The notes under the pieces were generated by a model, which was given only the letters and a program-made list of their open reading frames with translations, searched no databases and was not told where the DNA came from. A program made the translations under genes and the position numbers. Of a stretch of 64,000 nt of DNA, positions 1 to 64,000 are shown one piece after another. This DNA comes from Runella sp. MFBS21. GTDB lineage: Bacteria > Bacteroidota > Bacteroidia > Cytophagales > Spirosomataceae. Position 1 is the first letter of the stretch. Every line of letters begins with the position of its first letter. The stretch covers positions 620,001 to 684,000 of the forward strand of contig NZ_JARNTW010000001.1 in NCBI RefSeq assembly GCF_029433105.1. Reading direction: 5' to 3'.

Positions 1-945
1 TTTGTGTTCGTCCTTGAGACGGGCGGCTTTATATACCAATAAGCGAGCGGCTTCTATTTTGGTAGCCATTTCGGCCAACTTAAACTGTATCGCTTGATGT
101 TCGAAGATGGGTTTCCCAAATGCTTTGCGTTCGTGGGCGTATTTGAGTGATAATTCCAAGGCACCTGTGGCAATGCCCAAAGCTTGGGCAGCAATACCTA
201 TGCGGCCGCCGTTGAGGGTACTCATCGCAAACTTAAACCCAAAGCCATCGGCACCAATGCGGTTTTCTTTAGGGACTTTTACATCCGAAAACATCAAAGA
301 GTGAGTATCAGACGCACGAATACCCATTTTGTCTTCTTTTTTTCCTACCACAAATCCGTCCCACCCTTTTTCTACAATAAGGCAGTTGATGCCTCGATGT
401 TTGAGTTCGGGGTGAGTCTGAGCAATCACCAAGCATACTGACGAAATCCCACCGTTGGTAATCCAGTTTTTGGTTCCATTGAGAAGATAGTAGTCTTCCT
501 TATCTTCGGCAGTGGTATGTTGAGAGGTTGCATCCGACCCTGCTTCGGGTTCGGAAAGGCAAAATGCCCCGACGATTTCGCCTGAAGCTAATCGAGTAAG
601 GTATTTTTGTTTTTGCTCTTCAGTGCCATATGCTTCTAATCCATAGCATACAAGAGAGTTGTTCACAGAAATTATCACAGAGGCTGAAGCGTCTATCTTT
701 GAAATTTCTTCCATCGCCAATACATAAGAAACTGTATCCATGCCGCCTCCACCGTATTCGGGAGATACCATCATTCCCAAAAAACCTAATTCCCCCATGC
801 GTTTCACTAGCTTAGGGTCGAATTTTTGTTCGTTATCACGTTCGATAATGCCCGGTAAAAGTTCGTTTTGGGCAAAATCACGTGCTGCTTCTTTGACCGC
901 AAGATGCTCTTCTGTCAAATTGAAGTTTAGACCTTCCAATACCAT
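1..945 (-). CDS. acyl-CoA dehydrogenase (3' end beyond window)
   Basis: Flavoenzyme that makes the alpha,beta double bond in acyl-CoA during fatty-acid or branched-chain acid breakdown. The frame is open from the ATG at 945 to the window edge, giving 315 residues of a family usually near 380. It starts MVLEGLNFNLTEEH and carries the family signatures CLSEPEAGSDA, NWITNGG and GIRASDTHSLMF. The N-terminal helical, middle beta and first part of the C-terminal helical domains are present; the catalytic Glu region near the C-terminus lies outside the window. The upstream region holds a palindromic operator and a TAnnTTTG promoter like those of the acyl-CoA dehydrogenase gene at 14965-16776. Substrate chain length cannot be read from the sequence. 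Confidence 0.93.
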   Translation of the reverse strand, partial: MVLEGLNFNLTEEHLAVKEAARDFAQNELLPGIIERDNEQKFDPKLVKRMGELGFLGMMVSPEYGGGGMDTVSYVLAMEEISKIDASASVIISVNNSLVCYGLEAYGTEEQKQKYLTRLASGEIVGAFCLSEPEAGSDATSQHTTAEDKEDYYLLNGTKNWITNGGISSVCLVIAQTHPELKHRGINCLIVEKGWDGFVVGKKEDKMGIRASDTHSLMFSDVKVPKENRIGADGFGFKFAMSTLNGGRIGIAAQALGIATGALELSLKYAHERKAFGKPIFEHQAIQFKLAEMATKIEAARLLVYKAARLKDEHK

Positions 946-994
946 GGTGTTTAGTTAATCTATGAAGTGAAATGTTTTACTTGGCTTGATGTCT

Positions 995-1032
995 CAAATG
1001 TACAGTTTATCCAAAAGGTATGCAAGCATACT
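995..1032 (-). promoter_or_regulatory. promoter with palindromic operator upstream of acyl-CoA dehydrogenase
   Basis: The palindrome GGTATGCAAGCATACT (1017-1032) matches 15 of 16 bases of the site at 16835-16850. Read on the minus strand, the central CTTG (1026-1023) is followed by exactly 20 bases and then TACATTTG (1002-995), a good match to the Bacteroidota -7 element TAnnTTTG. The operator therefore covers the -33 position, as expected for repression. The binding protein is not in the window; a TetR- or GntR-type fatty-acid regulator is a guess. Confidence 0.7.
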
Positions 1033-1051
1033 AAAAACATCTTATTAAAGA

Positions 1052-1786
1052 TTAAGCGACTCCTCCATTGACGCTCAATGTATGACCGTTGACATAACTC
1101 GCCTCGTCCGATGCAAGATATAGGTAGGCATTGGCAATATCTTCGGGCAGTCCCATTCGTTTGACAGGAATGCCAGCAACAGTCTGATTTTTTATTTCTT
1201 CCGGAATAAGATCTGTCATGTCGGTCTTGATAAAACCCGGTGCCACGGCATTGGCAGTAATATTGTATTTGCCAAGTTCTTTGGCCCACGTTTTGACCAT
1301 CCCAATGATAGCAGCTTTGGTAGCAACGTAATTGGTTTGCCCGAAATTGCCCGTTTGCCCCACCACCGAAGAAGTACAAATGATACGGCCGTATTTTTTT
1401 TCTACCATGTAAGGAACAATGGTTTTGGTACAATTAAAAACGCCATTGAGGTTGATGTCAATTACTTGTGACCACTCCTGATACGACATTTTGAGCAGGG
1501 ATTTGTCGCGAGTAATACCCGCATTGTTGACTAGAATATCGATTTGGCCATATTGCTCAAATATATCACGCGCTGCTGCTTCAATGGCAGGTACATCAGT
1601 GACACTAATCTTAACAAATTCGGCCTGAAATCCTTTGTCACGAAGTTCCTGAGCGGTTTGTTCGCCCGCATCCAGCATATCCCAAATGATGACTTTGGCT
1701 CCTTCTCTTGTAAAAATTTCGGCGGTGGCTTTCCCGATACCTCGGGCTCCGCCTGTGATGATAGCAACTTTATTTTCTAAACGCAT
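1052..1786 (-). CDS. FabG-like 3-oxoacyl-ACP/CoA reductase (SDR)
   Basis: Short-chain dehydrogenase of 244 residues, most like NAD(P)H-dependent 3-oxoacyl-ACP or acetoacetyl-CoA reductases. It shows the TGGARGIG nucleotide-binding motif near the N-terminus, NNAG, a catalytic Ser in CTSSVVG, the YVATK catalytic pair and the typical C-terminal end SYVNGHTLSVNGG. The start at 1786 (MRLENKV) is preferred over a TTG at 1810, which would overlap the upstream gene. The MaoC-type hydratase ends 16 bases upstream, so reductase and hydratase are probably co-transcribed and act on 3-hydroxyacyl/3-oxoacyl thioesters. The genomic copy used for essential fatty acid synthesis may be elsewhere, so fabG is not assigned. 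Confidence 0.88.
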   Translation of the reverse strand: MRLENKVAIITGGARGIGKATAEIFTREGAKVIIWDMLDAGEQTAQELRDKGFQAEFVKISVTDVPAIEAAARDIFEQYGQIDILVNNAGITRDKSLLKMSYQEWSQVIDINLNGVFNCTKTIVPYMVEKKYGRIICTSSVVGQTGNFGQTNYVATKAAIIGMVKTWAKELGKYNITANAVAPGFIKTDMTDLIPEEIKNQTVAGIPVKRMGLPEDIANAYLYLASDEASYVNGHTLSVNGGVA

Positions 1787-1802
1787 GATAAAAAAGAGAT
1801 AA

Positions 1803-2261
1803 TTATTCAAACATCAAAGTAATCAATTCGGCTACACAAGCAGGCTTAGAACTGCCTTCAAGCTCAAAATACGCGTCTATTACGGTCTTGATACCATTGG
1901 GCTGTTGGTCTTCGATTTCTTTAAGGATAGCTCTCATTCGGATACGGCTACCCGTGGGCACAGGCGCGGTAAACCGAACTTTATTAGTCCCGTAGTTTAG
2001 CCCCATTTTGACTGATTTGACTCTATAAAGTTCATACAAAAATTTGGGAGCTAAAGAGAGAGTCAAAAAACCATGAGCGATAGTAGTTTTGAAGGGAGAA
2101 TACTGAGCAGCCATTTCGGAGTTGACATGAATCCATTGCTGATCACCTGTGGCTTTGGCAAAGTCATTGATCATCTCTTGGGTAATCATCACCCAATCGC
2201 TCGTTCCTAATTCTTTTCCTAAGTGCGTTCGAAAATCAGAAAGTGTAGCAAAAATAAGCAT
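1803..2261 (-). CDS. MaoC-like (R)-specific enoyl-CoA hydratase
   Basis: Hot-dog-fold hydratase of about 152 residues that adds water to enoyl thioesters. The hydratase signature is visible: TGDQQWIHVNSEMAA (catalytic Asp and His) followed by TIAHGFLTLSL. The ATG at 2261 (MLIFATLSDF) fits family length better than a TTG-type start at 2297. It lies just upstream of the FabG-like gene in the same direction. Together they could interconvert enoyl-, 3-hydroxy- and 3-oxoacyl thioesters; whether for degradation or synthesis is not decided by the sequence. Confidence 0.85.
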   Translation of the reverse strand: MLIFATLSDFRTHLGKELGTSDWVMITQEMINDFAKATGDQQWIHVNSEMAAQYSPFKTTIAHGFLTLSLAPKFLYELYRVKSVKMGLNYGTNKVRFTAPVPTGSRIRMRAILKEIEDQQPNGIKTVIDAYFELEGSSKPACVAELITLMFE

Positions 2262-2355
2262 AAAAAATAAAGGGAGTAGTTTATGTCTAAAGTACAAAAA
2301 AAACGAAGATATGTTCTTTTAAAGTACAATGAAATAAAGTTTTTCTCCTTATTTA

Positions 2356-2392
2356 TATGATAAGAGAGACCGATGGCCTCTCTCTTATCATA
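2356..2392 (-). terminator. hairpin after M28 peptidase gene
   Basis: Perfect 14-bp inverted repeat (arms 2356-2369 and 2379-2392, loop of 9 bases) just downstream of the peptidase stop codon. It separates this gene from the MaoC gene. There is no strong U-run, so it may act as a weak terminator or a 3'-end stabiliser. Confidence 0.6.
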
Positions 2393-2409
2393 TACGCTTA
2401 TTCCCAATC

Positions 2410-4026
2410 TTAAGGCTTATTGCTATCGACTTTGATGCGTTCATCTCGATTAGCGAGTTCCCAAGCGGTATGAAAAACAAGTTGGACAATTTTGCTTTGT
2501 TTATCAAACAAAATCTTCTCTACATCATCTCCTGGGCGATGGTAATCTTCATGAACACCTGTAAAATAGAAAATAACCGGAATTTTGTTTTTGGCAAAAT
2601 TGTAATGGTCGGAGCGGTAATAAAAGCGATTTGGATCGGAAGGGTTGTTGTAGGTGTAGTCTAGTTGATAATTGATGTATTTGGAGTTAGCAGACTCACC
2701 AATGGCATGAAGTTCGGACGATAATTTGTCAGAACCAATAATGTAAACGTATTTTGGATCTTTTTGATGGGCATTATCTACTCGCCCAATCATGTCTATA
2801 TTGAGGTTACAGACTGTATTTGCCAACGGAATCACGGGATTGGCAGTATAATATTCTGACCCCCATAGCCCTTTCTCTTCTCCTGTTACGGTCATAAACA
2901 AAATACTGCGACGAGGACCGTGCCCTTCGGCTTTGGCTTTTGAAAATGCCTCGGCTAATTCAAGGATTGAGACTGTACCAGAACCGTCATCGTCTGCACC
3001 GTTATTTATTTGTCCATCAGCTGATATACCGATGTGGTCGAGGTGAGCCGTAATTACAATCACTTCGTCTTTTTTGTCGGTGCCTTCCAAAAAGCCCATG
3101 ACATTTTCGGTCATGACGATGTTGTCTTTGCGCTCCGCTTTGAGCTTGACTGTACTTTCGGCAATACTACCTGCTGCCGGTGGAATACCTTTTTGAGTAA
3201 TATTCTTTTGAATTTTTGCTAATTTCTTTTCTTTAATATTCAACAAGTCCAATGCCATTTGACGTGAAATTGTGAAGGCAGCGTTACCATTGATTTTTTC
3301 GGTATAGGGCTTAGTGGAAAGCCGATTGAAACGTTGACTCATGGCGCTTCTTTTGGCGATTTGCTGGGAGAAGGCCGAGCCAGTCAGGTCTGAGACGATA
3401 AACACATACTTGGCACCTTTTTGAGTGGCTAAGTTTGCTTTACGTTGCCAAGCCAAATTATCGTCGCTCCATTTAGAGAGAGTCGCATCACCACTGAGCA
3501 AGTATTGTCCATTTTTGTTTTTGGGTTCTCCTTCCAAAATGACTACCGCTTTGCCTGTAACATCAATATTTTTATAATCATCATAGCGATCAGATTCGAT
3601 GCCATAACCCGCAAAGATAACCGGCACTTTTTCTTCCGAAAGCACATTGAGCAACCCACTGAGATAGAAATCATGTTGTAACTCATAGCGTTGGGTTTCG
3701 GTTGCGAGATACACTTCTCCCCAATTTTTCTGATACAAGGCATAAGGCTGAAAATACGATTTGTTTCCGTCTTCGGTGGGGACAATCGCTTGCAGGCCGA
3801 CCGACTTGAAAAAGTCAGCGACATATTTGGCGGCTTTTTTTTGCCCTTTCGAACCAGTATCACGTCCTTCGAGGCTATCGTGAGCAATGACTCTCAAATG
3901 GCGTTCTAAATCTTGAGGTGTGATTGTTTGCGAATACTGTAGCGATAAGTCTTGGGCGTAGGCGGTTGAGTTTGTCAGGCATAGAAGCGAGATACAGCTC
4001 AAGGCTAATAATTTTATTTGATTCAT
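2410..4026 (-). CDS. secreted M28 family metallopeptidase
   Basis: Zinc aminopeptidase-like protein of 538 residues with a signal peptide (MNQIKLLALSCISLLCLT, then ...AYAQ). A protease-associated (PA) domain appears to be inserted in the middle. Metal and catalytic residues of family M28 are visible in order: ITAHLDHIG, NNGADDDGSG, TGEEKGLWGSEYY, NIDMIGR and the late YRSDHYNF histidine. The start at 4026 is chosen because it begins the signal peptide; the in-frame start at 4068 would run into the preceding gene. It acts in the periplasm or outside the cell on peptides. Specific substrates are unknown. Confidence 0.92.
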   Translation of the reverse strand: MNQIKLLALSCISLLCLTNSTAYAQDLSLQYSQTITPQDLERHLRVIAHDSLEGRDTGSKGQKKAAKYVADFFKSVGLQAIVPTEDGNKSYFQPYALYQKNWGEVYLATETQRYELQHDFYLSGLLNVLSEEKVPVIFAGYGIESDRYDDYKNIDVTGKAVVILEGEPKNKNGQYLLSGDATLSKWSDDNLAWQRKANLATQKGAKYVFIVSDLTGSAFSQQIAKRSAMSQRFNRLSTKPYTEKINGNAAFTISRQMALDLLNIKEKKLAKIQKNITQKGIPPAAGSIAESTVKLKAERKDNIVMTENVMGFLEGTDKKDEVIVITAHLDHIGISADGQINNGADDDGSGTVSILELAEAFSKAKAEGHGPRRSILFMTVTGEEKGLWGSEYYTANPVIPLANTVCNLNIDMIGRVDNAHQKDPKYVYIIGSDKLSSELHAIGESANSKYINYQLDYTYNNPSDPNRFYYRSDHYNFAKNKIPVIFYFTGVHEDYHRPGDDVEKILFDKQSKIVQLVFHTAWELANRDERIKVDSNKP

Positions 4027-4052
4027 GGGGTTGATGAATAAAGTGGATAGCT

Positions 4053-4673
4053 TTAGAACAAACGCCAAGTGGCGATTTGATCAAAGAAATTTGGAATGGA
4101 TGCTGGTAATAAAAGCGCCATGAAAACAATCCCAAACAAAGCACCGTACAGGTGGGCATCGTGGTTGATATAACCACCTGATTTTCGGGATTCATAAAAT
4201 GAATACAGCATGTAAATAGCGCCAAAAATAAACCCTGGAATACAAATGGCGAAGTATAAGCACACTTTTTGTAAAGGAGCTAAGAGAATAAAAGCAAATA
4301 AGAGCGATGCTACGCCGCCTGAGGCTCCAAGCGAAAGATAGCGGCTGTTGGTACGGTGTTTGAGAAAAGTAGGAATATCCGAAACGACGATTCCCAATAA
4401 GTACAAAGCCAAATAATAAATAGTGCCAGTAGGTCCAAAAATACTGTTCAGAAACATTTCCATGGCTTCACCAAAGAAATACAAGCTAAACATATTGAAA
4501 ATCAAATGACCAAAGTCGGCATGGATAAAACCCGATGTAATAAAACGATAGTATTCGTTTTTAGACGCAACCCGTACGGGATTCATTGCCCATTTGTCAA
4601 GAAAAGAAGGATTTTGAAATCCATACCAACTAATACCTGCTGTGATGATTATCAGAATGAGCGTAAGAGACAT
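4053..4673 (-). CDS. rhomboid family intramembrane serine protease
   Basis: Small polytopic membrane protease of 206 residues. The catalytic Ser lies in GASGG (motif GxSG) and the partner His in DAHLYGALFG. The HxxxN-type loop is seen in FIHADFGHLIFNMFSLYFFG. The region between the motifs contains four to five hydrophobic segments. It ends 26 bases upstream of the M28 peptidase start, so the two may share a transcript. Rhomboids cut single-pass membrane proteins; no substrate can be inferred here. Confidence 0.9.
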   Translation of the reverse strand: MSLTLILIIITAGISWYGFQNPSFLDKWAMNPVRVASKNEYYRFITSGFIHADFGHLIFNMFSLYFFGEAMEMFLNSIFGPTGTIYYLALYLLGIVVSDIPTFLKHRTNSRYLSLGASGGVASLLFAFILLAPLQKVCLYFAICIPGFIFGAIYMLYSFYESRKSGGYINHDAHLYGALFGIVFMALLLPASIPNFFDQIATWRLF

Positions 4674-4791
4674 AGAATAAATGTACAGTTTATAGGGCTA
4701 TATTGGAAACAACGAAATTGCTTGTAATCTTAAACAAGCTGAATTTCAAATGCAAACATACAGGAAGTACTCTAAAACTCTCTTTTTTGAC

Positions 4792-5436
4792 TTATTTGTT
4801 TTTTTTGGAGCGTAGATACACCCGATTTTCGCTACCATTGAGGAGACGAATGATGTTTTTTTGGTGGGTAATTACTACTACAGCAAATAGCAAAAATCCA
4901 AATACAATCAATAGTGTACTAGCTTGCCCAAATATACCTAGCACCAATATCATAGGAAAAGCAAAGGCTGCCACAATAGAACTTAGAGAGACATAATTGG
5001 AGGCCAAAAATACCAATATAAAAATCGCAATGCACAGTGACGCCACTGGTGGGTCAATAGCCAAAATCATTCCTAGGGAAGTAGCAACTCCTTTTCCACC
5101 CTTAAAACGCACAAAAATAGGATACAAATGCCCTAAAACTGCCGCAGAACCTAAGAGTAGCTTGAAAGTGAGGATTTGAGAGGTGTCAATTACGTCTAAA
5201 AAATAGAGTATATTGGCCAACATAGTAGCCGTCCATCCTTTCAGTACGTCGATTAGTAATACAATGGTGCCAGCTCGTTTACCCAATACACGGAACGTAT
5301 TTGTTGCCCCTGCATTTCCACTTCCAAATTTCCTAACGTCGATTCCAAAATAAGCTTCACCGTACCAAATGGCGGAGGGTATAGAACCCAACAAGTAAGC
5401 TGTCACAAAGGCAAAACACACATGCCAAACATTCAT
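4792..5436 (-). CDS. plsY: glycerol-3-phosphate acyltransferase PlsY
   Basis: Inner-membrane acyltransferase of 214 residues that transfers an acyl group from acyl-phosphate to glycerol-3-phosphate, the first step of phospholipid synthesis. Family motifs are clear: LLGSIPSAIWYG near the N-terminus, FGSGNAGATNTFRVLG, and RFKGGKGVATSLGM. Several hydrophobic segments match the family topology and the length is normal. A TAnnTTTG-like -7 element (TACATTTG on the minus strand, 5522-5515) lies about 79 bases upstream of the start. The SDR gene at 5570 is divergent. Confidence 0.96.
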   Translation of the reverse strand: MNVWHVCFAFVTAYLLGSIPSAIWYGEAYFGIDVRKFGSGNAGATNTFRVLGKRAGTIVLLIDVLKGWTATMLANILYFLDVIDTSQILTFKLLLGSAAVLGHLYPIFVRFKGGKGVATSLGMILAIDPPVASLCIAIFILVFLASNYVSLSSIVAAFAFPMILVLGIFGQASTLLIVFGFLLFAVVVITHQKNIIRLLNGSENRVYLRSKKNK

Positions 5437-5514
5437 CGAAAAAGTGTAAGTTTTTTAAGGTTAGAAAAAAACACAGATAACGTTAAAAATTGGTTTTTCT
5501 TTCAGAAAAGCCAA

Positions 5515-5522
5515 CAAATGTA
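5515..5522 (-). promoter_or_regulatory. -7 promoter element for plsY
   Basis: TACATTTG on the minus strand matches the Bacteroidota TAnnTTTG consensus. A TTTG sits about 25 bases further upstream, which is longer than the usual spacing, so only the -7 box is well supported. Confidence 0.4.
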
Positions 5523-5569
5523 AAACTTTATCTTGACCTTTGTTTTACAAAAATAACATTTTTTTAAGA

Positions 5570-6280
5570 ATGAACCCTCTTTTAATTGTCACTGGTGGTA
5601 CCAAAGGCATAGGACGTGCACTCATCGAAAGATTTGTGGAAGGCGGATTTGATGTGGTGACGTGTTCGCGAAATAAAAATGATTTAGAAACCCTTCGCTC
5701 TGATTTACAGTACAAATACCCTAACTCTCAAATTTTTATAAAAGTAAGCGACCTATCTCAAAAAGAAGATGTAAAGGCCTTGGCCTCTTTTATAAACGCA
5801 TTAAAACGACCTGTAGACATCTTGGTCAACAATACTGGCCTATTTGCACCTAGCCAAGTTCATAGTGAGCCTGAAGGAGCCTTAGAAAAAATGATAGAAA
5901 CTAATCTTTACAGCGCTTATTATTTGACTAGAGAACTTATAGAAGGTATGAAAGCACACAAAAAAGGGCATATTTTCAACATGTGCTCTATCGCAAGTAC
6001 AACGGCCTATATCAATGGAGGCGCTTATGCAGTTTCTAAATTTGCGCTTTATGGCATGACTAAATTACTCAGGCAAGAAATGAAGCAATATGGCGTCAAG
6101 GTGACTGCGGTCTTACCGGGGGCTACTTTGACCCCAAGCTGGGAAGGAGTAGAGCTACCTGCGGAGCGATTTATCAGAGCAGAAGATGTTGCCGAGATGG
6201 TTTGGAGTACGGCCAAATTATCCCCTGAAAGCGTAGTCGAAGAAATTTTGATACGTCCACAGTTGGGAGATATTGTTTAA
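5570..6280 (+). CDS. SDR family oxidoreductase
   Basis: NAD(P)-dependent short-chain dehydrogenase of 236 residues. It shows VTGGTKGIG (Rossmann motif), NNTG, a catalytic Ser in MCSIAS and the YAVSK catalytic Tyr/Lys pair. The start MNPLLIVTGG at 5570 places the Rossmann motif at the usual position; the earlier in-frame ATG at 5540 would add an atypical extension. The gene is divergent from plsY and followed after 84 bases by the ROK gene. Substrate unknown. Confidence 0.88.
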   Translation: MNPLLIVTGGTKGIGRALIERFVEGGFDVVTCSRNKNDLETLRSDLQYKYPNSQIFIKVSDLSQKEDVKALASFINALKRPVDILVNNTGLFAPSQVHSEPEGALEKMIETNLYSAYYLTRELIEGMKAHKKGHIFNMCSIASTTAYINGGAYAVSKFALYGMTKLLRQEMKQYGVKVTAVLPGATLTPSWEGVELPAERFIRAEDVAEMVWSTAKLSPESVVEEILIRPQLGDIV

Positions 6281-6364
6281 GTTTAGGATTTTTGCGCGTT
6301 AAATCGCTATTTTGCATTAAACCTTTTACTATTAACTATCAACTGATAAGATTTTAACTGACCA

Positions 6365-7273
6365 ATGGAACAATATTTGGGTATAGACGTGGGGGGGACC
6401 AACGTCAAAATGGGCGTCGTAGATACAGAGACAGGGCGCATTTCAAATTTCTATAGCCACGATACTTCTAGCTGGAGACAATCAGGGCATTTTGAAGAAA
6501 ATTTAGGCGATGCTATTTCTGTTCAACTACATGAATACCCGAATATTAAAAAAGTAGGTATAGGTTTGCCTGGAATGATTAATCGCAATCGTACCGTACC
6601 TTTAGAAATTACTGCAATTCCTGAAATTGATAATGTGCCTCTCGTAGAATATCTATCGAAGCGTTTTGAAGGGGTACAGTTTTTCCTGGAAAATGACGCA
6701 AATGCTGCTGCGCTTGGGGAGTTTTATTTTGCTGCCGAAAAAATCAATGAAAATTATATTTTTATCACGCTTGGCACAGGAGTAGGAGGGGCGGCTATCA
6801 TCAATCGTAAGGTTTTTGTGGGTGGAGACGGAAATGCCATGGAGCCTGGACACATTCCTTCTCGCAACGGCAAGGTTCTTGAAAGAAATATCGGCAAAAA
6901 AGAACTCCTTGACTTAGCCAACTATATGCGAGGTAAATACACAGGAGATACCCACCTTCCCGACGATGGTACAATTTCTACCACGGGCCTTGTAGCAGCA
7001 GCAGCCGAAGGCGATGAGCTTGCTTTACAAATATGGAATGAAGTAGGGGAGATGTTGGGTGATGGCTTAGTGGCGATGGTTCGTATTTTGGATATTAAAC
7101 TCATTTTAATTGGAGGAGGATTGGCTGCTTCGTTTGATTATATTCTTCCGGCTGTTACTAAACAATTGAATTATTGGCTTACGCCCTATTATTTAAAAGA
7201 CCTTGAAATCAAGCGTGCTACGCTCGGCAATGATGCAGGTCTGCTAGGAGCAGCTTCTTTATGTTTTGATTAG
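6365..7273 (+). CDS. ROK family sugar kinase-like protein
   Basis: Protein of 302 residues in the ROK family, likely a glucokinase or related hexose kinase. Phosphate-binding motif GIDVGGTNVKMGV is at the N-terminus, the catalytic Asp is in ENDANAAALGE, and GTGVGGAAI follows. The family His is present in AMEPGH, but the usual downstream Cys cluster that binds structural zinc is absent. No helix-turn-helix is present, so this is the kinase rather than the repressor type. The next gene on the same strand is a GH130 enzyme. Confidence 0.88.
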   Translation: MEQYLGIDVGGTNVKMGVVDTETGRISNFYSHDTSSWRQSGHFEENLGDAISVQLHEYPNIKKVGIGLPGMINRNRTVPLEITAIPEIDNVPLVEYLSKRFEGVQFFLENDANAAALGEFYFAAEKINENYIFITLGTGVGGAAIINRKVFVGGDGNAMEPGHIPSRNGKVLERNIGKKELLDLANYMRGKYTGDTHLPDDGTISTTGLVAAAAEGDELALQIWNEVGEMLGDGLVAMVRILDIKLILIGGGLAASFDYILPAVTKQLNYWLTPYYLKDLEIKRATLGNDAGLLGAASLCFD

Positions 7274-7364
7274 TAGTTTACAATAAAACTTTGTAAAAAG
7301 GGTTAAGAGGGTTGTCTTTCAATGCTTTTAGCCTTTTTTTATGTGTTCCAAATCTTCTGATAAC

Positions 7365-8480
7365 ATGAAAAAAATAGCCTTTCTTATTCTGCTTTCGCCT
7401 TGTGCTTTGGCTCAACTAACCCAAAACTGGATGATTGGGCCTTTCAAGAAAGTCGATGGGCTTAATCCTATTCTTACTGCTAATACAACTACGACTTTTG
7501 AGTGTCCCGTACGAGGCGAAACAGTAAAATGGGAAGAGAAGGATGTTTTTAATCCCGCCGTCGTGGTACGTCACAATAAGATTTATATGATTTATCGTGC
7601 CGAAGATAAAGTGGGAAAATATGCTGGTACGTCGCGTTTGGGCTTGGCCGTGAGTAGTGATGGCTTACATTTCAAACGAATGCCTCAGCCTGTATTTTAT
7701 CCTGACAATGATTTCATGAAAAAATACGAATGGGAAGGTGGATGCGAAGACCCTCGCGTGGTAGAAACAGAAGACAGCCGCTATCTCATGACTTATACCT
7801 CATACGATGGAGATAAGGCACGGCTTTGCGTAGCAAGTTCTGCCGACCTCTTGCATTGGCAAAAGCATGGTTTAGCTTTTGCTAATTTTATCAAAAGCAA
7901 ACGCGATTTTTGGTCAAAATCTGGCTCAATTGTGTGTCGTAAAGTGGGAAATAGAATGATAGCCACCAAAATCAACGGTCAATATTGGATGTATTGGGGT
8001 GACCAAGCGCAGCTTTATGCCGCCACTTCCGACGACCTCATCAATTGGTACCCTGTCGTGAAAGCTTATGATGCGGCTTACCAACCTGCCAATGTATCGG
8101 ATGTAGGATGTATGCCCGTAGCCTCGGTGAGAACTGGTAAGCACGATTCGCGATTGCTCGAATCTGGCCCGCCCGCCCTATTGACAAAAAAAGGTATATT
8201 GCTCCTTTATAATGGTATGAATTACAATAGTACAGGAGATGCCAACCTTCCTGAGGGTACCTACGCAGCAGGGCAGTTTTTGTTTGAAGCTGACAATCCT
8301 CTCCAACTCAAAGACCGTTCGGCAAATTATTTTATCAAGCCCGACAAACCTTACGAAATCAATGGCCAAGTAAATCAGGTATGTTTTGTGGAAGGATTGG
8401 CTTCCTTGCGGGGAAAATGGTTTTTGTACTATGGTACGGCCGATTCTAAAATTGCGGTAGCAGTAGCTAATCAAAAATAA
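7365..8480 (+). CDS. secreted glycoside hydrolase family 130 protein
   Basis: Five-bladed propeller enzyme of about 371 residues from the family of beta-mannoside phosphorylases and hydrolases. The start MKKIAFLILLSPCALAQ at 7365 gives a signal peptide; the in-frame ATG at 7341 would bury it. Family features include NPILTA, FNPAVVV, IYMIYRAED, RLGLAVSSDGLHF, WEGGCEDPRVV and a second repeat around LLLYNGMN. Most GH130 phosphorylases are cytoplasmic, so a signal peptide points to a hydrolase or another extracytoplasmic role. The DUF1080 gene follows after 66 bases. Confidence 0.88.
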   Translation: MKKIAFLILLSPCALAQLTQNWMIGPFKKVDGLNPILTANTTTTFECPVRGETVKWEEKDVFNPAVVVRHNKIYMIYRAEDKVGKYAGTSRLGLAVSSDGLHFKRMPQPVFYPDNDFMKKYEWEGGCEDPRVVETEDSRYLMTYTSYDGDKARLCVASSADLLHWQKHGLAFANFIKSKRDFWSKSGSIVCRKVGNRMIATKINGQYWMYWGDQAQLYAATSDDLINWYPVVKAYDAAYQPANVSDVGCMPVASVRTGKHDSRLLESGPPALLTKKGILLLYNGMNYNSTGDANLPEGTYAAGQFLFEADNPLQLKDRSANYFIKPDKPYEINGQVNQVCFVEGLASLRGKWFLYYGTADSKIAVAVANQK

Positions 8481-8546
8481 AACTTAGGAAAGTAAATTTA
8501 TCTAATTCATTCCCTTTTTCGTTAAACTATAACCAATTAATAACAC

Positions 8547-9233
8547 ATGAAAAGTATGCGTTTTTGGATGAGCCTTGCTCTGACAAGTACTGTTGTTTTT
8601 GCGTATGCCGGGCCTGGGCCTTGGAAAAATCTATTTGATGGAAAAACCACCACTGGATGGCATAGCTATGGCAAAACGGGCGTAAAAGGCTGGATGGTAA
8701 TGGGTGGCTCCCTCATGACTCACGGCAAATCTGGCGATTTGGTAACCGACGAAGAATTTGAAAATTTTGAACTTGAGTTTGAATTTAAAATCAAACCCAA
8801 AGGCAATAGCGGTGTGATGTATAAAGTAATCGAAGACCCTGCTCATCCGCCGTACTATTCTGGGCCTGAATATCAGCTGATTGATGATGAAGGCTATCCG
8901 CCGTTTAATGACAATGGTAAAATGGTAAAAATCAATGACAAACAAAAAACTGGCGCTAACTATGATATGCAAGCTCCGAGTAAGTTTGTAGCCAAACCAG
9001 CAGGTGAGTGGAACAAAGCCAAAATCTTAGTGAAAGGCAATCATATCGAGCACTGGCTCAACGGCGTAAAAGTCGTAGAGTATGAGTACGGGAGTGCCGC
9101 ATGGAAAGAACAATTGGCCAAAAGCAAATTTACCAAATGGACTTATGCCACTCCACGCGCCAAAGGTAAAATTGCCCTTCAAGACCACGGCGATGAAGCT
9201 TGGTTCAAAAACATGAAAATCAGAAGTTTATAG
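8547..9233 (+). CDS. DUF1080 (3-keto-disaccharide hydrolase-like) secreted protein
   Basis: Protein of 228 residues with a signal peptide (MKSMRFWMSLALTSTVVFAYA) followed by one DUF1080 domain, a concanavalin-like beta sandwich. Visible family features are WKNLFDGKTTTGWHSYG, GDLVTDEEFENFELEFEFKI, GNSGVMYKV, SGPEYQLIDDEG and the end KGKIALQDHGDEAWFKNMKIR. Members of this family hydrolyse 3-keto-glycosides or bind sugars. Its position after a secreted GH130 supports a role in extracellular carbohydrate processing. Confidence 0.9.
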   Translation: MKSMRFWMSLALTSTVVFAYAGPGPWKNLFDGKTTTGWHSYGKTGVKGWMVMGGSLMTHGKSGDLVTDEEFENFELEFEFKIKPKGNSGVMYKVIEDPAHPPYYSGPEYQLIDDEGYPPFNDNGKMVKINDKQKTGANYDMQAPSKFVAKPAGEWNKAKILVKGNHIEHWLNGVKVVEYEYGSAAWKEQLAKSKFTKWTYATPRAKGKIALQDHGDEAWFKNMKIRSL

Positions 9234-9242
9234 CTGATATAT

Positions 9243-9275
9243 AATCTTGGAAAGGCTTCAAGCCTTTCCAAGATT
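9243..9275. terminator. perfect 16-bp palindromic hairpin
   Basis: Arms 9243-9258 and 9260-9275 are perfectly complementary with a single central base; in RNA the real loop would be a few bases larger. It lies just after the DUF1080 stop and before the recombinase gene. There is no U-run, so it is a probable transcript 3' end rather than a textbook intrinsic terminator. Confidence 0.65.
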
Positions 9276-9296
9276 TAAGAGAAAAGTTTCAATTCT

Positions 9297-10178
9297 ATGC
9301 TTCAACAATATTTCCTCTATTTGGCCCACGAAAAGCGTCTTAGCCCGCATACTATCACGGCTTATACCAAAGATTTGGAACAATTTGCTGAGTTTTTAGA
9401 AAAAACTTATCAAATCAAAGAGCTCGAAAAAGCCGACTTTCGTATGATACGGGGATGGGCAGTGAGCTTGGTCGAAGCAGAGCTACATCATCGGAGTGTC
9501 AATCGAAAATTAGCTACTTTGCGGTCGTTGTATGGGTACCTTTTACGCTGTAAAGTCATTAGTGTCAATCCTATGCTGCGGGTATCAGCTCTGAAAACCG
9601 ACAAACCTCTGCCGCAGTTTGTGGAAGAGAAAAGTTTGGAATTGTTGTTTGAGGAAATATCTTTTAGCGCCGATTTTGAAGGAATTCGTGACAGAGTCGT
9701 ACTGGAACTCCTCTACGGAACAGGAATGCGTCTGACAGAATTGTTGACCCTCCGCGACACTGATATTAATTTTTATGACCAAACACTCAAAGTACTTGGG
9801 AAGCGCAACAAAGAGCGTATCATTCCGATTTATAAAGGATTGGCAGATATTCTCAAAACTTACCTTGAAGCCAAGCGTTCTTATTTTACAACTCTTTCTA
9901 CCAATCAGCTCATTCTCACTCATAAAGGCGAAGCAGCTTATGCTGTTTTGATTCAACGAATTGTAAAAAAATACTTATCAGCCGTTACTTCTTTACAAAA
10001 ACGCAGCCCTCACATTCTTCGTCATACATTTGCTACTCACTTGCTCAACAAAGGAGCTGACCTCAATTCCATCAAAGATTTGCTGGGTCATAGCAGCTTG
10101 GCAGCTACCCAAGTTTACACGCATAATTCTATTGAAAAACTGAAGAAAATCTTCAAACAATCGCATCCAAAAGCATAA
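9297..10178 (+). CDS. XerC/XerD-type tyrosine recombinase
   Basis: Site-specific recombinase of 293 residues, likely a chromosome-dimer resolution recombinase. The N-terminal SAM-like domain begins YFLYLAHEKRLSPHTITAY. Catalytic residues are visible: Arg in GTGMRLTELL, His/Arg in HILRHTFATHLL, the later His in LGHSSLAATQVY and the nucleophile Tyr in VYTH. Length is normal for Xer proteins, shorter than most integrases, and no attachment-site duplication or mobile element surrounds it. XerC and XerD cannot be told apart here. Confidence 0.9.
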   Translation: MLQQYFLYLAHEKRLSPHTITAYTKDLEQFAEFLEKTYQIKELEKADFRMIRGWAVSLVEAELHHRSVNRKLATLRSLYGYLLRCKVISVNPMLRVSALKTDKPLPQFVEEKSLELLFEEISFSADFEGIRDRVVLELLYGTGMRLTELLTLRDTDINFYDQTLKVLGKRNKERIIPIYKGLADILKTYLEAKRSYFTTLSTNQLILTHKGEAAYAVLIQRIVKKYLSAVTSLQKRSPHILRHTFATHLLNKGADLNSIKDLLGHSSLAATQVYTHNSIEKLKKIFKQSHPKA

Positions 10179-10269
10179 AAGCAAAGCCGCGTGCATTTTC
10201 TATGTCATGAAATAGAGGAGTTTTGGTGGTTTTAGCACTTTCTTAGTGTATTCCCTAAACTCGTTTTTT

Positions 10270-11586
10270 ATGCTTGCTCCTCCCAAAACTTTCTCCCAAA
10301 AATTCCGTTATTTAGGTCCTGGTTTTATTTTGTCGGCTGCAATTGTCGGCTCTGGAGAGTTGATTGCTACCACCACTTTGGGAGCCAAAGCCGGTTTCGT
10401 AACATTTTGGGTGATTTTGGTGAGTTGTTTGGTGAAGGTTACCCTTCAACTCGAATTTGGTAAAAATGCCATTTATACTGGCATCACCACCATGCAATCG
10501 ATCAATCGACTAGAAGGTAAGCACTTTGGCAAAGCACATTGGACGATTTGGGTGTGGCTGTCATTGCAAGGGCTCAAACTCCTCCAAGTAGGGGGAATTG
10601 TAGGAGGGGTAGCTATTGTCCTTCATATGGGATTCCCTATTTTGCCGACAGCTGCGTGGGCAGTAGTGGCAAGCCTTGTGACAGCAGTGCTGGTATATCA
10701 GGGTTATTATAAATCGGTAGAAATGGGCGCCCTTGTGATGATAATGCTCTTTACGTGTACCGTTCTTTTTTCACTAATAGCCCTTCAATTTACGCCCTAT
10801 GCCATCAGTTGGGAGCAGTTGGCAAGTGGACTGAGTTTTTCTTTGCCTCCTGCGGCGGTGGCGGTGGCTTTTGGGGCGTTTGGTATCACAGGCGTAGGTG
10901 GCGACGAAATCATGTTTTATAATTATTGGTGTATCGAAAAGGGCTATGCTGTATATGCAGGCCCCAACGACGGCACAGAAGAGTGGGCACAGCGAGCTAA
11001 AGGATGGATACAAGTGATGTATCTGGATGCTGTATGCTCGATGGTAGTTTATACGTTAGTAACCGCCGCATTTTATTTGCTCGGGGCAGCCTTACTCCAT
11101 GGAAAAGGTGAAATCCCCGAAGGCTATGGCATGGTAGAAACGCTCTCAAGGCTCTTTACGGACACACTCGGTCCTTGGGCCAAAGTCATTTTTTTGATAG
11201 GTGCTTTTTTTGTTTTGTATTCAACGCTTTTTACGGCTACGGCTAGTTGGGCAAGGATTTTTGGGGATGCCTTTGGGCAATTGGGATGGGTGAAATTTAA
11301 TGACGCAGCTTCTCAAAAAAAAGTAATTGGAGCACTTTCTTGGGCTTTCCCTATCATTTGGTGCAGCTTGTATTTGATTATCAAAATGCCCGTACTGATG
11401 GTATTACTCGGCGGAATCGCCACCTCCATTTTACTTATTATCGTAGTGTGGGTAGCGATTCAATTTCGTTATAAACAATTACCTCGTTCGCTAGAACCTA
11501 CCGCAGTTTATAATTTCTTTTTTTGGGTGAGTGTGGTATCAATTCTGATGGTAAGTGCCTACGGCGTATGGCAAATTGCTAAATAA
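10270..11586 (+). CDS. Nramp-related transporter lacking the DPGN motif
   Basis: Polytopic membrane protein of about 438 residues with about 11 hydrophobic segments. The first segment, LGPGFILSAAIVGSGE, aligns with Nramp TM1, but the canonical metal-binding DPGN is replaced around VGSGE. In the TM6 position FGITGVGGDEIMF replaces the usual MPH-type motif. These changes suggest that it may not transport Mn2+/Fe2+ as canonical Nramps do. The ATG at 10270 (MLAPPKTFSQ) fits family starts better than the one at 10246. Its 3' end overlaps the convergent acetyltransferase gene by 8 bases. Confidence 0.72.
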   Translation: MLAPPKTFSQKFRYLGPGFILSAAIVGSGELIATTTLGAKAGFVTFWVILVSCLVKVTLQLEFGKNAIYTGITTMQSINRLEGKHFGKAHWTIWVWLSLQGLKLLQVGGIVGGVAIVLHMGFPILPTAAWAVVASLVTAVLVYQGYYKSVEMGALVMIMLFTCTVLFSLIALQFTPYAISWEQLASGLSFSLPPAAVAVAFGAFGITGVGGDEIMFYNYWCIEKGYAVYAGPNDGTEEWAQRAKGWIQVMYLDAVCSMVVYTLVTAAFYLLGAALLHGKGEIPEGYGMVETLSRLFTDTLGPWAKVIFLIGAFFVLYSTLFTATASWARIFGDAFGQLGWVKFNDAASQKKVIGALSWAFPIIWCSLYLIIKMPVLMVLLGGIATSILLIIVVWVAIQFRYKQLPRSLEPTAVYNFFFWVSVVSILMVSAYGVWQIAK

Positions 11587-12763
11587 GAGGGTGGCGCTTA
11601 AATTCTTTGGTACGGTCAAACAAATAACGATAAGTGATATGAGTCTTATGAGGAGTTCCTCCCAATAACTCCGCAAAACGAATCATTTTAGGGTTGAAAT
11701 CTCCAATCCAATTGAGTTCGAGTTCGCGGTATTGGTAATTGTCGCGCCATGCCACTTTGGAGGAGGCCAACGCAATCGCCGATTCTACCCCGCGCCCTTG
11801 AAACTCAGGAACCACCCCAAAAATGACGCCAAAAGCCTTGTAATTGGTTTTTAGGAGTTTGTGATAAAGAAACTTTAGTTTACCAATCAAATTTAGCTTT
11901 CCGTTGACGTACTTGAATATTTGATTGAGTTCGGGAAGCATGATAAAAAAAGCAATGGGCGTTCCCTCATGATAACCAAACCACATTAGTTCTTCATCTA
12001 GGATAGGTTTCATACGCTGCATAATGCCCCTGGCTTTGTCAGGAGTCATGTCTTCGGCACCGAGATTTTTGGCCCAAGCTTTATTGTAAATTATCCGAAA
12101 GTCTTCGGCGTATTTGTCCAAATGTGCCTTTTCGATGTGCTTAAACTCATATTCGGGCATTTTCAAAACCCTTTCGGCACGCTCAAAAAAAAGCTGATTT
12201 ACATTTTTGATAAACCTATCATAATCCATAAACAAGAAAAAAGTCTTCTGCTCAAAATAGGCGTGAAAACCGTATTTTTCAAAAAAAAGCTTGTAGTAAG
12301 GAAAATGATACCCCATGCCATAGAGAGGTTCTTTGTCAAAGCCGTCAGTGAGAAGTCCCCAAAAACGATCTCGTTCGCCAAAGTTGATAGGGCCGTCCAT
12401 GGCTTCCATACCTCGTTGGGTGAGCCATTGTTTGCAGTTGTCAAAAAGTGCAAAAGCTACGTCCTCATTTTCAATACACTCAAAAAAACCCATTCCGCCA
12501 GTAGGCTGTTCGTTTCCTTTATGAACGGTATTTTGGTTGATAAAAGCGGCCACTCTACCGATAGTTTGCCCCGAATCATCAAGCGCAATCCAACGTATAC
12601 ATTCCCCATACTTAAAATGTTTGTTTTTTGCGGGATTGAAAGTGTCTTCCACATCTTTGTCAATGGGGCGTATCCAATAAGGGTTTTCTTGGTAAAGTTT
12701 CACCGGAAGCATCAAAAATTCGCGTTGTCGATGTGGGTCAGTACCTACTTCTACGATTTGCAT
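11579..12763 (-). CDS. GNAT-like acetyltransferase domain protein
   Basis: Cytoplasmic protein of 394 residues related to large GNAT-fold proteins found widely in Bacteroidota. Near the N-terminus are YQENPYWIRPIDKDVEDTF and IGRVAAFINQ; near the C-terminus KAFGVIFGVVPEFQGRGVESAIA resembles the acetyl-CoA-binding segment of GNAT enzymes. The ATG at 12763 (MQIVEVGTD) is preferred over the TTG at 12772. Substrate unknown. It converges with the Nramp-like gene. Confidence 0.7.
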   Translation of the reverse strand: MQIVEVGTDPHRQREFLMLPVKLYQENPYWIRPIDKDVEDTFNPAKNKHFKYGECIRWIALDDSGQTIGRVAAFINQNTVHKGNEQPTGGMGFFECIENEDVAFALFDNCKQWLTQRGMEAMDGPINFGERDRFWGLLTDGFDKEPLYGMGYHFPYYKLFFEKYGFHAYFEQKTFFLFMDYDRFIKNVNQLFFERAERVLKMPEYEFKHIEKAHLDKYAEDFRIIYNKAWAKNLGAEDMTPDKARGIMQRMKPILDEELMWFGYHEGTPIAFFIMLPELNQIFKYVNGKLNLIGKLKFLYHKLLKTNYKAFGVIFGVVPEFQGRGVESAIALASSKVAWRDNYQYRELELNWIGDFNPKMIRFAELLGGTPHKTHITYRYLFDRTKEFKRHPLI

Positions 12764-12874
12764 ATCAATCAAATATTGGGTCTTGAGCCGTAGCTCAACA
12801 AAAAATGGGTGATGAAAGAGGAGCGAAATTATAGGTTTCTAAGGGATTATGAAGTATTGAGTTTCATAAAAAAC

Positions 12875-12882
12875 TAACTTTG
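12875..12882 (+). promoter_or_regulatory. -7 promoter element for purN
   Basis: TAACTTTG matches TAnnTTTG and lies 30 bases upstream of the purN ATG. No clear TTTG is seen at the -33 position. Confidence 0.45.
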
Positions 12883-12912
12883 TGGCTTTATAAGCCCAAC
12901 ATTCTTTTTGTA

Positions 12913-13497
12913 ATGACCAAAAAACGAATTGCTATTTTTGCTTCAGGCTCAGGCTCTAATGCCGAAAAGATTGCCGAATATTTCAAAAATCATCCTACGA
13001 TTGAAGTAAGTCTGATTCTTTCTAATAATCCTCAAGCGGGGGTGATTGCTCGGGCTCGGAAATTCCAAATACCAGTGGTTTTGTTTGATCGCAAAACATT
13101 TTATGAAACCGATAAAATTACGGAATTGCTTCAAAATCAACATATTGATGTGGTTGTACTAGCAGGTTTTATGATGCTTATTCCAGACGAAATGGTAAAG
13201 GCATTTCCCCAAAAAATGGTCAATATCCATCCCGCTTTGCTTCCCAAATATGGCGGCAAAGGAATGTATGGGCATTTTGTACACGAAGCCGTGGTCGCCG
13301 CGAAAGAAACTGAATCGGGCATTACGATTCACTACGTCAACGAGCGCTACGACGAAGGGGCTATTATTTTCCAAACCTCTTGCCCCGTGGTTTCGGCTGA
13401 TACTCCAGAAGATGTAGCCCAAAAAGTACAGGTCTTGGAACACAAACATTATCCAGAAGTGATAGAAAAAACATTAAATAATCTTACCTCTTCGTAA
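12913..13497 (+). CDS. purN: phosphoribosylglycinamide formyltransferase
   Basis: Purine biosynthesis enzyme of 194 residues that transfers the formyl group of 10-formyl-tetrahydrofolate to GAR. It shows the phosphate-binding start IAIFASGSGSNAEKI, LAGFMMLIP, the catalytic-site segment NIHPALLPKYGGKGMYG, and GITIHYVNERYDEGAII with the conserved Asp. The start at 12913 (MTKKRIAIF) is the family start; the upstream in-frame ATG at 12880 lies over the -7 box. The 3' end overlaps the convergent OmpA-family gene by 14 bases. Confidence 0.96.
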   Translation: MTKKRIAIFASGSGSNAEKIAEYFKNHPTIEVSLILSNNPQAGVIARARKFQIPVVLFDRKTFYETDKITELLQNQHIDVVVLAGFMMLIPDEMVKAFPQKMVNIHPALLPKYGGKGMYGHFVHEAVVAAKETESGITIHYVNERYDEGAIIFQTSCPVVSADTPEDVAQKVQVLEHKHYPEVIEKTLNNLTSS

Positions 13498-14791
13498 TCA
13501 CCATTTCTACGCGGCGATTTTTTTCGCAAGGGCTGGGTTTACACACCAAACGTGTATCTCCGTATCCTTTGGTCGTAATTCTGATAGGTCTTATTCCTTT
13601 CTTGATGAGGTATTCCCGAACAGCATTGACGCGGTCGCGCGACAGAATGAGGTTTTTGTCGGCATCTCCAATCTTATCGGTATGTCCTTCAAGCCGGATT
13701 TCGACAGATGGGTTGGCATTCATCCATTCCACTACACGGTCAAGTTCACGATACGAACTTTCCAATAAATCGGACTTTGTAAGTTCAAAATACAGATTCT
13801 CTAATACTATTGAGTTATTGAGTTTTACACCATCATAAGGAGTGGTGGTTGTTGTGACTTTAGGTTCAGGTTGAGGAGCAGGTGGTGGCGCCGTTTTCTT
13901 TACCTTTGATGTTTTGACTTTCTTGAGTTTGGGTTCTGATTTAACCCGATTTTTTCTAATATTTTCTCGATTGTGACTAATAGTGATGGGTAATTTGAGA
14001 TTAAGCATTAGCACATTTTGAGTAATATTGATTCGACTAACACCCACTTCTTGGCTGTTTCTATAAAAAGTACTTTCTGTTTGGAGCAAAGGTGTCAAAG
14101 GGTGATAGTAAGCCAAACTTAGCTCTACACCGCTGTTTTCTCCTATTTGCATCCCAATTTCGGGTACGATAAGCGGCACCCCATCTTTGAGGTTATAGGT
14201 TTTGGTTCGATAGCCAGTGCCTCCTTCTAGATAGCCTCCAGTCCGTTCTTCAATTTTTTCACGGCCATTGGCGGTATTCATATAAAAAAGATTTGAATAA
14301 TAACCCGCAACTTGGGCATAAATCCCACTCCAATCTTTCATCCAAGTACGTCGGATGATGAGCCCTGTTCGTAAATAGTTAAAATTCCAGACGGTAGAAA
14401 CCAAATTATGCCCTTTGTAAGAAAAACTAAAAGGGTGTTCTAATTTGAAAACTTGACGTTGCCAAGCCGCACTTATTCCTATTGCCCATCGGTTTTCGGA
14501 GTGACGCTCTTTCCAGCGATAGTAGGTTTCAAATCCCCACAAATTTGTGCGATAATTACGCGTGTAAACCGTACCGTCGCTTTTGACTAACTCGCCTTGA
14601 TAAGAAGAAACCCCAAAAGCGGGTTTGGGAGCTTCGGTTCCACTAATGAGCCTAACACTTGGGGGAATCACTGCCCCAAGTCCATACATAGGTGCTATCA
14701 CCCAATCACGCTGTCGCGTGTAGTTTTGAGCAAATGACTGTATTCCAGTTAAAATAACTACGATAGTAAGAGCAAATTTTAATGATTTCAT
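13484..14791 (-). CDS. OmpA family outer-membrane protein
   Basis: Protein of 435 residues with a signal peptide (MKSLKFALTIVVILTGIQSFAQ), an N-terminal region rich in alternating aromatic and polar residues consistent with a beta-barrel, a Lys/Pro-rich linker (around KKTAPPPAPQPEPK), and a C-terminal OmpA peptidoglycan-binding domain (VEIRLEGHTDKIGDADKN...LSRDRVNAVREYL). The C-terminal domain should anchor the outer membrane to the cell wall. A terminator upstream separates it from the acyl-CoA dehydrogenase gene, so it is probably transcribed alone. Confidence 0.9.
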   Translation of the reverse strand: MKSLKFALTIVVILTGIQSFAQNYTRQRDWVIAPMYGLGAVIPPSVRLISGTEAPKPAFGVSSYQGELVKSDGTVYTRNYRTNLWGFETYYRWKERHSENRWAIGISAAWQRQVFKLEHPFSFSYKGHNLVSTVWNFNYLRTGLIIRRTWMKDWSGIYAQVAGYYSNLFYMNTANGREKIEERTGGYLEGGTGYRTKTYNLKDGVPLIVPEIGMQIGENSGVELSLAYYHPLTPLLQTESTFYRNSQEVGVSRINITQNVLMLNLKLPITISHNRENIRKNRVKSEPKLKKVKTSKVKKTAPPPAPQPEPKVTTTTTPYDGVKLNNSIVLENLYFELTKSDLLESSYRELDRVVEWMNANPSVEIRLEGHTDKIGDADKNLILSRDRVNAVREYLIKKGIRPIRITTKGYGDTRLVCKPSPCEKNRRVEMVITKR

Positions 14792-14830
14792 ATTTGTCTA
14801 GGCAGAAAGAGAAACATAAAATTACAATAC

Positions 14831-14862
14831 AAAAAGCCGCTTGCCAAGTGACAAGCGGCTTC
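14831..14862 (-). terminator. rho-independent terminator of acyl-CoA dehydrogenase gene
   Basis: On the minus strand AGCCGCTTG, an 8-base loop and CAAGCGGCT (arms 14852-14860 and 14835-14843) are followed by a run of T. It is a classic intrinsic terminator between the dehydrogenase and OmpA genes. Confidence 0.9.
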
Positions 14863-14964
14863 CGATACCCCTTACTTATTAAACGGTTTTTAGTTTAATT
14901 CCAACAACTCGATTAATGCCCACTCATGCGTCTTATGGGCAGTTTTATTTCAAATCAGTGGAAA

Positions 14965-16776
14965 CTAAAATATATATTTATTCTCGCTAATCATAGCGTC
15001 TGCTACACGGCGACGAGCTGTTTTGGTATTGAAAGGCTCAATCTTCGTGAAGCGTTTCAAGCCCATGAGCATTACACGCAGCTCATCGCCTTCGGCAAAA
15101 GACATAATTGCTGACTTGCCTGCGCTATTTACTTTCTCAACGGCCTCGTGCAAATAGCACATTGCTAAATCTTTTTGTAATGTACAAGCAGCTTCGCCTT
15201 TGATACCTATTAATTTTTCGGTACGCAAAATCGCTGACTCTGCTGCATAAATTTCAATCGCCATATCGGCTACATTCATCAGGATTTCTTGCTCTTCCGA
15301 AAGTTTCATCATAAACTTCTGTACCGCAGCACCGGCTACCATCAATGCCGCTTTTTTCAAGTTTTTGATGACTTTTTTCTCCGCCGCAAAAGCTACTTCA
15401 TCGTCTGTAGTGCTAAAATCAGGAATCGACATGATTTCTTTCGCCACGGCCATTGCAGGCCCCATCAAATCAAGTTCGCCTTTCATGGCACGTTTGAGGA
15501 GCATATCGACCGTCAGCATACGGTTGATTTCGTTGGTTCCTTCAAAAATCCGATTGATGCGGCTATCGCGGTAAGCACGGTCCATAGGAGCATCTGCTGA
15601 GAAGCCCATTCCTCCATATACCTGCACCCCTTCATCGACTACATAATCTAGCACTTCTGAGCCGTGCACTTTCATGATAGCGCATTCGATGGCAAATTGT
15701 TCCAAGGCTTTGAGTTTGGCTTCTGCATCGCTCAATCCTTTGGCTTTTAGGTCTTCGATAGCATCGTCAATATTCTGACCAGCACGATAAGCAGCTGATT
15801 CGGAAGCGTATAGTTTCACTGCCATCTCGGCCAGCTTATGTTTGATAGCTCCAAAAGTGCTAATTGCCACTCCAAATTGCTTGCGTTCGTTGGCATATTG
15901 AATAGCTTGCACGGCTACTTCTTTGGCTCCTCCCACGGCGGCTACTGCTAATTTGATACGACCGACGTTAAGGATATTGACGGCAATCTTAAAACCATTT
16001 CCTCGCTCAGAGAGCATGTTTTCTACCGGAACATGGCAATCATTAAAGAAAATCTGACGTGTATCAGAACCTTTGATGCCCATTTTGTGCTCAGGCTCAT
16101 TCATTGTGATACCCCCAAAGGTTTTCTCTATAATAAATGCCGTCAAGTTTTTATCAGTTTTTCCTCCTTCTTCAATTTTGGCGAAAACAATAAACAAATC
16201 GGCAAAACCTCCGTTGGTAATCCACATTTTTTGACCGTTGATTACATAGCTTTTTCCATCTTCGCTTAATACTGCCTTTGTTTTTCCTGAATTAGCATCT
16301 GAGCCTGAATCAGGTTCGGTTAAGCAGTAAGCGGCTTTCCATTCGCCAGAGGCCAATTTGGGCAAGTAATTGTTTTTTTGAGCTTCGTTGCCATAATACA
16401 AGATAGGCAAGGTACCGATACCCGTATGGGCCGACAATGCTACCGAAAAAGAATGTCCCGCTCCTGTAGCCTCCGCCACCAGCATAGAGGTATTGAAACT
16501 CATTCCAAAGCCGCCATATTCTTCAGGTACGGCGGTGCCGAGCAAGCCCAATTCACCTGCTTTGTCCATCAACGACGACATGAGTTCAGGCGATTTTGCT
16601 TGGTCAATTTCATCCAAACGCGGCCAAATTTCCGTGGCTAAAAAATCACGGCACGACTGCGCAATCATCAATTGCTCTTCGGTAAACTCTTCGGGTATAA
16701 ATACTTGAGAAGCATCAGTGTCTTTAATCAGGAACTCGCCACCTTTGATACTGGCACGATTTTCTACGGATATCAT
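14965..16776 (-). CDS. acyl-CoA dehydrogenase, long (about 600 aa) form
   Basis: Flavoenzyme of 603 residues; the first 400 form the usual acyl-CoA dehydrogenase fold and about 180 extra C-terminal residues are helical, as in very-long-chain-type enzymes. Signatures are CLTEPDSGSDANSGKTKA, MWITNGGFADLF, MGIKGSDTRQIFF and the FAD/catalytic segment VYGGMGFSADAPMDRAYRDSRI. The start MISVENRASIKGG at 16776 replaces an unlikely upstream start at 16830 that would overlap the promoter. It is probably part of fatty-acid degradation and is likely controlled together with the dehydrogenase at 1-945 through the shared operator. Confidence 0.93.
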   Translation of the reverse strand: MISVENRASIKGGEFLIKDTDASQVFIPEEFTEEQLMIAQSCRDFLATEIWPRLDEIDQAKSPELMSSLMDKAGELGLLGTAVPEEYGGFGMSFNTSMLVAEATGAGHSFSVALSAHTGIGTLPILYYGNEAQKNNYLPKLASGEWKAAYCLTEPDSGSDANSGKTKAVLSEDGKSYVINGQKMWITNGGFADLFIVFAKIEEGGKTDKNLTAFIIEKTFGGITMNEPEHKMGIKGSDTRQIFFNDCHVPVENMLSERGNGFKIAVNILNVGRIKLAVAAVGGAKEVAVQAIQYANERKQFGVAISTFGAIKHKLAEMAVKLYASESAAYRAGQNIDDAIEDLKAKGLSDAEAKLKALEQFAIECAIMKVHGSEVLDYVVDEGVQVYGGMGFSADAPMDRAYRDSRINRIFEGTNEINRMLTVDMLLKRAMKGELDLMGPAMAVAKEIMSIPDFSTTDDEVAFAAEKKVIKNLKKAALMVAGAAVQKFMMKLSEEQEILMNVADMAIEIYAAESAILRTEKLIGIKGEAACTLQKDLAMCYLHEAVEKVNSAGKSAIMSFAEGDELRVMLMGLKRFTKIEPFNTKTARRRVADAMISENKYIF

Positions 16777-16812
16777 GGTCTTAGGAATTATGTTATGTTT
16801 CTGCTTGTTAAA

Positions 16813-16850
16813 CAAAATTAGGAGAAACAAAAATAGTATGCAAGCATACT
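16813..16850 (-). promoter_or_regulatory. promoter with palindromic operator upstream of long acyl-CoA dehydrogenase
   Basis: The operator AGTATGCAAGCATACT (16835-16850) extends as an inverted repeat to 16832-16853. On the minus strand its central CTTG (16844-16841) is followed by exactly 20 bases and then TAATTTTG (16820-16813), a TAnnTTTG -7 box. The arrangement is identical to that at 995-1032. A divergent -7 box (TATCTTTG, 16878-16885) serves the small gene on the plus strand, so the operator may affect both directions. Confidence 0.75.
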
Positions 16851-16903
16851 ATTAAAAATTTTTACACCCTGAATTACTATCTTTGTAAAAAAATCCAACG
16901 AAC

Positions 16904-17068
16904 ATGGAAACTATCGCAAAAACAGAGGAGCAGTTGCGCCAAGAGCGGGCAGTCGCCTGGGCGAAGAGAATGTTGGCAAGCAAACGAGAATTGGAGAAAA
17001 AAATGGACGACGATGTTAAAAACAACCCTAAAGTCAGGGAATTGGTGAGCCAAATTCGTAAAATGTAA
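16904..17068 (+). CDS. small hypothetical protein (54 aa), possibly 5' part of a frameshifted gene
   Basis: A short ORF of 54 codons beginning METIAKTEEQLRQER, highly charged and predicted helical (many Glu, Arg, Lys), ending in QIRKM and a TAA. A TATCTTTG -7 box lies 19 bases upstream. No family is recognised. Directly after its stop the +1 frame is open for about 70 codons and ends exactly at the gatB start, so this ORF may be the first half of one gene broken by a frameshift. Confidence 0.5.
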   Translation: METIAKTEEQLRQERAVAWAKRMLASKRELEKKMDDDVKNNPKVRELVSQIRKM

Positions 17069-17261
17069 TATTTCAAGGAAATTTGGGGCATGGTTTGAAG
17101 AATTTAAACATGGCCAATTTGTTAAAGTAGATGCCACTATTGATGACTACTCTGATATAGTTTATCTAAACTCTCTAATTTTGCATACAGATAATCTCCA
17201 CTTTGTAGAAATCATCGACGCCTTCCGAAAAGTGACGGGAGGCTATTCTGAAGATAAATGA
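17049..17261 (+). pseudogene. open frame without start codon, coupled to gatB; probable 3' half of broken gene
   Basis: This frame, open from a TGA at 17046 to the TGA at 17259-17261, reads like protein (FGAWFEEFKHGQFV, DDYSDIVYLNSLILH, HFVEIIDAFRKVTGGY) but has no ATG, GTG or suitable TTG start. Its stop overlaps the gatB ATG (ATGA), the usual sign of translational coupling. The simplest reading is that 16904-17261 is one gene of about 118 residues interrupted by a one-base shift near 17050-17068, either real, programmed or a sequencing error. Function unknown. Confidence 0.45.
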
Positions 17262-18745
17262 CCGAAACGCTTACACTATCGCCCGAAGTACTCGCCAAAT
17301 ACGAAATCGTGATTGGCTTAGAAGTACACTGTCAGTTACAGACCCAAACTAAGATTTTTGCGGCCGACGCCAACCAATTTGGTAGCGAGCCCAATACCAA
17401 TATCAGTGTCATTACGTTGGCCCACCCAGGTACACTTCCCAAATTGAACAAAAAAGCCGTTGAATACGCTGTTCGAATGGGGATTGCGTGCGGGTGCGAA
17501 ATCACTCGCCACACGATTTTTGACCGCAAAAACTACTTCTATCCCGACCTACCAAAGGGCTATCAGTTGTCGCAAGACAAAGCACCTATCTGCGTAGGCG
17601 GTGGAATTCCTGTTTCGTTCAAAGACAAAGCAGGAAAAACCGTGGAACGGACGGTGAAAATTCACCACATTCACTTGGAAGAAGACGCAGGAAAATCGGT
17701 ACACGACGGTGCCGTTACGGATACCTTACTCGACTACAACCGCGCAGGAACACCCCTGATTGAAATGGTTACGGACCCTTGTATTGGTTCGGCTGAAGAA
17801 GCGGGTGCGTTTTTGACAGCCGTTCGCCAACTCGTTCGTTTTATCGATATTTGCGATGGCAATATGGAAGAAGGTTCGCTCCGCTGCGATCTGAACGTGT
17901 CAGTCCGTTTGAAAGGAGCCACTACGTTGGGGACTAAAGTAGAGGTCAAAAATATGAACTCTATCCGCAACGTCATGAAAGCCGTGGAAACGGAGTTTCG
18001 TCGGCAAGTAGAAATGGTTGAAAATGGGGAAACAATTTTGCAAGAAACGCGGATGTTTGACCCCGAAACGGGCGAAACATCAGGAATGCGGATGAAGGAA
18101 ACCATGAACGATTATCGTTATTTTCCCGAACCCGATTTGGCTCCCGTGTTTATTTCGGACGAATGGATGAACCAAATCCAAGCCGAAATGCCTCCGTTGC
18201 CACGCGTTTTGTTCGAAAAATTCACCACTCACTACGGGCTTTCGGCAGGCCATGCCACTACCCTCGTTGATACCAAAGACGTGGCGTTTTACTTTGAAGT
18301 ACTCGGAGCCGCTTGTGGCAATTACCAAGCGGCGGCCAACTGGGTATTAGGCCCCGTAAAGACTTTTCTTAACGAAAACAACGACGCTACTGCCGAGCAG
18401 TTCCCGCTTTCGCCAGCTCAATTGGCGGAGGTGATTAAGTTGGTAGAAAATAACCAAGTGAGCCATACTACGGCTTCGCAAAAACTACTTCCCGTATTGC
18501 TCGAAAATCCGTCGCTATCACCACTTGATGTAGCCCAGCAAAACAATTGGCTACAAAACAGCGATGCAGGCGCGTTGGAAGCAATTGTGGATGAGGTTTT
18601 GGCCGCCATGCCTGATAAGGTAAAAGAATTCAAAAAAGGCAAAAAAGGCTTAATGGGCTTGTTTGTTGGCGAAGTCATGAAAAAATCAAAAGGCAGCGCC
18701 GATCCCAAAGTTGTCAATCAATTGTTGGGACAAAAGCTATCATAA
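17258..18745 (+). CDS. gatB: Asp-tRNA(Asn)/Glu-tRNA(Gln) amidotransferase subunit B
   Basis: Protein of 495 residues, full length. GatB binds the mischarged tRNA and, with GatA and GatC, converts Glu-tRNA(Gln) or Asp-tRNA(Asn) to the amide form. Signatures are YEIVIGLEVHCQLQT, YFYPDLPKGYQLSQ, HHIHLEEDAGKSVH, DYNRAGTPLIEMVTDP and the C-terminal GatB/Yqey tail domain ending KVVNQLLGQKL. gatA and gatC are not adjacent in this window. A terminator follows. Confidence 0.97.
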   Translation: MTETLTLSPEVLAKYEIVIGLEVHCQLQTQTKIFAADANQFGSEPNTNISVITLAHPGTLPKLNKKAVEYAVRMGIACGCEITRHTIFDRKNYFYPDLPKGYQLSQDKAPICVGGGIPVSFKDKAGKTVERTVKIHHIHLEEDAGKSVHDGAVTDTLLDYNRAGTPLIEMVTDPCIGSAEEAGAFLTAVRQLVRFIDICDGNMEEGSLRCDLNVSVRLKGATTLGTKVEVKNMNSIRNVMKAVETEFRRQVEMVENGETILQETRMFDPETGETSGMRMKETMNDYRYFPEPDLAPVFISDEWMNQIQAEMPPLPRVLFEKFTTHYGLSAGHATTLVDTKDVAFYFEVLGAACGNYQAAANWVLGPVKTFLNENNDATAEQFPLSPAQLAEVIKLVENNQVSHTTASQKLLPVLLENPSLSPLDVAQQNNWLQNSDAGALEAIVDEVLAAMPDKVKEFKKGKKGLMGLFVGEVMKKSKGSADPKVVNQLLGQKLS

Positions 18746-18770
18746 GTTATTCCTAATTTAGCAGAATTCG

Positions 18771-18813
18771 AAGCTCTTCTGGCCTCTGTGAGGCGGAAGA
18801 GCTTTTATTTTTT
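18771..18813 (+). terminator. rho-independent terminator of gatB
   Basis: Inverted repeat with AAGCTCTTC on the left and GAAGAGCTT on the right, extended by GGCCTC/GAGGC with one bulge, followed by a T-rich run (18803-18813). Confidence 0.9.
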
Positions 18814-18949
18814 GTACAAAAGAAAGTAGAGAAAATTAGTGTTACAAAATAGCTTACTTTAATTCAGGAAATACTAGTAAGTGTCTAACTGTCAGAGATA
18901 ATAACTTTTACATAGCTGTCGTTTTAAAACAATAAACCCAAACAGCGTC

Positions 18950-20047
18950 ATGAAAAAGTTATCTACATTTATCTTGTTTTTAGTAGCCATTCAGCCTTCC
19001 TTGGCTACTCATGTGATAGGGGGTGAAATTTCAGTTAAGCGCACTTCACCTCAAAGCTTAAACTATCAAATTAAGGTCAACCTTTACATGGATGAAACAA
19101 CAGGGGCGATTGCTAGCGCAGGGCAACATGATGTGAGTATATGTGTCGGAGAAAAAGGGCAAATCTTGAAGGCTTCTCGAAAGATAAAAATACAAATTGG
19201 TACTAATATTTCTCTAAATGTGTATGATATGAGTTACACTTATGCTGCGCCTGGCGTGTATACCGTGTCGGTGGGGCTTGAAAATCGGGCGGGTGATTTG
19301 GTCAATATTTCAGCAAACAATAATGCACCGTTTCACATACAAACTACTTTTGTAACCAATATACCCAATAGTACCCCTACTTTTGAACAAGGTATAGATA
19401 CCCAAGCAGCTCCTCTCAAGCAGGTCTATTCTTATAGCCAAAAAGCCATTGATGCGGAAGGTGATAGTTTGGTATATCGATTAGCATCCATAAAGCGAGG
19501 ACAACCAGAAATTTGTACTGGACGAGAGATAGAAAGCTACAAGTATCCTAATGAAGTGACAAAGGAAGGAACATTTAAAATCAATCCTCAAACTGGAAAT
19601 GTGACTTGGATAGCACCTACGCAAGTAGGAAGATATGCGTATGTGGTAGTAGTAGAAGAATGGCGCGAAGGACAAAAAATAAGTGAGACTTATCGCGAGA
19701 TTAGTATGACAACGGAAGATAGAGGAGGAGTCCCGATAGTGATACCACCTTATGAATACCTTGATAATGGTCTGATTATGAGCATTGATAAAAAACGTAC
19801 AGATGAGTTGTGGGTATATCCTTCACCCGTACAAAAAACATTGAAAGTGGTGTTGAATTACCGTAAAGCACAACCTGTACATTTTCAGATTATTAGCAGT
19901 ACTGGAAAGGTGATGGCTACTCAAGAAATATTAGAAAGTCGACAAATGCACGTTCATGAACTTGAGCTAGGGGATTTACCAACGGGAGTTTATTTTATCA
20001 AAACTCTTGATGCGAGTTCGCTTACAATCAAGTTTGTAAAACAATAG
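18950..20047 (+). CDS. secreted protein with type IX secretion C-terminal sorting domain
   Basis: Protein of 365 residues. Residues 1-19 form a signal peptide (MKKLSTFILFLVAIQPSLA), followed by THVIGGEIS, a start common among large Bacteroidota surface proteins. The middle part looks like beta-sandwich (PKD/cadherin-like) repeats. The C-terminal 75 residues, WVYPSPVQKTLKVVL to GVYFIKTLDASSLTIKFVKQ, match a type A T9SS sorting domain. The protein should cross the outer membrane by the type IX system and be released or anchored. Its binding target is unknown. Confidence 0.8.
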   Translation: MKKLSTFILFLVAIQPSLATHVIGGEISVKRTSPQSLNYQIKVNLYMDETTGAIASAGQHDVSICVGEKGQILKASRKIKIQIGTNISLNVYDMSYTYAAPGVYTVSVGLENRAGDLVNISANNNAPFHIQTTFVTNIPNSTPTFEQGIDTQAAPLKQVYSYSQKAIDAEGDSLVYRLASIKRGQPEICTGREIESYKYPNEVTKEGTFKINPQTGNVTWIAPTQVGRYAYVVVVEEWREGQKISETYREISMTTEDRGGVPIVIPPYEYLDNGLIMSIDKKRTDELWVYPSPVQKTLKVVLNYRKAQPVHFQIISSTGKVMATQEILESRQMHVHELELGDLPTGVYFIKTLDASSLTIKFVKQ

Positions 20048-20103
20048 GATTGGTATAAAAAAGAAAAATAAGAGTCCTGCTAATTATGGATGATTCGTAA
20101 CTT

Positions 20104-20154
20104 AAAAAACCTTCTGATTTGTATTTGAGTAGATACAAATCAGAAGGTTTTTTT
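20104..20154. terminator. bidirectional terminator between convergent genes
   Basis: Perfect 21-bp inverted repeat (arms 20104-20124 and 20133-20153, loop of 8) flanked by an A-run on the left and a T-run on the right. It can terminate transcription from both the T9SS protein gene and, on the other strand, the glycosidase operon. Confidence 0.85.
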
Positions 20155-20211
20155 ACGATTATCATCTCTATCTTTTTTGCAAATGTTGTTTAACTCACTC
20201 TTTAATCTGAT

Positions 20212-20370
20212 TTCTCCGAAGTCCTTTGTTTTGGTGGCAAAAGCTTGTTAGCTACAAACTTTGCGCTTCTCCGAGGCAGAATGTGAAAATGCTGTTGTGG
20301 ACGAATAGCTTCGAAGAAGTTAATCTTTGTAGCATGATGTTTTGACCTCTAAACAAAGGACTTCGGAGAA
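20212..20370. repeat. nested inverted repeat in a gene-free stretch
   Basis: Outer arms of 20 bp, TTCTCCGAAGTCCTTTGTTT (20212-20231) and its exact reverse complement (20351-20370), enclose inner arms GCTACAAA (20251-20258) and TTTGTAGC (20326-20333). Gaps between outer and inner arms are nearly equal (19 and 17 bases), so the whole can fold into one long imperfect hairpin. No ORF is present. It could be a MITE-like relic or a structured RNA. The remainder of 20048-20470 shows nothing recognisable apart from the terminator at 20104. Confidence 0.6.
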
Positions 20371-20470
20371 GTCAAACCTTAACTGATGTAGCTTTTGACT
20401 ACAAATTTTTGGCTTCTATCTGTTATGCTCTCCAATTGTCGGGACGACTCATGTTTAAGGATAATACTAG

Positions 20471-22645
20471 TTACTCCACCGTAAACCAAGTATAATTTTC
20501 GGGTTCAATCATAAATGTGAGTTCTACTTCATGATTTCGGTTAAGGGGGTATTTTTTAGCAACCTTCCCTTTTTCTTTAAAAGTAGCAGCACTTGTCAAA
20601 CCTGTATAATAAAGCGGCACTTTGATAGTTCGAGTCATTTTCTCTTTTGTGGGATTGTAGAGCATCACAAATCCCTTTTGCTTGAGTTGAGGGTTGACAT
20701 GGATAAGACCATCCCAATCGCGGCCATCAGCACGGCGGAGTTGAATCATATCAGCATTCAAAATATCGCGGTATTGTTTGTACCAACTTACGGTATTGGA
20801 TACTAGTTGCCTTGTGGTTTCGGTATCATACAGGCGAGGTCCTCTATAACAGGCCTGCACTCCTGCTCCATAATATTGCACCATCAGCTGCTCATAGTCT
20901 TTGAGGTGCTCGCTAAGAGGCTCTAAGATAGCTTCAGGCCCGCCACCTTGATAGCGCGTCAGAGGCACAAAACCCCAGCTCATAGAGGCTGTTTTTTCGA
21001 TAGTGCCGTCGTGGATGTTTTGGCGATTAAGGATGCGCTGTTGCTCTCTAGAAAGTGAAAAATTTACTTCACGGTATCCAATCGCTATTTTGTGAGTGCC
21101 ATCTAAGAAATACCAGTCGGGGGCATTGATATATACCCCGTGTTCGTTGAGCCAGCGATACAGTTCTTTTTGAATTTCCATTTGTCGCCATTGCGAATCG
21201 TCTAGTCCTTTGTGGCCGGGATGAGAGGTAGAGCCGCACACATCGCCTGGATAAGGTCCGTCGTTTTCCCAGATGTCAAATCCTGTTTTTTCGAAAAAAT
21301 ACTTGATTTTGTTACGATAAGCCAATCCCCACTTGCTTCCAAAACAAGGTGCATGACCAAAAAAAGCGCCGCCCGGTTTGCCAGTTTTAGGGTCAACTAC
21401 ATCGTCTTCATCACTGATACGGCGGCTACTAAAAAGCGAATATCCTCCTAATAAGATATTTTTGCTGTGGGCATAGTCGGCGAGTTCTTTCCAACGTTGA
21501 ATATTTTTAGCCGTACTATCTTCCATATTGAGATGGCTTCCAAAACTCAAAATAACCGCCTCATAACCCGTAGCGGCGCATTGGTCAATGCAGCTCCGTA
21601 CTTGCTCATCGTTGCGACTCACTAAGTGCATGAAAATAGGGTTTTGGGTAGTCCAAGGAGCGACCGTTCTATACATTTTTCGAATCATCAATCCTCGCCG
21701 TTGACGGTCGTAGCTATCCATCAACAATTCGTGTGTTCTGACGGAGTTGAAAATCTCGTTGGGCTGAAGGTCAATGCCGGGCGCTTTTTCTGGATATACT
21801 TCTAGCAAACAGGGCGTTTCGTAGTTATAATTAACCTGCGATGTATAAGTACGATCTATTTTCCAGTGTGTCGTTTGGTCGCTGATGTCGTAGCGCATGG
21901 CATTGTTGAAAGCATAATTGGTCTCAACATAAATCCCATGCTGTTTTTTCATTTCTTCGGGTTTGCCCACAACCGCACTCTCTTCTTCCACCAGCGCCAA
22001 GACTTCATTTACGACACGGTTTAGTTTTAGTTCTTGGTTGTTTTTATTTTCGATAGAAACCCACTTCACAATCAACGGAATACCGTCGTACAATTCATAG
22101 TTGACGGTGACTTCAAGACCTTTTACGGCATCGGCTTGGGCTTTGTATTTAAAGGCAACGTGCTTACCAGTAGGTTGTTTTTGATTGATTCCCCACGTTT
22201 TAGCCTTGAAATTGATGAAGGGCTTGATGTCGGAAACAGTATGAGAAACGAACAGAAAATCTTCAGGCCCTACGGTCATTTTATCAAGCCATTCGGGCAG
22301 CAGATATGCGTTTTCTTTTTGGCCAATCAGCCCCCCTACACTGTATTCTTTGTCGTTGACAGTGATACGTGCTTCGGGTTTCACCCCTCGAAGGAGCTGC
22401 TGTCCATTAGAAAGGTTTTTGTAGTCAATACACGCTACATTGGGTTCAATTCTGAATACGCGTTTTACCAAGCCATTATACAAAATGATGTTTTTACCTT
22501 CAGTGATGACTTCGGCTTTTTGGGCAATAGGTGCCACTAGCCAATCAGTTGTCGTCAATTTGTCATAGCGTGAAAGGCCTGGACTCTGGGCATTTAGTTG
22601 GAACACTAAACACCATAATAGAATGAGAGAAAAAATAGGTTTCAT
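20471..22645 (-). CDS. putative alpha-galactosidase-like glycosidase (GH36/GH27-type barrel)
   Basis: Secreted protein of 724 residues with signal peptide MKPIFSLILLWCLVFQLNA. The N-terminal 300 residues form a beta-rich domain like that of clan GH-D enzymes. A TIM-barrel region follows with ATGYEAVILSFGS, YAHSKNILLGGYSLF and GFDIWENDGPYPGD; the Asp of ENDG sits where the nucleophile is expected. It is the last gene of the SusC/SusD operon, 65 bases from the GH31 gene. The clan assignment is from overall pattern; activity as alpha-galactosidase is an inference. Confidence 0.6.
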   Translation of the reverse strand: MKPIFSLILLWCLVFQLNAQSPGLSRYDKLTTTDWLVAPIAQKAEVITEGKNIILYNGLVKRVFRIEPNVACIDYKNLSNGQQLLRGVKPEARITVNDKEYSVGGLIGQKENAYLLPEWLDKMTVGPEDFLFVSHTVSDIKPFINFKAKTWGINQKQPTGKHVAFKYKAQADAVKGLEVTVNYELYDGIPLIVKWVSIENKNNQELKLNRVVNEVLALVEEESAVVGKPEEMKKQHGIYVETNYAFNNAMRYDISDQTTHWKIDRTYTSQVNYNYETPCLLEVYPEKAPGIDLQPNEIFNSVRTHELLMDSYDRQRRGLMIRKMYRTVAPWTTQNPIFMHLVSRNDEQVRSCIDQCAATGYEAVILSFGSHLNMEDSTAKNIQRWKELADYAHSKNILLGGYSLFSSRRISDEDDVVDPKTGKPGGAFFGHAPCFGSKWGLAYRNKIKYFFEKTGFDIWENDGPYPGDVCGSTSHPGHKGLDDSQWRQMEIQKELYRWLNEHGVYINAPDWYFLDGTHKIAIGYREVNFSLSREQQRILNRQNIHDGTIEKTASMSWGFVPLTRYQGGGPEAILEPLSEHLKDYEQLMVQYYGAGVQACYRGPRLYDTETTRQLVSNTVSWYKQYRDILNADMIQLRRADGRDWDGLIHVNPQLKQKGFVMLYNPTKEKMTRTIKVPLYYTGLTSAATFKEKGKVAKKYPLNRNHEVELTFMIEPENYTWFTVE

Positions 22646-22710
22646 TATAAATATGAAGAAGAAATCTCAGGCCTGCCAACAAGCACGAGAAGGTTTAGAG
22701 ATAGTTTAGT

Positions 22711-24864
22711 TTAGTTATTAGAGGGAGTCATAAACTCCCATTTGATTTCTTTTGTATATCCAAAAGGTTTGCCCGTAGTCGGAGTAGCTATTTCTCCTCT
22801 AAGTTTTCCGTCGGCTGTTTTCATAACAGCTAACTTTGTGAATGAATATTGCCCTTTTTCATAGTCAAAAGAAGTGCCGTCGTCGTCATAAAGTTGCAAT
22901 GAATTAGGAGCGGTGCCATAGTGTCTGACGGTCAAAGGCAATGTTTCATTGGCTTTAGGGGCGCGTTGACGAACTGGAATCATAGGAATAATACCCCCGT
23001 CTTTGACAAACAACGGTATTTTGTCAAGTGCAGGAGTGACTTTGATGACTTGATTTTCGCCCACCAATTGGCCCGTATAAAAGTCATACCATTTGCCTTG
23101 GGGTAAGTACACATCTCGGCTTTTTTCGCCTGCAAACATAGGAGCTACCAATACAAAATCTCCCATCATATATTGGTCTTTGATGTCTTTTTTGATACTC
23201 ATAGCATAAGGATTGGAGGTGGCGTCAAAAGTACCTGCCTCCGTGGTGGATTTAAAACCAAAGCCTTCTACCAAATTCATCGCTCTAAACGGTGGTTTTC
23301 CTTCAAAGTGATATTGGGCAAAGGTCGAATAGAGGTAAGGGAGCAATTGCATACGCAAGTTGGCGACGTCATTCACGGCTTGTTCTACTTCAGGGAAAGA
23401 CCAAGGCTTGGTGCCATCGGCCCACGCATTGAGCATAGCCATCGGCGAAAAACACACCGATTGCATCCGTCGTACCCATTCTTCGGCGGTTTTGGAAGCC
23501 CTTACCTCGGGGGTCCAGAGTACACCAATAAAACTACTGTTGACCAAGGCCGTGATGAAATCTTTATGACTATAGTAGTCGTTGTAAATCACATAAGGAA
23601 AATTGCTTGCTCCTGCATTTGAGGCTCTTACGAGTCCATAGGTACGTTTATTGATTTCTTTGTACCAACTACCCGTCATATTTTGTACCATAAGACCGTA
23701 AGTTTGGCGCATTTGCTCGGCGGTAGTGCCAGAGGGAAAGGTGGCTACATCGGGCCACAGCCAGCTGTCAAATCCATCTACTTCGTCTATTTTGTATCCA
23801 CCTACGCCGATGCTCAGATGGTGTTTCATAAAATGATCTTTGAACAACTGACGCGCTTGGGGCATAGTAAAGTCAGGCACAATGCCATTCCAAACGGTGT
23901 GAGAACCAGTGTAAGGTTTGATTTTGGGATACAAAGACCCTACCGGCGAAACGAAAGGATTGAGCCAAAGATTGGCGCTGATGCCTTTTTGAGCCAATGT
24001 TTGTAGAAAACCCTTAGGGTCGGGAAAACGGCTTTTGTCCCATTCAAAAGTACAGGGATAAGCCATGCTATGCCAGCCGGGTTCTACGCCGATAAAATCA
24101 AGAGGAAAATGATGTTCTTCAAAACTTTGGACTTCTTTCAGTATATCGTCTTGTGAATATAATGTCGGTACACGCTGCGTAAAGCCCAATCCCCATTTGG
24201 GAGGAAGGTAGCCACCACCATTCATGAGATTGTATCTTTGGACTACATTCATTGGAGTAGGACCTCCAAAAACATAAATGTTGGCTCCTTCGGCAGGAAT
24301 CAGTATTTCTATAGCATCCGAGTAGGGTTGGGCTTCCCATTGCTTGTCAGTGTTGCGGTCGCGCAACACGGGAGGATGCTTGGCATCGGTTCTAATGGCT
24401 GTACCGGCATATACGGTGATATAACGCGCCACATCTATAAGCACCCCATATCCTTTGGAAGAGACATAAAAAGGCACGGGAGCATGCGTGCGACCATTGT
24501 CTTTACCGCCATAATGATCCACATGGAGATTAAGAATCCGGCCTCGTTGGTTGACAGTTTGGAAATTGAGCCCTAAGCCAAAAATTTGTTCTTCTTTCTC
24601 CAACGGAAACCTTAAATAAGTCTTGTGGTCAATGACCTGTACCTTGATATCGGGTTTGTCTAAAGGAAAAGAAGTTTTGGGAAGATTAGAGAGTGCAGTG
24701 AGGTTGGGTTTGGCATTGGCTGCGCTCAATAAAGTTATTTTTTCGGGTTTGCCCACGATTGCTTTCCAAATCCCAGGGTGCTGCTCTTTCCATTGGATAG
24801 TAGTCTGACTATGAGAGTGATATACAATCGAAAAAACAAAAATTAATAATTTAAAAATCTTCAT
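22711..24864 (-). CDS. secreted glycoside hydrolase family 31 protein
   Basis: Alpha-glycosidase of 717 residues with a signal peptide (MKIFKLLIFVFSIVYHSHSQ). The N-terminal beta domain is followed by the GH31 barrel: HHFPLDFIGVEPGWHSM, GISANLWLNPFVSP, and the nucleophile segment GGYKIDEVDGFDSWLW. Where typical GH31 enzymes carry W-x-GDN for the acid/base, this protein has LWTPEVRAS, as in divergent GH31 members, so substrate could be alpha-galactosyl, alpha-xylosyl or alpha-glucosyl. C-terminal beta domains follow. It sits between GH29 and GH36-like genes. Confidence 0.88.
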   Translation of the reverse strand: MKIFKLLIFVFSIVYHSHSQTTIQWKEQHPGIWKAIVGKPEKITLLSAANAKPNLTALSNLPKTSFPLDKPDIKVQVIDHKTYLRFPLEKEEQIFGLGLNFQTVNQRGRILNLHVDHYGGKDNGRTHAPVPFYVSSKGYGVLIDVARYITVYAGTAIRTDAKHPPVLRDRNTDKQWEAQPYSDAIEILIPAEGANIYVFGGPTPMNVVQRYNLMNGGGYLPPKWGLGFTQRVPTLYSQDDILKEVQSFEEHHFPLDFIGVEPGWHSMAYPCTFEWDKSRFPDPKGFLQTLAQKGISANLWLNPFVSPVGSLYPKIKPYTGSHTVWNGIVPDFTMPQARQLFKDHFMKHHLSIGVGGYKIDEVDGFDSWLWPDVATFPSGTTAEQMRQTYGLMVQNMTGSWYKEINKRTYGLVRASNAGASNFPYVIYNDYYSHKDFITALVNSSFIGVLWTPEVRASKTAEEWVRRMQSVCFSPMAMLNAWADGTKPWSFPEVEQAVNDVANLRMQLLPYLYSTFAQYHFEGKPPFRAMNLVEGFGFKSTTEAGTFDATSNPYAMSIKKDIKDQYMMGDFVLVAPMFAGEKSRDVYLPQGKWYDFYTGQLVGENQVIKVTPALDKIPLFVKDGGIIPMIPVRQRAPKANETLPLTVRHYGTAPNSLQLYDDDGTSFDYEKGQYSFTKLAVMKTADGKLRGEIATPTTGKPFGYTKEIKWEFMTPSNN

Positions 24865-24906
24865 AAGCCAGGATAGGTTGGTCGAAAGGAGATATGTTTT
24901 TAAAAC

Positions 24907-26268
24907 TTAATATACTGCAAATTTGGCTAACTGAACTTCCCCTACGCTATCGGTGATTTTGAGCCTTAAACTTTGGATATTTTTAGAAGGTAACACTTCG
25001 ATTCTTTTGTGTCCTACGCTGCTACCTTGCGCCAAAGATTCCCAGTTACCATTGACAAGTCCTTCGAGTTGATACGCACGAATACGTTCGCCTTTGCTGA
25101 TATTTTCTTGAATCACCGCAAACTTAGGAGCCGTATTGGTTTTCCATTTGAGAGTCCATTGCTGGCCTTTTCCTTGCGTAGAAGCCAAAGGGGTTGAAAA
25201 ATGCTTTTTTACTTCTTGACCAAATTCGCTGAGTCGTGCTACATCTGCATCGGGCACGAGGCCATGTTTGTCTATCACAATTCCAATCAGGAGGTTTGTG
25301 TTGCGTCCCACGCTATTGTAATAACGGTGCATCATCAAGTCCAATGAGCTAATGACCTCGTCTTGTCCTTCTTTCCAAAACCACCCGCCTTCAAAAGATT
25401 TATTGCTTCGCAAAGGCACATCTGCTTCTCCAGGGCACCATACTTTGCCGTTGGGATTGCCATGAAGCCCTTTCATGACTACTGTACCATCAGCTTGGGT
25501 GGTAGAGTCGGCGGTAGCCCAGCAAGGATAAGCCGCCAATCCTTCTTCATTGCCTACCCACCGTACGAGGTTTTTGAAGCCATAAGGTCCTTGAAACACC
25601 ACCGCGTCGGGTTGGAGTTTTTTGAGGAGGTCGGCAATGGGAGGGCCGCCTTTGGAAGAAGGAAGTACGCCACCATCAAACCAGATTTCAAACAAATTTC
25701 CGTAGCGCGTCCAGAGTTCGGTGAGCTGCTGCATCACAATCTCATTGTATTTTTTCTGGGCTACAGGGTCTCTATTGATAACCAATCCAGGATTATCTAC
25801 TTTGCAATAGGCATTGGCAGAAGCACTGGCATAGATGCCTGGTTTGATATTGTATTTTTTACAGGAAGCAATAAAATCCGCTACAATGTCACCTTTTCCG
25901 TTTTTCCAAGGAGAGTTTTTGATGCTGTATTCGTGGGCATCGGTTGGCCATAAACTAAAACCCGAACAATGCTTGGCTACTAAAACTACATAAGTGGCTC
26001 CCGCATCTTTGGCGGCTTTTATCCACTGATCCGTATTGAGTTTATCAGGATTAAAAATAGCGGGGCTTGGTTGATAATTGAAGTCCTTGCGCCATTTATA
26101 AGAAGGTTCATAGACTTGTACATCATAATGAATCAATGCCCCGATTTCGGCATTGGCCCATTCTACTTGGCGAGGCGTGGGAAGCACTAGTTCAGATTCT
26201 TTGAGGGGCTGCGCGTAGGTGTGAAAACTCCCCACAAGCACTAGCCACAGACATATCCATTTTTTCAT
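24907..26268 (-). CDS. secreted alpha-L-fucosidase, GH29
   Basis: Exo-fucosidase of 453 residues that removes alpha-linked L-fucose with retention. Signal peptide MKKWICLWLVLVGSFHTYAQ is followed by the GH29 barrel: WANAEIGALIHYD, WIKAAKDAGATYVVLVAKHCSGFSLW (the HxxGF motif), FIASCKKYNIKPGIYAS and LFEIWFDGG, whose Asp is the expected nucleophile. A C-terminal discoidin-like beta domain follows. It is four bases from the GH172 gene and likely co-translated. Linkage preference is unknown. Confidence 0.93.
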   Translation of the reverse strand: MKKWICLWLVLVGSFHTYAQPLKESELVLPTPRQVEWANAEIGALIHYDVQVYEPSYKWRKDFNYQPSPAIFNPDKLNTDQWIKAAKDAGATYVVLVAKHCSGFSLWPTDAHEYSIKNSPWKNGKGDIVADFIASCKKYNIKPGIYASASANAYCKVDNPGLVINRDPVAQKKYNEIVMQQLTELWTRYGNLFEIWFDGGVLPSSKGGPPIADLLKKLQPDAVVFQGPYGFKNLVRWVGNEEGLAAYPCWATADSTTQADGTVVMKGLHGNPNGKVWCPGEADVPLRSNKSFEGGWFWKEGQDEVISSLDLMMHRYYNSVGRNTNLLIGIVIDKHGLVPDADVARLSEFGQEVKKHFSTPLASTQGKGQQWTLKWKTNTAPKFAVIQENISKGERIRAYQLEGLVNGNWESLAQGSSVGHKRIEVLPSKNIQSLRLKITDSVGEVQLAKFAVY

Positions 26269-26272
26269 GTGT

Positions 26273-27931
26273 TTATTTTTTTTGTTTTTCTTTTAATGAC
26301 TTTTCGTCCAATTCTTTCAAAGTCATGATAGGTTGAGCGGCTTTGAGGGGCTGAGCGGGGCGATTGTGGGTAGCTCCCTGTTGGCCATACCAAAAAACGA
26401 CTGCCGAATATCCCAGAAAATCCCAAGGGTTACGAATTTGCACGCCGGGCGACGCTTCCATGTCGAATACCAATCTTTTAGAAAAAGGAATAGCATCTAA
26501 GGCGCGGATGCGGGTGCAGATATTGAATCCTCTTACGTCGCGGCGGCGCTTTGTATCAGAGCCTACTTCGATATTGGCTAAATAAGGATGTGAAAATACA
26601 TCATCTTTGGAGGGATTTTCGCCGCCGGCCCATCCATAATAATCTTCCGTACCTGTACCAAAATGGGTGGGTGTTTTTTTCTCCCAAGCTTGGTCAACAT
26701 AGATTTTTTCGTCGCCTTCTCCCCACCATCCATAGTCGGGATTGAGGGCCGTCATGGCATCTCCTACCAACACACCTTTGCCCGAAATGTCAATGAAATT
26801 CCAATCAATAAAAGTCGAACCTTGCACAATATCATCAGGCCGCCAATTGGTATGAAAGTACATCGACTGCTCGTTCCAAGCCCAGTTTTTGTATTTAATT
26901 TCAAAATGTTGGATAGGAAGAGGCTCAGAGCTTAGGTTTTGAAGGGATATAGTAGCCGCATTTTTAAAAGGCATAATCCACGTACAGACCATTTGCCCGA
27001 GAGAATTGACGGTACGAGTCCATGTTTGAAAGGGATTTAGCTCATTGGGGCTGCCAAAAAAATCACCCAAAGGCACCCATATGGTTTGTTGTTGGTCAAA
27101 TTGCCCCACCAATACCACCGACCGAAGTACTTCAGGATGTTTTTTTAAATATTCAGGCTCCACAAAAATCTCTAATTGATGAATTGCTTTTTGTCCACTG
27201 ATAGAGAGTTGCATTTCTTTACCCGCTTCTAGCATACCATTTTTATGGATAGCATTTCCCTGATCAGCCGAATAAACCGAATGTAAGATTTGGCTTATTT
27301 TGTTCATTTGTAATAAAGACTTACGAAGTTGTGACATCGTAAATGTCTCTACAACCGTACCCGAAGGATAAGCCCGATAATTGATGATATTGTAAAATGG
27401 TTTTTGTGAAAATGTAACCTTACAACTTTTAGCAAAAGGAATAGGTAAATAACTATTGCCAGCACGAGCCGTAACCCGAGCAAAAGGAGGAGGTACGGAG
27501 CCTTTGCCCGTGATGAATCTGAAATAGTTTTGGCTGATAGTGGGAGTTGTAGCTCCGTCTAAGTAAATATTGATAATCGGCCCTTCCAAATCGTCCAAAC
27601 CTCCATAGTAGAAATAAGGCGCCCACATCTTGGTAATTGCTCCTGGCCCTGTATGTTCCATCGCCACCCATTCTTGCTTTCCATTAATGACTTCGGTACG
27701 GATAAAACCCGTTCCGTCGCTATCGGCAAACCATCCGGGAGCATCTTTGGTTGTAGATTCACGATTATAGCTACTCGCTTGTAAAGATTCATACAAAGGA
27801 GAAGGAAAGCGAGCAAGTCGGTCTCTATCTGCCATTTCGGTGAGCAAACTGCTTAGGGATACAGATTGGGCTGCCAAAAATGAAGGTAAAAAAAGAGTTA
27901 ATGTCAGGAATAGCCTATAAAAAATGTTCAT
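26273..27931 (-). CDS. secreted GH172 (DUF2961) glycosidase
   Basis: Protein of 552 residues with signal peptide MNIFYRLFLTLTLFLPSFLAAQ. The DUF2961 domain is clear: RLARFPSPLYESLQASSYNR, EHTGPGAITKMWAP, INIYLDGATTPT, FGTGTEDYYGWAGGENP and GFNICTRIRALDAIPF. Characterised GH172 enzymes act on fructofuranose or arabinofuranose residues. It is the first glycosidase gene after SusD, with a 287-bp gap (27932-28218) containing two hairpins. Confidence 0.9.
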   Translation of the reverse strand: MNIFYRLFLTLTLFLPSFLAAQSVSLSSLLTEMADRDRLARFPSPLYESLQASSYNRESTTKDAPGWFADSDGTGFIRTEVINGKQEWVAMEHTGPGAITKMWAPYFYYGGLDDLEGPIINIYLDGATTPTISQNYFRFITGKGSVPPPFARVTARAGNSYLPIPFAKSCKVTFSQKPFYNIINYRAYPSGTVVETFTMSQLRKSLLQMNKISQILHSVYSADQGNAIHKNGMLEAGKEMQLSISGQKAIHQLEIFVEPEYLKKHPEVLRSVVLVGQFDQQQTIWVPLGDFFGSPNELNPFQTWTRTVNSLGQMVCTWIMPFKNAATISLQNLSSEPLPIQHFEIKYKNWAWNEQSMYFHTNWRPDDIVQGSTFIDWNFIDISGKGVLVGDAMTALNPDYGWWGEGDEKIYVDQAWEKKTPTHFGTGTEDYYGWAGGENPSKDDVFSHPYLANIEVGSDTKRRRDVRGFNICTRIRALDAIPFSKRLVFDMEASPGVQIRNPWDFLGYSAVVFWYGQQGATHNRPAQPLKAAQPIMTLKELDEKSLKEKQKK

Positions 27932-28079
27932 AAAAAGTTACGGCTTTTAAGTAATTACGCATAATTAGTTTAGACTATCCAAACGGTCCGCCGCGCGGTT
28001 TTAGGTTTATACTATTGATAATCAGAAGAGTTATAAACTTGGAAAGTCTATTTTCGCATCAGTACTTATTATCAATAAG

Positions 28080-28211
28080 GCATAGCCTACCCACAAGCAT
28101 ACAAAGAGGGCTATGCTTTTTCAAAAGACAAAACAAAAGAGTTATTACTTTTTTAAGAGAAAGGAGAGGTTTAGGAGCGACGGTATGTTGTTTGTGCAAC
28201 ATACCGTCGCT
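28080..28211. other. two hairpins between susD-like and GH172 genes
   Basis: The first (28080-28087 with 28109-28116, GCATAGCC/GGCTATGC) is followed by T4C on the plus strand. The second is a perfect 15-bp stem (28176-28190 with 28197-28211) just after the SusD-like stop codon. On the minus strand neither has a strong U-run. They may stabilise the susCD part of the mRNA or lower readthrough into the glycosidase genes. Nothing else is seen in 27932-28218. Confidence 0.6.
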
Positions 28212-28218
28212 ATTTTTA

Positions 28219-29922
28219 TTATTGAAGTGGGTCAAAGCTGCCGCCGTCCCAGCCATTGGTTTGTTTCAAATTCGCATTTTTTTCCAAGTGAGTTCTTGGA
28301 ATTGCGAAGAAATAATATTCGGGTTTGAAGTTGATACTTTGTGTTAAATCTAGATCACGCACATCATTTCTGAAATACGTATTGTAGTTTTTGTTGAGGT
28401 CAATAGTACCTTTGGCAAAGGCATCAAAGAAATCATTTTTGCTGCCATTAAAAGCAATCAGGTTGATTTGATATCCTTTACGTTTGGTTCCATTAAGCTC
28501 AGAATCGTACAATCTACGTCGGCGCATATCGGCAGAGCGTTTGCCTTCAAAAGCAAACTCAATTTTTCTTTCGAGCAAAATCGCTTGTCTCATTTCGGTT
28601 TTGCTCATGTTGGCTTTGAGACCGTACAACCCATTGGCACCTGCCTCAATACCAGCCCGTTTGCGAATCGCCTTCAGTACGTCAAGAGCTTCGGCAGGAT
28701 TGCCTATTTCGTTGGCGGCTTCTGCAAAGTTCATCAACACTTCTGCAAAACGGATTTCAATCCAGTCGGTTCCGCTCAACTCTGTTTCGTTGGGTTTATA
28801 CCCTTCAAAAATCGCTTTACGACAATAAAATCCAGTGTTAGTATTACCCGTCTGTTGGCTTCCCAAGAATGTCCATTGGGTACGTCCTGTTTTGCCAGAA
28901 AGCTCCCATAGGCTTCCATTGTAAGCTACCGTAGCCGCAAAACGAGGGTCGCGATTGAGCCAAAAAGCAGTAGCGTCATATCCTGAGTTAGGGTCTTTGA
29001 TAGAAAGTCCATTTTTCATAGGAAACGCTTCTACCATCGAAATCGTGGGATAATTAGCTCCTGTACAGTTTTGGGCTTCGTCCAAAGGCCGAGTACAAGC
29101 GTCGCGGTTGTGAGTACGGCCAGGGTTGATAAAACGAGTCGCTAATATTATTTCAGGATTGGCATTGCCTTCGGTGTACCAGAGTTTTCCAAAATCAGCA
29201 AACAATGCGTGTCCCGCTCCTTCCAATGCTTCTTTGGCGGCTTTGGTAGCAGCGTAGGCTGTAGTCCAGCGCTCAGGGAGCTGTGTAGGATTAAATTGCT
29301 CCGAAGCATAGTGTAGCAATATCCGGGCTTTGAATGCCAACACGGCTCCTTTCGTAATTCTGCCTGCGTCGATATTGTCCCATTTGACTGGTAAAAGACT
29401 GGCGGATTCGTCTAAGTCTTTGATGATTTGAGCAATACATTCGGAGGTTTTGCTGCGGCTCACTAGCAGGTCGGCGGTGATTTCTTGGGGTTCAAGTACT
29501 AAAGGTACCCCGCCATAGCGAGAAACTAACTGGAAGTACTGCCAAGCTCTTAAAAACAAGGCTTGCCCTTTTAAGGGGTCTTGTTGACTTTTGGTGAGTG
29601 AGCCAGAACCTAAGTTTTTTAATAAAACATTGATATTCCGAATCTGATTGTAAGGCCAATAGTCTACACCATCGATGGTAAGTTGCCCAAACATATAAGC
29701 TCCCCCTCCGCCCGATTCGTCCGAATCGCCAGAGGCATTAGTAGGCCAAGTGGGCATATTATCAACATATAACTGATTGACATAGGCAGTGGCCAAGGCG
29801 ATGTCGTTCCAAACGGCCTGCTCTGGAATCGCAGTCAAGTCTCTTTTATCAAGAACTTTCTCGCATTGCGTAAAAGAGATAAGAGTAACTACGGTGAATA
29901 TATGAATAAATAGCTTTTTCAT
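28219..29922 (-). CDS. SusD/RagB family nutrient-binding lipoprotein
   Basis: Outer-membrane surface glycan-binding lipoprotein of about 567 residues. The start MKKLFIHIFTVVTLISFTQCEK at 29922 gives a lipoprotein signal with Cys at residue 20; the in-frame start at 29988 would overlap SusC coding. Helical repeats of the SusD fold are seen (LFLRAWQYFQLVSRYGGVPLV, IRFAEVLMNFAEAANEIGN, LLERKIEFAFEGKRSADMRR). It pairs with the SusC-like barrel 13 bases upstream and delivers oligosaccharides to it. Confidence 0.95.
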   Translation of the reverse strand: MKKLFIHIFTVVTLISFTQCEKVLDKRDLTAIPEQAVWNDIALATAYVNQLYVDNMPTWPTNASGDSDESGGGGAYMFGQLTIDGVDYWPYNQIRNINVLLKNLGSGSLTKSQQDPLKGQALFLRAWQYFQLVSRYGGVPLVLEPQEITADLLVSRSKTSECIAQIIKDLDESASLLPVKWDNIDAGRITKGAVLAFKARILLHYASEQFNPTQLPERWTTAYAATKAAKEALEGAGHALFADFGKLWYTEGNANPEIILATRFINPGRTHNRDACTRPLDEAQNCTGANYPTISMVEAFPMKNGLSIKDPNSGYDATAFWLNRDPRFAATVAYNGSLWELSGKTGRTQWTFLGSQQTGNTNTGFYCRKAIFEGYKPNETELSGTDWIEIRFAEVLMNFAEAANEIGNPAEALDVLKAIRKRAGIEAGANGLYGLKANMSKTEMRQAILLERKIEFAFEGKRSADMRRRRLYDSELNGTKRKGYQINLIAFNGSKNDFFDAFAKGTIDLNKNYNTYFRNDVRDLDLTQSINFKPEYYFFAIPRTHLEKNANLKQTNGWDGGSFDPLQ

Positions 29923-29935
29923 GTGCGTAACGGAT

Positions 29936-32900
29936 TTATAATGAGATGTTAAGACCAAGTGTGTAGCTTCGATTGATAGGATAAGCATTGATGCCTCCTT
30001 CTGGGTCGTAAAGCTTGATACGGTCTTTTAATAAAAATAAATTAACGCCATTGAAAAACACTTTCACGTTTTCAAGACCTACTTTTTTGGTCAAAGTGAG
30101 TGGAATGTCATATCCGATATTGAGGTTTTTGAGACGGATAAAAGACGCATCTTCAAGCCAAAAAGTAGAAGTGCCGCCATTGCCTCCCAAGTCGGAATAA
30201 AGAGGATAAGCTGCGTTAGGATTGGAAGGTGTCCAGTGGTCGCGCCAGTAGTCAAAGCTTCCGGTTTCTTGAGATTGCCACTGAGAGGCATGCCAGGTGA
30301 TTTGCCGAACTTTTTTGTAACCACTTAAGCCTTGGAAAAACACATCTACACTTAAGCCTTTCCATTTACCACCAATCGTGGCTCCGTAAGTAGTAGGGGC
30401 CGACGAAAAAGTCGCAATAAACTCGCGGTCGTTGGCATCAATTTTTCCGTCAGGTTCTTCGGAAGTAGCTCCTCTGATATCTTTGAAGTTGAGCATTCCT
30501 AAGCGAGGAGTGGCGCCATTGATGGTATATCCCGCAGGTAGGGCGTCCAGATCAGCCTGAGTACGGATGATGTCGGTGGCAATTTGTCCAAAAATTCCGC
30601 CTGTAGGCCGTCCAAGTTGAGATTGAAAAGGACGAATATTGCTAGCTTCGTCAATCAGTACTTGCTTGTTGGTGGCATAGCCATAGTTGAAGGAAAGGAA
30701 ATAAGATAGGTCTTTGCGGATATTTTTGCGGTAAGCCAACTCCACTTCTACCCCTTTAGAATCTACTCTTCCATAATTGACGGCGGGGAGGGTTCCTCCA
30801 AAAGTAGAAGGAATACTTTGGGTACGAGCGCCTAAAATATCAGTACGTTTGTTTTGGTAAATGTCGAGAGAGGCGGTGAGTTTATTACTAAAAAATCCAG
30901 CATCAAAACCATAATTGAAAGTGGTTTTCTTAGCCCAAGTAATGTCGGGATTGGGAATGGTGCCAGGTGCTACGCCATTGGTAGTGCCGCCACCAAATAC
31001 CGCCCCTACAGTTTTGCGATAGCTTTGCGACCATTGAAGGGCACCTGCGGTATTGCCTACGCTTGTATTGACCAAGTCGTCGCCAGTTCTTCCAAAAGAG
31101 GCTCTGAGTTTGAGGTCATTGATAAAAGTGATGTTGTTTTTGAAGAAAGGTGCTTCGCTAATCCGCCAACCAGCAGAAATAGAAGGGAAAAATCCGAAGC
31201 GTTTTTCGGGTACAAAATACCGCGACCCTTCATACCGAAATGAGCCTTCCAAAAAGTACTGCTCTTTAAAACTATAGTTAAGACGACCAATATACGAAAG
31301 GCGACCATCTTCAAGCTGCCCGCCCGAAACACTCATGTCTTTTGAATCGCTACTTCCCAACGACAACTGATCTAACTGCGTAGAGATGAAAAATTGGTTT
31401 TGAGCACTAAAGTTTTGGTTGTTAGACTCAAATTGCTCATACACAAACATACCTCCTAGATTGTGATGCCCAAACGACTTGTCGTAGTTAACAAAGAAGT
31501 TGAGCTGATAAAAATTACTGTTTTGGTAGGTTTCGCGTATCCAATTCCCGTCGTTTCGTTCAAAGGTTTTGCTGGGATCCAGTATATTTCCTACGAGGTG
31601 GTTTTTAGAACCAAGGGAGTTAAATACATATAATTTGTAAGGTGTATTAAACTCTTTACGGAAATCATTTCGGATGTATTTAGAATACAAAGCCCGCAAT
31701 TGCAGTCCTTTTACAAACGGGACTTTATACGTAAGGTCAACTTGGGTAGTATAGTTCGTCCAAGTTTTACGGTTATATCCAGAGTTGCCATTGATGACTT
31801 CACTTGGGTGCCATTTCATTAAGTTTCCGACCGGATACTGTTTGCCTTCATACTCAAGATAAGCTGGCGACATTTTTCCCCGCAATACTAGGTTGCGATA
31901 TAAATCTAGGAAATCGTCGTTGTCGCTATCGTAGCGCCAATAAGGTTTTTCATCGTTGCGGGTGTCAGAACTTAGATTTAATGAAACACTTAGATTGTCG
32001 GTGATTTTGGCTTCTACTTTGGCTCTAACGTTGTATTTTTCAAACTCTAAATTTCGGAAAGAGCCTGTTCCTTTATAAAAAGCACCCCCAACAAAATAAC
32101 TTACGCGGTCGTTTCCACCCGTTACATTGAGCGCATGACGAGTAAGGGTAGGACGAATAAATTCCGTTTTGAGTAAATCAAAAGAATTGTTTTTGAAATA
32201 ATCTAACTCATCTTGGGCATAATAGGCTGCGTTTTGGAGATAGTTGGGGTCGGTTTGCTGTAAATAATCATTGGTAAACATGGCCTCCTCATAGGCAGAG
32301 AGGGTTTGGGGAATCTTGGTTGCTTCTTCGATTCCATAGCTTGCCACGTAGTTGATACGAGGTTTGCCTTTAGCGCCTTTTTTGGTCGTAACCACAATCA
32401 CCCCATTGGCAGCACGCGCGCCATATACAGCCGATGATGCACCGTCTTTCAAAACCGAGATATTTTCGACTTCGCTTGCATCGAGCCCATCGAAGGCAAA
32501 TTGATCCACAATCACCCCGTCAATCACAAACAAAGGAGGACGAGCTGTACCAAAACCGTCGTATCTGCGTATATTTATGGAAGAACTCTTGCCCGGTTTT
32601 CCACCACTTTGAGTAATATAAAGTCCTGGGGCACGTCCAGCCAACGTGGAAGCCAAATTAGCTGCGGGAATTTCGGAGATTTCTTCTGCTTTGATAGAAC
32701 TTACGGCTCCCGTCAAATTTCCTTTCTTTTGAGTGCCGTATCCTACTACTACGATTTCGTTGAGCGTTTTATCGCCAGCTTTTAGGGTTACGTTGAGTGT
32801 AGTCGAATTGGCTACGTTTAGTTCTTGCGAAATCATCCCTACATATGAAAATATGAGGGTGGTTTCTTTGTCTTCCATCATAATCGAATAGGAGCCATCG

Positions 32901-33427
32901 CCTTTGGTGGTAGTGCCTTTGGTGGTTCCTTTCACAATGACCGATACCCCTGGCAATACATCTCCGTTTTCATCGGAGACTATCCCGCTTACCGTCTTAG
33001 AAATTTGTGTTTCATAAGGGGAAAGCACTGCTCTTAAAATAGGAATTAACGAAGAACGTGGCGCTTTTGTCCGCGACAGAATGATTTGGTTTTTCTTAAT
33101 AAGCTGATACTGAATCTCGCGCGGAGTCAATACGAGTTTAAGAATTTCTTCAACAGTTTGATTCTTAAAATCAGCATTGATTTTTTCTTTAGAGGCGGTT
33201 ACTTCTTTTTGATAAGAGAACGAAATATCGGTTTGCTTTTCTATTTCTCTTAAAAAAGTTTTAAGGCTACTACCCTTTACAGAGACAGAAATCCGCTCTT
33301 TGAGAGCCTCCTGTCCAAAACCGGGACGTGCATAAGACAAGCTCGCAAACAGCCCAATTACGATAAGTTGAATAGCAGTGATTTTCATATAATAGAAAAT
33401 CTGTTTTGTCGTAAAAAATTTTGACAT
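29936..33427 (-). CDS. SusC/RagA family TonB-linked outer-membrane transporter with STN domain
   Basis: TonB-dependent oligosaccharide importer of 1163 residues. Domains in order: signal peptide (residues about 14-40), an STN domain (about 45-115) of the kind that signals to FecR, a carboxypeptidase-regulatory-like domain (about 145-230, SGIVSDENGDVLPGVSVIVKGT), the SusC plug motif EIVVVGYGTQKKGNLTGAV, and a 22-strand barrel. The STN domain links this transporter to the FecR and ECF sigma genes immediately upstream, so its expression is probably substrate-induced by trans-envelope signalling. Confidence 0.96.
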   Translation of the reverse strand: MSKFFTTKQIFYYMKITAIQLIVIGLFASLSYARPGFGQEALKERISVSVKGSSLKTFLREIEKQTDISFSYQKEVTASKEKINADFKNQTVEEILKLVLTPREIQYQLIKKNQIILSRTKAPRSSLIPILRAVLSPYETQISKTVSGIVSDENGDVLPGVSVIVKGTTKGTTTKGDGSYSIMMEDKETTLIFSYVGMISQELNVANSTTLNVTLKAGDKTLNEIVVVGYGTQKKGNLTGAVSSIKAEEISEIPAANLASTLAGRAPGLYITQSGGKPGKSSSINIRRYDGFGTARPPLFVIDGVIVDQFAFDGLDASEVENISVLKDGASSAVYGARAANGVIVVTTKKGAKGKPRINYVASYGIEEATKIPQTLSAYEEAMFTNDYLQQTDPNYLQNAAYYAQDELDYFKNNSFDLLKTEFIRPTLTRHALNVTGGNDRVSYFVGGAFYKGTGSFRNLEFEKYNVRAKVEAKITDNLSVSLNLSSDTRNDEKPYWRYDSDNDDFLDLYRNLVLRGKMSPAYLEYEGKQYPVGNLMKWHPSEVINGNSGYNRKTWTNYTTQVDLTYKVPFVKGLQLRALYSKYIRNDFRKEFNTPYKLYVFNSLGSKNHLVGNILDPSKTFERNDGNWIRETYQNSNFYQLNFFVNYDKSFGHHNLGGMFVYEQFESNNQNFSAQNQFFISTQLDQLSLGSSDSKDMSVSGGQLEDGRLSYIGRLNYSFKEQYFLEGSFRYEGSRYFVPEKRFGFFPSISAGWRISEAPFFKNNITFINDLKLRASFGRTGDDLVNTSVGNTAGALQWSQSYRKTVGAVFGGGTTNGVAPGTIPNPDITWAKKTTFNYGFDAGFFSNKLTASLDIYQNKRTDILGARTQSIPSTFGGTLPAVNYGRVDSKGVEVELAYRKNIRKDLSYFLSFNYGYATNKQVLIDEASNIRPFQSQLGRPTGGIFGQIATDIIRTQADLDALPAGYTINGATPRLGMLNFKDIRGATSEEPDGKIDANDREFIATFSSAPTTYGATIGGKWKGLSVDVFFQGLSGYKKVRQITWHASQWQSQETGSFDYWRDHWTPSNPNAAYPLYSDLGGNGGTSTFWLEDASFIRLKNLNIGYDIPLTLTKKVGLENVKVFFNGVNLFLLKDRIKLYDPEGGINAYPINRSYTLGLNISL

Positions 33428-33504
33428 AACTTTGAATGTTTTTGTTAGTACGAAAACGATTTAGGGGGTTTACCGGATGTTTCTCAGGCAGAGGTAAACT
33501 TGGA

Positions 33505-33532
33505 TGGGAAGGATGTTAGCGCATCTTTCCCA
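33505..33532 (-). terminator. hairpin between FecR and SusC genes
   Basis: Arms 33505-33515 and 33522-33532 (TGGGAAGGATG/CATCTTTCCCA, one wobble pair) with a 6-base loop. It lies after the FecR stop and before the SusC start and may partly uncouple the regulator genes from the transporter genes. No clear U-run. Confidence 0.55.
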
Positions 33533-33593
33533 TTTCTTTTATAAAAGGGTTAGGAATAGAAAATACGTTGGGGCATAGGCAAAAAAGAGGGTT

Positions 33594-34676
33594 TTAGTGA
33601 CAACCATTTGAACTGATAACAATTTGAGCGTCAACTTCTTTGTAAGTCGCTCCAATGGTTTTGCAGATTAAATCTAGCTTATCATAGAGCGACTCATTTC
33701 GAAGGGTGGTGGTGATGATACAGTCGGAAAGCTCCTCTTCATTATATAATATTTTCACTTCATAGAGTTTTTCTAATTCGCGAAAAACATTCGTAACAGG
33801 TACTTCATCAAAATAAGTACGAGGGTATTTTTCTAAGGGTACTACGGGGCGAGGTTCCGCCACAAGCCCTTTGCTGATCGTAGGGGTAATTCTACTGATA
33901 ACGACCCGTTGGTTGGGAAGTAAGATAAGTCCTTGGGTCTCGGGGTCAGCGATGTCAATTTTGTTTTGCTTAAAAACCGAAACCCTTCCCGTGTGCACAT
34001 TTACAAAAACTTTGTTGTCATTGTCAAATGCCTTGATTACGAAGCTAGTTCCTAAGACCTTAGTAATCACTTCATTGGCATAGACATAGAAAGGCTTTTT
34101 CTTGTTTTTTGTTACTTCAAAGAACGCTTCTCCACTCAAAAATACTTCTCGTTGGTGTGGACTAAATGGTGTAGGATAACTAATACGACTATTTTTTTGG
34201 AGTGTTACGAAACTACTGTCAGGTAATCTGACTTTGAGTGGCGTATCACTTGTATTGATATGTTCGGCTAGGGTACTTTTATTTTCGGCTTCTTGTACCA
34301 AATCATGATAGCTAATTTTTATTTCGGACTTAGGGCGAAACAAAAGCCATCCTATTACTAGCAATACAGCTATACTTGCCGCCCACTTCAGACCTGCCGA
34401 TTGCCAAAAATCAATCTTTTTGGCTTCATTTTCAGTATCAAATAGAGTACTTTCAATAGTCCGCCAGACTTCTTTTTTATTTAAATCTGGTGAGGTGGTG
34501 TGTTCGGCTTTATATAGGCTTCTCACTATTTCTTTGGCTTCGGTTATGATGGTATGTTTTGAAGGATTTTGTTCCAAAAAATCAATCCAAAACTCATCTT
34601 GCTCTGCAAAGAGTACCCATTTTACAAACAGATCATCGTTTAGGAAATCTTGTACCTGATAATCTTGATATTTCAT
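33594..34676 (-). CDS. FecR family anti-sigma factor
   Basis: Inner-membrane anti-sigma regulator of 360 residues. A cytoplasmic N-terminal domain (about 1-95) precedes one membrane segment (WAASIAVLLVIGWLLF, about 97-113) and the periplasmic FecR domain (RLPDSSFVTLQKNSRISYP, REVFLSGEAFFEVTKNKKKPFYV) with a C-terminal STN-like domain (VPVTNVFRELEKLYEVKILY). It should bind the ECF sigma factor encoded 165 bases upstream and receive the signal from the SusC-like STN domain. Confidence 0.94.
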   Translation of the reverse strand: MKYQDYQVQDFLNDDLFVKWVLFAEQDEFWIDFLEQNPSKHTIITEAKEIVRSLYKAEHTTSPDLNKKEVWRTIESTLFDTENEAKKIDFWQSAGLKWAASIAVLLVIGWLLFRPKSEIKISYHDLVQEAENKSTLAEHINTSDTPLKVRLPDSSFVTLQKNSRISYPTPFSPHQREVFLSGEAFFEVTKNKKKPFYVYANEVITKVLGTSFVIKAFDNDNKVFVNVHTGRVSVFKQNKIDIADPETQGLILLPNQRVVISRITPTISKGLVAEPRPVVPLEKYPRTYFDEVPVTNVFRELEKLYEVKILYNEEELSDCIITTTLRNESLYDKLDLICKTIGATYKEVDAQIVISSNGCH

Positions 34677-34841
34677 TTGTGCGCGTGTATAACATCTTCA
34701 GAAGTACAGGTACATTTTTTTGAAAAAACTACCCAATCAAAATATATTTTTTTGATAATTTTTTCAATAAAAATATTAAAATCCTGATTATCAGTGATTT
34801 GAATATTTGATAGTTTGCAAAAGAGAGAGAAAAAATGGGGA

Positions 34842-35420
34842 TTAAAAAAGAAAATATACCATTGAAATTATGGCTTTTAGCGACATGCGCAACACGGCAT
34901 AAGCTTTAAAAAGAAGATTACTAACCGACTGAACGGTCAGTTCCATGAGTTGGGCAGTCTGCTGAATACTCAGACCTTGATAAAAACGCAGATGAATAGC
35001 TTCGCGCTGACGAGGGCTTAAATGCGATAACGCTTTTTGGATATGCAACTGTTGATCAACCAACAGTTCGTTGTTCATCAGTTGCTGATCAATAGACAAC
35101 GTGGTCAGGTAATCCAAAAAACTGTCGATATTTTCAGAGCTTTCAAAGACATTGTTGCGGGAGTTTCGCAGCAATTGGTTTCTTAAAGAACGGAATAAAT
35201 AAAACTTGACATTGTCGGGGTCGTTGAGGTATTCTTTTCGCCGCCAAAGATCTATGAATAAGTCTTGAATCGCATCTTCTATGAGTTGCTTATCGGAAGT
35301 AAGCCTAAAACCGTAGCTTCCTAATACATTAAAGTAGGTCTGATAGAGATTTTCGAAAGCAGCTCTATCGCCCTTTTTGAAGTGTTGCCAAAGCTCAATA
35401 TCATTAGAGAGTGTCGCCAA
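34842..35420 (-). CDS. ECF-type RNA polymerase sigma factor
   Basis: Sigma-70 family ECF factor of 192 residues. Region 2 (FENLYQTYFNVLGSYGFRLT...AIQDLFIDLWRRKEYL) and region 4 (LSPRQREAIHLRFYQGLSIQQTAQLM, ending VSNLLFKAY) are both visible. It is followed by FecR, SusC, SusD and glycosidase genes on the same strand, and very likely drives that operon when the FecR block is relieved. Confidence 0.95.
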   Translation of the reverse strand: MATLSNDIELWQHFKKGDRAAFENLYQTYFNVLGSYGFRLTSDKQLIEDAIQDLFIDLWRRKEYLNDPDNVKFYLFRSLRNQLLRNSRNNVFESSENIDSFLDYLTTLSIDQQLMNNELLVDQQLHIQKALSHLSPRQREAIHLRFYQGLSIQQTAQLMELTVQSVSNLLFKAYAVLRMSLKAIISMVYFLF

Positions 35421-35544
35421 GATAGTTGATATTTAAAAACCTCAAAAAGATACTTTTGTTTTATTCCGCAAATAAATTGTCTTTTTTGTGGAATATATGC
35501 CATTATTTTAGCATATTATTCTACTATTTTGGCAAATCAACTTA

Positions 35545-36609
35545 TTAGGCTTTGACTATTAAATCTACCAGTGCTTCCACCCAAACGGGGCTATCGTTGA
35601 GGCTTTCCACCAAATCCCAGTGATGACCACCTTCTTTTTCAAAGACTTCTTTATATTCTTCGCCTACTTCGAGAGTGGTTTCGAGGCAGTCGGCGACGAA
35701 AGCGGGAGAAAATGCGAGTACTGTTTTAGCACCTTTTTTAGGTAATTCTTTGACTATATCTTCGGTATAGGGTTTTATCCAAGGGTCGTTGCCAAGCCGC
35801 GACTGAAAGCAAGTTGTATATTGCCCTTCGGGGATATCGAGTGCTTTTACCAACAAACGAGTCGTCTCGAAGCACTGAGCTCGGTAGCAGTGCTGATTCA
35901 TGGCATGGAGCGTGTCGCAGCAGCTGCCTAATTTACATACCTCTTTTGTGCAATCTCCTTTTCTGATTTGGCGCTCGGGAAGGCCATGATAACTAAATAT
36001 AAAATGATCGTACTGATGAGCTTGGAGGTATTTTTGGGCGTTTTGTACAAAGCCTTCTAAAAACTTAGGATGGGCTAAAAATTGATTCACAAATCTTAGT
36101 TCGGGCATGACTTGCCATTTTGTCAATACCCGCATTACTTCTTCATATACCGAGCCCGTTGTAGCAGAAGCGTACTGCGGAAAAAAAGGAACCACGATGA
36201 TTTTGGTAAGTCCCATTTTTTGAAATGCCTCTAAACCAGCTTCAATACTTGGATTTTGATAGCGCATTCCGAGCTTAACCACATAATCGTTACCAAGAGC
36301 TTCTTGCAGCATCGTCTCGACGGCTATGCCGTAAACTTTCAGTGGAGAGCCTTCGGGTAGCCAAACTTGCTTGTAAACTTTCGCAGATTTGGGTGCGCGG
36401 AAAGGAGCAATGATGCCATTGACCAACAAAAAACGAGGAATAAAAGGAATATCAATCACACGGCCATCCATCAAAAATTGACGCAAATAGCGGCGAACAT
36501 CCGAGACTTCGTAGCTGTCAGGAGTGCCTAGATTGACAATCAAAACGCCAGTTTTTCCTAATGAGGTATTTGAAATAGAAGTGGGATGTTCGGGAGAGTG
36601 AGATACCAT
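35545..36609 (-). CDS. hemH: ferrochelatase with Cys-rich insert
   Basis: Inserts Fe2+ into protoporphyrin to make haem. Length 354 residues from the ATG at 36609 (MVSHSPEHPTS); the in-frame start at 36672 is less likely. Signatures are VLIVNLGTPDS, MRYQNPSIEAGL, the catalytic-His segment SYHGLPERQIRKGD, and FSPAFVADCLETTLEVGEEY with the conserved Glu. After KGD there is an insert with six Cys in about 27 residues (CTKEVCKLGSCC...CYRAQC), which I believe is common in Bacteroidota ferrochelatases and could bind a metal or Fe-S cluster. The NeuB-like gene is divergent. Confidence 0.93.
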   Translation of the reverse strand: MVSHSPEHPTSISNTSLGKTGVLIVNLGTPDSYEVSDVRRYLRQFLMDGRVIDIPFIPRFLLVNGIIAPFRAPKSAKVYKQVWLPEGSPLKVYGIAVETMLQEALGNDYVVKLGMRYQNPSIEAGLEAFQKMGLTKIIVVPFFPQYASATTGSVYEEVMRVLTKWQVMPELRFVNQFLAHPKFLEGFVQNAQKYLQAHQYDHFIFSYHGLPERQIRKGDCTKEVCKLGSCCDTLHAMNQHCYRAQCFETTRLLVKALDIPEGQYTTCFQSRLGNDPWIKPYTEDIVKELPKKGAKTVLAFSPAFVADCLETTLEVGEEYKEVFEKEGGHHWDLVESLNDSPVWVEALVDLIVKA

Positions 36610-36774
36610 GACCAAAATTTTGCTATTTGGAGAATCAATTTTAGAGTAACTTTGCTTCTCTTTTAACCACAAACCTATAAAAAAGTTTCCGACTTTGTGA
36701 GGTTTCTGTGAATTTAGAAGATTGAATTTTACCCTTGAAGATATTTCATATTTAGTCTTTTATATTTTTAATAT

Positions 36775-38274
36775 ATGCCCTCAAACTTCGATTTTTCTGG
36801 TCTATTTATCTTCGAAATGGCCAACAACCACCAAGGGAGTGTAGAACATGGTGTGCGTATCATTCGCGAAATGGCTCAAATTGCCCGCCAATATGGTATC
36901 AAAGCAGGTGTGAAATTTCAGTACCGACATTTGGATACTTTTATTCATCCCGATTTTAGAAATGATACCAAAGCCAAACATATCAGTCGCTTCTTAAGTA
37001 CTGAAATGACTTCCGACCAATTCAAAACAATGGTGGATGCTTGTCGGGAAGAGGGACTAGTGACGATATGCACTCCTTTTGATGAGCGCTCGGTAGATCA
37101 GATTGTAGAACATGGCATCGAAATCATCAAAGTCGCAAGCTGTAGTGCGGATGATTGGCCTTTGTTAACCAAAATTGTTAAAACTGATAAGCCTATCATT
37201 GCTTCTACGGGCGGATTGGTGCTCCAGCAGATTGATAATTTGGTGTCTTTTCTAGAACACCGTAATCGTAATTTTGCCATTCTACACTGTGTTGGAATTT
37301 ATCCAAGTCCCAATGAAGTACTTCATCTCAAATTTATTAAAAAACTAAAGGCACGTTATCCTAATGTGACGATAGGGTACTCAGGGCATGAAGCTCCCGA
37401 CAATACTGAAGTGGCGCAGTTGGCAGTAGCAATGGGTGCTGAGATTTTTGAACGGCACGTAGGAGTGCCTACCGAAACGATTACGCTCAACAACTATTCG
37501 ATGAACCCCGCCCAAGTAGCACAGTGGGTGGAGGCTTACCAACGAGCACTTGTGATGTTAGGAGAGGATGAAAAAGTGGTCACAAATGCGGAAAAAGAAT
37601 CACTATTGTCGTTGAAGAGGGGTGTTTTTGTGAATAGGCCTATCAAAAAAGGTGAATCAATTGTGGCACAAGATGTATATTTTGCAATGCCTTGTGCCAA
37701 CGGCCAACTCACTTCAGCCGAATTTGGGAAACTTAGGGCGCGTTTTGTTGCTTCCAAAGATTATGCTCCGAATGAAGGTGTCTTCGAAACCACTACCGAT
37801 GATAACTATCACCGTATCAGACGTATTATTCACCAAGCCAAAGGAATGATGGCGGAAGCAGGCGTAGTGCTGAATGAAAAAGCCGAAGTTGAATTGTCGT
37901 TTCATTATGGACAAGAGCGATTTGAGCAGTTTGGTTGTGTTTTAGTGAGTTTGGTAAATCGGGATTATTGTAAAAAAATCATTGTGATGTTTGCAGGGCA
38001 GCACCATCCCGAGCAAAAGCACCTTAAAAAAGAAGAGACATTTCATATTTTGAGTGGCTCGATGATCATCACACTCAATGGCATCAGTCGTTCGCTTCAT
38101 AAAGGAGATATTCTTACCATCGAACGAGGTGATTTACATGCTTTTTATACCGAAGGTGGGGTTATTTTTGAAGAAATTTCTACCACCCACTATCGCAATG
38201 ATTCTTTCTACACGGATGAACTCATCATGGAGCAAGATCCTTTGCAAAGAAAAATGATTGTAGAGGAGTTTTAA
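36775..38274 (+). CDS. NeuB-type sialic-acid synthase fused to SAF and cupin domains
   Basis: Protein of 499 residues. Residues about 1-265 form the NeuB barrel that condenses a 6-carbon amino sugar with phosphoenolpyruvate (FEMANNHQGSVEHG, GVKFQYRHLDTF, IASTGG, CVGIYPSPN, IGYSGHEAPDN). A SAF-type antifreeze-like domain follows (RGVFVNRPIKKGESI, about 280-340). The last 130 residues are a cupin (HHPEQKHLKKEETFHILSGSM, ERGDLHAF), an addition not seen in the basic NeuB protein. It begins the surface-polysaccharide block. The exact nonulosonate product is not determined. Confidence 0.88.
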   Translation: MPSNFDFSGLFIFEMANNHQGSVEHGVRIIREMAQIARQYGIKAGVKFQYRHLDTFIHPDFRNDTKAKHISRFLSTEMTSDQFKTMVDACREEGLVTICTPFDERSVDQIVEHGIEIIKVASCSADDWPLLTKIVKTDKPIIASTGGLVLQQIDNLVSFLEHRNRNFAILHCVGIYPSPNEVLHLKFIKKLKARYPNVTIGYSGHEAPDNTEVAQLAVAMGAEIFERHVGVPTETITLNNYSMNPAQVAQWVEAYQRALVMLGEDEKVVTNAEKESLLSLKRGVFVNRPIKKGESIVAQDVYFAMPCANGQLTSAEFGKLRARFVASKDYAPNEGVFETTTDDNYHRIRRIIHQAKGMMAEAGVVLNEKAEVELSFHYGQERFEQFGCVLVSLVNRDYCKKIIVMFAGQHHPEQKHLKKEETFHILSGSMIITLNGISRSLHKGDILTIERGDLHAFYTEGGVIFEEISTTHYRNDSFYTDELIMEQDPLQRKMIVEEF

Positions 38275-38295
38275 AAAGTACTTGGATTAAGACCG

Positions 38296-39945
38296 ATGAT
38301 TTTAGGAAAATTACTTGAATTTGGTTGTTGTCCAGCAAAATGGTGGTTCATAGGGCATTTCTTATGGTTTGGGTTTAGCTATTGGGTGGTTGCCCACAAA
38401 AAAGCATTACACGGTGGGATTTATTGGACTGTGGTAGTTGGGTTAGCTTTGATGATGCGTTTGCCCGTTATTCTATACGGAGGACAAATCAACAAAGATG
38501 AAAGTCAAATGCTAGCACAGGGGATTACGCTGATGGTAGACCCGGTTTTGTATCATCTAGTCGACCCCACTACTGGAGGCCCGCTCAATAGCTACTTGTT
38601 AGCAGTATTGGGGTGGTTAGGAGCTAAGATAGATTTTCATTTAGCTCATTTTTTGAGTTTACTATTATCCCTTTTTTCATTTTATTTTATTTACAAAATA
38701 ATAGAAGTGCTTCGTAATGAGAGGATTGCGCAAGTAGTTGTGCTGCCTTTTTTAGTATTTCTGAGTTTTGTTCAAGATAGCAATTATGTTCATTATAATA
38801 GCGAAGTCAATGCCATCTTGCTGCTAAGTGTTGTGGTGTATGCTTGGGCTTATTTGGCCAAAATCCAAGCCTATACCCCTTGGCGTTTAGTAGGTTTTGG
38901 AGTGATGCTAGCGCTGGTTCCTTTATGTAAATTACAAGGTTTACCTTTTGCGTTTTTTTGGGGATTGGCTATACTTTTTCAGTTTTGGCTAGCAAAGCCA
39001 TCCAAATTTTGGCAATACTTTGGATGGGTGGCGGTAGGTGTAATTTTGACTTGGGGCATTTGGGTATTGTGGCTCGCTATCAATGGCGTACTCGACGATT
39101 TTTACAATTTTTATATATATGCCAATTCTCAATATAGTCATCGTTTGACTGATGAGCGCCCTAAATTTTTTTATACACTTGTGCGTTTTCCAGTGGTTGT
39201 GGTTAAAAAAGCAATCGAACTGAATTATATTTTCTTTCCTATTCTTGTTTTGAGCTTGAGTCTTGTTGTTGTCAATAAAACTTTGGTAAAAGAACGCTTA
39301 AGAGCTATTCTGAAACGGGATTACTATTTTTTGCCACTGATGCTGCTGTATGTGGTAGCAATTTCACTGACTATCATTCGGACAGGTAGTTTTTATGCCC
39401 ATTATTTTTTATTTTACTTGTTACCATTGGCTTTAATTTTTGGATTATGGCTTGAAAATTTCTCAAAAACATGGTATTGGGCAGTACTATCTACTCAGTT
39501 GATTTTCTTTGTCGTTTTGGTTAAAGATATTGTGACTGATAATCCGATTAATCTTTATCCTACAAAAGCACCTCAGGCTCAAATAAGTGAGGTAGGACGA
39601 GCAATATTAAAATACAAAAGGCAAGGTGATCACTTGGCTGTTTGGGGATGGTCTTGTGAGTATTTTGTAGAAAGTCAGATGCCACAAGGTGTAGCCGAAA
39701 ATCATACTACCAGAAGTGCGATGAAGCACCCCCTTCAGGAGGTATATATGCAGCGCTATTTGAGGGATATGCGTTTGCATCGCCCCGCTATTTTTGTGGA
39801 CGCCATTACTCCCAAAACCTTGTGGATGGAAAAGCCTGAAGTCTATAAACATGAAAATTATCCAGCCTTAGCCCAATTGATAGCTGCCAACTATACCCTT
39901 AAAGACAGCCTGCAAGGAGTCAGGATTTATGTACGTAACCGATGA
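38296..39945 (+). CDS. polytopic membrane protein, probable GT-C-type glycosyltransferase
   Basis: Protein of 549 residues with about 11 membrane segments. An acidic motif after the second segment (GGQINKDESQMLAQG) lies where GT39/GT83 enzymes carry their catalytic Asp/Glu, and a soluble C-terminal region follows. It begins 21 bases after the NeuB-like gene and overlaps the next gene by four bases (ATGA), so the three are co-transcribed. It probably transfers a sugar from a lipid carrier during surface glycan assembly; the assignment rests on topology rather than strong motif identity. Confidence 0.6.
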   Translation: MILGKLLEFGCCPAKWWFIGHFLWFGFSYWVVAHKKALHGGIYWTVVVGLALMMRLPVILYGGQINKDESQMLAQGITLMVDPVLYHLVDPTTGGPLNSYLLAVLGWLGAKIDFHLAHFLSLLLSLFSFYFIYKIIEVLRNERIAQVVVLPFLVFLSFVQDSNYVHYNSEVNAILLLSVVVYAWAYLAKIQAYTPWRLVGFGVMLALVPLCKLQGLPFAFFWGLAILFQFWLAKPSKFWQYFGWVAVGVILTWGIWVLWLAINGVLDDFYNFYIYANSQYSHRLTDERPKFFYTLVRFPVVVVKKAIELNYIFFPILVLSLSLVVVNKTLVKERLRAILKRDYYFLPLMLLYVVAISLTIIRTGSFYAHYFLFYLLPLALIFGLWLENFSKTWYWAVLSTQLIFFVVLVKDIVTDNPINLYPTKAPQAQISEVGRAILKYKRQGDHLAVWGWSCEYFVESQMPQGVAENHTTRSAMKHPLQEVYMQRYLRDMRLHRPAIFVDAITPKTLWMEKPEVYKHENYPALAQLIAANYTLKDSLQGVRIYVRNR

Positions 39946-41591
39946 AAACACCACTTACCCATAATACCAACACTAGTCAATCTCTGCTTTATTGGGGAGG
40001 GTGGAGTTTTATGATAGTGTATTTTATGATTTATGGATGGTACGTAATGCAGTATGCTCTTAATGTTCCCTATCTTGATGATTATAACGCTATTTTGGGG
40101 TATCTAATTAAGGTGCAGGATATTTCATGGATTGAGCAAGTGAAGGAGATGTTTGTGCCCCACAATGAGCATATTATGTGGGGAACTCGTTTGATAGGCT
40201 TATTGCAATACCATCTCATAGGCAGCGTAGATTTTCAATGGTTGATTTTGCTGGGCAATGTCTTGTTTTTAGTTCAGTTTATACTTTTGTATAGACTTTT
40301 CCCCCAACAAAAAGCTACGTTTTGGCTACTAGGAATCATCTTACTCAATCCGCAGTATAGTGCTACTTCCTTTTGGGCTATGGCGGTATGGTCAAATGTA
40401 TTGGTGATTGTTCTGGCAACTTTGACAATCAGTTGTTTAGTTCAAAAAAAAGCACTGTGGTGGGGTATTGTTTTGGGTATATTAACCTTGTTTAGTAATG
40501 GCAATGGAATGATGATTTTGCCCATAGGTTTTTTGATACTGTGGTGGCAAGGGCGTACTCGTAAAGATATTTTTTATTGGATATTAGCTTCGCTGATAGG
40601 AGGTCTGAGTTATTTTATGATTCTCAGAGCTCATCCCACTCATGATACTTTTTTTGTGGGGAATTTGCTGTTGTTTCCGCTCAATATGGCTGCTTTTATG
40701 GGAGCTTATGCTGCTCTTACCACGGGTTTAGCGGGTCAGATGAGTGCTATCGGAGTTGGTGTGGTAATATTGGTTCTGACGGTTCGGACAGCTTTTAGGC
40801 TTCATCAAAAACGCCAAACGGCTGATTTAACACTTTTGAGTATCATGCTTTTTGTGATACTCACGGCTTGTTCGGTAGCGATATTTCGTTCCGAAAAAGG
40901 AATGGATATAATCATAGGAAGTAGGTACAAGCATTATTCATCTTTGGCAATCGCCCTAGCAGTGCTGATGGCTTGCCGAGAAGAAGCTAGTAAGCGTGTG
41001 CCTCTATTCGTAAAGGTAATTGGTTGCGGAATATTGCTAAGTATGACCACACTTTTTTATATCAAAGATATAGGATATCGCTTGTCGACACGGTGGATTT
41101 TGAATGCTGCCTATCATAATATCTTGTACCAATCTACCGATTTGTATTCTGAAGGTAAAGATTCGCCTATGGTAAAGGCGGCACAAGAAGCGCACAAAAG
41201 AGGGATTTTTATTGTCGCCGCTGACAATGATTTACATCGGCAGTTGCAAAAAGCGCAAGTTATTATCGCAGATTCACTTTCAAAAATAGAATATCAAGCG
41301 CCTCAAAAATTTTATGAGCAGTCGGGGCGTTATCTTTCCGTCACTCATCCTCAACTTAGTATCCCCACCAAGGCTTCTGATGGTCTATATTTGGTTTTAG
41401 ATTATGGAAAACAGACTTTTATGATTCCGACAAGTTCAAAAAGGAATAGTTTAGCAATGGCTTGGCGTCAGAAAACTTACTTTCAAAAAGGTGTAGAAGC
41501 CGAGACTATTGATAGGTTATTGCCCAAGACAAAATTTGGCATAAGCTGGTTGGAAATTAAGGATAACTCAGTGAGACGTTTGATGCCTTAA
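39942..41591 (+). CDS. polytopic membrane protein of surface-polysaccharide block
   Basis: Protein of 549 residues with about 11 hydrophobic segments and a C-terminal soluble region of about 130 residues. The first loop (NVPYLDDYNAILGYLIK) carries a DD pair similar to GT-C first loops. No firm family is recognised. The ATG overlaps the stop of the previous gene, which argues for a joint role such as sugar transfer or polymerisation. Confidence 0.55.
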   Translation: MKTPLTHNTNTSQSLLYWGGWSFMIVYFMIYGWYVMQYALNVPYLDDYNAILGYLIKVQDISWIEQVKEMFVPHNEHIMWGTRLIGLLQYHLIGSVDFQWLILLGNVLFLVQFILLYRLFPQQKATFWLLGIILLNPQYSATSFWAMAVWSNVLVIVLATLTISCLVQKKALWWGIVLGILTLFSNGNGMMILPIGFLILWWQGRTRKDIFYWILASLIGGLSYFMILRAHPTHDTFFVGNLLLFPLNMAAFMGAYAALTTGLAGQMSAIGVGVVILVLTVRTAFRLHQKRQTADLTLLSIMLFVILTACSVAIFRSEKGMDIIIGSRYKHYSSLAIALAVLMACREEASKRVPLFVKVIGCGILLSMTTLFYIKDIGYRLSTRWILNAAYHNILYQSTDLYSEGKDSPMVKAAQEAHKRGIFIVAADNDLHRQLQKAQVIIADSLSKIEYQAPQKFYEQSGRYLSVTHPQLSIPTKASDGLYLVLDYGKQTFMIPTSSKRNSLAMAWRQKTYFQKGVEAETIDRLLPKTKFGISWLEIKDNSVRRLMP

Positions 41592-41642
41592 GTCGTCTTA
41601 ACATTAGAGTTGACATAGGGTCGCTCTCTTAAGCTTTTTGAT

Positions 41643-43187
41643 TTGTCACTGGATTTTAAAAATATTGGAATGCTGTTTGGCATCAATGGGCTGAATATCG
41701 CGCTCAATGTAGCATATTCTACCCTCATTGTGCAGTTCTTTGGGACCTCCTCCCAAGTAGAAGCATTCTTTGCAGCTTCTGTACTAGGTACGGCGGTATC
41801 TCGTTTTGTGAACACTGGTCAATTGGTCGAGATTGTAGTATCACGCTATCACCGAATCAAACAAAAATATGGGGTACAGGCTGGCATGTCGATTATTGCT
41901 ACCCTTTGCAACTATATGGTAGGTGGAGCGTTGCTGTTGGTACTGGGTTTTATTGCTAGTGGTACTGGTATCGTCAATTTGTTGGTACCCGGTTTTGACG
42001 AAGATACCAAAGTGCAAGTATGGCAGATATTTTGTATTACGGGGTTTTTGATGCCGATTCAGATTGCGACCAATCTTTTTCAAGGCATGCTCAATGCAGA
42101 AGGGATTTATGGCAAAGTCGAATTTACATCCACTGTGTCGCAAATCGCCAATATTGCGATATTGATAATCTGGGGAAGAGAAGGAAACATATGGAGTTTG
42201 GTAGTGGGTCTGGTGATTAGTGTCTTAGCACAGTTTGCTACTACTTGTTATTATTTACGTCAAGTCAATTATCAGCATTCTTGGCTATTGAGGAATCCTC
42301 ATTTTCCATTGCGAGAACTGGGGCGGACACTCATGGCTACGTCTACTTATATGCTCAGTGTACAGGTGTACACTTTTGTGTTCAATATGGCTTTGTCGTT
42401 GTTGCCTAGTGGAAGTTTTGCGATATATCGTTATGCGGAGTTGATTTACGGCAAAGTAGCGAATGTATTTATGATGCCTGTCAGTACTGTTTTTTTTAAC
42501 GAAATCAATCGATTGATTCATAAGAAAAATAGTACTGAGGTGAAGGAGTTTGTGGCTAAAAACTTAAACTTTTCCTATTTCATTGCTTTTCTAGTGATAC
42601 TTACCTTTTGGGCAAGCGGAAAGTATTTTATTTGGTCTTTTTGGGCAGGTATTAAATTTGATGCCTCGGCCACTACAGAGGTTTATGAGCTTCTTTGCCT
42701 TTTTTTCTTAAGTATGACTACCAATGGCCCTTCCTTGATTTATCGTAAGTTGGCGGTCTCGGTGACCAAGCCTGAGCTCCAGTACTACTATTGGAGCATT
42801 ATACACCTCATATCAGTTGCGATAGGCTATTTTCTTATTCATTCTTTTGGATTTGATGGCGTCAAGATTCAGGTGCTTGTCCATTGTTGCTTAATGGCGT
42901 CTGTACCGATTCTTACGGTTTGGTTTTATAAACGGGTGTATTTTACTGGATACCAATTGGTCGAAGTTTTAAAAATAACCCTCGCTCTGGCTGCTGGGGG
43001 GGCGGTGGTGTGGGGAATTCGAAATTATTGGAACGATGCCACGTTGTACAGCAAAGAAGTAAGTTTTTTTATAGGAGCGAGTTTGGCGATAGGGGCTGCG
43101 TCGTTTTTTGTGATAAGTAGTATGATTTTTAAAGTTCATGAAATAAACTTGATTAGGGTTAAAATCCTCAATCGTATAAAATCATAA
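41643..43187 (+). CDS. MurJ-like/polysaccharide flippase (MOP superfamily)
   Basis: Membrane protein of about 505-514 residues with 12-14 membrane segments. The segments AFFAASVLGTAVSRF and VNLLVPGFDEDTK resemble MurJ, the lipid II flippase of the MOP superfamily. The annotated start at 41643 is a TTG (SLDFKNIGM); the first ATG is at 41670. It closes the polysaccharide block and most likely flips lipid-linked glycan. A second, housekeeping murJ would be expected elsewhere. Confidence 0.72.
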   Translation: MSLDFKNIGMLFGINGLNIALNVAYSTLIVQFFGTSSQVEAFFAASVLGTAVSRFVNTGQLVEIVVSRYHRIKQKYGVQAGMSIIATLCNYMVGGALLLVLGFIASGTGIVNLLVPGFDEDTKVQVWQIFCITGFLMPIQIATNLFQGMLNAEGIYGKVEFTSTVSQIANIAILIIWGREGNIWSLVVGLVISVLAQFATTCYYLRQVNYQHSWLLRNPHFPLRELGRTLMATSTYMLSVQVYTFVFNMALSLLPSGSFAIYRYAELIYGKVANVFMMPVSTVFFNEINRLIHKKNSTEVKEFVAKNLNFSYFIAFLVILTFWASGKYFIWSFWAGIKFDASATTEVYELLCLFFLSMTTNGPSLIYRKLAVSVTKPELQYYYWSIIHLISVAIGYFLIHSFGFDGVKIQVLVHCCLMASVPILTVWFYKRVYFTGYQLVEVLKITLALAAGGAVVWGIRNYWNDATLYSKEVSFFIGASLAIGAASFFVISSMIFKVHEINLIRVKILNRIKS

Positions 43188-43326
43188 GGGAGTAAAAGTA
43201 GAAAAACAATAGATTGTCGCAGAATATCAATACGAATGCAGCGCTTGATTAGATCCAAAAGAAGGTGAGTGTTGATACAAATGACCGATAGATAAATATT
43301 CTTACTGATAGTTTTTAAGGTGCAGA

Positions 43327-43357
43327 TTTGGGCAAGTACGATTATTCAGTAAATTTG
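43327..43357 (+). promoter_or_regulatory. consensus promoter of nuoK
   Basis: TTTG (43327-43330), a spacer of exactly 19 bases and TAAATTTG (43350-43357) match the Bacteroidota TTTG-N19-TAnnTTTG promoter perfectly, 55 bases before the nuoK ATG. This explains how nuoK can be transcribed without an upstream nuoJ. Confidence 0.75.
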
Positions 43358-43412
43358 CCACGTTTTTGGGAAAATATATTGACCACAAAACCTCTTTGGA
43401 CCTAACTGCACT

Positions 43413-43757
43413 ATGTTTCCACAAGCTACCCCGTCGATTCCCGACGTTGTTCAACTGATTCCATTGCAAAACTATGTCCTGTTGGCAACGACGTTGTTTG
43501 TAATAGGTATAGTAGGCGTACTCACACGTCGCAATGCTCTCATTATTTTTATGAGTATAGAGCTCATGCTCAATGCTGTCAATTTACTGCTTATTGCCTT
43601 TTCTACTTACAAATCTGACCCTGTAGGCCAGGTTTTTGTGTTTTTTATTATGGCAGTAGCTGCAGCAGAAGTGGCAGTGGGGCTAGCGATTATTGTGATG
43701 ATTTATCGCAATACTCGTACTATCGACATCGGATTCTTGAATAAACTAAAATGGTGA
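43413..43757 (+). CDS. nuoK: NADH-quinone oxidoreductase subunit K
   Basis: Small membrane subunit of complex I, 114 residues with three membrane helices. The conserved Glu of helix 2 is in [14 protein letters not shown], and the third helix contains [16 protein letters not shown] with the second conserved Glu. Both take part in proton transfer. It begins a nuoK-L-M-N group with its own promoter; nuoJ is not upstream. Confidence 0.96.
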
Positions 43758-43839
43758 TTCTCTAGAAATGAGTGGGCAGACCTTTTTGACAGTATGAGGT
43801 CTGCTTTCTGTATGTCTGTCTAAAATCATTAAGAAATAT

Positions 43840-45753
43840 ATGTCTGCATCCTTACTAATTTTAATACCCCTGCTACCACTGATTGGTTTTGTCATCAATG
43901 GAGTTGGTTTTCGTCATGTCCCCAAGAGTTTGGTAGGCATCATAGGGTCGGCGGCGGCTTTAGGAGCTTTTGCCATTTCTATCTTAGCCTGGAATAGTTT
44001 TGAGGGTCAGCCTCAAATCGTACCCTTGTTTGATTGGATTTCGATTGGTTCGCTCAATATTCCTTTCTCATTTCAAATCGACCAACTCTCTTTGTTGATG
44101 TTGTTGGTGGTGACAGGAGTAGGATCTTTGATTCATATTTATTCCATTGGATACATGCATCATGACGAAGGATTTGGGAAGTTTTTTGCCTTCTTAAATC
44201 TATTCTTGTTTTTCATGTTGCTCTTGGTAATGGGCTCCAACTACGTCATCATGTTTATTGGTTGGGAAGGCGTAGGACTTTGTTCGTATTTATTGATTGG
44301 TTTTTGGAACAAAGTCACCAACTACAACAATGCCGCCCGGAAAGCTTTTATCATGAACCGTATCGGTGACTTAGGCTTTTTGTTGGGTATCTTCATGATT
44401 ATCCAAAACTTTGGTTCTGTTGAGTATTTAGAGGTATTTGAAAAAGCAGCTGATGGAAGCTTTGGTGTCAATGATGCTATCATAGTGAGCATTACGGCAT
44501 TACTTTTTGTAGGTGCTATGGGAAAATCAGCTCAGATACCTCTATACACTTGGCTGCCTGATGCGATGGCTGGCCCCACGCCCGTGTCGGCTTTGATTCA
44601 CGCCGCTACGATGGTGACGGCCGGGATTTACATGGTGATTCGTTCTAATGTGTTGTACTCGCTCGCACCTGCTACATTAGGTGTGGTAGGGGGCATCGGA
44701 TTGCTTACTGCCGTAGTGGCGGCATCAATCGGATTGTATCAAAATGACATTAAAAAAGTGCTTGCTTATTCTACCGTGAGCCAATTAGGATATATGTTTT
44801 TGGCCTTGGGAGTGGGAGCGTATACTTCGGCTATGTTTCACGTAATGACCCATGCGTTTTTCAAAGCACTTTTGTTTTTGGGCGCGGGTAGTGTGATACA
44901 TGCTATGTCGGATGAACAAGATATTCGTAACATGGGAGGTTTGCGTAAGCATTTGCCTGTTACATTCTGGACATTTTTGATTGCAACACTGGCGATTTCG
45001 GGGATTTTCCCTTTATCAGGTTTTTTCTCTAAAGACGAGATTTTGGCGCATACATTTCAGCACAACAAAGTAATGTGGGGTATTGGAGTCGTGACAGCGA
45101 TGATGACTGCCTTCTACATGTTCCGATTATTGTTTGTGACTTTCTTTGGTAACTTCCGTGGTACGCACGAACAAGAGCATCATTTGCATGAATCACCTGC
45201 TAGTATGACTGTGCCCTTGATGATTTTGGCGGTATTGTCGGCAGTAGGAGGGTTGATGAACGTACCGCATGTGTTGGGTGGAGGAGAATCTTTATCTCAC
45301 TTTATGGCACCGCTTTTTGAGCTTTCTAAAAAAGCTAATCCCGCGTTTTTTGAGCATGGACACTTGGAGCATTCTACCGAATACATTCTCATGGGCGTAT
45401 CGGTAGGAGCAGCTTTGTTGTCTATTTTCTTTGCTTATAACCTATTCATTAGTAAAAATACCGTCCCTGCGGCTGACAAAGACGTGACAGGGTTTGCCAA
45501 AGTTTTGCAAAACAAATATTATATCGATGAGTTATACGAATCAGTGTTTGTAAATCCGATTCGTAAGCTATCTGATTTGCTTTACAGTTTTGGGGAGTTC
45601 TTGATTGATTTGGTAGTAAATGGAGCAGGTCGTTTAGTTCAGTTTCTAGGCGGACGTTTCAGAATGCTACAAACTGGGGAGACGGGTTTTTATCTCTTTG
45701 CTATGGTATTGGGGATATTGGTTGTACTTGCGTGGAATCTTTTGCTTAGATAA
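43840..45753 (+). CDS. nuoL: NADH-quinone oxidoreductase subunit L
   Basis: Antiporter-like proton channel of complex I, 637 residues with about 16 membrane segments and the long C-terminal part typical of NuoL. Conserved segments include FIGWEGVGLCSYLLIGFW, IPLYTWLPDAMAGPTPVSALIHAATMVTAG (Lys/His path residues) and VKKVLAYSTVSQLGYM-like KKVLAYSTVSQLGYM. It follows nuoK by 82 bases. Confidence 0.97.
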   Translation: MSASLLILIPLLPLIGFVINGVGFRHVPKSLVGIIGSAAALGAFAISILAWNSFEGQPQIVPLFDWISIGSLNIPFSFQIDQLSLLMLLVVTGVGSLIHIYSIGYMHHDEGFGKFFAFLNLFLFFMLLLVMGSNYVIMFIGWEGVGLCSYLLIGFWNKVTNYNNAARKAFIMNRIGDLGFLLGIFMIIQNFGSVEYLEVFEKAADGSFGVNDAIIVSITALLFVGAMGKSAQIPLYTWLPDAMAGPTPVSALIHAATMVTAGIYMVIRSNVLYSLAPATLGVVGGIGLLTAVVAASIGLYQNDIKKVLAYSTVSQLGYMFLALGVGAYTSAMFHVMTHAFFKALLFLGAGSVIHAMSDEQDIRNMGGLRKHLPVTFWTFLIATLAISGIFPLSGFFSKDEILAHTFQHNKVMWGIGVVTAMMTAFYMFRLLFVTFFGNFRGTHEQEHHLHESPASMTVPLMILAVLSAVGGLMNVPHVLGGGESLSHFMAPLFELSKKANPAFFEHGHLEHSTEYILMGVSVGAALLSIFFAYNLFISKNTVPAADKDVTGFAKVLQNKYYIDELYESVFVNPIRKLSDLLYSFGEFLIDLVVNGAGRLVQFLGGRFRMLQTGETGFYLFAMVLGILVVLAWNLLLR

Positions 45754-45820
45754 AACAAGCAAGTAAGTGCAAGAGAAAGAGGGGGAGTAGATTATATCCA
45801 TTATTTTATCCATCAATACA

Positions 45821-47029
45821 ATGGTTCAGCACACTTTATCCCTACTCTTGCTCAAGATTGAGGCTCTGGTTACATCTTTTATTGGGGTTGGAAAATACTG
45901 GAAATTGAAAGTGACGGCATTGTCTTGTTTACTTGTATTAGTGTTTTCTTTACCCAATTATCAATATTTTTTTCAAAAAGACAATCCGTTGAATATTCCT
46001 TGGGATTATCTGCATGAAAAGGTAAAACAACCACTAGGAGAAAATAAATTGAAGCTAGGCACCAACGAACATAACAAGCAATATCGACTTACTCCTATTT
46101 TGATAGGAAGTATATACGATACTCCTCACAAAATGAGGATTGTAGCTTTTATGACTTTGATAGAACATCTTTTAGGAGCTGCTTTTTTTTATCTAGTACT
46201 GAGGATGGCTTACGAAATCACACAAGATAAGTTGTTGTCATCGTACTTCTGTATGGGTTTTAGCTTTTTGTTTGTAGGTAAAGACTTTTTTTGGGATTTA
46301 GCCTCGTGGCTGATTCCATTTGCCTACTTTTTTATTCTATTATCCATGGCTACGCGCAACGTTTGGATTGTGTTTTTGAGCCTTTCCTTAAGCTTTTGGT
46401 CAGATGAAAGGGCCCTTTTGTTTTCTCCTGTCCTATTCTTATGGTGGAAATTAACGGCTTCTGATAAGTTTGGCCGCCTGTCGGTGGGGTATTTAGTAAG
46501 TGTTGTGGGATATTTTGTGGTAAGATTCGTGCTATCCACTTATTATATCAAGGGAACCGATTCCTACAAACTACATCCACGAGAAACTGGGGCAGATTAC
46601 TTTTGGTGTTTGTATGAGCAATTTCACCACATACCACTCGGGTTGGTTTTGCCTTTTGAAGGATACTGGATTTTCATTCTTATGTTTGTGATTTACGCTT
46701 TCCACAGCCGTAATACCCCCAATTTTAAGTGGTTTTTGTTGGCATTTTTAACTTTCTTGGGAGCCGTAGTGGTATCATATAGTATATTGGATACAACCAA
46801 AAGTTTGTGTTTAGTATTTCCACTTTTGTTTATATCCCTAAAGCTACTTCAAGACAACGAAAGTCCCGCCTTTGTAAAAAATGTGGTGATAGGAGCTGTG
46901 GCCGTTTCCTTTTTATTTCCCACCTACTATTTCAAGGGAGATTATGCTTGGATGACCCCCATTTATTATGAGCCAGTCAAAGAGTCAATTGGTTGGTTAT
47001 TAAATACATTTGTTAACAAATTAAACTAA
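45821..47029 (+). CDS. hypothetical polytopic membrane protein inserted in the nuo operon
   Basis: Protein of 402 residues with about nine hydrophobic segments. No complex I motif is present. Features such as FWSDERALLFSPVLFLWW and IPWDYLHEKVKQPLG, as well as the overall layout, are more like the membrane proteins of the polysaccharide block at 38-42 kb than any respiratory subunit. It lies 67 bases after nuoL and 33 bases before nuoM on the same strand and would be co-transcribed. Function unknown; a glycosyltransferase-related role is only a suggestion. Confidence 0.6.
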   Translation: MVQHTLSLLLLKIEALVTSFIGVGKYWKLKVTALSCLLVLVFSLPNYQYFFQKDNPLNIPWDYLHEKVKQPLGENKLKLGTNEHNKQYRLTPILIGSIYDTPHKMRIVAFMTLIEHLLGAAFFYLVLRMAYEITQDKLLSSYFCMGFSFLFVGKDFFWDLASWLIPFAYFFILLSMATRNVWIVFLSLSLSFWSDERALLFSPVLFLWWKLTASDKFGRLSVGYLVSVVGYFVVRFVLSTYYIKGTDSYKLHPRETGADYFWCLYEQFHHIPLGLVLPFEGYWIFILMFVIYAFHSRNTPNFKWFLLAFLTFLGAVVVSYSILDTTKSLCLVFPLLFISLKLLQDNESPAFVKNVVIGAVAVSFLFPTYYFKGDYAWMTPIYYEPVKESIGWLLNTFVNKLN

Positions 47030-47062
47030 AGCGCTGAATATTTTAACGATATAGGTGAAATT

Positions 47063-48526
47063 ATGCTTACACTTACACTTATCCTGATTCCGTTGATTGC
47101 GGGCGTTGTTTCGTTAATCACTAAAAACAATAATGCCAAACAACTTGCCCTCGTAGGGGCGCTTGTAGAGTTGGTTTTGGCTATAGTGATTTTTACTAAG
47201 TTTGAACCGACAGCCACTCAGCAATTTGGCTTTAGTTATCCCTGGATTGCGTCGGCTGGAATTTCTTTTGCAGGAGCGATCGATGGTATTAGTTTATTAT
47301 TGGTAATGTTGACTGCGTTTTTGACCCCGCTGATTATTCTTTCTACTTTCAGACAACCTTACAAAAATGCTTCGGCTTTTTATGCGCTGATACTTTTCAT
47401 GCAGTCGGCTTTGATGGGGGTATTTACGGCTACTGATGCTTTTTTGTTTTATCTATTTTTTGAGGCGGCTTTGATTCCTGTTTATTTTTTGGCCGCAGTA
47501 TGGGGCGGAGAGAATCGTATCAAAGTCACTTTCAAGTTTTTTGTATATACCATCTTTGGAAGTTTGTTTATGCTAGTGGCGCTTGTGTATTTGTATTATC
47601 AAACTACCGCCTCTACTTCGCCAAACGGTCATACTTCCGACATCGCTTCGTTTTATAAATTGGCTCTAGATGCCCACAAACAAGGCTGGCTTTTTTGGGC
47701 GTTTTTTATTGCTTTTGCTATCAAAATGCCACTCTTTCCTTTTCATACTTGGCAACCTGATACTTATACCGAATCTCCCACACCAGCCACGATGCTATTG
47801 GCGGGTATCATGCTCAAAATGGGGATATACGGCGTGATTCGCTTCATTTTGCCAGTGGTGCCATTGGGCTTGGCAGATTGGGGTAAGACAGCGATTGTCC
47901 TCTCGGTCATCGGGATTGTGTATGGGTCGATTATCGCTATTCAGCAGCGCGATATGAAAAGACTCATCGCTTATTCTTCTTTTGGGCACGTGGGACTTAT
48001 GGCAGCAGGAGTATTTTCGCAAACATTGAGTGGGGTACAAGGTGCGTTGATTCAGATGTTGGCGCACGGAATCAATGTGGTAGGTTTGTTTTTTATTGTT
48101 GAAATTATCTTTTCTCGTACCAAAACACGCAATTTAGAACAGTTGGGAGGTATTACACAACGTACTCCTCATCTTACTGTATATTTCATGATATTGATGC
48201 TAGGTAGCGTAGCTCTGCCGCTCACCAATGGCTTTGTAGGAGAGTTTTTATTGTTGAAAGGTGTCTACGAATTTAATATTTGGCTCGGGGCGATTGCGGG
48301 TACTACTATTATCTTAGGAGCTGTGTATATGCTTCGTTTGTTTCAGAAATCAATGTTTGGTAATAAATCGACCTTTACGGAGCATTTTGCTGACTTATCG
48401 ATGAGTGAGCGTGCGGTACTTGTTCCGTTGATAGTAATGGTGTTTTGGATGGGATTGTATCCTAATACCTTTTTGAAATTGACAGAGCCCGCAGTAAGTA
48501 ATCTTTTGCAGATGATTCATTATTAG
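47063..48526 (+). CDS. nuoM: NADH-quinone oxidoreductase subunit M
   Basis: Antiporter-like subunit of complex I, 487 residues, 13-14 membrane segments. Conserved features are LFYLFFEAALIPVYFLAAVWGG (with the key Glu), KMPLFPFHTWQPDTYTESPTPATMLLAGIMLKMG and DMKRLIAYSSFGHVGLM. Full length. Confidence 0.97.
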   Translation: MLTLTLILIPLIAGVVSLITKNNNAKQLALVGALVELVLAIVIFTKFEPTATQQFGFSYPWIASAGISFAGAIDGISLLLVMLTAFLTPLIILSTFRQPYKNASAFYALILFMQSALMGVFTATDAFLFYLFFEAALIPVYFLAAVWGGENRIKVTFKFFVYTIFGSLFMLVALVYLYYQTTASTSPNGHTSDIASFYKLALDAHKQGWLFWAFFIAFAIKMPLFPFHTWQPDTYTESPTPATMLLAGIMLKMGIYGVIRFILPVVPLGLADWGKTAIVLSVIGIVYGSIIAIQQRDMKRLIAYSSFGHVGLMAAGVFSQTLSGVQGALIQMLAHGINVVGLFFIVEIIFSRTKTRNLEQLGGITQRTPHLTVYFMILMLGSVALPLTNGFVGEFLLLKGVYEFNIWLGAIAGTTIILGAVYMLRLFQKSMFGNKSTFTEHFADLSMSERAVLVPLIVMVFWMGLYPNTFLKLTEPAVSNLLQMIHY

Positions 48527-48589
48527 AGCAACAAGTGCTTGAAAAAAAATATGAGTAAATGTTAATCTTTAACAATTAACGAAAACAAA

Positions 48590-49984
48590 ATGCTTCCAAT
48601 CATACTTCTTTCTATACTAGGTCTTTTAGTTTTGTTTTTGGGTTTCCAAAAATCCAAAACTCTTTTATTACCTGCTACCCTTTTGGTATTGGTAGTAGTT
48701 TTGATAACCAATTTCCTCAACTGGAATGACGTGCCTTCGTTGTATTTTAAAGGTATGCTTTACGAAAACAAACTCACTATGGCTTTTTCGGGCATTGTGA
48801 TTTTATCGGCGTTTTTGATTGTAGCCTTGACACGTGGATTTGTAGATGACGAAAGTGCCCAACCTGCCGAGTACTATGCTTTAATGCTGTTTTCGTTGGT
48901 GGGTGCAATCATGATGATTGGTTTCGAGAACCTTATTATGTTGTTTGTAGGAGTGGAAATCTTGTCAGTATCGATGTATGTATTGACAGGCAGTGACAAA
49001 CGTAATTTGCGCTCAAATGAAGCGGCTCTCAAGTATTTTTTGATGGGTGCTTTTGCTACCGGTATTATGCTCTTTGGAATGGCGCTGCTTTATGGCGCTA
49101 CAGGTTCTTTCAATGTAACGGCGATTAAGTCTTATGTACTTACCAATGCTACACCGTCGATTATATTATATGCTGGCTTATTGATGTTGTTGATTGGAAT
49201 GCTTTTCAAAGTATCGGCGGCACCTTTCCACTTCTGGACTCCCGATGTATATGATGGGGCACCTACTATTTTTACGGCATTTATGTCAACGATTGTAAAA
49301 ACAGCGGGATTTGCTGCGATTTACCGTTTGCTTGCTGGGTCGTTTTCTGGTATTTATACCTTTTGGTGGGCTACTTTGGCGGGGATTACCATCCTTACAC
49401 TATTGGCTGGCAATGTCACCGCTGTATACCAGAAAAGCTTCAAACGCATGATGGCTTATTCAAGTATTTCTCATGCAGGCTATCTGTTGCTTAGTGTGAC
49501 GGCGCTCACTAGCCACTCCCAAAGTGCCATTGTGTTTTATTCACTAGCTTATTCGCTAGCTACTATTAGTGCTTTTGGAGTGCTGATGATTGTTGCTAAA
49601 GAAACAGGGGTACATTCTAACGAAAAATCCGAAAGCTTTGAGGCTTTCAATGGTTTAGGTAAGAAAAACCCGCTTTTGGCATTTGTGTTGACTGTATCTA
49701 TGTTGTCTTTGGCAGGGATTCCGCTTACAGCTGGTTTTTGGGGTAAATTCTTTATCTTCTCTAGTGCAGTAGACCGAGGTTTGACATGGATTCTGGTCAT
49801 AGCGGTATTGATGTCGACAGTAGGTATTTATTATTATTTCAGAGCTATTATTGCTGCTTACATGCGTGAAGGAGAGCTTGCTGCCATTAAAATATCTCCC
49901 TTTTATCGTCTAGTGCTGATTGTTACGACTGTTATCACGTTGGTATGTGGTCTCTTGCCCGATTTTTTGAAGGGTTTAGTATAG
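48590..49984 (+). CDS. nuoN: NADH-quinone oxidoreductase subunit N
   Basis: Third antiporter-like subunit of complex I, 464 residues. Signatures are MLFVGVEILSVSMYVLTG, AAPFHFWTPDVYDGAPTIFTAFMSTIVKTAGF and FKRMMAYSSISHAGYLLL. It ends the nuo group and is followed by a bidirectional terminator. Confidence 0.97.
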   Translation: MLPIILLSILGLLVLFLGFQKSKTLLLPATLLVLVVVLITNFLNWNDVPSLYFKGMLYENKLTMAFSGIVILSAFLIVALTRGFVDDESAQPAEYYALMLFSLVGAIMMIGFENLIMLFVGVEILSVSMYVLTGSDKRNLRSNEAALKYFLMGAFATGIMLFGMALLYGATGSFNVTAIKSYVLTNATPSIILYAGLLMLLIGMLFKVSAAPFHFWTPDVYDGAPTIFTAFMSTIVKTAGFAAIYRLLAGSFSGIYTFWWATLAGITILTLLAGNVTAVYQKSFKRMMAYSSISHAGYLLLSVTALTSHSQSAIVFYSLAYSLATISAFGVLMIVAKETGVHSNEKSESFEAFNGLGKKNPLLAFVLTVSMLSLAGIPLTAGFWGKFFIFSSAVDRGLTWILVIAVLMSTVGIYYYFRAIIAAYMREGELAAIKISPFYRLVLIVTTVITLVCGLLPDFLKGLV

Positions 49985-50010
49985 TATCAGATAGTATAGT
50001 TATATCAACA

Positions 50011-50042
50011 AAAAGCGGAAGCATTCATTAGCTTCCGCTTTT
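50011..50042. terminator. bidirectional terminator between nuoN and the RiPP locus
   Basis: Arms AAAAGCGGAAGC (50011-50022) and GCTTCCGCTTTT (50031-50042) with an 8-base loop; T-runs follow on both strands. It ends the nuo transcript on the plus strand. On the minus strand it overlaps the last codons of the receiver-like gene and ends the RiPP transcript. Confidence 0.92.
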
Positions 50043-50405
50043 TGCGTTTCTTACTTTTTCGATGCCTTCTAAAAATCGGCTATATGAGAAGGGTTTGTGA
50101 AGCCAATCTACGTATTGAAAAGGGACTTCTTTTAGCATTTCTTCAAACAGCGCTGAGGTGATGATAACGTTTGAATGGTACTTAACAATAGGAAGTAAAA
50201 TCGGGGCCACTACAATCGGTGTTGCTCTTACTTCCCAAAAAAGAATATCAGGATTTTGTTTTTCTAAAAACACATGAACATCGTCTTGCGAACCGCAGGT
50301 CCAGGCCAATGCTAGACCCTCGGTTCGGCGGATAAAAAAATCCATTAGAGCAGCGGCGGGTGGTTCAAACTCAATCACCCCGCAAGACAAAATTGGCAAG
50401 GTCAT
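50028..50405 (-). CDS. stand-alone degenerate receiver (LytTR-type response regulator receiver-like) protein
   Basis: Protein of 125 residues that matches a response-regulator receiver domain and nothing else. The acidic pair near the N-terminus is altered (VIEFEPPA for the usual DDEP), the phospho-acceptor Asp in the PDLIFLD-type segment is Glu58 (NPDILFWEV), while Ser84 and the conserved Lys104 (WLHKPFS) remain. There is no LytTR DNA-binding domain. The ATG directly follows the stop of the hydroxylase gene. It may act as a constitutively active-like or phosphorylation-independent partner in regulation or peptide handling. Confidence 0.72.
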   Translation of the reverse strand: MTLPILSCGVIEFEPPAAALMDFFIRRTEGLALAWTCGSQDDVHVFLEKQNPDILFWEVRATPIVVAPILLPIVKYHSNVIITSALFEEMLKEVPFQYVDWLHKPFSYSRFLEGIEKVRNAKSGS

Positions 50406-51416
50406 TCAAGGTACAGCAGGTTGATTTCTTACCCAAATATTGCAACCGTATTTGGTGCCATTCGCAACGGGGAGGCCTGCGTGGGCAGATTGGAGCAATA
50501 TCGACTGGTCGATACGATTCAAAAAATATAAGGCACGTCCTTTTTGAGGTTCTACTTTTAAATTAAGTTCAGGAAAAAATGTCTCGCCACCACTAAAATC
50601 ATCATTTAGATATACCAACATGGTATGAATACGGTGATTGGAGGCTCCCGCATCAAAATGTGGCTTAAATTGCTGCCCTTTGCTGTATTTGACACATTGA
50701 AGGTTTTCAATAAAATTGACTGGCACGTTTAGTAAATCGCTCACTTTTTGCAATATCGCTTTAAATTGCGGATTTTGACGCTCTCTAATACCCGCCGAAT
50801 AACTCGTGCGGTCGGCAGAGACGTAGCTTTCGTTGGCATATGCTTCTACTTCACTTCTTACAAATAGATTTTTTTCTTCGCAATATTGAATAATATAATC
50901 GCAGGTATCATCACTCAAAAAATGGTCGTAAGTGCGAATGTGATTTTGGAGATAATTTTTCCGTAGTAGACTTTCTGTGTCTTCTTCAGCTATGCCATGT
51001 ATTGAGTCTAAAGAATGAGGCACGGCCCGCAAAAGTGCTCCACTCCATTTGGTGGCAAATTGGTCAAGTGGTTCGACGGTTTCACCCCCATAGGGCGAGA
51101 AATAAGAGACGAACCCCTCGGAGATTGCTGTAATGATGATAAAATACTGGTCGTTTTCAAAACCCTTTAAAAAAGATAAGAGAGGGAAGTGAAGCTGTTC
51201 TAGAGAAGCCAAGGAAACCTTAAACATTTTAGTAGAACAGTTCCAATGTTGTAGTAAAAGATTGATGTCGTTTAAAGAAACAATGGGATAACGTGGTAGT
51301 TTTTGTACAGCCTCACGAATAAGTGCTTGGTTGGAATAAGGAATTATTCTTTTCACAAATTCTTGAATAAGAAGTACATTAGGACACTGTAGCGGAGTGA
51401 TGACGGTCGTTTCCAT
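50406..51416 (-). CDS. 2OG-Fe(II) prolyl-4-hydroxylase-like enzyme with degenerate C39-like N-terminal domain
   Basis: Protein of 336 residues. Residues about 160-332 are a 2-oxoglutarate/Fe(II) dioxygenase of the P4H type, with iron ligands His253 and Asp255 (KPHFDAG) and His312 (SAHAGLPV), and Lys322 for 2-oxoglutarate. Residues about 15-132 follow the pattern of a C39 peptidase-like domain (LPRYPIVSLNDI, FPLLSFLKGFENDQYF, EPLDQFATKWSGALL) but lack a catalytic Cys at the usual place and have Tyr91 and no His there. This could recognise GG-type leaders and present the core for hydroxylation. The link is inferred from location and pattern. Confidence 0.75.
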   Translation of the reverse strand: METTVITPLQCPNVLLIQEFVKRIIPYSNQALIREAVQKLPRYPIVSLNDINLLLQHWNCSTKMFKVSLASLEQLHFPLLSFLKGFENDQYFIIITAISEGFVSYFSPYGGETVEPLDQFATKWSGALLRAVPHSLDSIHGIAEEDTESLLRKNYLQNHIRTYDHFLSDDTCDYIIQYCEEKNLFVRSEVEAYANESYVSADRTSYSAGIRERQNPQFKAILQKVSDLLNVPVNFIENLQCVKYSKGQQFKPHFDAGASNHRIHTMLVYLNDDFSGGETFFPELNLKVEPQKGRALYFLNRIDQSILLQSAHAGLPVANGTKYGCNIWVRNQPAVP

Positions 51417-51436
51417 ATCAAAAAAATGGTTAAAGG

Positions 51437-53875
51437 TTAGCGAGTTCTGCTTTCTTCTTCGGCGCTACCGTTGGCGCGGTTTTTACGTTTGAAGGCCGAT
51501 TTGCCAAATTTGTAAGTAAGACGTACACCAAAGTTTTGCACATTACGGGTCTGTAAAGTGTTGACATCTACATTCAAAAACTGTCCATAAAAAGCTTCGC
51601 GATAGGTATTGAAGAGGTCATTGAAATTGAGCTGGGCGGTGAGTTTGTTGGCCCAAAAACTTTTTTGAACCCCCACCGAAACTACCCCATAGCTTTTGAC
51701 GCGATAAAACTGATCGGCTGAAGGACCTTGGTAGTAATAGCTCAGCTCGATAGTGCAATTGTTTTTGAGAGAGAAATACTGGCCGCCTCCGTAGTAGTAA
51801 GTCCAGATTCGATTGTCGAATTGTCCCGTCAGAAAACTTGATGCTACCTGACGGTGCATGATAAGTAGGTTGTTTTGTAGAGACCAAAACTTTGTTATTT
51901 TGACTGGTAAAGATAAGTCAATATTAAACACATTTTGCGTGTTGAGATTGACACGTGTATAACGAATGATCTTGGTGGCGTCATCTTGAATGGGCATTTG
52001 CACAATGATGTCCGTATCATGCACATAGCTTAGACCCGCATTGAAGTTTTTGAAGCTATAGCTCAATTCGGCTGTGTTGCGCATGGTAGGCAACAAAAAT
52101 GGATTGCCTTCGATATAGGTGAAAGGGTCGGTATAAAAAGTAAAGGGGTTGAGATCCGAAAATGAAGGTCGGGTGAGTTTGCGGGCATATCCTAAGCTGA
52201 TATTTTGGTTGTCGTCGAGGCGGTAACTGGCCTGAAAGCTAGGGAGCCAGCGTAAATAAGAGCGATCTACGACCGACGCAAGTGTGAGAGAATTGCCACG
52301 GGTTTGGGTATGTTCGAGGCGTAAACCTGCTTCAACAGTAAATTTTTTCCATTCTTTTCCCAAAATAACGTAGGCGGCTGAAATCTGCTCGTTGTAGCGA
52401 AAACGATTGCTTTTGGAAGCATCATATCCCCAGCCCCCTAGCGAAAGCGTATCATAGCGTAGGGCATCGTCACTATTTACCCAACTAAATTTGGTTCCAG
52501 CGGCCAACTGAAGTGTTTTGGACAAGGGGTGCGTATAATCAGCACGAATCGAACGAATACTTAACTCCGATGTACCATCGCCCATTAGACGAGAAGTGGA
52601 TATGACAGTGGAGTTATCGTTGTTGAGAAAGCGGTTTTGAATGTCCTGATTTTCGGTGCGTGAGTATTTGCCATAATCCAAATCAATGGTTAATTGATTG
52701 TTTTTAGGGCTGAGCGTACCTCGATAATTGAGATTGAGAGAGCGGGTAGGCCCTTTGATGGTATTTTGATTGAGGGTCTGGATGTTTTGTCGTGCAGTGA
52801 TGATGTTTTGGGCATAAGTATCAAGATGGGTCAAGTTGTCACTCAAATCGGTGCGATTTCTAAATACCCCTTTTGCAATAACTCCAATAGTATTTTTAGG
52901 GTTGATTTGATAATCAGCTCCTACGCGATAAGTGACTGGCTTTGAATCATAGTGAATGAAAGCATTGGGCGTCATAAGAGTATAGTTGTTTCCTTGCCCG
53001 ATGCGTCGAAAACCAGACATATTCAAAAAGTCGTTGTCGTTTCGGTGGCTTACTACTCCAAAATACGTCCACTGGCGTGTTTTATAAGTGGCACTTAGGC
53101 CAGTTTCGTAGCCACTAAATTGTCGATTTTGATTGAAGCCCCCGTAAGCTATGCCAGTCCAACCCAGGTTTTTGTCACGTTTGAGTTTGATATTGATAAC
53201 CGCTCTTATTTCACCTTCAAATCTTGCACTGGCGTTGGAGACGATTTCTACTTTTTCGATGTCAGAGGCGGGAATATTCCTTAGTTCTTCGGCACTAAGT
53301 GGCTGAGGACGCCCGTCGAGCATTACCAAAGGTGCGTACAAACCTTTGATGCTAATTCCTCCACTGGGGTCAACGATAAGGCTAGGAGAGCGTTTTAGAA
53401 CATCGATAGCATTGGTAGATGTTTTGAAAACGGCGCTGTTGGCTACATTTACAATCAATTTTCCGTACTCACGTTCGAGCAATGGACGCTCGCCTTTTAC
53501 CACCACCTCTTGTAAATTTCGGGCTTCAGATTCAAGAATGAATTCGCCTATTGATAAAGAAGGAGAACCATTTTTTACTTCCAAAATAGAAGAAATAAAA
53601 GCTTTGGAACCCATGTTGGAGATCTTTACAAAATATTGACCTGAGCGAATCCCTACCAATTCAAAGGTGCCTGTAGTGTCAGTAATAGCTCCTTTGATAA
53701 AACTAGAATCAGCGGCTAGTAGCATGACAGTCGCAAATTCAATAGCATGACGTTTGTCGTCAAAAACCTTTCCTGTCAAAGTCGTGCTTGACGAATCGGC
53801 AAGTACTTGTGCCTGGGCCAATATCCGCCCTGCTAGTACCATAAAAACAAGAATGATTAGCTTTTTCATACCCAT
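51437..53875 (-). CDS. TonB-dependent-receptor-like outer-membrane barrel of RiPP locus
   Basis: Outer-membrane protein of 812 residues. Signal peptide (MGMKKLIILVFMVLAGRILAQAQ), a carboxypeptidase-regulatory-like domain (TLTGKVFDDKRHAIEFATVML), a plug-like segment (LQEVVVKGERPLLEREYGKLIVNV, IDVLKRSPSLIVDPSGGI) and a large barrel ending in RKNRANG-type tail. It belongs to the outer-membrane beta-barrel family found with peptide exporters and receptors rather than to SusC. The position between the adaptor and hydroxylase suggests that it carries the peptide across, or takes it up from, the outer membrane. Confidence 0.85.
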   Translation of the reverse strand: MGMKKLIILVFMVLAGRILAQAQVLADSSSTTLTGKVFDDKRHAIEFATVMLLAADSSFIKGAITDTTGTFELVGIRSGQYFVKISNMGSKAFISSILEVKNGSPSLSIGEFILESEARNLQEVVVKGERPLLEREYGKLIVNVANSAVFKTSTNAIDVLKRSPSLIVDPSGGISIKGLYAPLVMLDGRPQPLSAEELRNIPASDIEKVEIVSNASARFEGEIRAVINIKLKRDKNLGWTGIAYGGFNQNRQFSGYETGLSATYKTRQWTYFGVVSHRNDNDFLNMSGFRRIGQGNNYTLMTPNAFIHYDSKPVTYRVGADYQINPKNTIGVIAKGVFRNRTDLSDNLTHLDTYAQNIITARQNIQTLNQNTIKGPTRSLNLNYRGTLSPKNNQLTIDLDYGKYSRTENQDIQNRFLNNDNSTVISTSRLMGDGTSELSIRSIRADYTHPLSKTLQLAAGTKFSWVNSDDALRYDTLSLGGWGYDASKSNRFRYNEQISAAYVILGKEWKKFTVEAGLRLEHTQTRGNSLTLASVVDRSYLRWLPSFQASYRLDDNQNISLGYARKLTRPSFSDLNPFTFYTDPFTYIEGNPFLLPTMRNTAELSYSFKNFNAGLSYVHDTDIIVQMPIQDDATKIIRYTRVNLNTQNVFNIDLSLPVKITKFWSLQNNLLIMHRQVASSFLTGQFDNRIWTYYYGGGQYFSLKNNCTIELSYYYQGPSADQFYRVKSYGVVSVGVQKSFWANKLTAQLNFNDLFNTYREAFYGQFLNVDVNTLQTRNVQNFGVRLTYKFGKSAFKRKNRANGSAEEESRTR

Positions 53876-53910
53876 GTGAGAGTTGAATGATTGATAAAAA
53901 ATCTAAGAAG

Positions 53911-54636
53911 CTAGATGATTGACTTGAAAATGCGACTGAGAAGCCGCTCGTCATCAAGCATAATTTCGGCTGTTCCTTGCAACAAAGGCTGGATTGGGAG
54001 TTTGTTGCCAGTATTGGTAACAAGACCATTGCTAAGGGTGACATTGGCACGGTAATGATTATCAAGAGATACCGGTACTACCCCTGAGACATATCCTTCC
54101 AAAAAACCATACTGATTGTCGGGATAAGGATCGAGTTTGATAAGTACTCTTTGCCCTTTTTTCACTCGTCCAGCTCCTTTGATGGGGAGTTTGAGCTGTA
54201 CTTCGTAAGACGTCACCGTCGGTACTACCAGAAGCATAAAAGCTTTGGGATTGTTTTCGACTCCTTTGATGAGATAAGTTTTTCCCGAAACACGCGCCCG
54301 GACAGGCTTGGTAGTTTTGTGAGCCGCATCAATTTCAGACACCAAAGTGTCGCCTACTTTAACTCGTTGGCTGTCTCCCACATGAGTACGATAAGTGACG
54401 AGAGGGTCTGTGATGTACCAAATGATTTTTTGGGGTTGATCTTTGGCATTGATGAGGGCTTGGGCGTTGAGGCTGTCAGGGTAGCGAATAGTGTGCGAGA
54501 CGAGCACCAAAATGGCGATAACCCCTGCTAAGATTGTAATCCCCCATCTAATGATCCAATGAGGTACATGACCGATGATTTCTTGCAGTTCGCCGCTATG
54601 AAGCTCATAGCGATTATGAATATCTGACTGTGGCAT
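53911..54636 (-). CDS. short HlyD-family membrane-fusion adaptor
   Basis: Protein of 241 residues with one membrane segment (WGITILAGVIAILVLVSHT, about 29-47). Two lipoyl-like half motifs (VKVGDTLVSEID and VKKGQRVLIKLDPYP) flank a short region, and no long coiled-coil hairpin is present, unlike typical 400-residue HlyD proteins. It is 24 bases downstream of the ABC exporter gene and probably forms the periplasmic sleeve of that exporter. Lack of the hairpin implies a different contact to the outer membrane. Confidence 0.8.
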   Translation of the reverse strand: MPQSDIHNRYELHSGELQEIIGHVPHWIIRWGITILAGVIAILVLVSHTIRYPDSLNAQALINAKDQPQKIIWYITDPLVTYRTHVGDSQRVKVGDTLVSEIDAAHKTTKPVRARVSGKTYLIKGVENNPKAFMLLVVPTVTSYEVQLKLPIKGAGRVKKGQRVLIKLDPYPDNQYGFLEGYVSGVVPVSLDNHYRANVTLSNGLVTNTGNKLPIQPLLQGTAEIMLDDERLLSRIFKSII

Positions 54637-54660
54637 AGTAATAGTGCGTTTGGAGGCTGA

Positions 54661-56961
54661 TTAACTCTCGGCCAGTTCGAGTTGATTTTTCACAAGTTCA
54701 AAATAAGCACCTTTGCGGGCGGTAAGTTGGGCATGATTTCCCACTTCTTTGACCATACCATCTTCCAAGACTACGATTTGGTCGGCGTTTTTGACCGTGC
54801 TTAAGCGGTGAGCAATCACTATTACGGTGCGGCCTTTAAAGAAACGTTCGAGATTTTCCATGATGACCCGCTCGTTGTTGGCATCTAAGGCGCTGGTGGC
54901 TTCGTCAAAAAATAAGTAAGTGGGGTTTTTGTAAACCGCTCGTGCAATAAACAATCGTTGCCGTTGGCCGCCGCTAAGACCTGCCCCAGTATTCCCTATT
55001 TTAGTAACAAATCCTAAGGGAAGCTTGCGGATATAGTCTTGAAGATTGGCTACCCTGACCGAATCCCAAAGCCGGTCTTCATCGACAGTATTGCCATCGA
55101 CCGCTATATTGCGAGCGATAGTATCCGAAAAAATATACCCATCCTGCATAACTGTACCACAGCCTTTGCGCCATTCTTTGGCCGATAAGTCGAGTAAGTT
55201 GCAGTGATTGACGATGATTTCGCCTTCCGAAGGCGCATAAAACTTCAGAAGAAGTTTGAGAAGGGTAGTTTTGCCACTTCCACTGGTACCCACAATAGCC
55301 GTCACCTTTCCTTCTGGAATGTGTAAATTGAGATTTTTGAGAACCAAAGAAGAGTGCGGCCCGCCATAGCGAAACGAAACATTGCGAAGCGTAATACCAC
55401 GGCGATGTGATACCGCAGCTAAGGTATCATCATCAAAATAGAGTGCCTCGGTAGATTCTGCCATAGGTGTTTCGTGCTGGAAAACTCTCCCCAAAAGCTT
55501 TTCTTCGTCGATTTCTTCATCGGGTTTGTTATGAATTTCGCCTAAGCGGTCGAGGCTGATTTTTGCATCTTGTACACTTCTAATAAACTGCATGAGTTGG
55601 CTCAGTGGGCCGTTCATTTGTCCGATGATGTACGAAATACTCAACATCGCCCCTAGCGTAATTTGGTTGTTGATGACCAGCATCGCCGCCAAATACGAAA
55701 TCAAAATGTTTTTGAGCTGGGTCACAAAAGAAGCGCCTACTTCTTGGTATTGTTCAAGAGCTAGGCTTTTGATATTGATTTTGAAAAGTTTGGCCTGAAT
55801 TCGTTCCCATTCCCAGCGGCGGGCTTTTTCACAATTGTTGAGCTTGATTTCTTGCATACCCGTAATAAGCTCATAAATCGTGTTTTGGTTTTCGCGCATT
55901 CGCTGGAATCTTCTGTAATCCAAATCCTTCCGCTGACGTAAGAAAAACATAATCCACCCAATCGAAATGAGACTCCCAATGGCAAACACCGCCAAAAGCT
56001 GTGTGCCATAAATGCCAAGAATGACGGAGAAAATCACCAAGTTGACAACCGAAAAAAGAGTATTGAGAGAGGCACCAGTCAAAAAAGATTCGATGCGGTG
56101 ATGGTCTTGAATACGCTGCGAGATGTCGCCAATGTTTTTGGATTCAAAAAAACTAATCGGCAACTTCATGAGTTTCATCAGAAAGTTGGAAATAATCGTG
56201 ACACTCACTCGCGTACTAATGTGGAGCAATATCCAGTTTCGGATGAGATCGACGGATACATTGCCAATAAAGAGCAACAACTGCGAAAGCAGAATGAGAT
56301 GGATAAAGGAGACATTGTGCCGATGAATCCCAAAGTCGATTAAACTTTGGGTTAAAAAAGGAAATATAAGGCTGATGACACTGCCCAAACACATCCCTAA
56401 AAGCACTTGTGTGATATGTCGCTTATAAGGATTGAGGTATTCAAATAAAAATTTAAAACCCGTCTTTCGTTCTTTGGTTTCTTCGCTGAGTTGATAAAAC
56501 TCAGGAGTAGGCTCTAGAAGTAAGGCAATTCCGCGACCGTCGTCGGCGGCTCCCCAGCATTTCATAAAAGTGGCTTTGTCGAGGTTGACCATACCGTGGC
56601 TAGGGTCAGCTACGAGGAGCCGTTCGGCTTGTTCTTGACGAAAAGGCAAAAACCGCCAAAAATCTCTTTTTACTTCATACAGTACCACAAAATGCTCTTG
56701 ATTCCAGTGTAATACACAGGGGAGAGGGGCATCTTGAGTGAGTTGTTTGTAAGAGAGTTTGGCACGAAGGGTTTTGAAACCAATTTTTTCGGCAGCTTCG
56801 CTAATGCCTAGCAAGCTCACTCCTTGGCGAGTGATGTAAGAATTAGCGCGCAGATATTCCAACGAATAATCTTTGCCGTAGAAGGCCGCGGCCATCTTCA
56901 GACAAGTGGGCCCGCAATCCATCATATCGAGCTGACGGTAATATTTGTAGCGGTTTGCCAT
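54661..56961 (-). CDS. peptidase C39-containing ABC transporter (PCAT) for GG-leader peptides
   Basis: Bacteriocin-type exporter of 766 residues. Residues 1-145 form a C39 peptidase with Cys16 (MMDCGPTC), His90 (NQEHFVVLY) and Asp119 (VADPSHG). A six-helix membrane domain follows (about 170-450), then an ATP-binding domain with Walker A GTSGSGKTTLLK, signature LSGGQRQR and Walker B YLFFDEATSALD. It should cleave GG-leader precursors after the second Gly and export the core. The six GG-leader peptides encoded upstream are its evident substrates. Confidence 0.97.
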   Translation of the reverse strand: MANRYKYYRQLDMMDCGPTCLKMAAAFYGKDYSLEYLRANSYITRQGVSLLGISEAAEKIGFKTLRAKLSYKQLTQDAPLPCVLHWNQEHFVVLYEVKRDFWRFLPFRQEQAERLLVADPSHGMVNLDKATFMKCWGAADDGRGIALLLEPTPEFYQLSEETKERKTGFKFLFEYLNPYKRHITQVLLGMCLGSVISLIFPFLTQSLIDFGIHRHNVSFIHLILLSQLLLFIGNVSVDLIRNWILLHISTRVSVTIISNFLMKLMKLPISFFESKNIGDISQRIQDHHRIESFLTGASLNTLFSVVNLVIFSVILGIYGTQLLAVFAIGSLISIGWIMFFLRQRKDLDYRRFQRMRENQNTIYELITGMQEIKLNNCEKARRWEWERIQAKLFKINIKSLALEQYQEVGASFVTQLKNILISYLAAMLVINNQITLGAMLSISYIIGQMNGPLSQLMQFIRSVQDAKISLDRLGEIHNKPDEEIDEEKLLGRVFQHETPMAESTEALYFDDDTLAAVSHRRGITLRNVSFRYGGPHSSLVLKNLNLHIPEGKVTAIVGTSGSGKTTLLKLLLKFYAPSEGEIIVNHCNLLDLSAKEWRKGCGTVMQDGYIFSDTIARNIAVDGNTVDEDRLWDSVRVANLQDYIRKLPLGFVTKIGNTGAGLSGGQRQRLFIARAVYKNPTYLFFDEATSALDANNERVIMENLERFFKGRTVIVIAHRLSTVKNADQIVVLEDGMVKEVGNHAQLTARKGAYFELVKNQLELAES

Positions 56962-57038
56962 AGTGTAAGTGCTTATGCGTAGTTAATTATGAATATTTGA
57001 CTGATAATCAACAAGATTATCAGTGGCTTGTCGGATAC

Positions 57039-58088
57039 TTAGACAGAAGCCAATTCTTCGGAGGGAGCGAGTGCATTTTTGAAAAAAAGTACACACGAGG
57101 CACGTTGGCGAGAAGAAACTTTGAGTTTGTTGACGAATTGCTCGGCGGTACTTTGCCAATGTGTATCATAAAACCCCCCTTGACTCAGGTGTTTGGTGAG
57201 CTCGACAAGCAATGCCAATTTATAGATGTCAAAATGAGTCGGTTGGTTTTTGAAGAAAGAGACAGTACGCTGTAAAATATCTTCTGATACTTCTGGTGCA
57301 TAAAATGCCTCTTTGAGCTCAAACCATTCTAGCATTGCACGTTCATCGGGAGTAGCGGGCTCCCAAAAGGTAAGATTTTTGAACGCTATCTCAAACAATT
57401 CACGTTCAGTAGACAGATAATTTAAGAAAATGCTAACAGTTTCACTGCTCAATTGGAGCAGCATGTCTGAACGGAGTTGGACGGGTGCTTGGCGTAGATA
57501 GTTTTCTGCCCATTGGTCGCCCAGTGTCGGTATATGTCCATATACCATAAAACGCAACGCTTGTCCAATCACACCAGCAGCTTCTTCTAAGCGTTGTTGC
57601 GAAAAATATAGCCTTGCCAGATTGTGCAACTGCTGAATACGGTGGTATTCGAGAATATAAAAACCCTGCGCTGTAAGTAGAGCGTCATTGCCGATAGCCG
57701 AAACAAGCATGGTTTCTGCCTCGGCATAGTTTTTTTGTTTGTAACGTAAATAAGCAATGGCTGGCAATGCCGAAACCTCTACCAAATAAGGAAAAAGTGA
57801 TAAGTCGGTAGGAGTATGGTGCCTGTAATGTTGTACTTCGTCAAATATACGTTGCGATACTTGAAACTGTCCATTGCGAGCTTCCGCCAGTCCTTTTTCA
57901 TACCTAGTCCAGAGGTAGCTCAAACTACGCCATTGGGTAGCTGCATAATTTTTGGCTAATTGTGTGAGGGTATCGGCGTAGATATTATCATGGATTAAAT
58001 CCCGCTTGGTGGAGGAGGTGCCAGATTCTACTTCACTCAGCAACTCTTGCATCTCTTGTAAGAGGGTGGTATACACAAATCGGTTCAT
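57039..58088 (-). CDS. helical (TPR-like) protein of unknown function in RiPP locus
   Basis: Protein of about 349 residues, starting MNRFVYTTLLQEM at 58088, 11 bases after the radical SAM gene stop; the in-frame start at 58199 would overlap it by 100 bases. The sequence is nearly all predicted helix with TPR-like stretches (YLRYKQKNYAEAETMLVSA, LHNLARLYFSQQRLEEAAGVIGQAL). No enzyme motif or membrane segment. Position between the maturase and exporter suggests a scaffold or substrate-binding role, but that is inference. Confidence 0.6.
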   Translation of the reverse strand: MNRFVYTTLLQEMQELLSEVESGTSSTKRDLIHDNIYADTLTQLAKNYAATQWRSLSYLWTRYEKGLAEARNGQFQVSQRIFDEVQHYRHHTPTDLSLFPYLVEVSALPAIAYLRYKQKNYAEAETMLVSAIGNDALLTAQGFYILEYHRIQQLHNLARLYFSQQRLEEAAGVIGQALRFMVYGHIPTLGDQWAENYLRQAPVQLRSDMLLQLSSETVSIFLNYLSTERELFEIAFKNLTFWEPATPDERAMLEWFELKEAFYAPEVSEDILQRTVSFFKNQPTHFDIYKLALLVELTKHLSQGGFYDTHWQSTAEQFVNKLKVSSRQRASCVLFFKNALAPSEELASV

Positions 58089-58099
58089 GGCTTGGGAGT

Positions 58100-59458
58100 T
58101 TATTGGTTTAGGAGTTCTACCAGTTTTTCTTTGCCTCGTTTTTGGAGAGCATAGTACAGCTTGAGCTTTTCTTCGATATTGAATTTGTTGGTAGGGCAAG
58201 GAGCCATTCCTTCACGCCAAGATTTGGGGCAGCCACCACCGCACACAGGAAGCATTCGGCAAGTAGTGCAGGGATAATGTCCGCCTTCGGCTACTTCGTC
58301 ATGAAACGACAGCAATGGGCGATGCTCGGAGATGGTTTCGAGGCCATTGCTCACATTTCCCAATACGTAGGGGGTGTTTTCGTAAGTCGAGACATACGGT
58401 ACTTCGGTGCAGTCGAAGACATTTCCAAAAGCGTCAAATACCTCGGCATCGGGAGTTACAGATAAGCATACCACTGGATTGAGACCCGGTAGTAAACGAG
58501 GATTGAAACCTAATCTGAACATTTCGAGTATCCAATCCATTTCTTGTTGGGCAAAAGCTTTCTTTTCAAGCGATAGTAAATGAGCGTCGTTGCCCCAAGA
58601 GTGAATGGGAGCTACGTAGAAATAAGAGATTTTGTCTTGTAAATTATGATCAGCAAGGAGTTGTAAAAGTGGTTTTACGCTCTCGTTGTTTCGTTCGTCT
58701 ACATTACACCGAATCGAAATCGAACACCCTAACTCTTTGAAATCTGGTCGGTTATATATTTTTAGAAGATTTTGGAATATCAATTTAAAAGTAGAAAGTC
58801 CTTCTTTGGTATGGCGTCGTGCATCGTGGTATTCGGCGGTACCATCAAGGGTTACTTCCATGCTAGTAACACCGTATTTTTGGGCCAATTCTAAGAAAAC
58901 TGGTTCTTTTAAACTTAGTCCGTTTGTGACGACTTTACTGCTATAGCTGCATCCATGCTTTGCTGCAATCGCCTGAATACGAGGAGTAAGGGCGCGAATC
59001 TGAGCATAAGCCATGAGGGGCTCGCCCCCAAACCATGATATTTCTACATGCTTGTATTTTTTCTTTTCAAATTTACTTTCGATACGAGTTAATATACGAT
59101 CATAATTTTCGGACGATATATAATCTTTGGTATGATTTTGTCCACAATAGCCACAGCCCAATTGGCACATTGCCGTAGGCTGAATAACGTGGTAGAGGGT
59201 ATTGCCATCAGCCACTGCGGCTTTGTTGCGACCAATGATCGTTTTGAGTTCGTCATTATCTGCCGGAACGATGGCTTCTATTTGTAACATTTTCTCAAAA
59301 ACCTGATCCTCAATTTCATCCCAAGCACCACGCATTAGCTTGTCGTAGAGGGAATTGGTAATGACCAAGGTACGAGCCGTGCGAGTAGCAAAAAGTACTC
59401 GTTTGCGTTCTGTGACAGGTTCGGTCACAACGAGGTATTGTGATAGCTTGAAGTCCAT
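58100..59458 (-). CDS. radical SAM/SPASM peptide maturase
   Basis: Enzyme of 452 residues. The N-terminal 75 residues look like a PqqD/RRE-type leader-binding winged helix (LVITNSLYDKLMRGAWDEIEDQVFEKMLQIEAI). The [4Fe-4S]-SAM motif is Cys98, Cys102 and Cys105 (CQLGCGYC). A SPASM domain follows with FDCTEVPY and CTTCRMLPVCGGGC plus a final Cys, binding two auxiliary clusters. It is the nearest modifying enzyme to the four Cys-containing precursors and likely installs thioether or other cross-links in them. Confidence 0.92.
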   Translation of the reverse strand: MDFKLSQYLVVTEPVTERKRVLFATRTARTLVITNSLYDKLMRGAWDEIEDQVFEKMLQIEAIVPADNDELKTIIGRNKAAVADGNTLYHVIQPTAMCQLGCGYCGQNHTKDYISSENYDRILTRIESKFEKKKYKHVEISWFGGEPLMAYAQIRALTPRIQAIAAKHGCSYSSKVVTNGLSLKEPVFLELAQKYGVTSMEVTLDGTAEYHDARRHTKEGLSTFKLIFQNLLKIYNRPDFKELGCSISIRCNVDERNNESVKPLLQLLADHNLQDKISYFYVAPIHSWGNDAHLLSLEKKAFAQQEMDWILEMFRLGFNPRLLPGLNPVVCLSVTPDAEVFDAFGNVFDCTEVPYVSTYENTPYVLGNVSNGLETISEHRPLLSFHDEVAEGGHYPCTTCRMLPVCGGGCPKSWREGMAPCPTNKFNIEEKLKLYYALQKRGKEKLVELLNQ

Positions 59459-59526
59459 TTTGATTCAGGGATGATTAATGGGTTTTACGAAAGACAGATA
59501 GCGGTAATCTGTAAAATGAGATATAA

Positions 59527-59727
59527 TCACTTATGGGAAACGACAGTATTAGGGTCACAGCTGCTGTTGCTTACCGTGCAGCTATCATTTTTGTTGTTGC
59601 CAGAGCAGCTAATATTTGTCTCAACGCCTCCCGCTAGCTCTTCGGCTTCTTGGGGAGTGATATCTTCCACATGCTCAGAGGATTGCGATACTAGCTGGTC
59701 TATATTACGCTTAGATGGAGTATTCAT
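59527..59727 (-). CDS. RiPP precursor P4 with GG leader and three-Cys core
   Basis: Peptide of 66 residues. The leader contains VEDITPQEAEELAGG, matching the other three; the core starts VETNISCSGNNKNDSC and continues CTVSNSSCDPN. Like its sisters it keeps three Cys, SNxxC and a Pro two residues after the last Cys. It is separated from the upstream precursor by a terminator-like hairpin and is followed by the radical SAM gene after 68 bases. Likely matured by that enzyme and exported by the C39 ABC transporter. Confidence 0.85.
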   Translation of the reverse strand: MNTPSKRNIDQLVSQSSEHVEDITPQEAEELAGGVETNISCSGNNKNDSCTVSNSSCDPNTVVSHK

Positions 59728-59760
59728 GGCAGTGATTTTAATTTTAGAAATTAAGTCTTG

Positions 59761-59795
59761 AAAAGCAGGCGGGGAGTTGGTAGCGTCCCGCCTGC
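59761..59795 (-). terminator. terminator-like hairpin between precursors P3 and P4
   Basis: On the minus strand GCAGGCGGGA and TCCCCGCCTGC (59795-59786 and 59775-59765, one bulged base) enclose a 10-base loop and are followed by TTTT. It probably lets more precursor than enzyme mRNA be made. Confidence 0.7.
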
Positions 59796-59805
59796 TGCTG
59801 CGGTT

Positions 59806-60000
59806 TTATTCAGCTACCTCGGCTGCTTTAGGACCACAGCCCGTATTGCTGATGGGACATCCTTTGTTGTTGCCAGAGCCACAGGATACGTTGAGTTCGT
59901 GACCTCCTGCGAGTTCTTCGGCTTCTTCGGGTGAGATGTCTTCAAAGCCTTCTCCTTGTGATGCGAGTTCGTCGAGTTTGAGTTTAGATGGATTTGCCAT
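59806..60000 (-). CDS. RiPP precursor P3 with GG leader and three-Cys core
   Basis: Peptide of 64 residues starting MANPSKLKLDELASQGEGF; leader ends EDISPEEAEELAGG and the core is HELNVSCGSGNNKGC then PISNTGCGPKAAEVAE. The leader is almost identical to that of P2 and the core to that of P1. No Thr in the first half of the core, a few Ser. Confidence 0.88.
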   Translation of the reverse strand: MANPSKLKLDELASQGEGFEDISPEEAEELAGGHELNVSCGSGNNKGCPISNTGCGPKAAEVAE

Positions 60001-60065
60001 GAGAATTGAAAGTTTAGAGATGATTTTATAAATTAAAAAAAGGAACCTCAGTGTTGTAATTCCTA

Positions 60066-60272
60066 TTAAGTGAGGTCAATAGAAGCCGAAGACGGAGGAC
60101 AACTGTTGTTGCTTACGGGGCAACTGTTGTTTTTGTCGTTGCCAGTAGAAGGGCAGCCCGTATTTCGGTCAAAACCTCCTGCGAGTTCTTCGGCTTCATC
60201 TGGTGAGATGTCTTCAAAGCCTTCACCTTGTGATGCGAGTTCGTCAAGGCTAAATTTGGAAGGATTTTTCAT
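60066..60272 (-). CDS. RiPP precursor P2 with GG leader and three-Cys core
   Basis: Peptide of 68 residues starting MKNPSKFSLDELASQGEGF; leader ends EDISPDEAEELAGG. The core begins FDRNTGCPSTGNDKNNSC and continues PVSNNSCPPSSASIDLT. The core is the most divergent of the four, with two extra residues between the first and second Cys, but the three Cys, SNxxC and C-x-P features are kept. Confidence 0.88.
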   Translation of the reverse strand: MKNPSKFSLDELASQGEGFEDISPDEAEELAGGFDRNTGCPSTGNDKNNSCPVSNNSCPPSSASIDLT

Positions 60273-60320
60273 GAACTTTTAGATTGGCTGAAAGTGATGA
60301 TTGAGGGTACTTCTAAAGAA

Positions 60321-60355
60321 CTATCGGCTGGTAAAGTTTTGTTGCCAGCCGATAG
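60321..60355 (-). terminator. hairpin between precursors P1 and P2
   Basis: Perfect 11-bp stem (60321-60331 with 60345-60355, CTATCGGCTGG/CCAGCCGATAG) with a 13-base loop just downstream of the P1 stop. It may attenuate transcription or protect the P1 mRNA. Confidence 0.65.
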
Positions 60356-60364
60356 GGCTTATCT

Positions 60365-60568
60365 CTAATTGGCTTCTGCCGCAGCCGGACCGCAGCTCGT
60401 ATTACTTACTGGGCATCCTTTGTTGTTGCCAGAGCCACAAGCTACGTTTAATTCATGTCCTCCGGCGAGTTCTTCAGCTTCTTCAGGGGTTAGTTCAGCA
60501 AATCCTTCTTCTGGATTCTCAGTTCCGTCAAGTTTGTTAAGGATGTCTCCTAGCGATTTCGTTGCCAT
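60365..60568 (-). CDS. RiPP precursor P1 with GG leader and three-Cys core
   Basis: Peptide of 67 residues from the ATG at 60568 (MATKSLGDILNKLDG); the in-frame start at 60655 would add 29 residues unlike the other leaders. Leader ends EGFAELTPEEAEELAGG; the core is HELNVACGSGNNKGC then PVSNTSCGPAAAEAN. It is the first of four sister precursors and the one nearest the regulatory direct repeats at 60695-60764. Confidence 0.85.
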   Translation of the reverse strand: MATKSLGDILNKLDGTENPEEGFAELTPEEAEELAGGHELNVACGSGNNKGCPVSNTSCGPAAAEAN

Positions 60569-60694
60569 GATTGAAAGTGGTTTAGAGAAATGAAATAAAT
60601 GATTTGGGAGGATTATCGGGGCGCCTTTCGATTCAACTCCCTGTCGTTTTGACATTCGAAAATTGGCAGATTAGGCGCGGAACAGAAAAAAAAT

Positions 60695-60764
60695 TAGACG
60701 GAGTTTAGAAGATACTCGACGAATTTGAGCCTTCTCAAGAAGCTTTTTTGTATACTCGACGAAT
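60695..60764 (-). promoter_or_regulatory. LytTR-like direct repeats upstream of precursor P1
   Basis: On the minus strand ATTCGTCGA (60724-60716), 12 bases, and CTCCGTCTA (60703-60695) form a 9-bp direct repeat of 21-bp period, followed by an A/T tract. A third copy of ATTCGTCGA lies 40 bp upstream (60764-60756). LytTR regulators bind 9-bp direct repeats about 21-22 bp apart. The element starts 22 bases after the rSAM stop codon. Confidence 0.65.
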
Positions 60765-60786
60765 GAAACTTGGTGAGTTTAGGGCA

Positions 60787-61998
60787 TTAGGCGTTGTGGT
60801 GAAGCTGAAGCAATGCCTCTTGATAAGAAAGTGGCGTCAATTGAGTCTTCTGGACAAAAGATACGGGTAAGCGTTTAAGTAGTTTGTTTTGTATATGGGT
60901 AATGAGTTTTAATAAATCCCGACAGTAAACCGAGGGATTATCGAAACCATTACTTGGATGATAGCGATGTACAATAAATCCTCCCCCGCAGACCTCCTTG
61001 ATAGGGCATCGCCGACAGGCTGAAGGAAGCTCTTGATGGCTCTGAGCACATAGCTGAATCAAAGGTGCTTGTAAGGCCTCTTCCAACGAATGTGTTGTCA
61101 CATTGTAGCCTTCTTTCGTAATGCCATCTGCGCATACTTTGAGCGAGTCTTGGGCTTCGATACTGCCGTCGGTATCAATAATCAAAAACAAATGAGCATC
61201 TCTTCCTACTTCGTCGGCACTGGAAGGTAATCCTAGGATGAGCTGGATAATGTGTTGAAAATAAGGGATGTAAGGTCTTTGGGGGGAGGGGAGTTGCCAC
61301 CAATCGTCAAACACTACCAAAAGCCAATCGGCAAGGGGCGTAGCGGGGTGGGCATTAAGCCAGGGATAAGAGGTGTGGGTATAGTCGGGAAAGAGAAAAT
61401 TGAGGAAACGAACTTGGAGCGATAAAAAATGTCGGAATACTTCTAAAGGATTAGTAGTGGGGTCGATTACGCACAAAACCCCCGGATGAAAAGGGAGCGC
61501 CGGGTGATTTTGGGCAAGTTTGAGCCCACGTACAGTGTCATGATAGGAGCCTTGGCCCGCAAAATCCACCCGATAAGAGTCGTGTAGATGTGGAGGCCCG
61601 TCTAGGCTGAATCCAAGTCGAAACCCCCAATCCCCTAGCTGCTGACACCAATCGGCTGTAAGTAAGGTACCGTTGGTTTGTAACGAAAAAACGGCCTCGG
61701 TATAAGAAGGTAACAAACGAGATGCTTGAGCTACAAATTTTTCATAAAAGGCCGGTGGAAGTAGCAAAGGCTCTCCTCCGTGAAATATAAATCGAAAATG
61801 CCTAAGACGGTGCCGCCGACAGTAGTGTGCCACTCGCTTCAGAATAGCCTCTACTGTCTCATCGCTCATGCGTTTGGGCTGCGCTTTGTAAGTAGTATCT
61901 CCTTTGTTATAAACGTAGCAGTAAGTGCAATTGAGATTGCACCTACTCGTAACTTTGAGTACGAGGCCTTTGATATGAGCGCTTCGGCGACGACTCAT
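60787..61998 (-). CDS. FxsB-like radical SAM/SPASM enzyme (candidate three-residue cyclophane synthase)
   Basis: Enzyme of 403 residues. The SAM cluster motif is Cys20, Cys24, Cys27 (CNLNCTYC), followed by FIFHGGEPLLLP, SLQTNGTLL and GFSLDGPPHLHD. The C-terminal SPASM-type region CRRCPIKEVCGGGF with HRYHPSNGFDNPSVYC is the hallmark of FxsB-type maturases, which form aryl-to-beta-carbon cross-links (triceptides) in Omega-x-x motifs. Its ATG overlaps the stop of precursor P6 (ATGA), showing direct translational coupling. It is likely that P5 and P6 are its substrates. Confidence 0.88.
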   Translation of the reverse strand: MSRRRSAHIKGLVLKVTSRCNLNCTYCYVYNKGDTTYKAQPKRMSDETVEAILKRVAHYCRRHRLRHFRFIFHGGEPLLLPPAFYEKFVAQASRLLPSYTEAVFSLQTNGTLLTADWCQQLGDWGFRLGFSLDGPPHLHDSYRVDFAGQGSYHDTVRGLKLAQNHPALPFHPGVLCVIDPTTNPLEVFRHFLSLQVRFLNFLFPDYTHTSYPWLNAHPATPLADWLLVVFDDWWQLPSPQRPYIPYFQHIIQLILGLPSSADEVGRDAHLFLIIDTDGSIEAQDSLKVCADGITKEGYNVTTHSLEEALQAPLIQLCAQSHQELPSACRRCPIKEVCGGGFIVHRYHPSNGFDNPSVYCRDLLKLITHIQNKLLKRLPVSFVQKTQLTPLSYQEALLQLHHNA

Positions 61999-62195
61999 TG
62001 GTCATTGGTCGGAAATGATTCGGTTTTGGCCTGATTGCTAAGGCCATCTTTAATCCAACCTACATTTTGACCATCAAAATCTTTTTGTGCGCCTCCCGTA
62101 ATGATGTCTAAGTTATCTTCTTCTAGATTTTTGAGTTCATCCAAGAGTTTTTTATTGGCTTTTTTGGAAGCAGGAAGCGAAAACCACTTTTTCAT
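61995..62195 (-). CDS. Cys-free RiPP precursor P6 coupled to FxsB-like enzyme
   Basis: Peptide of 66 residues starting MKKWFSLPASKKANKK, with a leader ending EEDNLDIITGG. The core after GG reads AQKDFDGQNVGWIKDG and then LSNQAKTESFPTNDQ. It has no Cys but contains aromatic-x-x motifs (WIK, FPT, FDG) of which WIK resembles the W-S-K of darobactin. Its stop overlaps the ATG of the radical SAM gene. The leader is unlike that of P1-P4. Confidence 0.85.
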   Translation of the reverse strand: MKKWFSLPASKKANKKLLDELKNLEEDNLDIITGGAQKDFDGQNVGWIKDGLSNQAKTESFPTNDQ

Positions 62196-62214
62196 GACTT
62201 ATTTATTGTTAAGG

Positions 62215-62418
62215 TTAAAAATTGATTAACAAAAAAGGTGCTGTCGTTTTGGGGTCTTTGTCTCTGTCAAATTGAGAAGTTGGGGTAAAATCTTTGTCAC
62301 CTCCTCTTACTTGTAAAGACTCTTCCTCTGAAAGCAGTTCGATAAGGTTGTTGGTGGATTGCATTGCTAAGTCTAAGTCACTAGCTGTTGCTACAAAAAA
62401 ATTCAGTGTCTTTTTCAT
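62215..62418 (-). CDS. Cys-free RiPP precursor P5
   Basis: Peptide of 67 residues from the ATG at 62418 (MKKTLNFFVATASDLD); leader ends SEEESLQVRGG. The core DKDFTPTSQFDRDKDP then KTTAPFLLINF has no Cys. Like P6 it begins with xKDF soon after GG, and contains FTP and FDR aromatic-x-x motifs plus five Thr/Ser residues. It lies 19 bases before P6 and about 95 bases downstream of the LytTR-like repeat. Confidence 0.82.
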   Translation of the reverse strand: MKKTLNFFVATASDLDLAMQSTNNLIELLSEEESLQVRGGDKDFTPTSQFDRDKDPKTTAPFLLINF

Positions 62419-62512
62419 AGATAAGGAAAATAGGTTAATGACATATAATATACCACGCCAAACGGATTGTGGTAGCAAGAATACAGTCTAATAAAAAAGC
62501 GAAAAAAAAATT

Positions 62513-62542
62513 TAGACGAATTTTGGGTTCTACTCGACGAAT
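62513..62542 (-). promoter_or_regulatory. LytTR-like direct repeats upstream of precursor P5
   Basis: On the minus strand ATTCGTCGA (62542-62534), 12 bases, and ATTCGTCTA (62521-62513), followed by a T-rich tract. Repeat sequence and 21-bp period are the same as at 60695-60724. A TATTCTTG box, a one-mismatch -7 element, lies about 30 bases further on. Confidence 0.68.
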
Positions 62543-62548
62543 GTAAGC

Positions 62549-64000
62549 CTACTCTAGAAGTTTGGATTTTCGTTGACGTGCGTTTTCGGAACTATAAAAC
62601 CTCAGAAGAAAGTGATAAACGATAAGTTCGTGCGTACGAGGCGCATTGGTAAAGAGGCGATTAAGTGAAAGATGAATATAACTCGCAATGACCTCAAAAG
62701 CTTGCTTGGATACAGGCAAATACGACTCTATGAAAGCCCTTACTTTTTCCGAACGTTGAAGAAGGATAGACGCCTCTGCAAGATTGGTGTTTAAGAGTGC
62801 TTCTTCAATCAAAGAAAACTCTCGGCGGTATTTATCGTTGAGTTGTGTTTTGAGATGGAGAGCATGTTCACTCAAAAAACGACTTTGAAGTAAAGCGAGA
62901 ATTTCTACTTTTTGATTCAAATCCAACCCAAAATCATCTAACCAATAGCTTACGTTGCTTAATGCAAAATACCCCTTCTGGTTGTCGTCGGAAGCATGGA
63001 TGAGATAAGCTAAGATGGCCTCACTATCAGCTGTAAAAATCTCCTCAGTGATTTTTATGGGAAATAAATGATAACGTTCAATCTCGCGCTGGTAAGTATC
63101 AATTTGCACTTTGTAGATAGTACCCGCATCAAGATAGGTACGCAAAGCAAGATTGACTAAGGAGAAAACATCCGAGTCGCTAGAGTGATGCCTAAAACGC
63201 AAACGTAAATGAGGATGAGGGTCGGCAAAGCGTACAAAAAACCATTCGTGGATACAATCGTGAGATTTTAAGGAGAAAATTAAGGTAGGAAGAGCGTGAA
63301 TGATAAAGTGCTCAATCGTAGATTCTCCCGCGTACAGTTTCAAAGAGAGCCATTCTTCTCCCGGAAAAAAAACTTGTTTTGTGGATACATAATGAGAAAA
63401 TGGTGGCAGAGGGGGGACGACTTCTGCCGTTGGGTTCCAACACGGAATAATCATCTCATTGGTGTATCTCTTTTGGTGTGGGCCTTGTACCCAGCATTGA
63501 TCGGGCGATTGTAGCCACTCACTAAGCCTGATTTTTTTATGAGCTTGTAGGGTAGTGATTAGTATTTCTTGGCAAAAAGGCTTTGAAAGATCCAATAGTA
63601 GTTCATTGTCGCCTTCGGAAATGCTGATTTTATCGGGAAACAAAGGATACTGTCGAAACCATTCTTTGATTTGCGCAAAAGTCAATGGGGTTTTGAAATA
63701 CTCTACCGAAAGATGCCAAGTGGCTCTACTCAAAATGACTTGTTTGTAGCGTACGCGGGGCAAAAATGAAAGATGCTCTAACTCACCCCATTGCCAGTAA
63801 ATTCTCAACCGTCCGTACTGACCCTGTAAGTCGCACAAAAACCGGTACACTCCTAAACCGTTGCGGTAGTTGTGTGCGGTAGATAAGCGAGGAATAATTT
63901 CCTTTTGCAGACGTTTGGAACGGACTATAATTCGGTGATTAGAAGTAACCGAAATCATCAAATCATCTAAAGAAATAGTATGGTTATCATCTACGCTACT
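62549..64000 (-). CDS. LanB-type lantibiotic dehydratase, C-terminal part (5' end beyond window)
   Basis: The frame is open from the right edge to the TAG at 62549, giving 483 residues; the 470-residue ORF from a TTG at 63961 is not the real start. Visible are the end of the glutamylation domain (IIVRSKRLQKEIIPRLSTAHN, then YRFLCDLQG) and the elimination domain (FFPGEEWLSLKLYAGE, WFFVRFADPHPHLRLRFRH, QIDTYQREIERY). LanB makes dehydro-Ser/Thr by tRNA-dependent glutamylation and elimination. Complete proteins are about 1000 residues. No LanC cyclase gene is in the window. Confidence 0.93.
   Translation of the reverse strand, partial: SSVDDNHTISLDDLMISVTSNHRIIVRSKRLQKEIIPRLSTAHNYRNGLGVYRFLCDLQGQYGRLRIYWQWGELEHLSFLPRVRYKQVILSRATWHLSVEYFKTPLTFAQIKEWFRQYPLFPDKISISEGDNELLLDLSKPFCQEILITTLQAHKKIRLSEWLQSPDQCWVQGPHQKRYTNEMIIPCWNPTAEVVPPLPPFSHYVSTKQVFFPGEEWLSLKLYAGESTIEHFIIHALPTLIFSLKSHDCIHEWFFVRFADPHPHLRLRFRHHSSDSDVFSLVNLALRTYLDAGTIYKVQIDTYQREIERYHLFPIKITEEIFTADSEAILAYLIHASDDNQKGYFALSNVSYWLDDFGLDLNQKVEILALLQSRFLSEHALHLKTQLNDKYRREFSLIEEALLNTNLAEASILLQRSEKVRAFIESYLPVSKQAFEVIASYIHLSLNRLFTNAPRTHELIVYHFLLRFYSSENARQRKSKLLE

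Follow-up and report, generated by a model that had tools for sequence, protein, structure and literature searches.

The cluster at one end of a 64,000-nucleotide stretch of Runella sp. MFBS21 (the window) raises the question of whether the three chemistries it appears to encode meet on one peptide or serve separate products. An earlier note on this DNA, made from the sequence alone, had left both options standing. The comparisons described below favour separate products over a single peptide, since the modules of the cluster were also found separately in other genomes, the two radical SAM enzymes adjoin different types of precursor, and LanB is likely to have one of its own as well.

Gene content and recurrence of the cluster

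An open reading frame check of the window found all the genes named in the earlier note open and in place on the minus strand (Table 1). Six GG-leader precursors of two types lie beside LanB, two radical SAM/SPASM enzymes, a prolyl-4-hydroxylase (P4H)-like dioxygenase, a C39 exporter, an adaptor and a barrel, and Pfam and NCBIfam together backed LanB, both radical SAM/SPASM enzymes, the 2OG oxygenase, the C39-ABC protein, the adaptor and the outer-membrane barrel. The short adaptor can be named more closely as an HlyD-like protein. Overlooked in the earlier gene list were a TPR-like protein, a receiver-like protein and a C39-like domain at the N-terminus of the dioxygenase. In relatives the TPR-like gene adjoins rSAM2 or the dioxygenase fusion; the receiver-like protein had no Pfam match above cut-off. 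Curated names were sought for the six precursors and none scored above cut-off, and an Rfam search of positions 50000-64000 gave no match. The DNA beyond the window end encodes a histidine kinase (HK), a response regulator of LytTR type and, directly upstream of LanB, a seventh precursor candidate of non-GG type.

Table 1. Features of the cluster, with positions in the window.
Feature	Position	Strand	Basis or remark
Terminator-like stem-loop, between the cluster and convergent gene 48590-49984	50009..50044	.	consensus match alone
Receiver-like protein, phosphoacceptor Asp replaced by Glu	50028..50405	-	alignment
Dioxygenase of P4H fold (residues about 153-336) with a fused C39-like domain (about 8-138)	50406..51416	-	
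Outer-membrane beta-barrel, TonB-receptor type, 812 aa	51437..53875	-	
Short HlyD-like adaptor, 241 aa	53911..54636	-	Pfam
C39 peptidase/ABC exporter for GG leaders	54661..56961	-	Pfam, NCBIfam
TPR-like protein, start inferred at an ATG	57039..58088	-	TPR_2, TPR_10 below cut-off
rSAM2, a radical SAM/SPASM maturase predicted to form NxxC thioethers	58100..59458	-	CQLGCGYC motif
Precursor B4, 66 aa, GG leader, three NxxC	59527..59727	-	
Precursor B3, 64 aa, GG leader, three NxxC	59806..60000	-	
Precursor B2, 68 aa, GG leader, three NxxC	60066..60272	-	
Precursor B1, 67 aa, GG leader, three NxxC	60365..60568	-	
Operator-like site GTCGAG-N15-GTCTAA, upstream of B1	60694..60720	-	
Extra half site ATTCGTCGAGTA, upstream of B1	60753..60764	-	
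rSAM1, YhhB/FxsB-like radical SAM/SPASM maturase	60787..61998	-	CNLNCTYC cluster motif
Precursor A2, 66 aa, GG leader, VGWIKDG in core	61995..62195	-	
Precursor A1, 67 aa, GG leader, core starts DKDF	62215..62418	-	
Operator-like site GTCGAG-N15-GTCTAA, upstream of A1	62512..62538	-	
LanB-type dehydratase, C-terminal part in window	62549..64000	-	Lant_dehydr_N and _C

Comparison with Runella zeae gave dN/dS values of 0 to 0.12 in 17 of 17 genes compared, and this purifying selection indicates that the six precursors are real genes. A1, A2, B2 and B3 had no amino acid changes at all, the 7 nucleotide changes in A1 being silent. Among 222 genomes of the family, the full set occurs in one stretch in five, the source genome included, and is rearranged or split between contigs in three others. 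The order HK, regulator, LanB, A1, A2, rSAM1, B precursors, rSAM2, TPR is identical in R. zeae, Rhabdobacter roseus and genomes G589 and G607; exporter, barrel and hydroxylase come next, with their order differing in G589 and G607. The earlier note had proposed a search for the same gene order and would have given up its hybrid locus if the genes were always apart in relatives; as the order is shared, the locus is real. rSAM2 and the fusion occur together in nine genomes, and LanB belongs to the same cluster in eight of them (in G510 only probably); in the ninth, S. endophyticum, it lies about 60 kb off. No earlier description of the combination was found in a search restricted to open-licence PMC papers, in agreement with the note, and both the cluster assembly and the C39-like/P4H fusion appear to be undescribed.

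Two radical SAM enzymes beside different precursors

The rSAM1 gene shares a 4 nt overlap with A2. At 26 rSAM1 loci, often with HK/LytTR and C39-ABC genes close by, an A1-like peptide was present in 19 and an A2-like peptide with Trp directly after GG in 20. Assuming an aromatic-x-x motif for triceptides, this Trp is compatible with a cyclophane. Similar to the cyclophane maturases YhhB and FxsB, rSAM1 spans nearly the entire models of both (NF041707 and TIGR04269), and A2 carries Trp-x-Lys. In contrast to them, it scored below the curated NCBIfam cut-offs (333.4 against 445 for YhhB, 325 against 370 for FxsB), so that the earlier label "FxsB-like" can be kept only as an approximate one, and the locus has the two-precursor A1/A2 arrangement.

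rSAM2 exceeded the cut-offs of PF04055 and of the SPASM model TIGR04085 and has the CX3CX2C motif of ranthipeptide enzymes; the cores have a fixed spacing between Cys and its putative acceptor, as in that class. Asn was found at position -3 of 51 of 52 Cys in the Cys-rich precursors (18 cores, 6 genomes), and Asn or Asp at -3 of 84/92 Cys when 28 cores were taken with R. zeae left out. The precursors of distant rSAM2 loci were chosen by eye from listings partly filtered on NxxC; for those located directly upstream of rSAM2 the fit was 14/17. It was 5/9 Cys in genome G591 and 0/2 in S. endophyticum, where rSAM2 is 54% identical and adjoins the fusion and the precursor has no clear GG leader.

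The same spacing is found in the streptococcal beta-thioether ranthipeptide NxxcA/NxxcB, in which a SPASM radical SAM enzyme attaches Cys to the beta carbon of the Asn at -3, the sole NxxC peptide in the part of the review drawn on here (PMC8326336). NxxcA has a single NxxC, whereas here the motif occurs at nearly every Cys, mostly three times per B precursor and more often in genome G599. The B system also differs in its GG leader, Gram-negative host and prolyl hydroxylase; the likeness is one of spacing and enzyme type. Instead of beta links, rSAM2 could form alpha-carbon, sactipeptide-type thioethers at Asn/Asp, as SPASM maturases yield both outcomes according to the same text (PMC8326336), and among the 25 best NCBIfam models the SPASM domain model alone passed its cut-off and no maturase model did. 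However, the Cbeta bond of NxxcA and the occurrence of Asp at -3 in the present cores point the other way, and alpha-carbon bonds are considered rather unlikely. Pro adjoining Cys in the precursors tracks the presence of the hydroxylase gene, a pattern compatible with Pro hydroxylation; rSAM2 and the hydroxylase are probably the only enzymes of the cluster that share a peptide.

The B peptides could also receive everything, with LanB acting on Ser/Thr, rSAM2 on Cys and the hydroxylase on Pro to give one hybrid peptide. Each B core contains 1 to 10 Ser/Thr, and the co-occurrence of LanB with rSAM2 and the fusion in eight of nine genomes would agree with this. However, inspection by eye found no Ser/Thr position common to all B cores, G599 has the B/rSAM2 module with no LanB in the 18 kb read, and in the eight clusters with LanB a Thr-rich open reading frame sits upstream of it. 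One peptide with all the modifications is therefore improbable.

LanB without LanC

Extension past position 64000, as proposed in the earlier note, gave the complete LanB of 1010 aa (L002:1550-4582, end at G000:C1:685581). The protein has the full length and the intact active sites of a canonical dehydratase, keeping the residues aligned to NisB R83, R87, R786, E823, R826 and H961, whose roles, elimination included, we take to be as generally understood. Action as a ligase without elimination is unlikely, since the elimination residues are kept. LanC, which the note had proposed to look for, was sought past the window and throughout the source genome (listed as 100% complete) with PF05147; there was no match, and a LanC hidden elsewhere was rejected. 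No match was obtained in the R. zeae genome or adjoining LanB in any of the five full clusters.

The candidate directly upstream of LanB has 45 aa and is Thr-rich and Cys-free, which would explain a LanB without LanC. The Thr-rich frames of the eight clusters have no GG, two carry one Cys, and the distance to LanB is 349 nt in G589 and 458 nt in G510. For three further LanBs without adjoining LanC (L075, L078 on its A side, and L015) no such frame was clear. In a leader-model search the Thr-rich frames reached no cut-off (best 0.0011), six of nine being without any match. The source candidate scored 10.9 against 22 for the lanthipeptide leader model, and the A and B precursors fell below every leader-model cut-off, so no source precursor combines such a leader with core Cys.

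The A peptides were rejected as LanB substrates, as by eye A1 cores share no Ser/Thr position and just 5 of 26 rSAM1 loci have a LanB gene at a distance of 1.5 kb or less. At L075 and L078 LanB does adjoin A peptides, which leaves that pairing some room.

A conventional class I lanthipeptide cluster to which accessory enzymes were added, and in which a distant LanC closes rings on the B cores, would fit the canonical LanB, the unlinked LanC matches in G589, G607 and G556, and the precedent of Runella limosa RuiABC, a class I system of the same genus, described as having LanB, LanC and three thioether rings (PMC9993889, PMC9576775). Unlike RuiABC, the present locus pairs LanB with no LanC match and with a Cys-free precursor candidate. 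The four LanC-partnered LanBs form one group (92/97, below the starred level of the tool), and two of them have Cys-rich precursors alongside that exceed the leader cut-off missed by the source A and B precursors. This explanation is very improbable.

A C39-like domain fused to the hydroxylase

The dioxygenase has the P4H fold with HxD...H and the 2OG-binding Lys. As this domain filled the list of whole-protein structure matches, the N-terminal domain was modelled alone, and it has the C39 fold. A working second leader peptidase, suggested by the Pfam C39 score (27.3 against a cut-off of 22) and by Cys retained in 16/21 domains of one set, is hardly credible, as the Cys-His-Asp/Asn triad is intact in 0/21 and 0/11 domains of two sets, the Asp position being lost in all of both, Cys in 5/21, and only one of the 11 (Dyadobacter G489) keeping Cys and His. 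The domain is likely a docking module for GG leaders. In G591 and G599 it is fused to VKOR-thioredoxin. Compared with the C39 domains of PCAT1/LahT150 and the C39-like domain of HlyB, the fusion partner is P4H and not an ABC transporter.

An operator-like site before each precursor set

The 27-bp operator-like site, whose spacing we take to be that of LytTR operators, occurs three times in the 7.88 Mb genome, once before each precursor set. The pattern was derived from these same genomes, and a reversed control pattern gave 0 to 6 matches per genome, so that in G589 and G607 the placement of the sites and not their number counts as evidence. Neither G510 nor G457 has the site, and in G489 it occurs elsewhere only. 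A promoter scan was no better than chance (26 found, 24.2 expected from shuffles). Streptococcal Com/Blp regulons combine GG peptides, a C39 exporter, an HK with LytTR regulator and direct-repeat operators. The cluster shares all of these, but has RiPP enzymes and a Gram-negative host. Apparently, the whole cluster is under one regulator.

A proposed regulon with three products

From the genes, their conservation, motifs and folds and the distribution of the operator, a model is proposed for the reactions, substrate pairing, leader docking, export and binding of the regulator to its operator: one LytTR two-component regulon leading to three RiPP product lines, to which we assign a probability of roughly 55%. 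In the first line, LanB with Glu-tRNA would dehydrate the Thr-rich precursor to a linear dehydropeptide for which LanC is unnecessary. In the second, rSAM1 would cross-link A1 and A2, the latter probably at Trp-x-Lys. In the third, rSAM2 would place one thioether per NxxC into B1-B4, from Cys sulfur probably to the beta carbon of the Asn, and the P4H domain would hydroxylate Pro at Cys+1 or +2. With its inactive C39-like domain, which would grip the GG leader, the hydroxylase could act on peptides of differing core chemistry. The exporter, HlyD-like protein and barrel would cleave and export the GG peptides.

A broader idea is put forward tentatively, as possible more than probable: in Bacteroidota the GG-protease domain of an exporter may have been recast as a dead docking module fusable to varied tailoring enzymes such as P4H and VKOR-thioredoxin, a GG-leader recognition element of its own kind, within a single LytTR regulon of three distinct peptides, with A1 perhaps as an autoinducing signal, as a Gram-negative counterpart of Com/Blp. 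The operator site offers a search key for relatives, and the genes are short enough for E. coli. If true, LanB would function here without LanC on a Cys-free substrate, a Gram-negative would make multi-ring NxxC thioether peptides bearing hydroxyproline, and enzymes would have a class-independent route to recognise GG leaders.

Organisation and recurrence of the cluster

The locus, whose nearest named relative is that of Runella zeae DSM 19591, continues beyond the window, where the LanB was found to be complete at 1010 amino acids and to be preceded by genes for a LytTR response regulator and a histidine kinase. The A2 and rSAM1 genes overlap by 4 nt and the majority of the remaining intergenic gaps are below 100 nt; longer gaps precede B1 (218 nt), A1 (130 nt) and LanB (323 nt). 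The cluster ends at a stem-loop and an opposite-strand gene, presumably for an NADH dehydrogenase subunit.

Features of the cluster, in order from beyond the window end down, and of related loci. L numbers denote retrieved stretches with their own coordinates (L002, past the window end), G numbers genomes.
Feature	Position	Strand	Remark
Thr-rich ORF	L002:4609-4746		26 nt before LanB
LanB		minus	
A1, A2		minus	GG-leader precursors
rSAM1		minus	YhhB/FxsB-like radical SAM/SPASM maturase
B1-B4		minus	Cys-rich GG-leader precursors
rSAM2		minus	second radical SAM/SPASM maturase
TPR-like protein		minus	
C39-ABC exporter		minus	
HlyD-like adaptor		minus	
Outer-membrane barrel		minus	
2OG dioxygenase (hydroxylase)		minus	P4H fold, N-terminal C39-like domain
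Receiver-like protein	50028-50405	minus	no output domain
Cluster-end gene	48590-49984	opposite	
rSAM1 fragments, G457	L095:4113-4606		
DUF6734 proteins, both Dyadobacter-group clusters	L014:5577-6488; L095:4619-5512		between LanB and B precursors
G599 precursors	L125:6107-6634		
Fusion with ATP-grasp-like protein and rSAM1, G460	L096:8555-11793		
VKOR-thioredoxin fusions	L098:7243-8862; L099:5869-7629		C39-like domain; C39 exporter adjoining

The cluster is a unit. The order histidine kinase, regulator, LanB, A1, A2, rSAM1, B precursors, rSAM2, TPR was found in five of the 222 family genomes searched: the source genome, R. zeae (L077, L009), Rhabdobacter roseus (L072, L010), G589 and G607. Next in the first three come the exporter, the HlyD-like protein, the barrel and the hydroxylase. 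In G589 and G607 the barrel and hydroxylase precede three other genes and then the exporter; the stretches read stop within the exporter gene, and no HlyD was seen in them. Three further genomes have the set in a different arrangement. It is split over two contigs in G510, and G489 and G457 group LanB, DUF6734, B, rSAM2, TPR, hydroxylase, barrel, exporter and HlyD together, with rSAM1 and A1 (in G489 also A2) about 5.3 kb beyond. Fragments of an rSAM1, together with an A2-like peptide, lie between LanB and DUF6734 in G457, about 17 kb from the intact rSAM1 relative 5.3 kb past the cluster. The dN/dS values against R. zeae were 0 to 0.12 for all 17 genes.

A candidate operator

The sequence ATTCGTCGAGTA has exactly three copies in the window, each upstream of A1 or B1. 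The entire 7.88-Mb source genome has three matches to the composite GTCGAG-N15-GTCTAA, located before the LanB-side precursor, A1 and B1, and copies stand at these places in R. zeae (3/3), G589 (3/3), G607 (3/4) and Rhabdobacter (1/2); the one copy of G489 lies elsewhere, and the G510 and G457 genomes have none. Since the reversed pattern, used as control, occurred 0 to 6 times per genome (source 0, R. zeae 1, G589 6, G607 4), it is placement, not number, that is telling in G589 and G607. The pattern was derived from the source genome, R. zeae, Rhabdobacter, G607 and part of G589; in these genomes its scarcity at other sites, not its occurrence, counts as independent evidence. We take the 21-bp spacing to suit the cluster's LytTR regulator, and the cluster probably forms one regulon. 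The phosphoacceptor position of the receiver-like protein is Glu in the source and Rhabdobacter copies and Asp in those of G510 and a metagenome-assembled genome (L075); this protein is possibly a phospho-mimic partner of the LytTR system.

B precursors and rSAM2

Asn was found at -3 of 51 of the 52 Cys in 18 cores from six genomes (R. zeae omitted as near-identical, G510 found later), with Asp in the sole exception. Shuffled cores (Cys fixed, other residues permuted, 10,000 runs) gave a mean of 8.5 and a maximum of 21. When precursors beside other rSAM2 relatives were added (28 cores, 92 Cys), the position held Asn 77 times and Asp 7 times. The distant relatives alone gave 20/27 in six cores against 6.6 expected, a count that is partly circular, as these cores were chosen by eye and one source listing was filtered partly on NxxC. 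Distant cores directly upstream of rSAM2 gave 14/17: 2/2 on contig C146 of G510 and 12/13 in G599, both of which appear also in a listing made without the NxxC filter, and 0/2 in S. endophyticum. The poorest fits overall are S. endophyticum (0/2) and G591 (5/9). Contig C78 of G510 gave 12/13 (8 Asn, 4 Asp). A single Cys23-Asn20 bond via Cbeta is reported for NxxcA of Streptococcus orisratti (PMC8326336), and we infer that rSAM2 would form one such thioether per NxxC, through Calpha or Cbeta. The G599 precursors have six or seven Cys, nearly all in NxxC, with an rSAM2 relative and a C39 exporter adjoining; neither LanB nor hydroxylase was found within the 18 kb read there.

A1, A2 and rSAM1

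The rSAM1 protein scores under both the YhhB and FxsB cut-offs. An A2-like peptide with GG then Trp lies upstream of 20 of 26 rSAM1 relatives, Phe-Phe-Ile-Arg takes the same place in two more, and A1-like peptides (GGD[KR]) occur at 19 of the 26; these are counts by eye, and the filter applied to the listing may have lost or favoured some of the peptides. The Trp-Ile-Lys sequence fits a triceptide-type cross-link.

LanB and the Thr-rich ORF

Nine NisB-equivalent positions are conserved in all 16 LanBs, bar one Lys for R966. No LanC match was found in the source or R. zeae genome; in Rhabdobacter, G589 and G607 the matches lie outside the cluster, and G489 and G457 have weak ones, that of G457 being a 462-aa protein within its cluster, below cut-off. 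In the tree of 16, the four LanBs with a LanC partner group together (92/97, under the starred level), and two of them have Cys-rich GG precursors over the class I lanthipeptide leader cut-off. Nine of the 12 LanBs without adjoining LanC, eight with B peptides and rSAM2 plus the unlinked S. endophyticum LanB, have an upstream ORF of 42-47 aa whose leader is basic and whose tail is rich in Thr, 5 to 10 of the last 20 residues being Ser/Thr. These ORFs were picked by eye, a preset leader pattern being met by four of eight. Cys is absent from seven of the nine, with one Cys each in G589 and G510, and the NCBIfam class I lanthipeptide leader matched three of the nine, all below cut-off. No clear Thr-rich ORF was found upstream of LanB at L075, L078 (A side) or L015. 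The Thr-rich ORF and LanB lie 349 nt apart in G589; in G510, with the receiver-like gene between them, the distance is 458 nt. Selection on the source ORF is weakly indicated, since it differs from that of R. zeae by 6 nucleotides and 3 amino acids.

Probable separate product lines

Whether the chemistries meet on one peptide or serve separate products had been left open by the earlier note. Surroundings were read for 13 loci of the C39-like/2OG fusion: it stands with rSAM2 at eight (nine counting G510 by contig ends), with LanB and LanC at two (G387 and the metagenome-assembled L012), with LanB and three rSAM1 copies at one (L015) and with an ATP-grasp-like protein and rSAM1 at one (G460). 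Relatives of rSAM2 (E 1e-60 or better) were found at 13 loci in 12 of the 222 genomes and those of rSAM1 (cut-off 1e-100) at 26 loci in 23, and a LanB lies within 1.5 kb of rSAM1 at only five of the 26, the five full clusters. This occurrence of the modules apart argues for separate product lines. One hybrid product, with all chemistries meeting on the B peptides, is improbable; the presence of A peptides in G489 takes one argument away from it.

The C39-like domain is also fused to VKOR and thioredoxin, at L099 with Cys-rich GG precursors present; the idea is the same docking as proposed for the C39-like/P4H fusion, here with a disulfide-forming enzyme. The G460 locus hints at use of the C39-like/P4H fusion in a further RiPP class.

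No description of this gene combination or of a C39/P4H fusion was found in the open-licence literature. GG-leader class I lanthipeptides are already known in Bacteroidetes (PMC7268733), and radical SAM and LanC areas without LanB are reported in Bacteroidales (PMC10352776); RuiABC of Runella limosa is a normal LanABC system (PMC9993889). The cluster is a variant of known RiPP systems.
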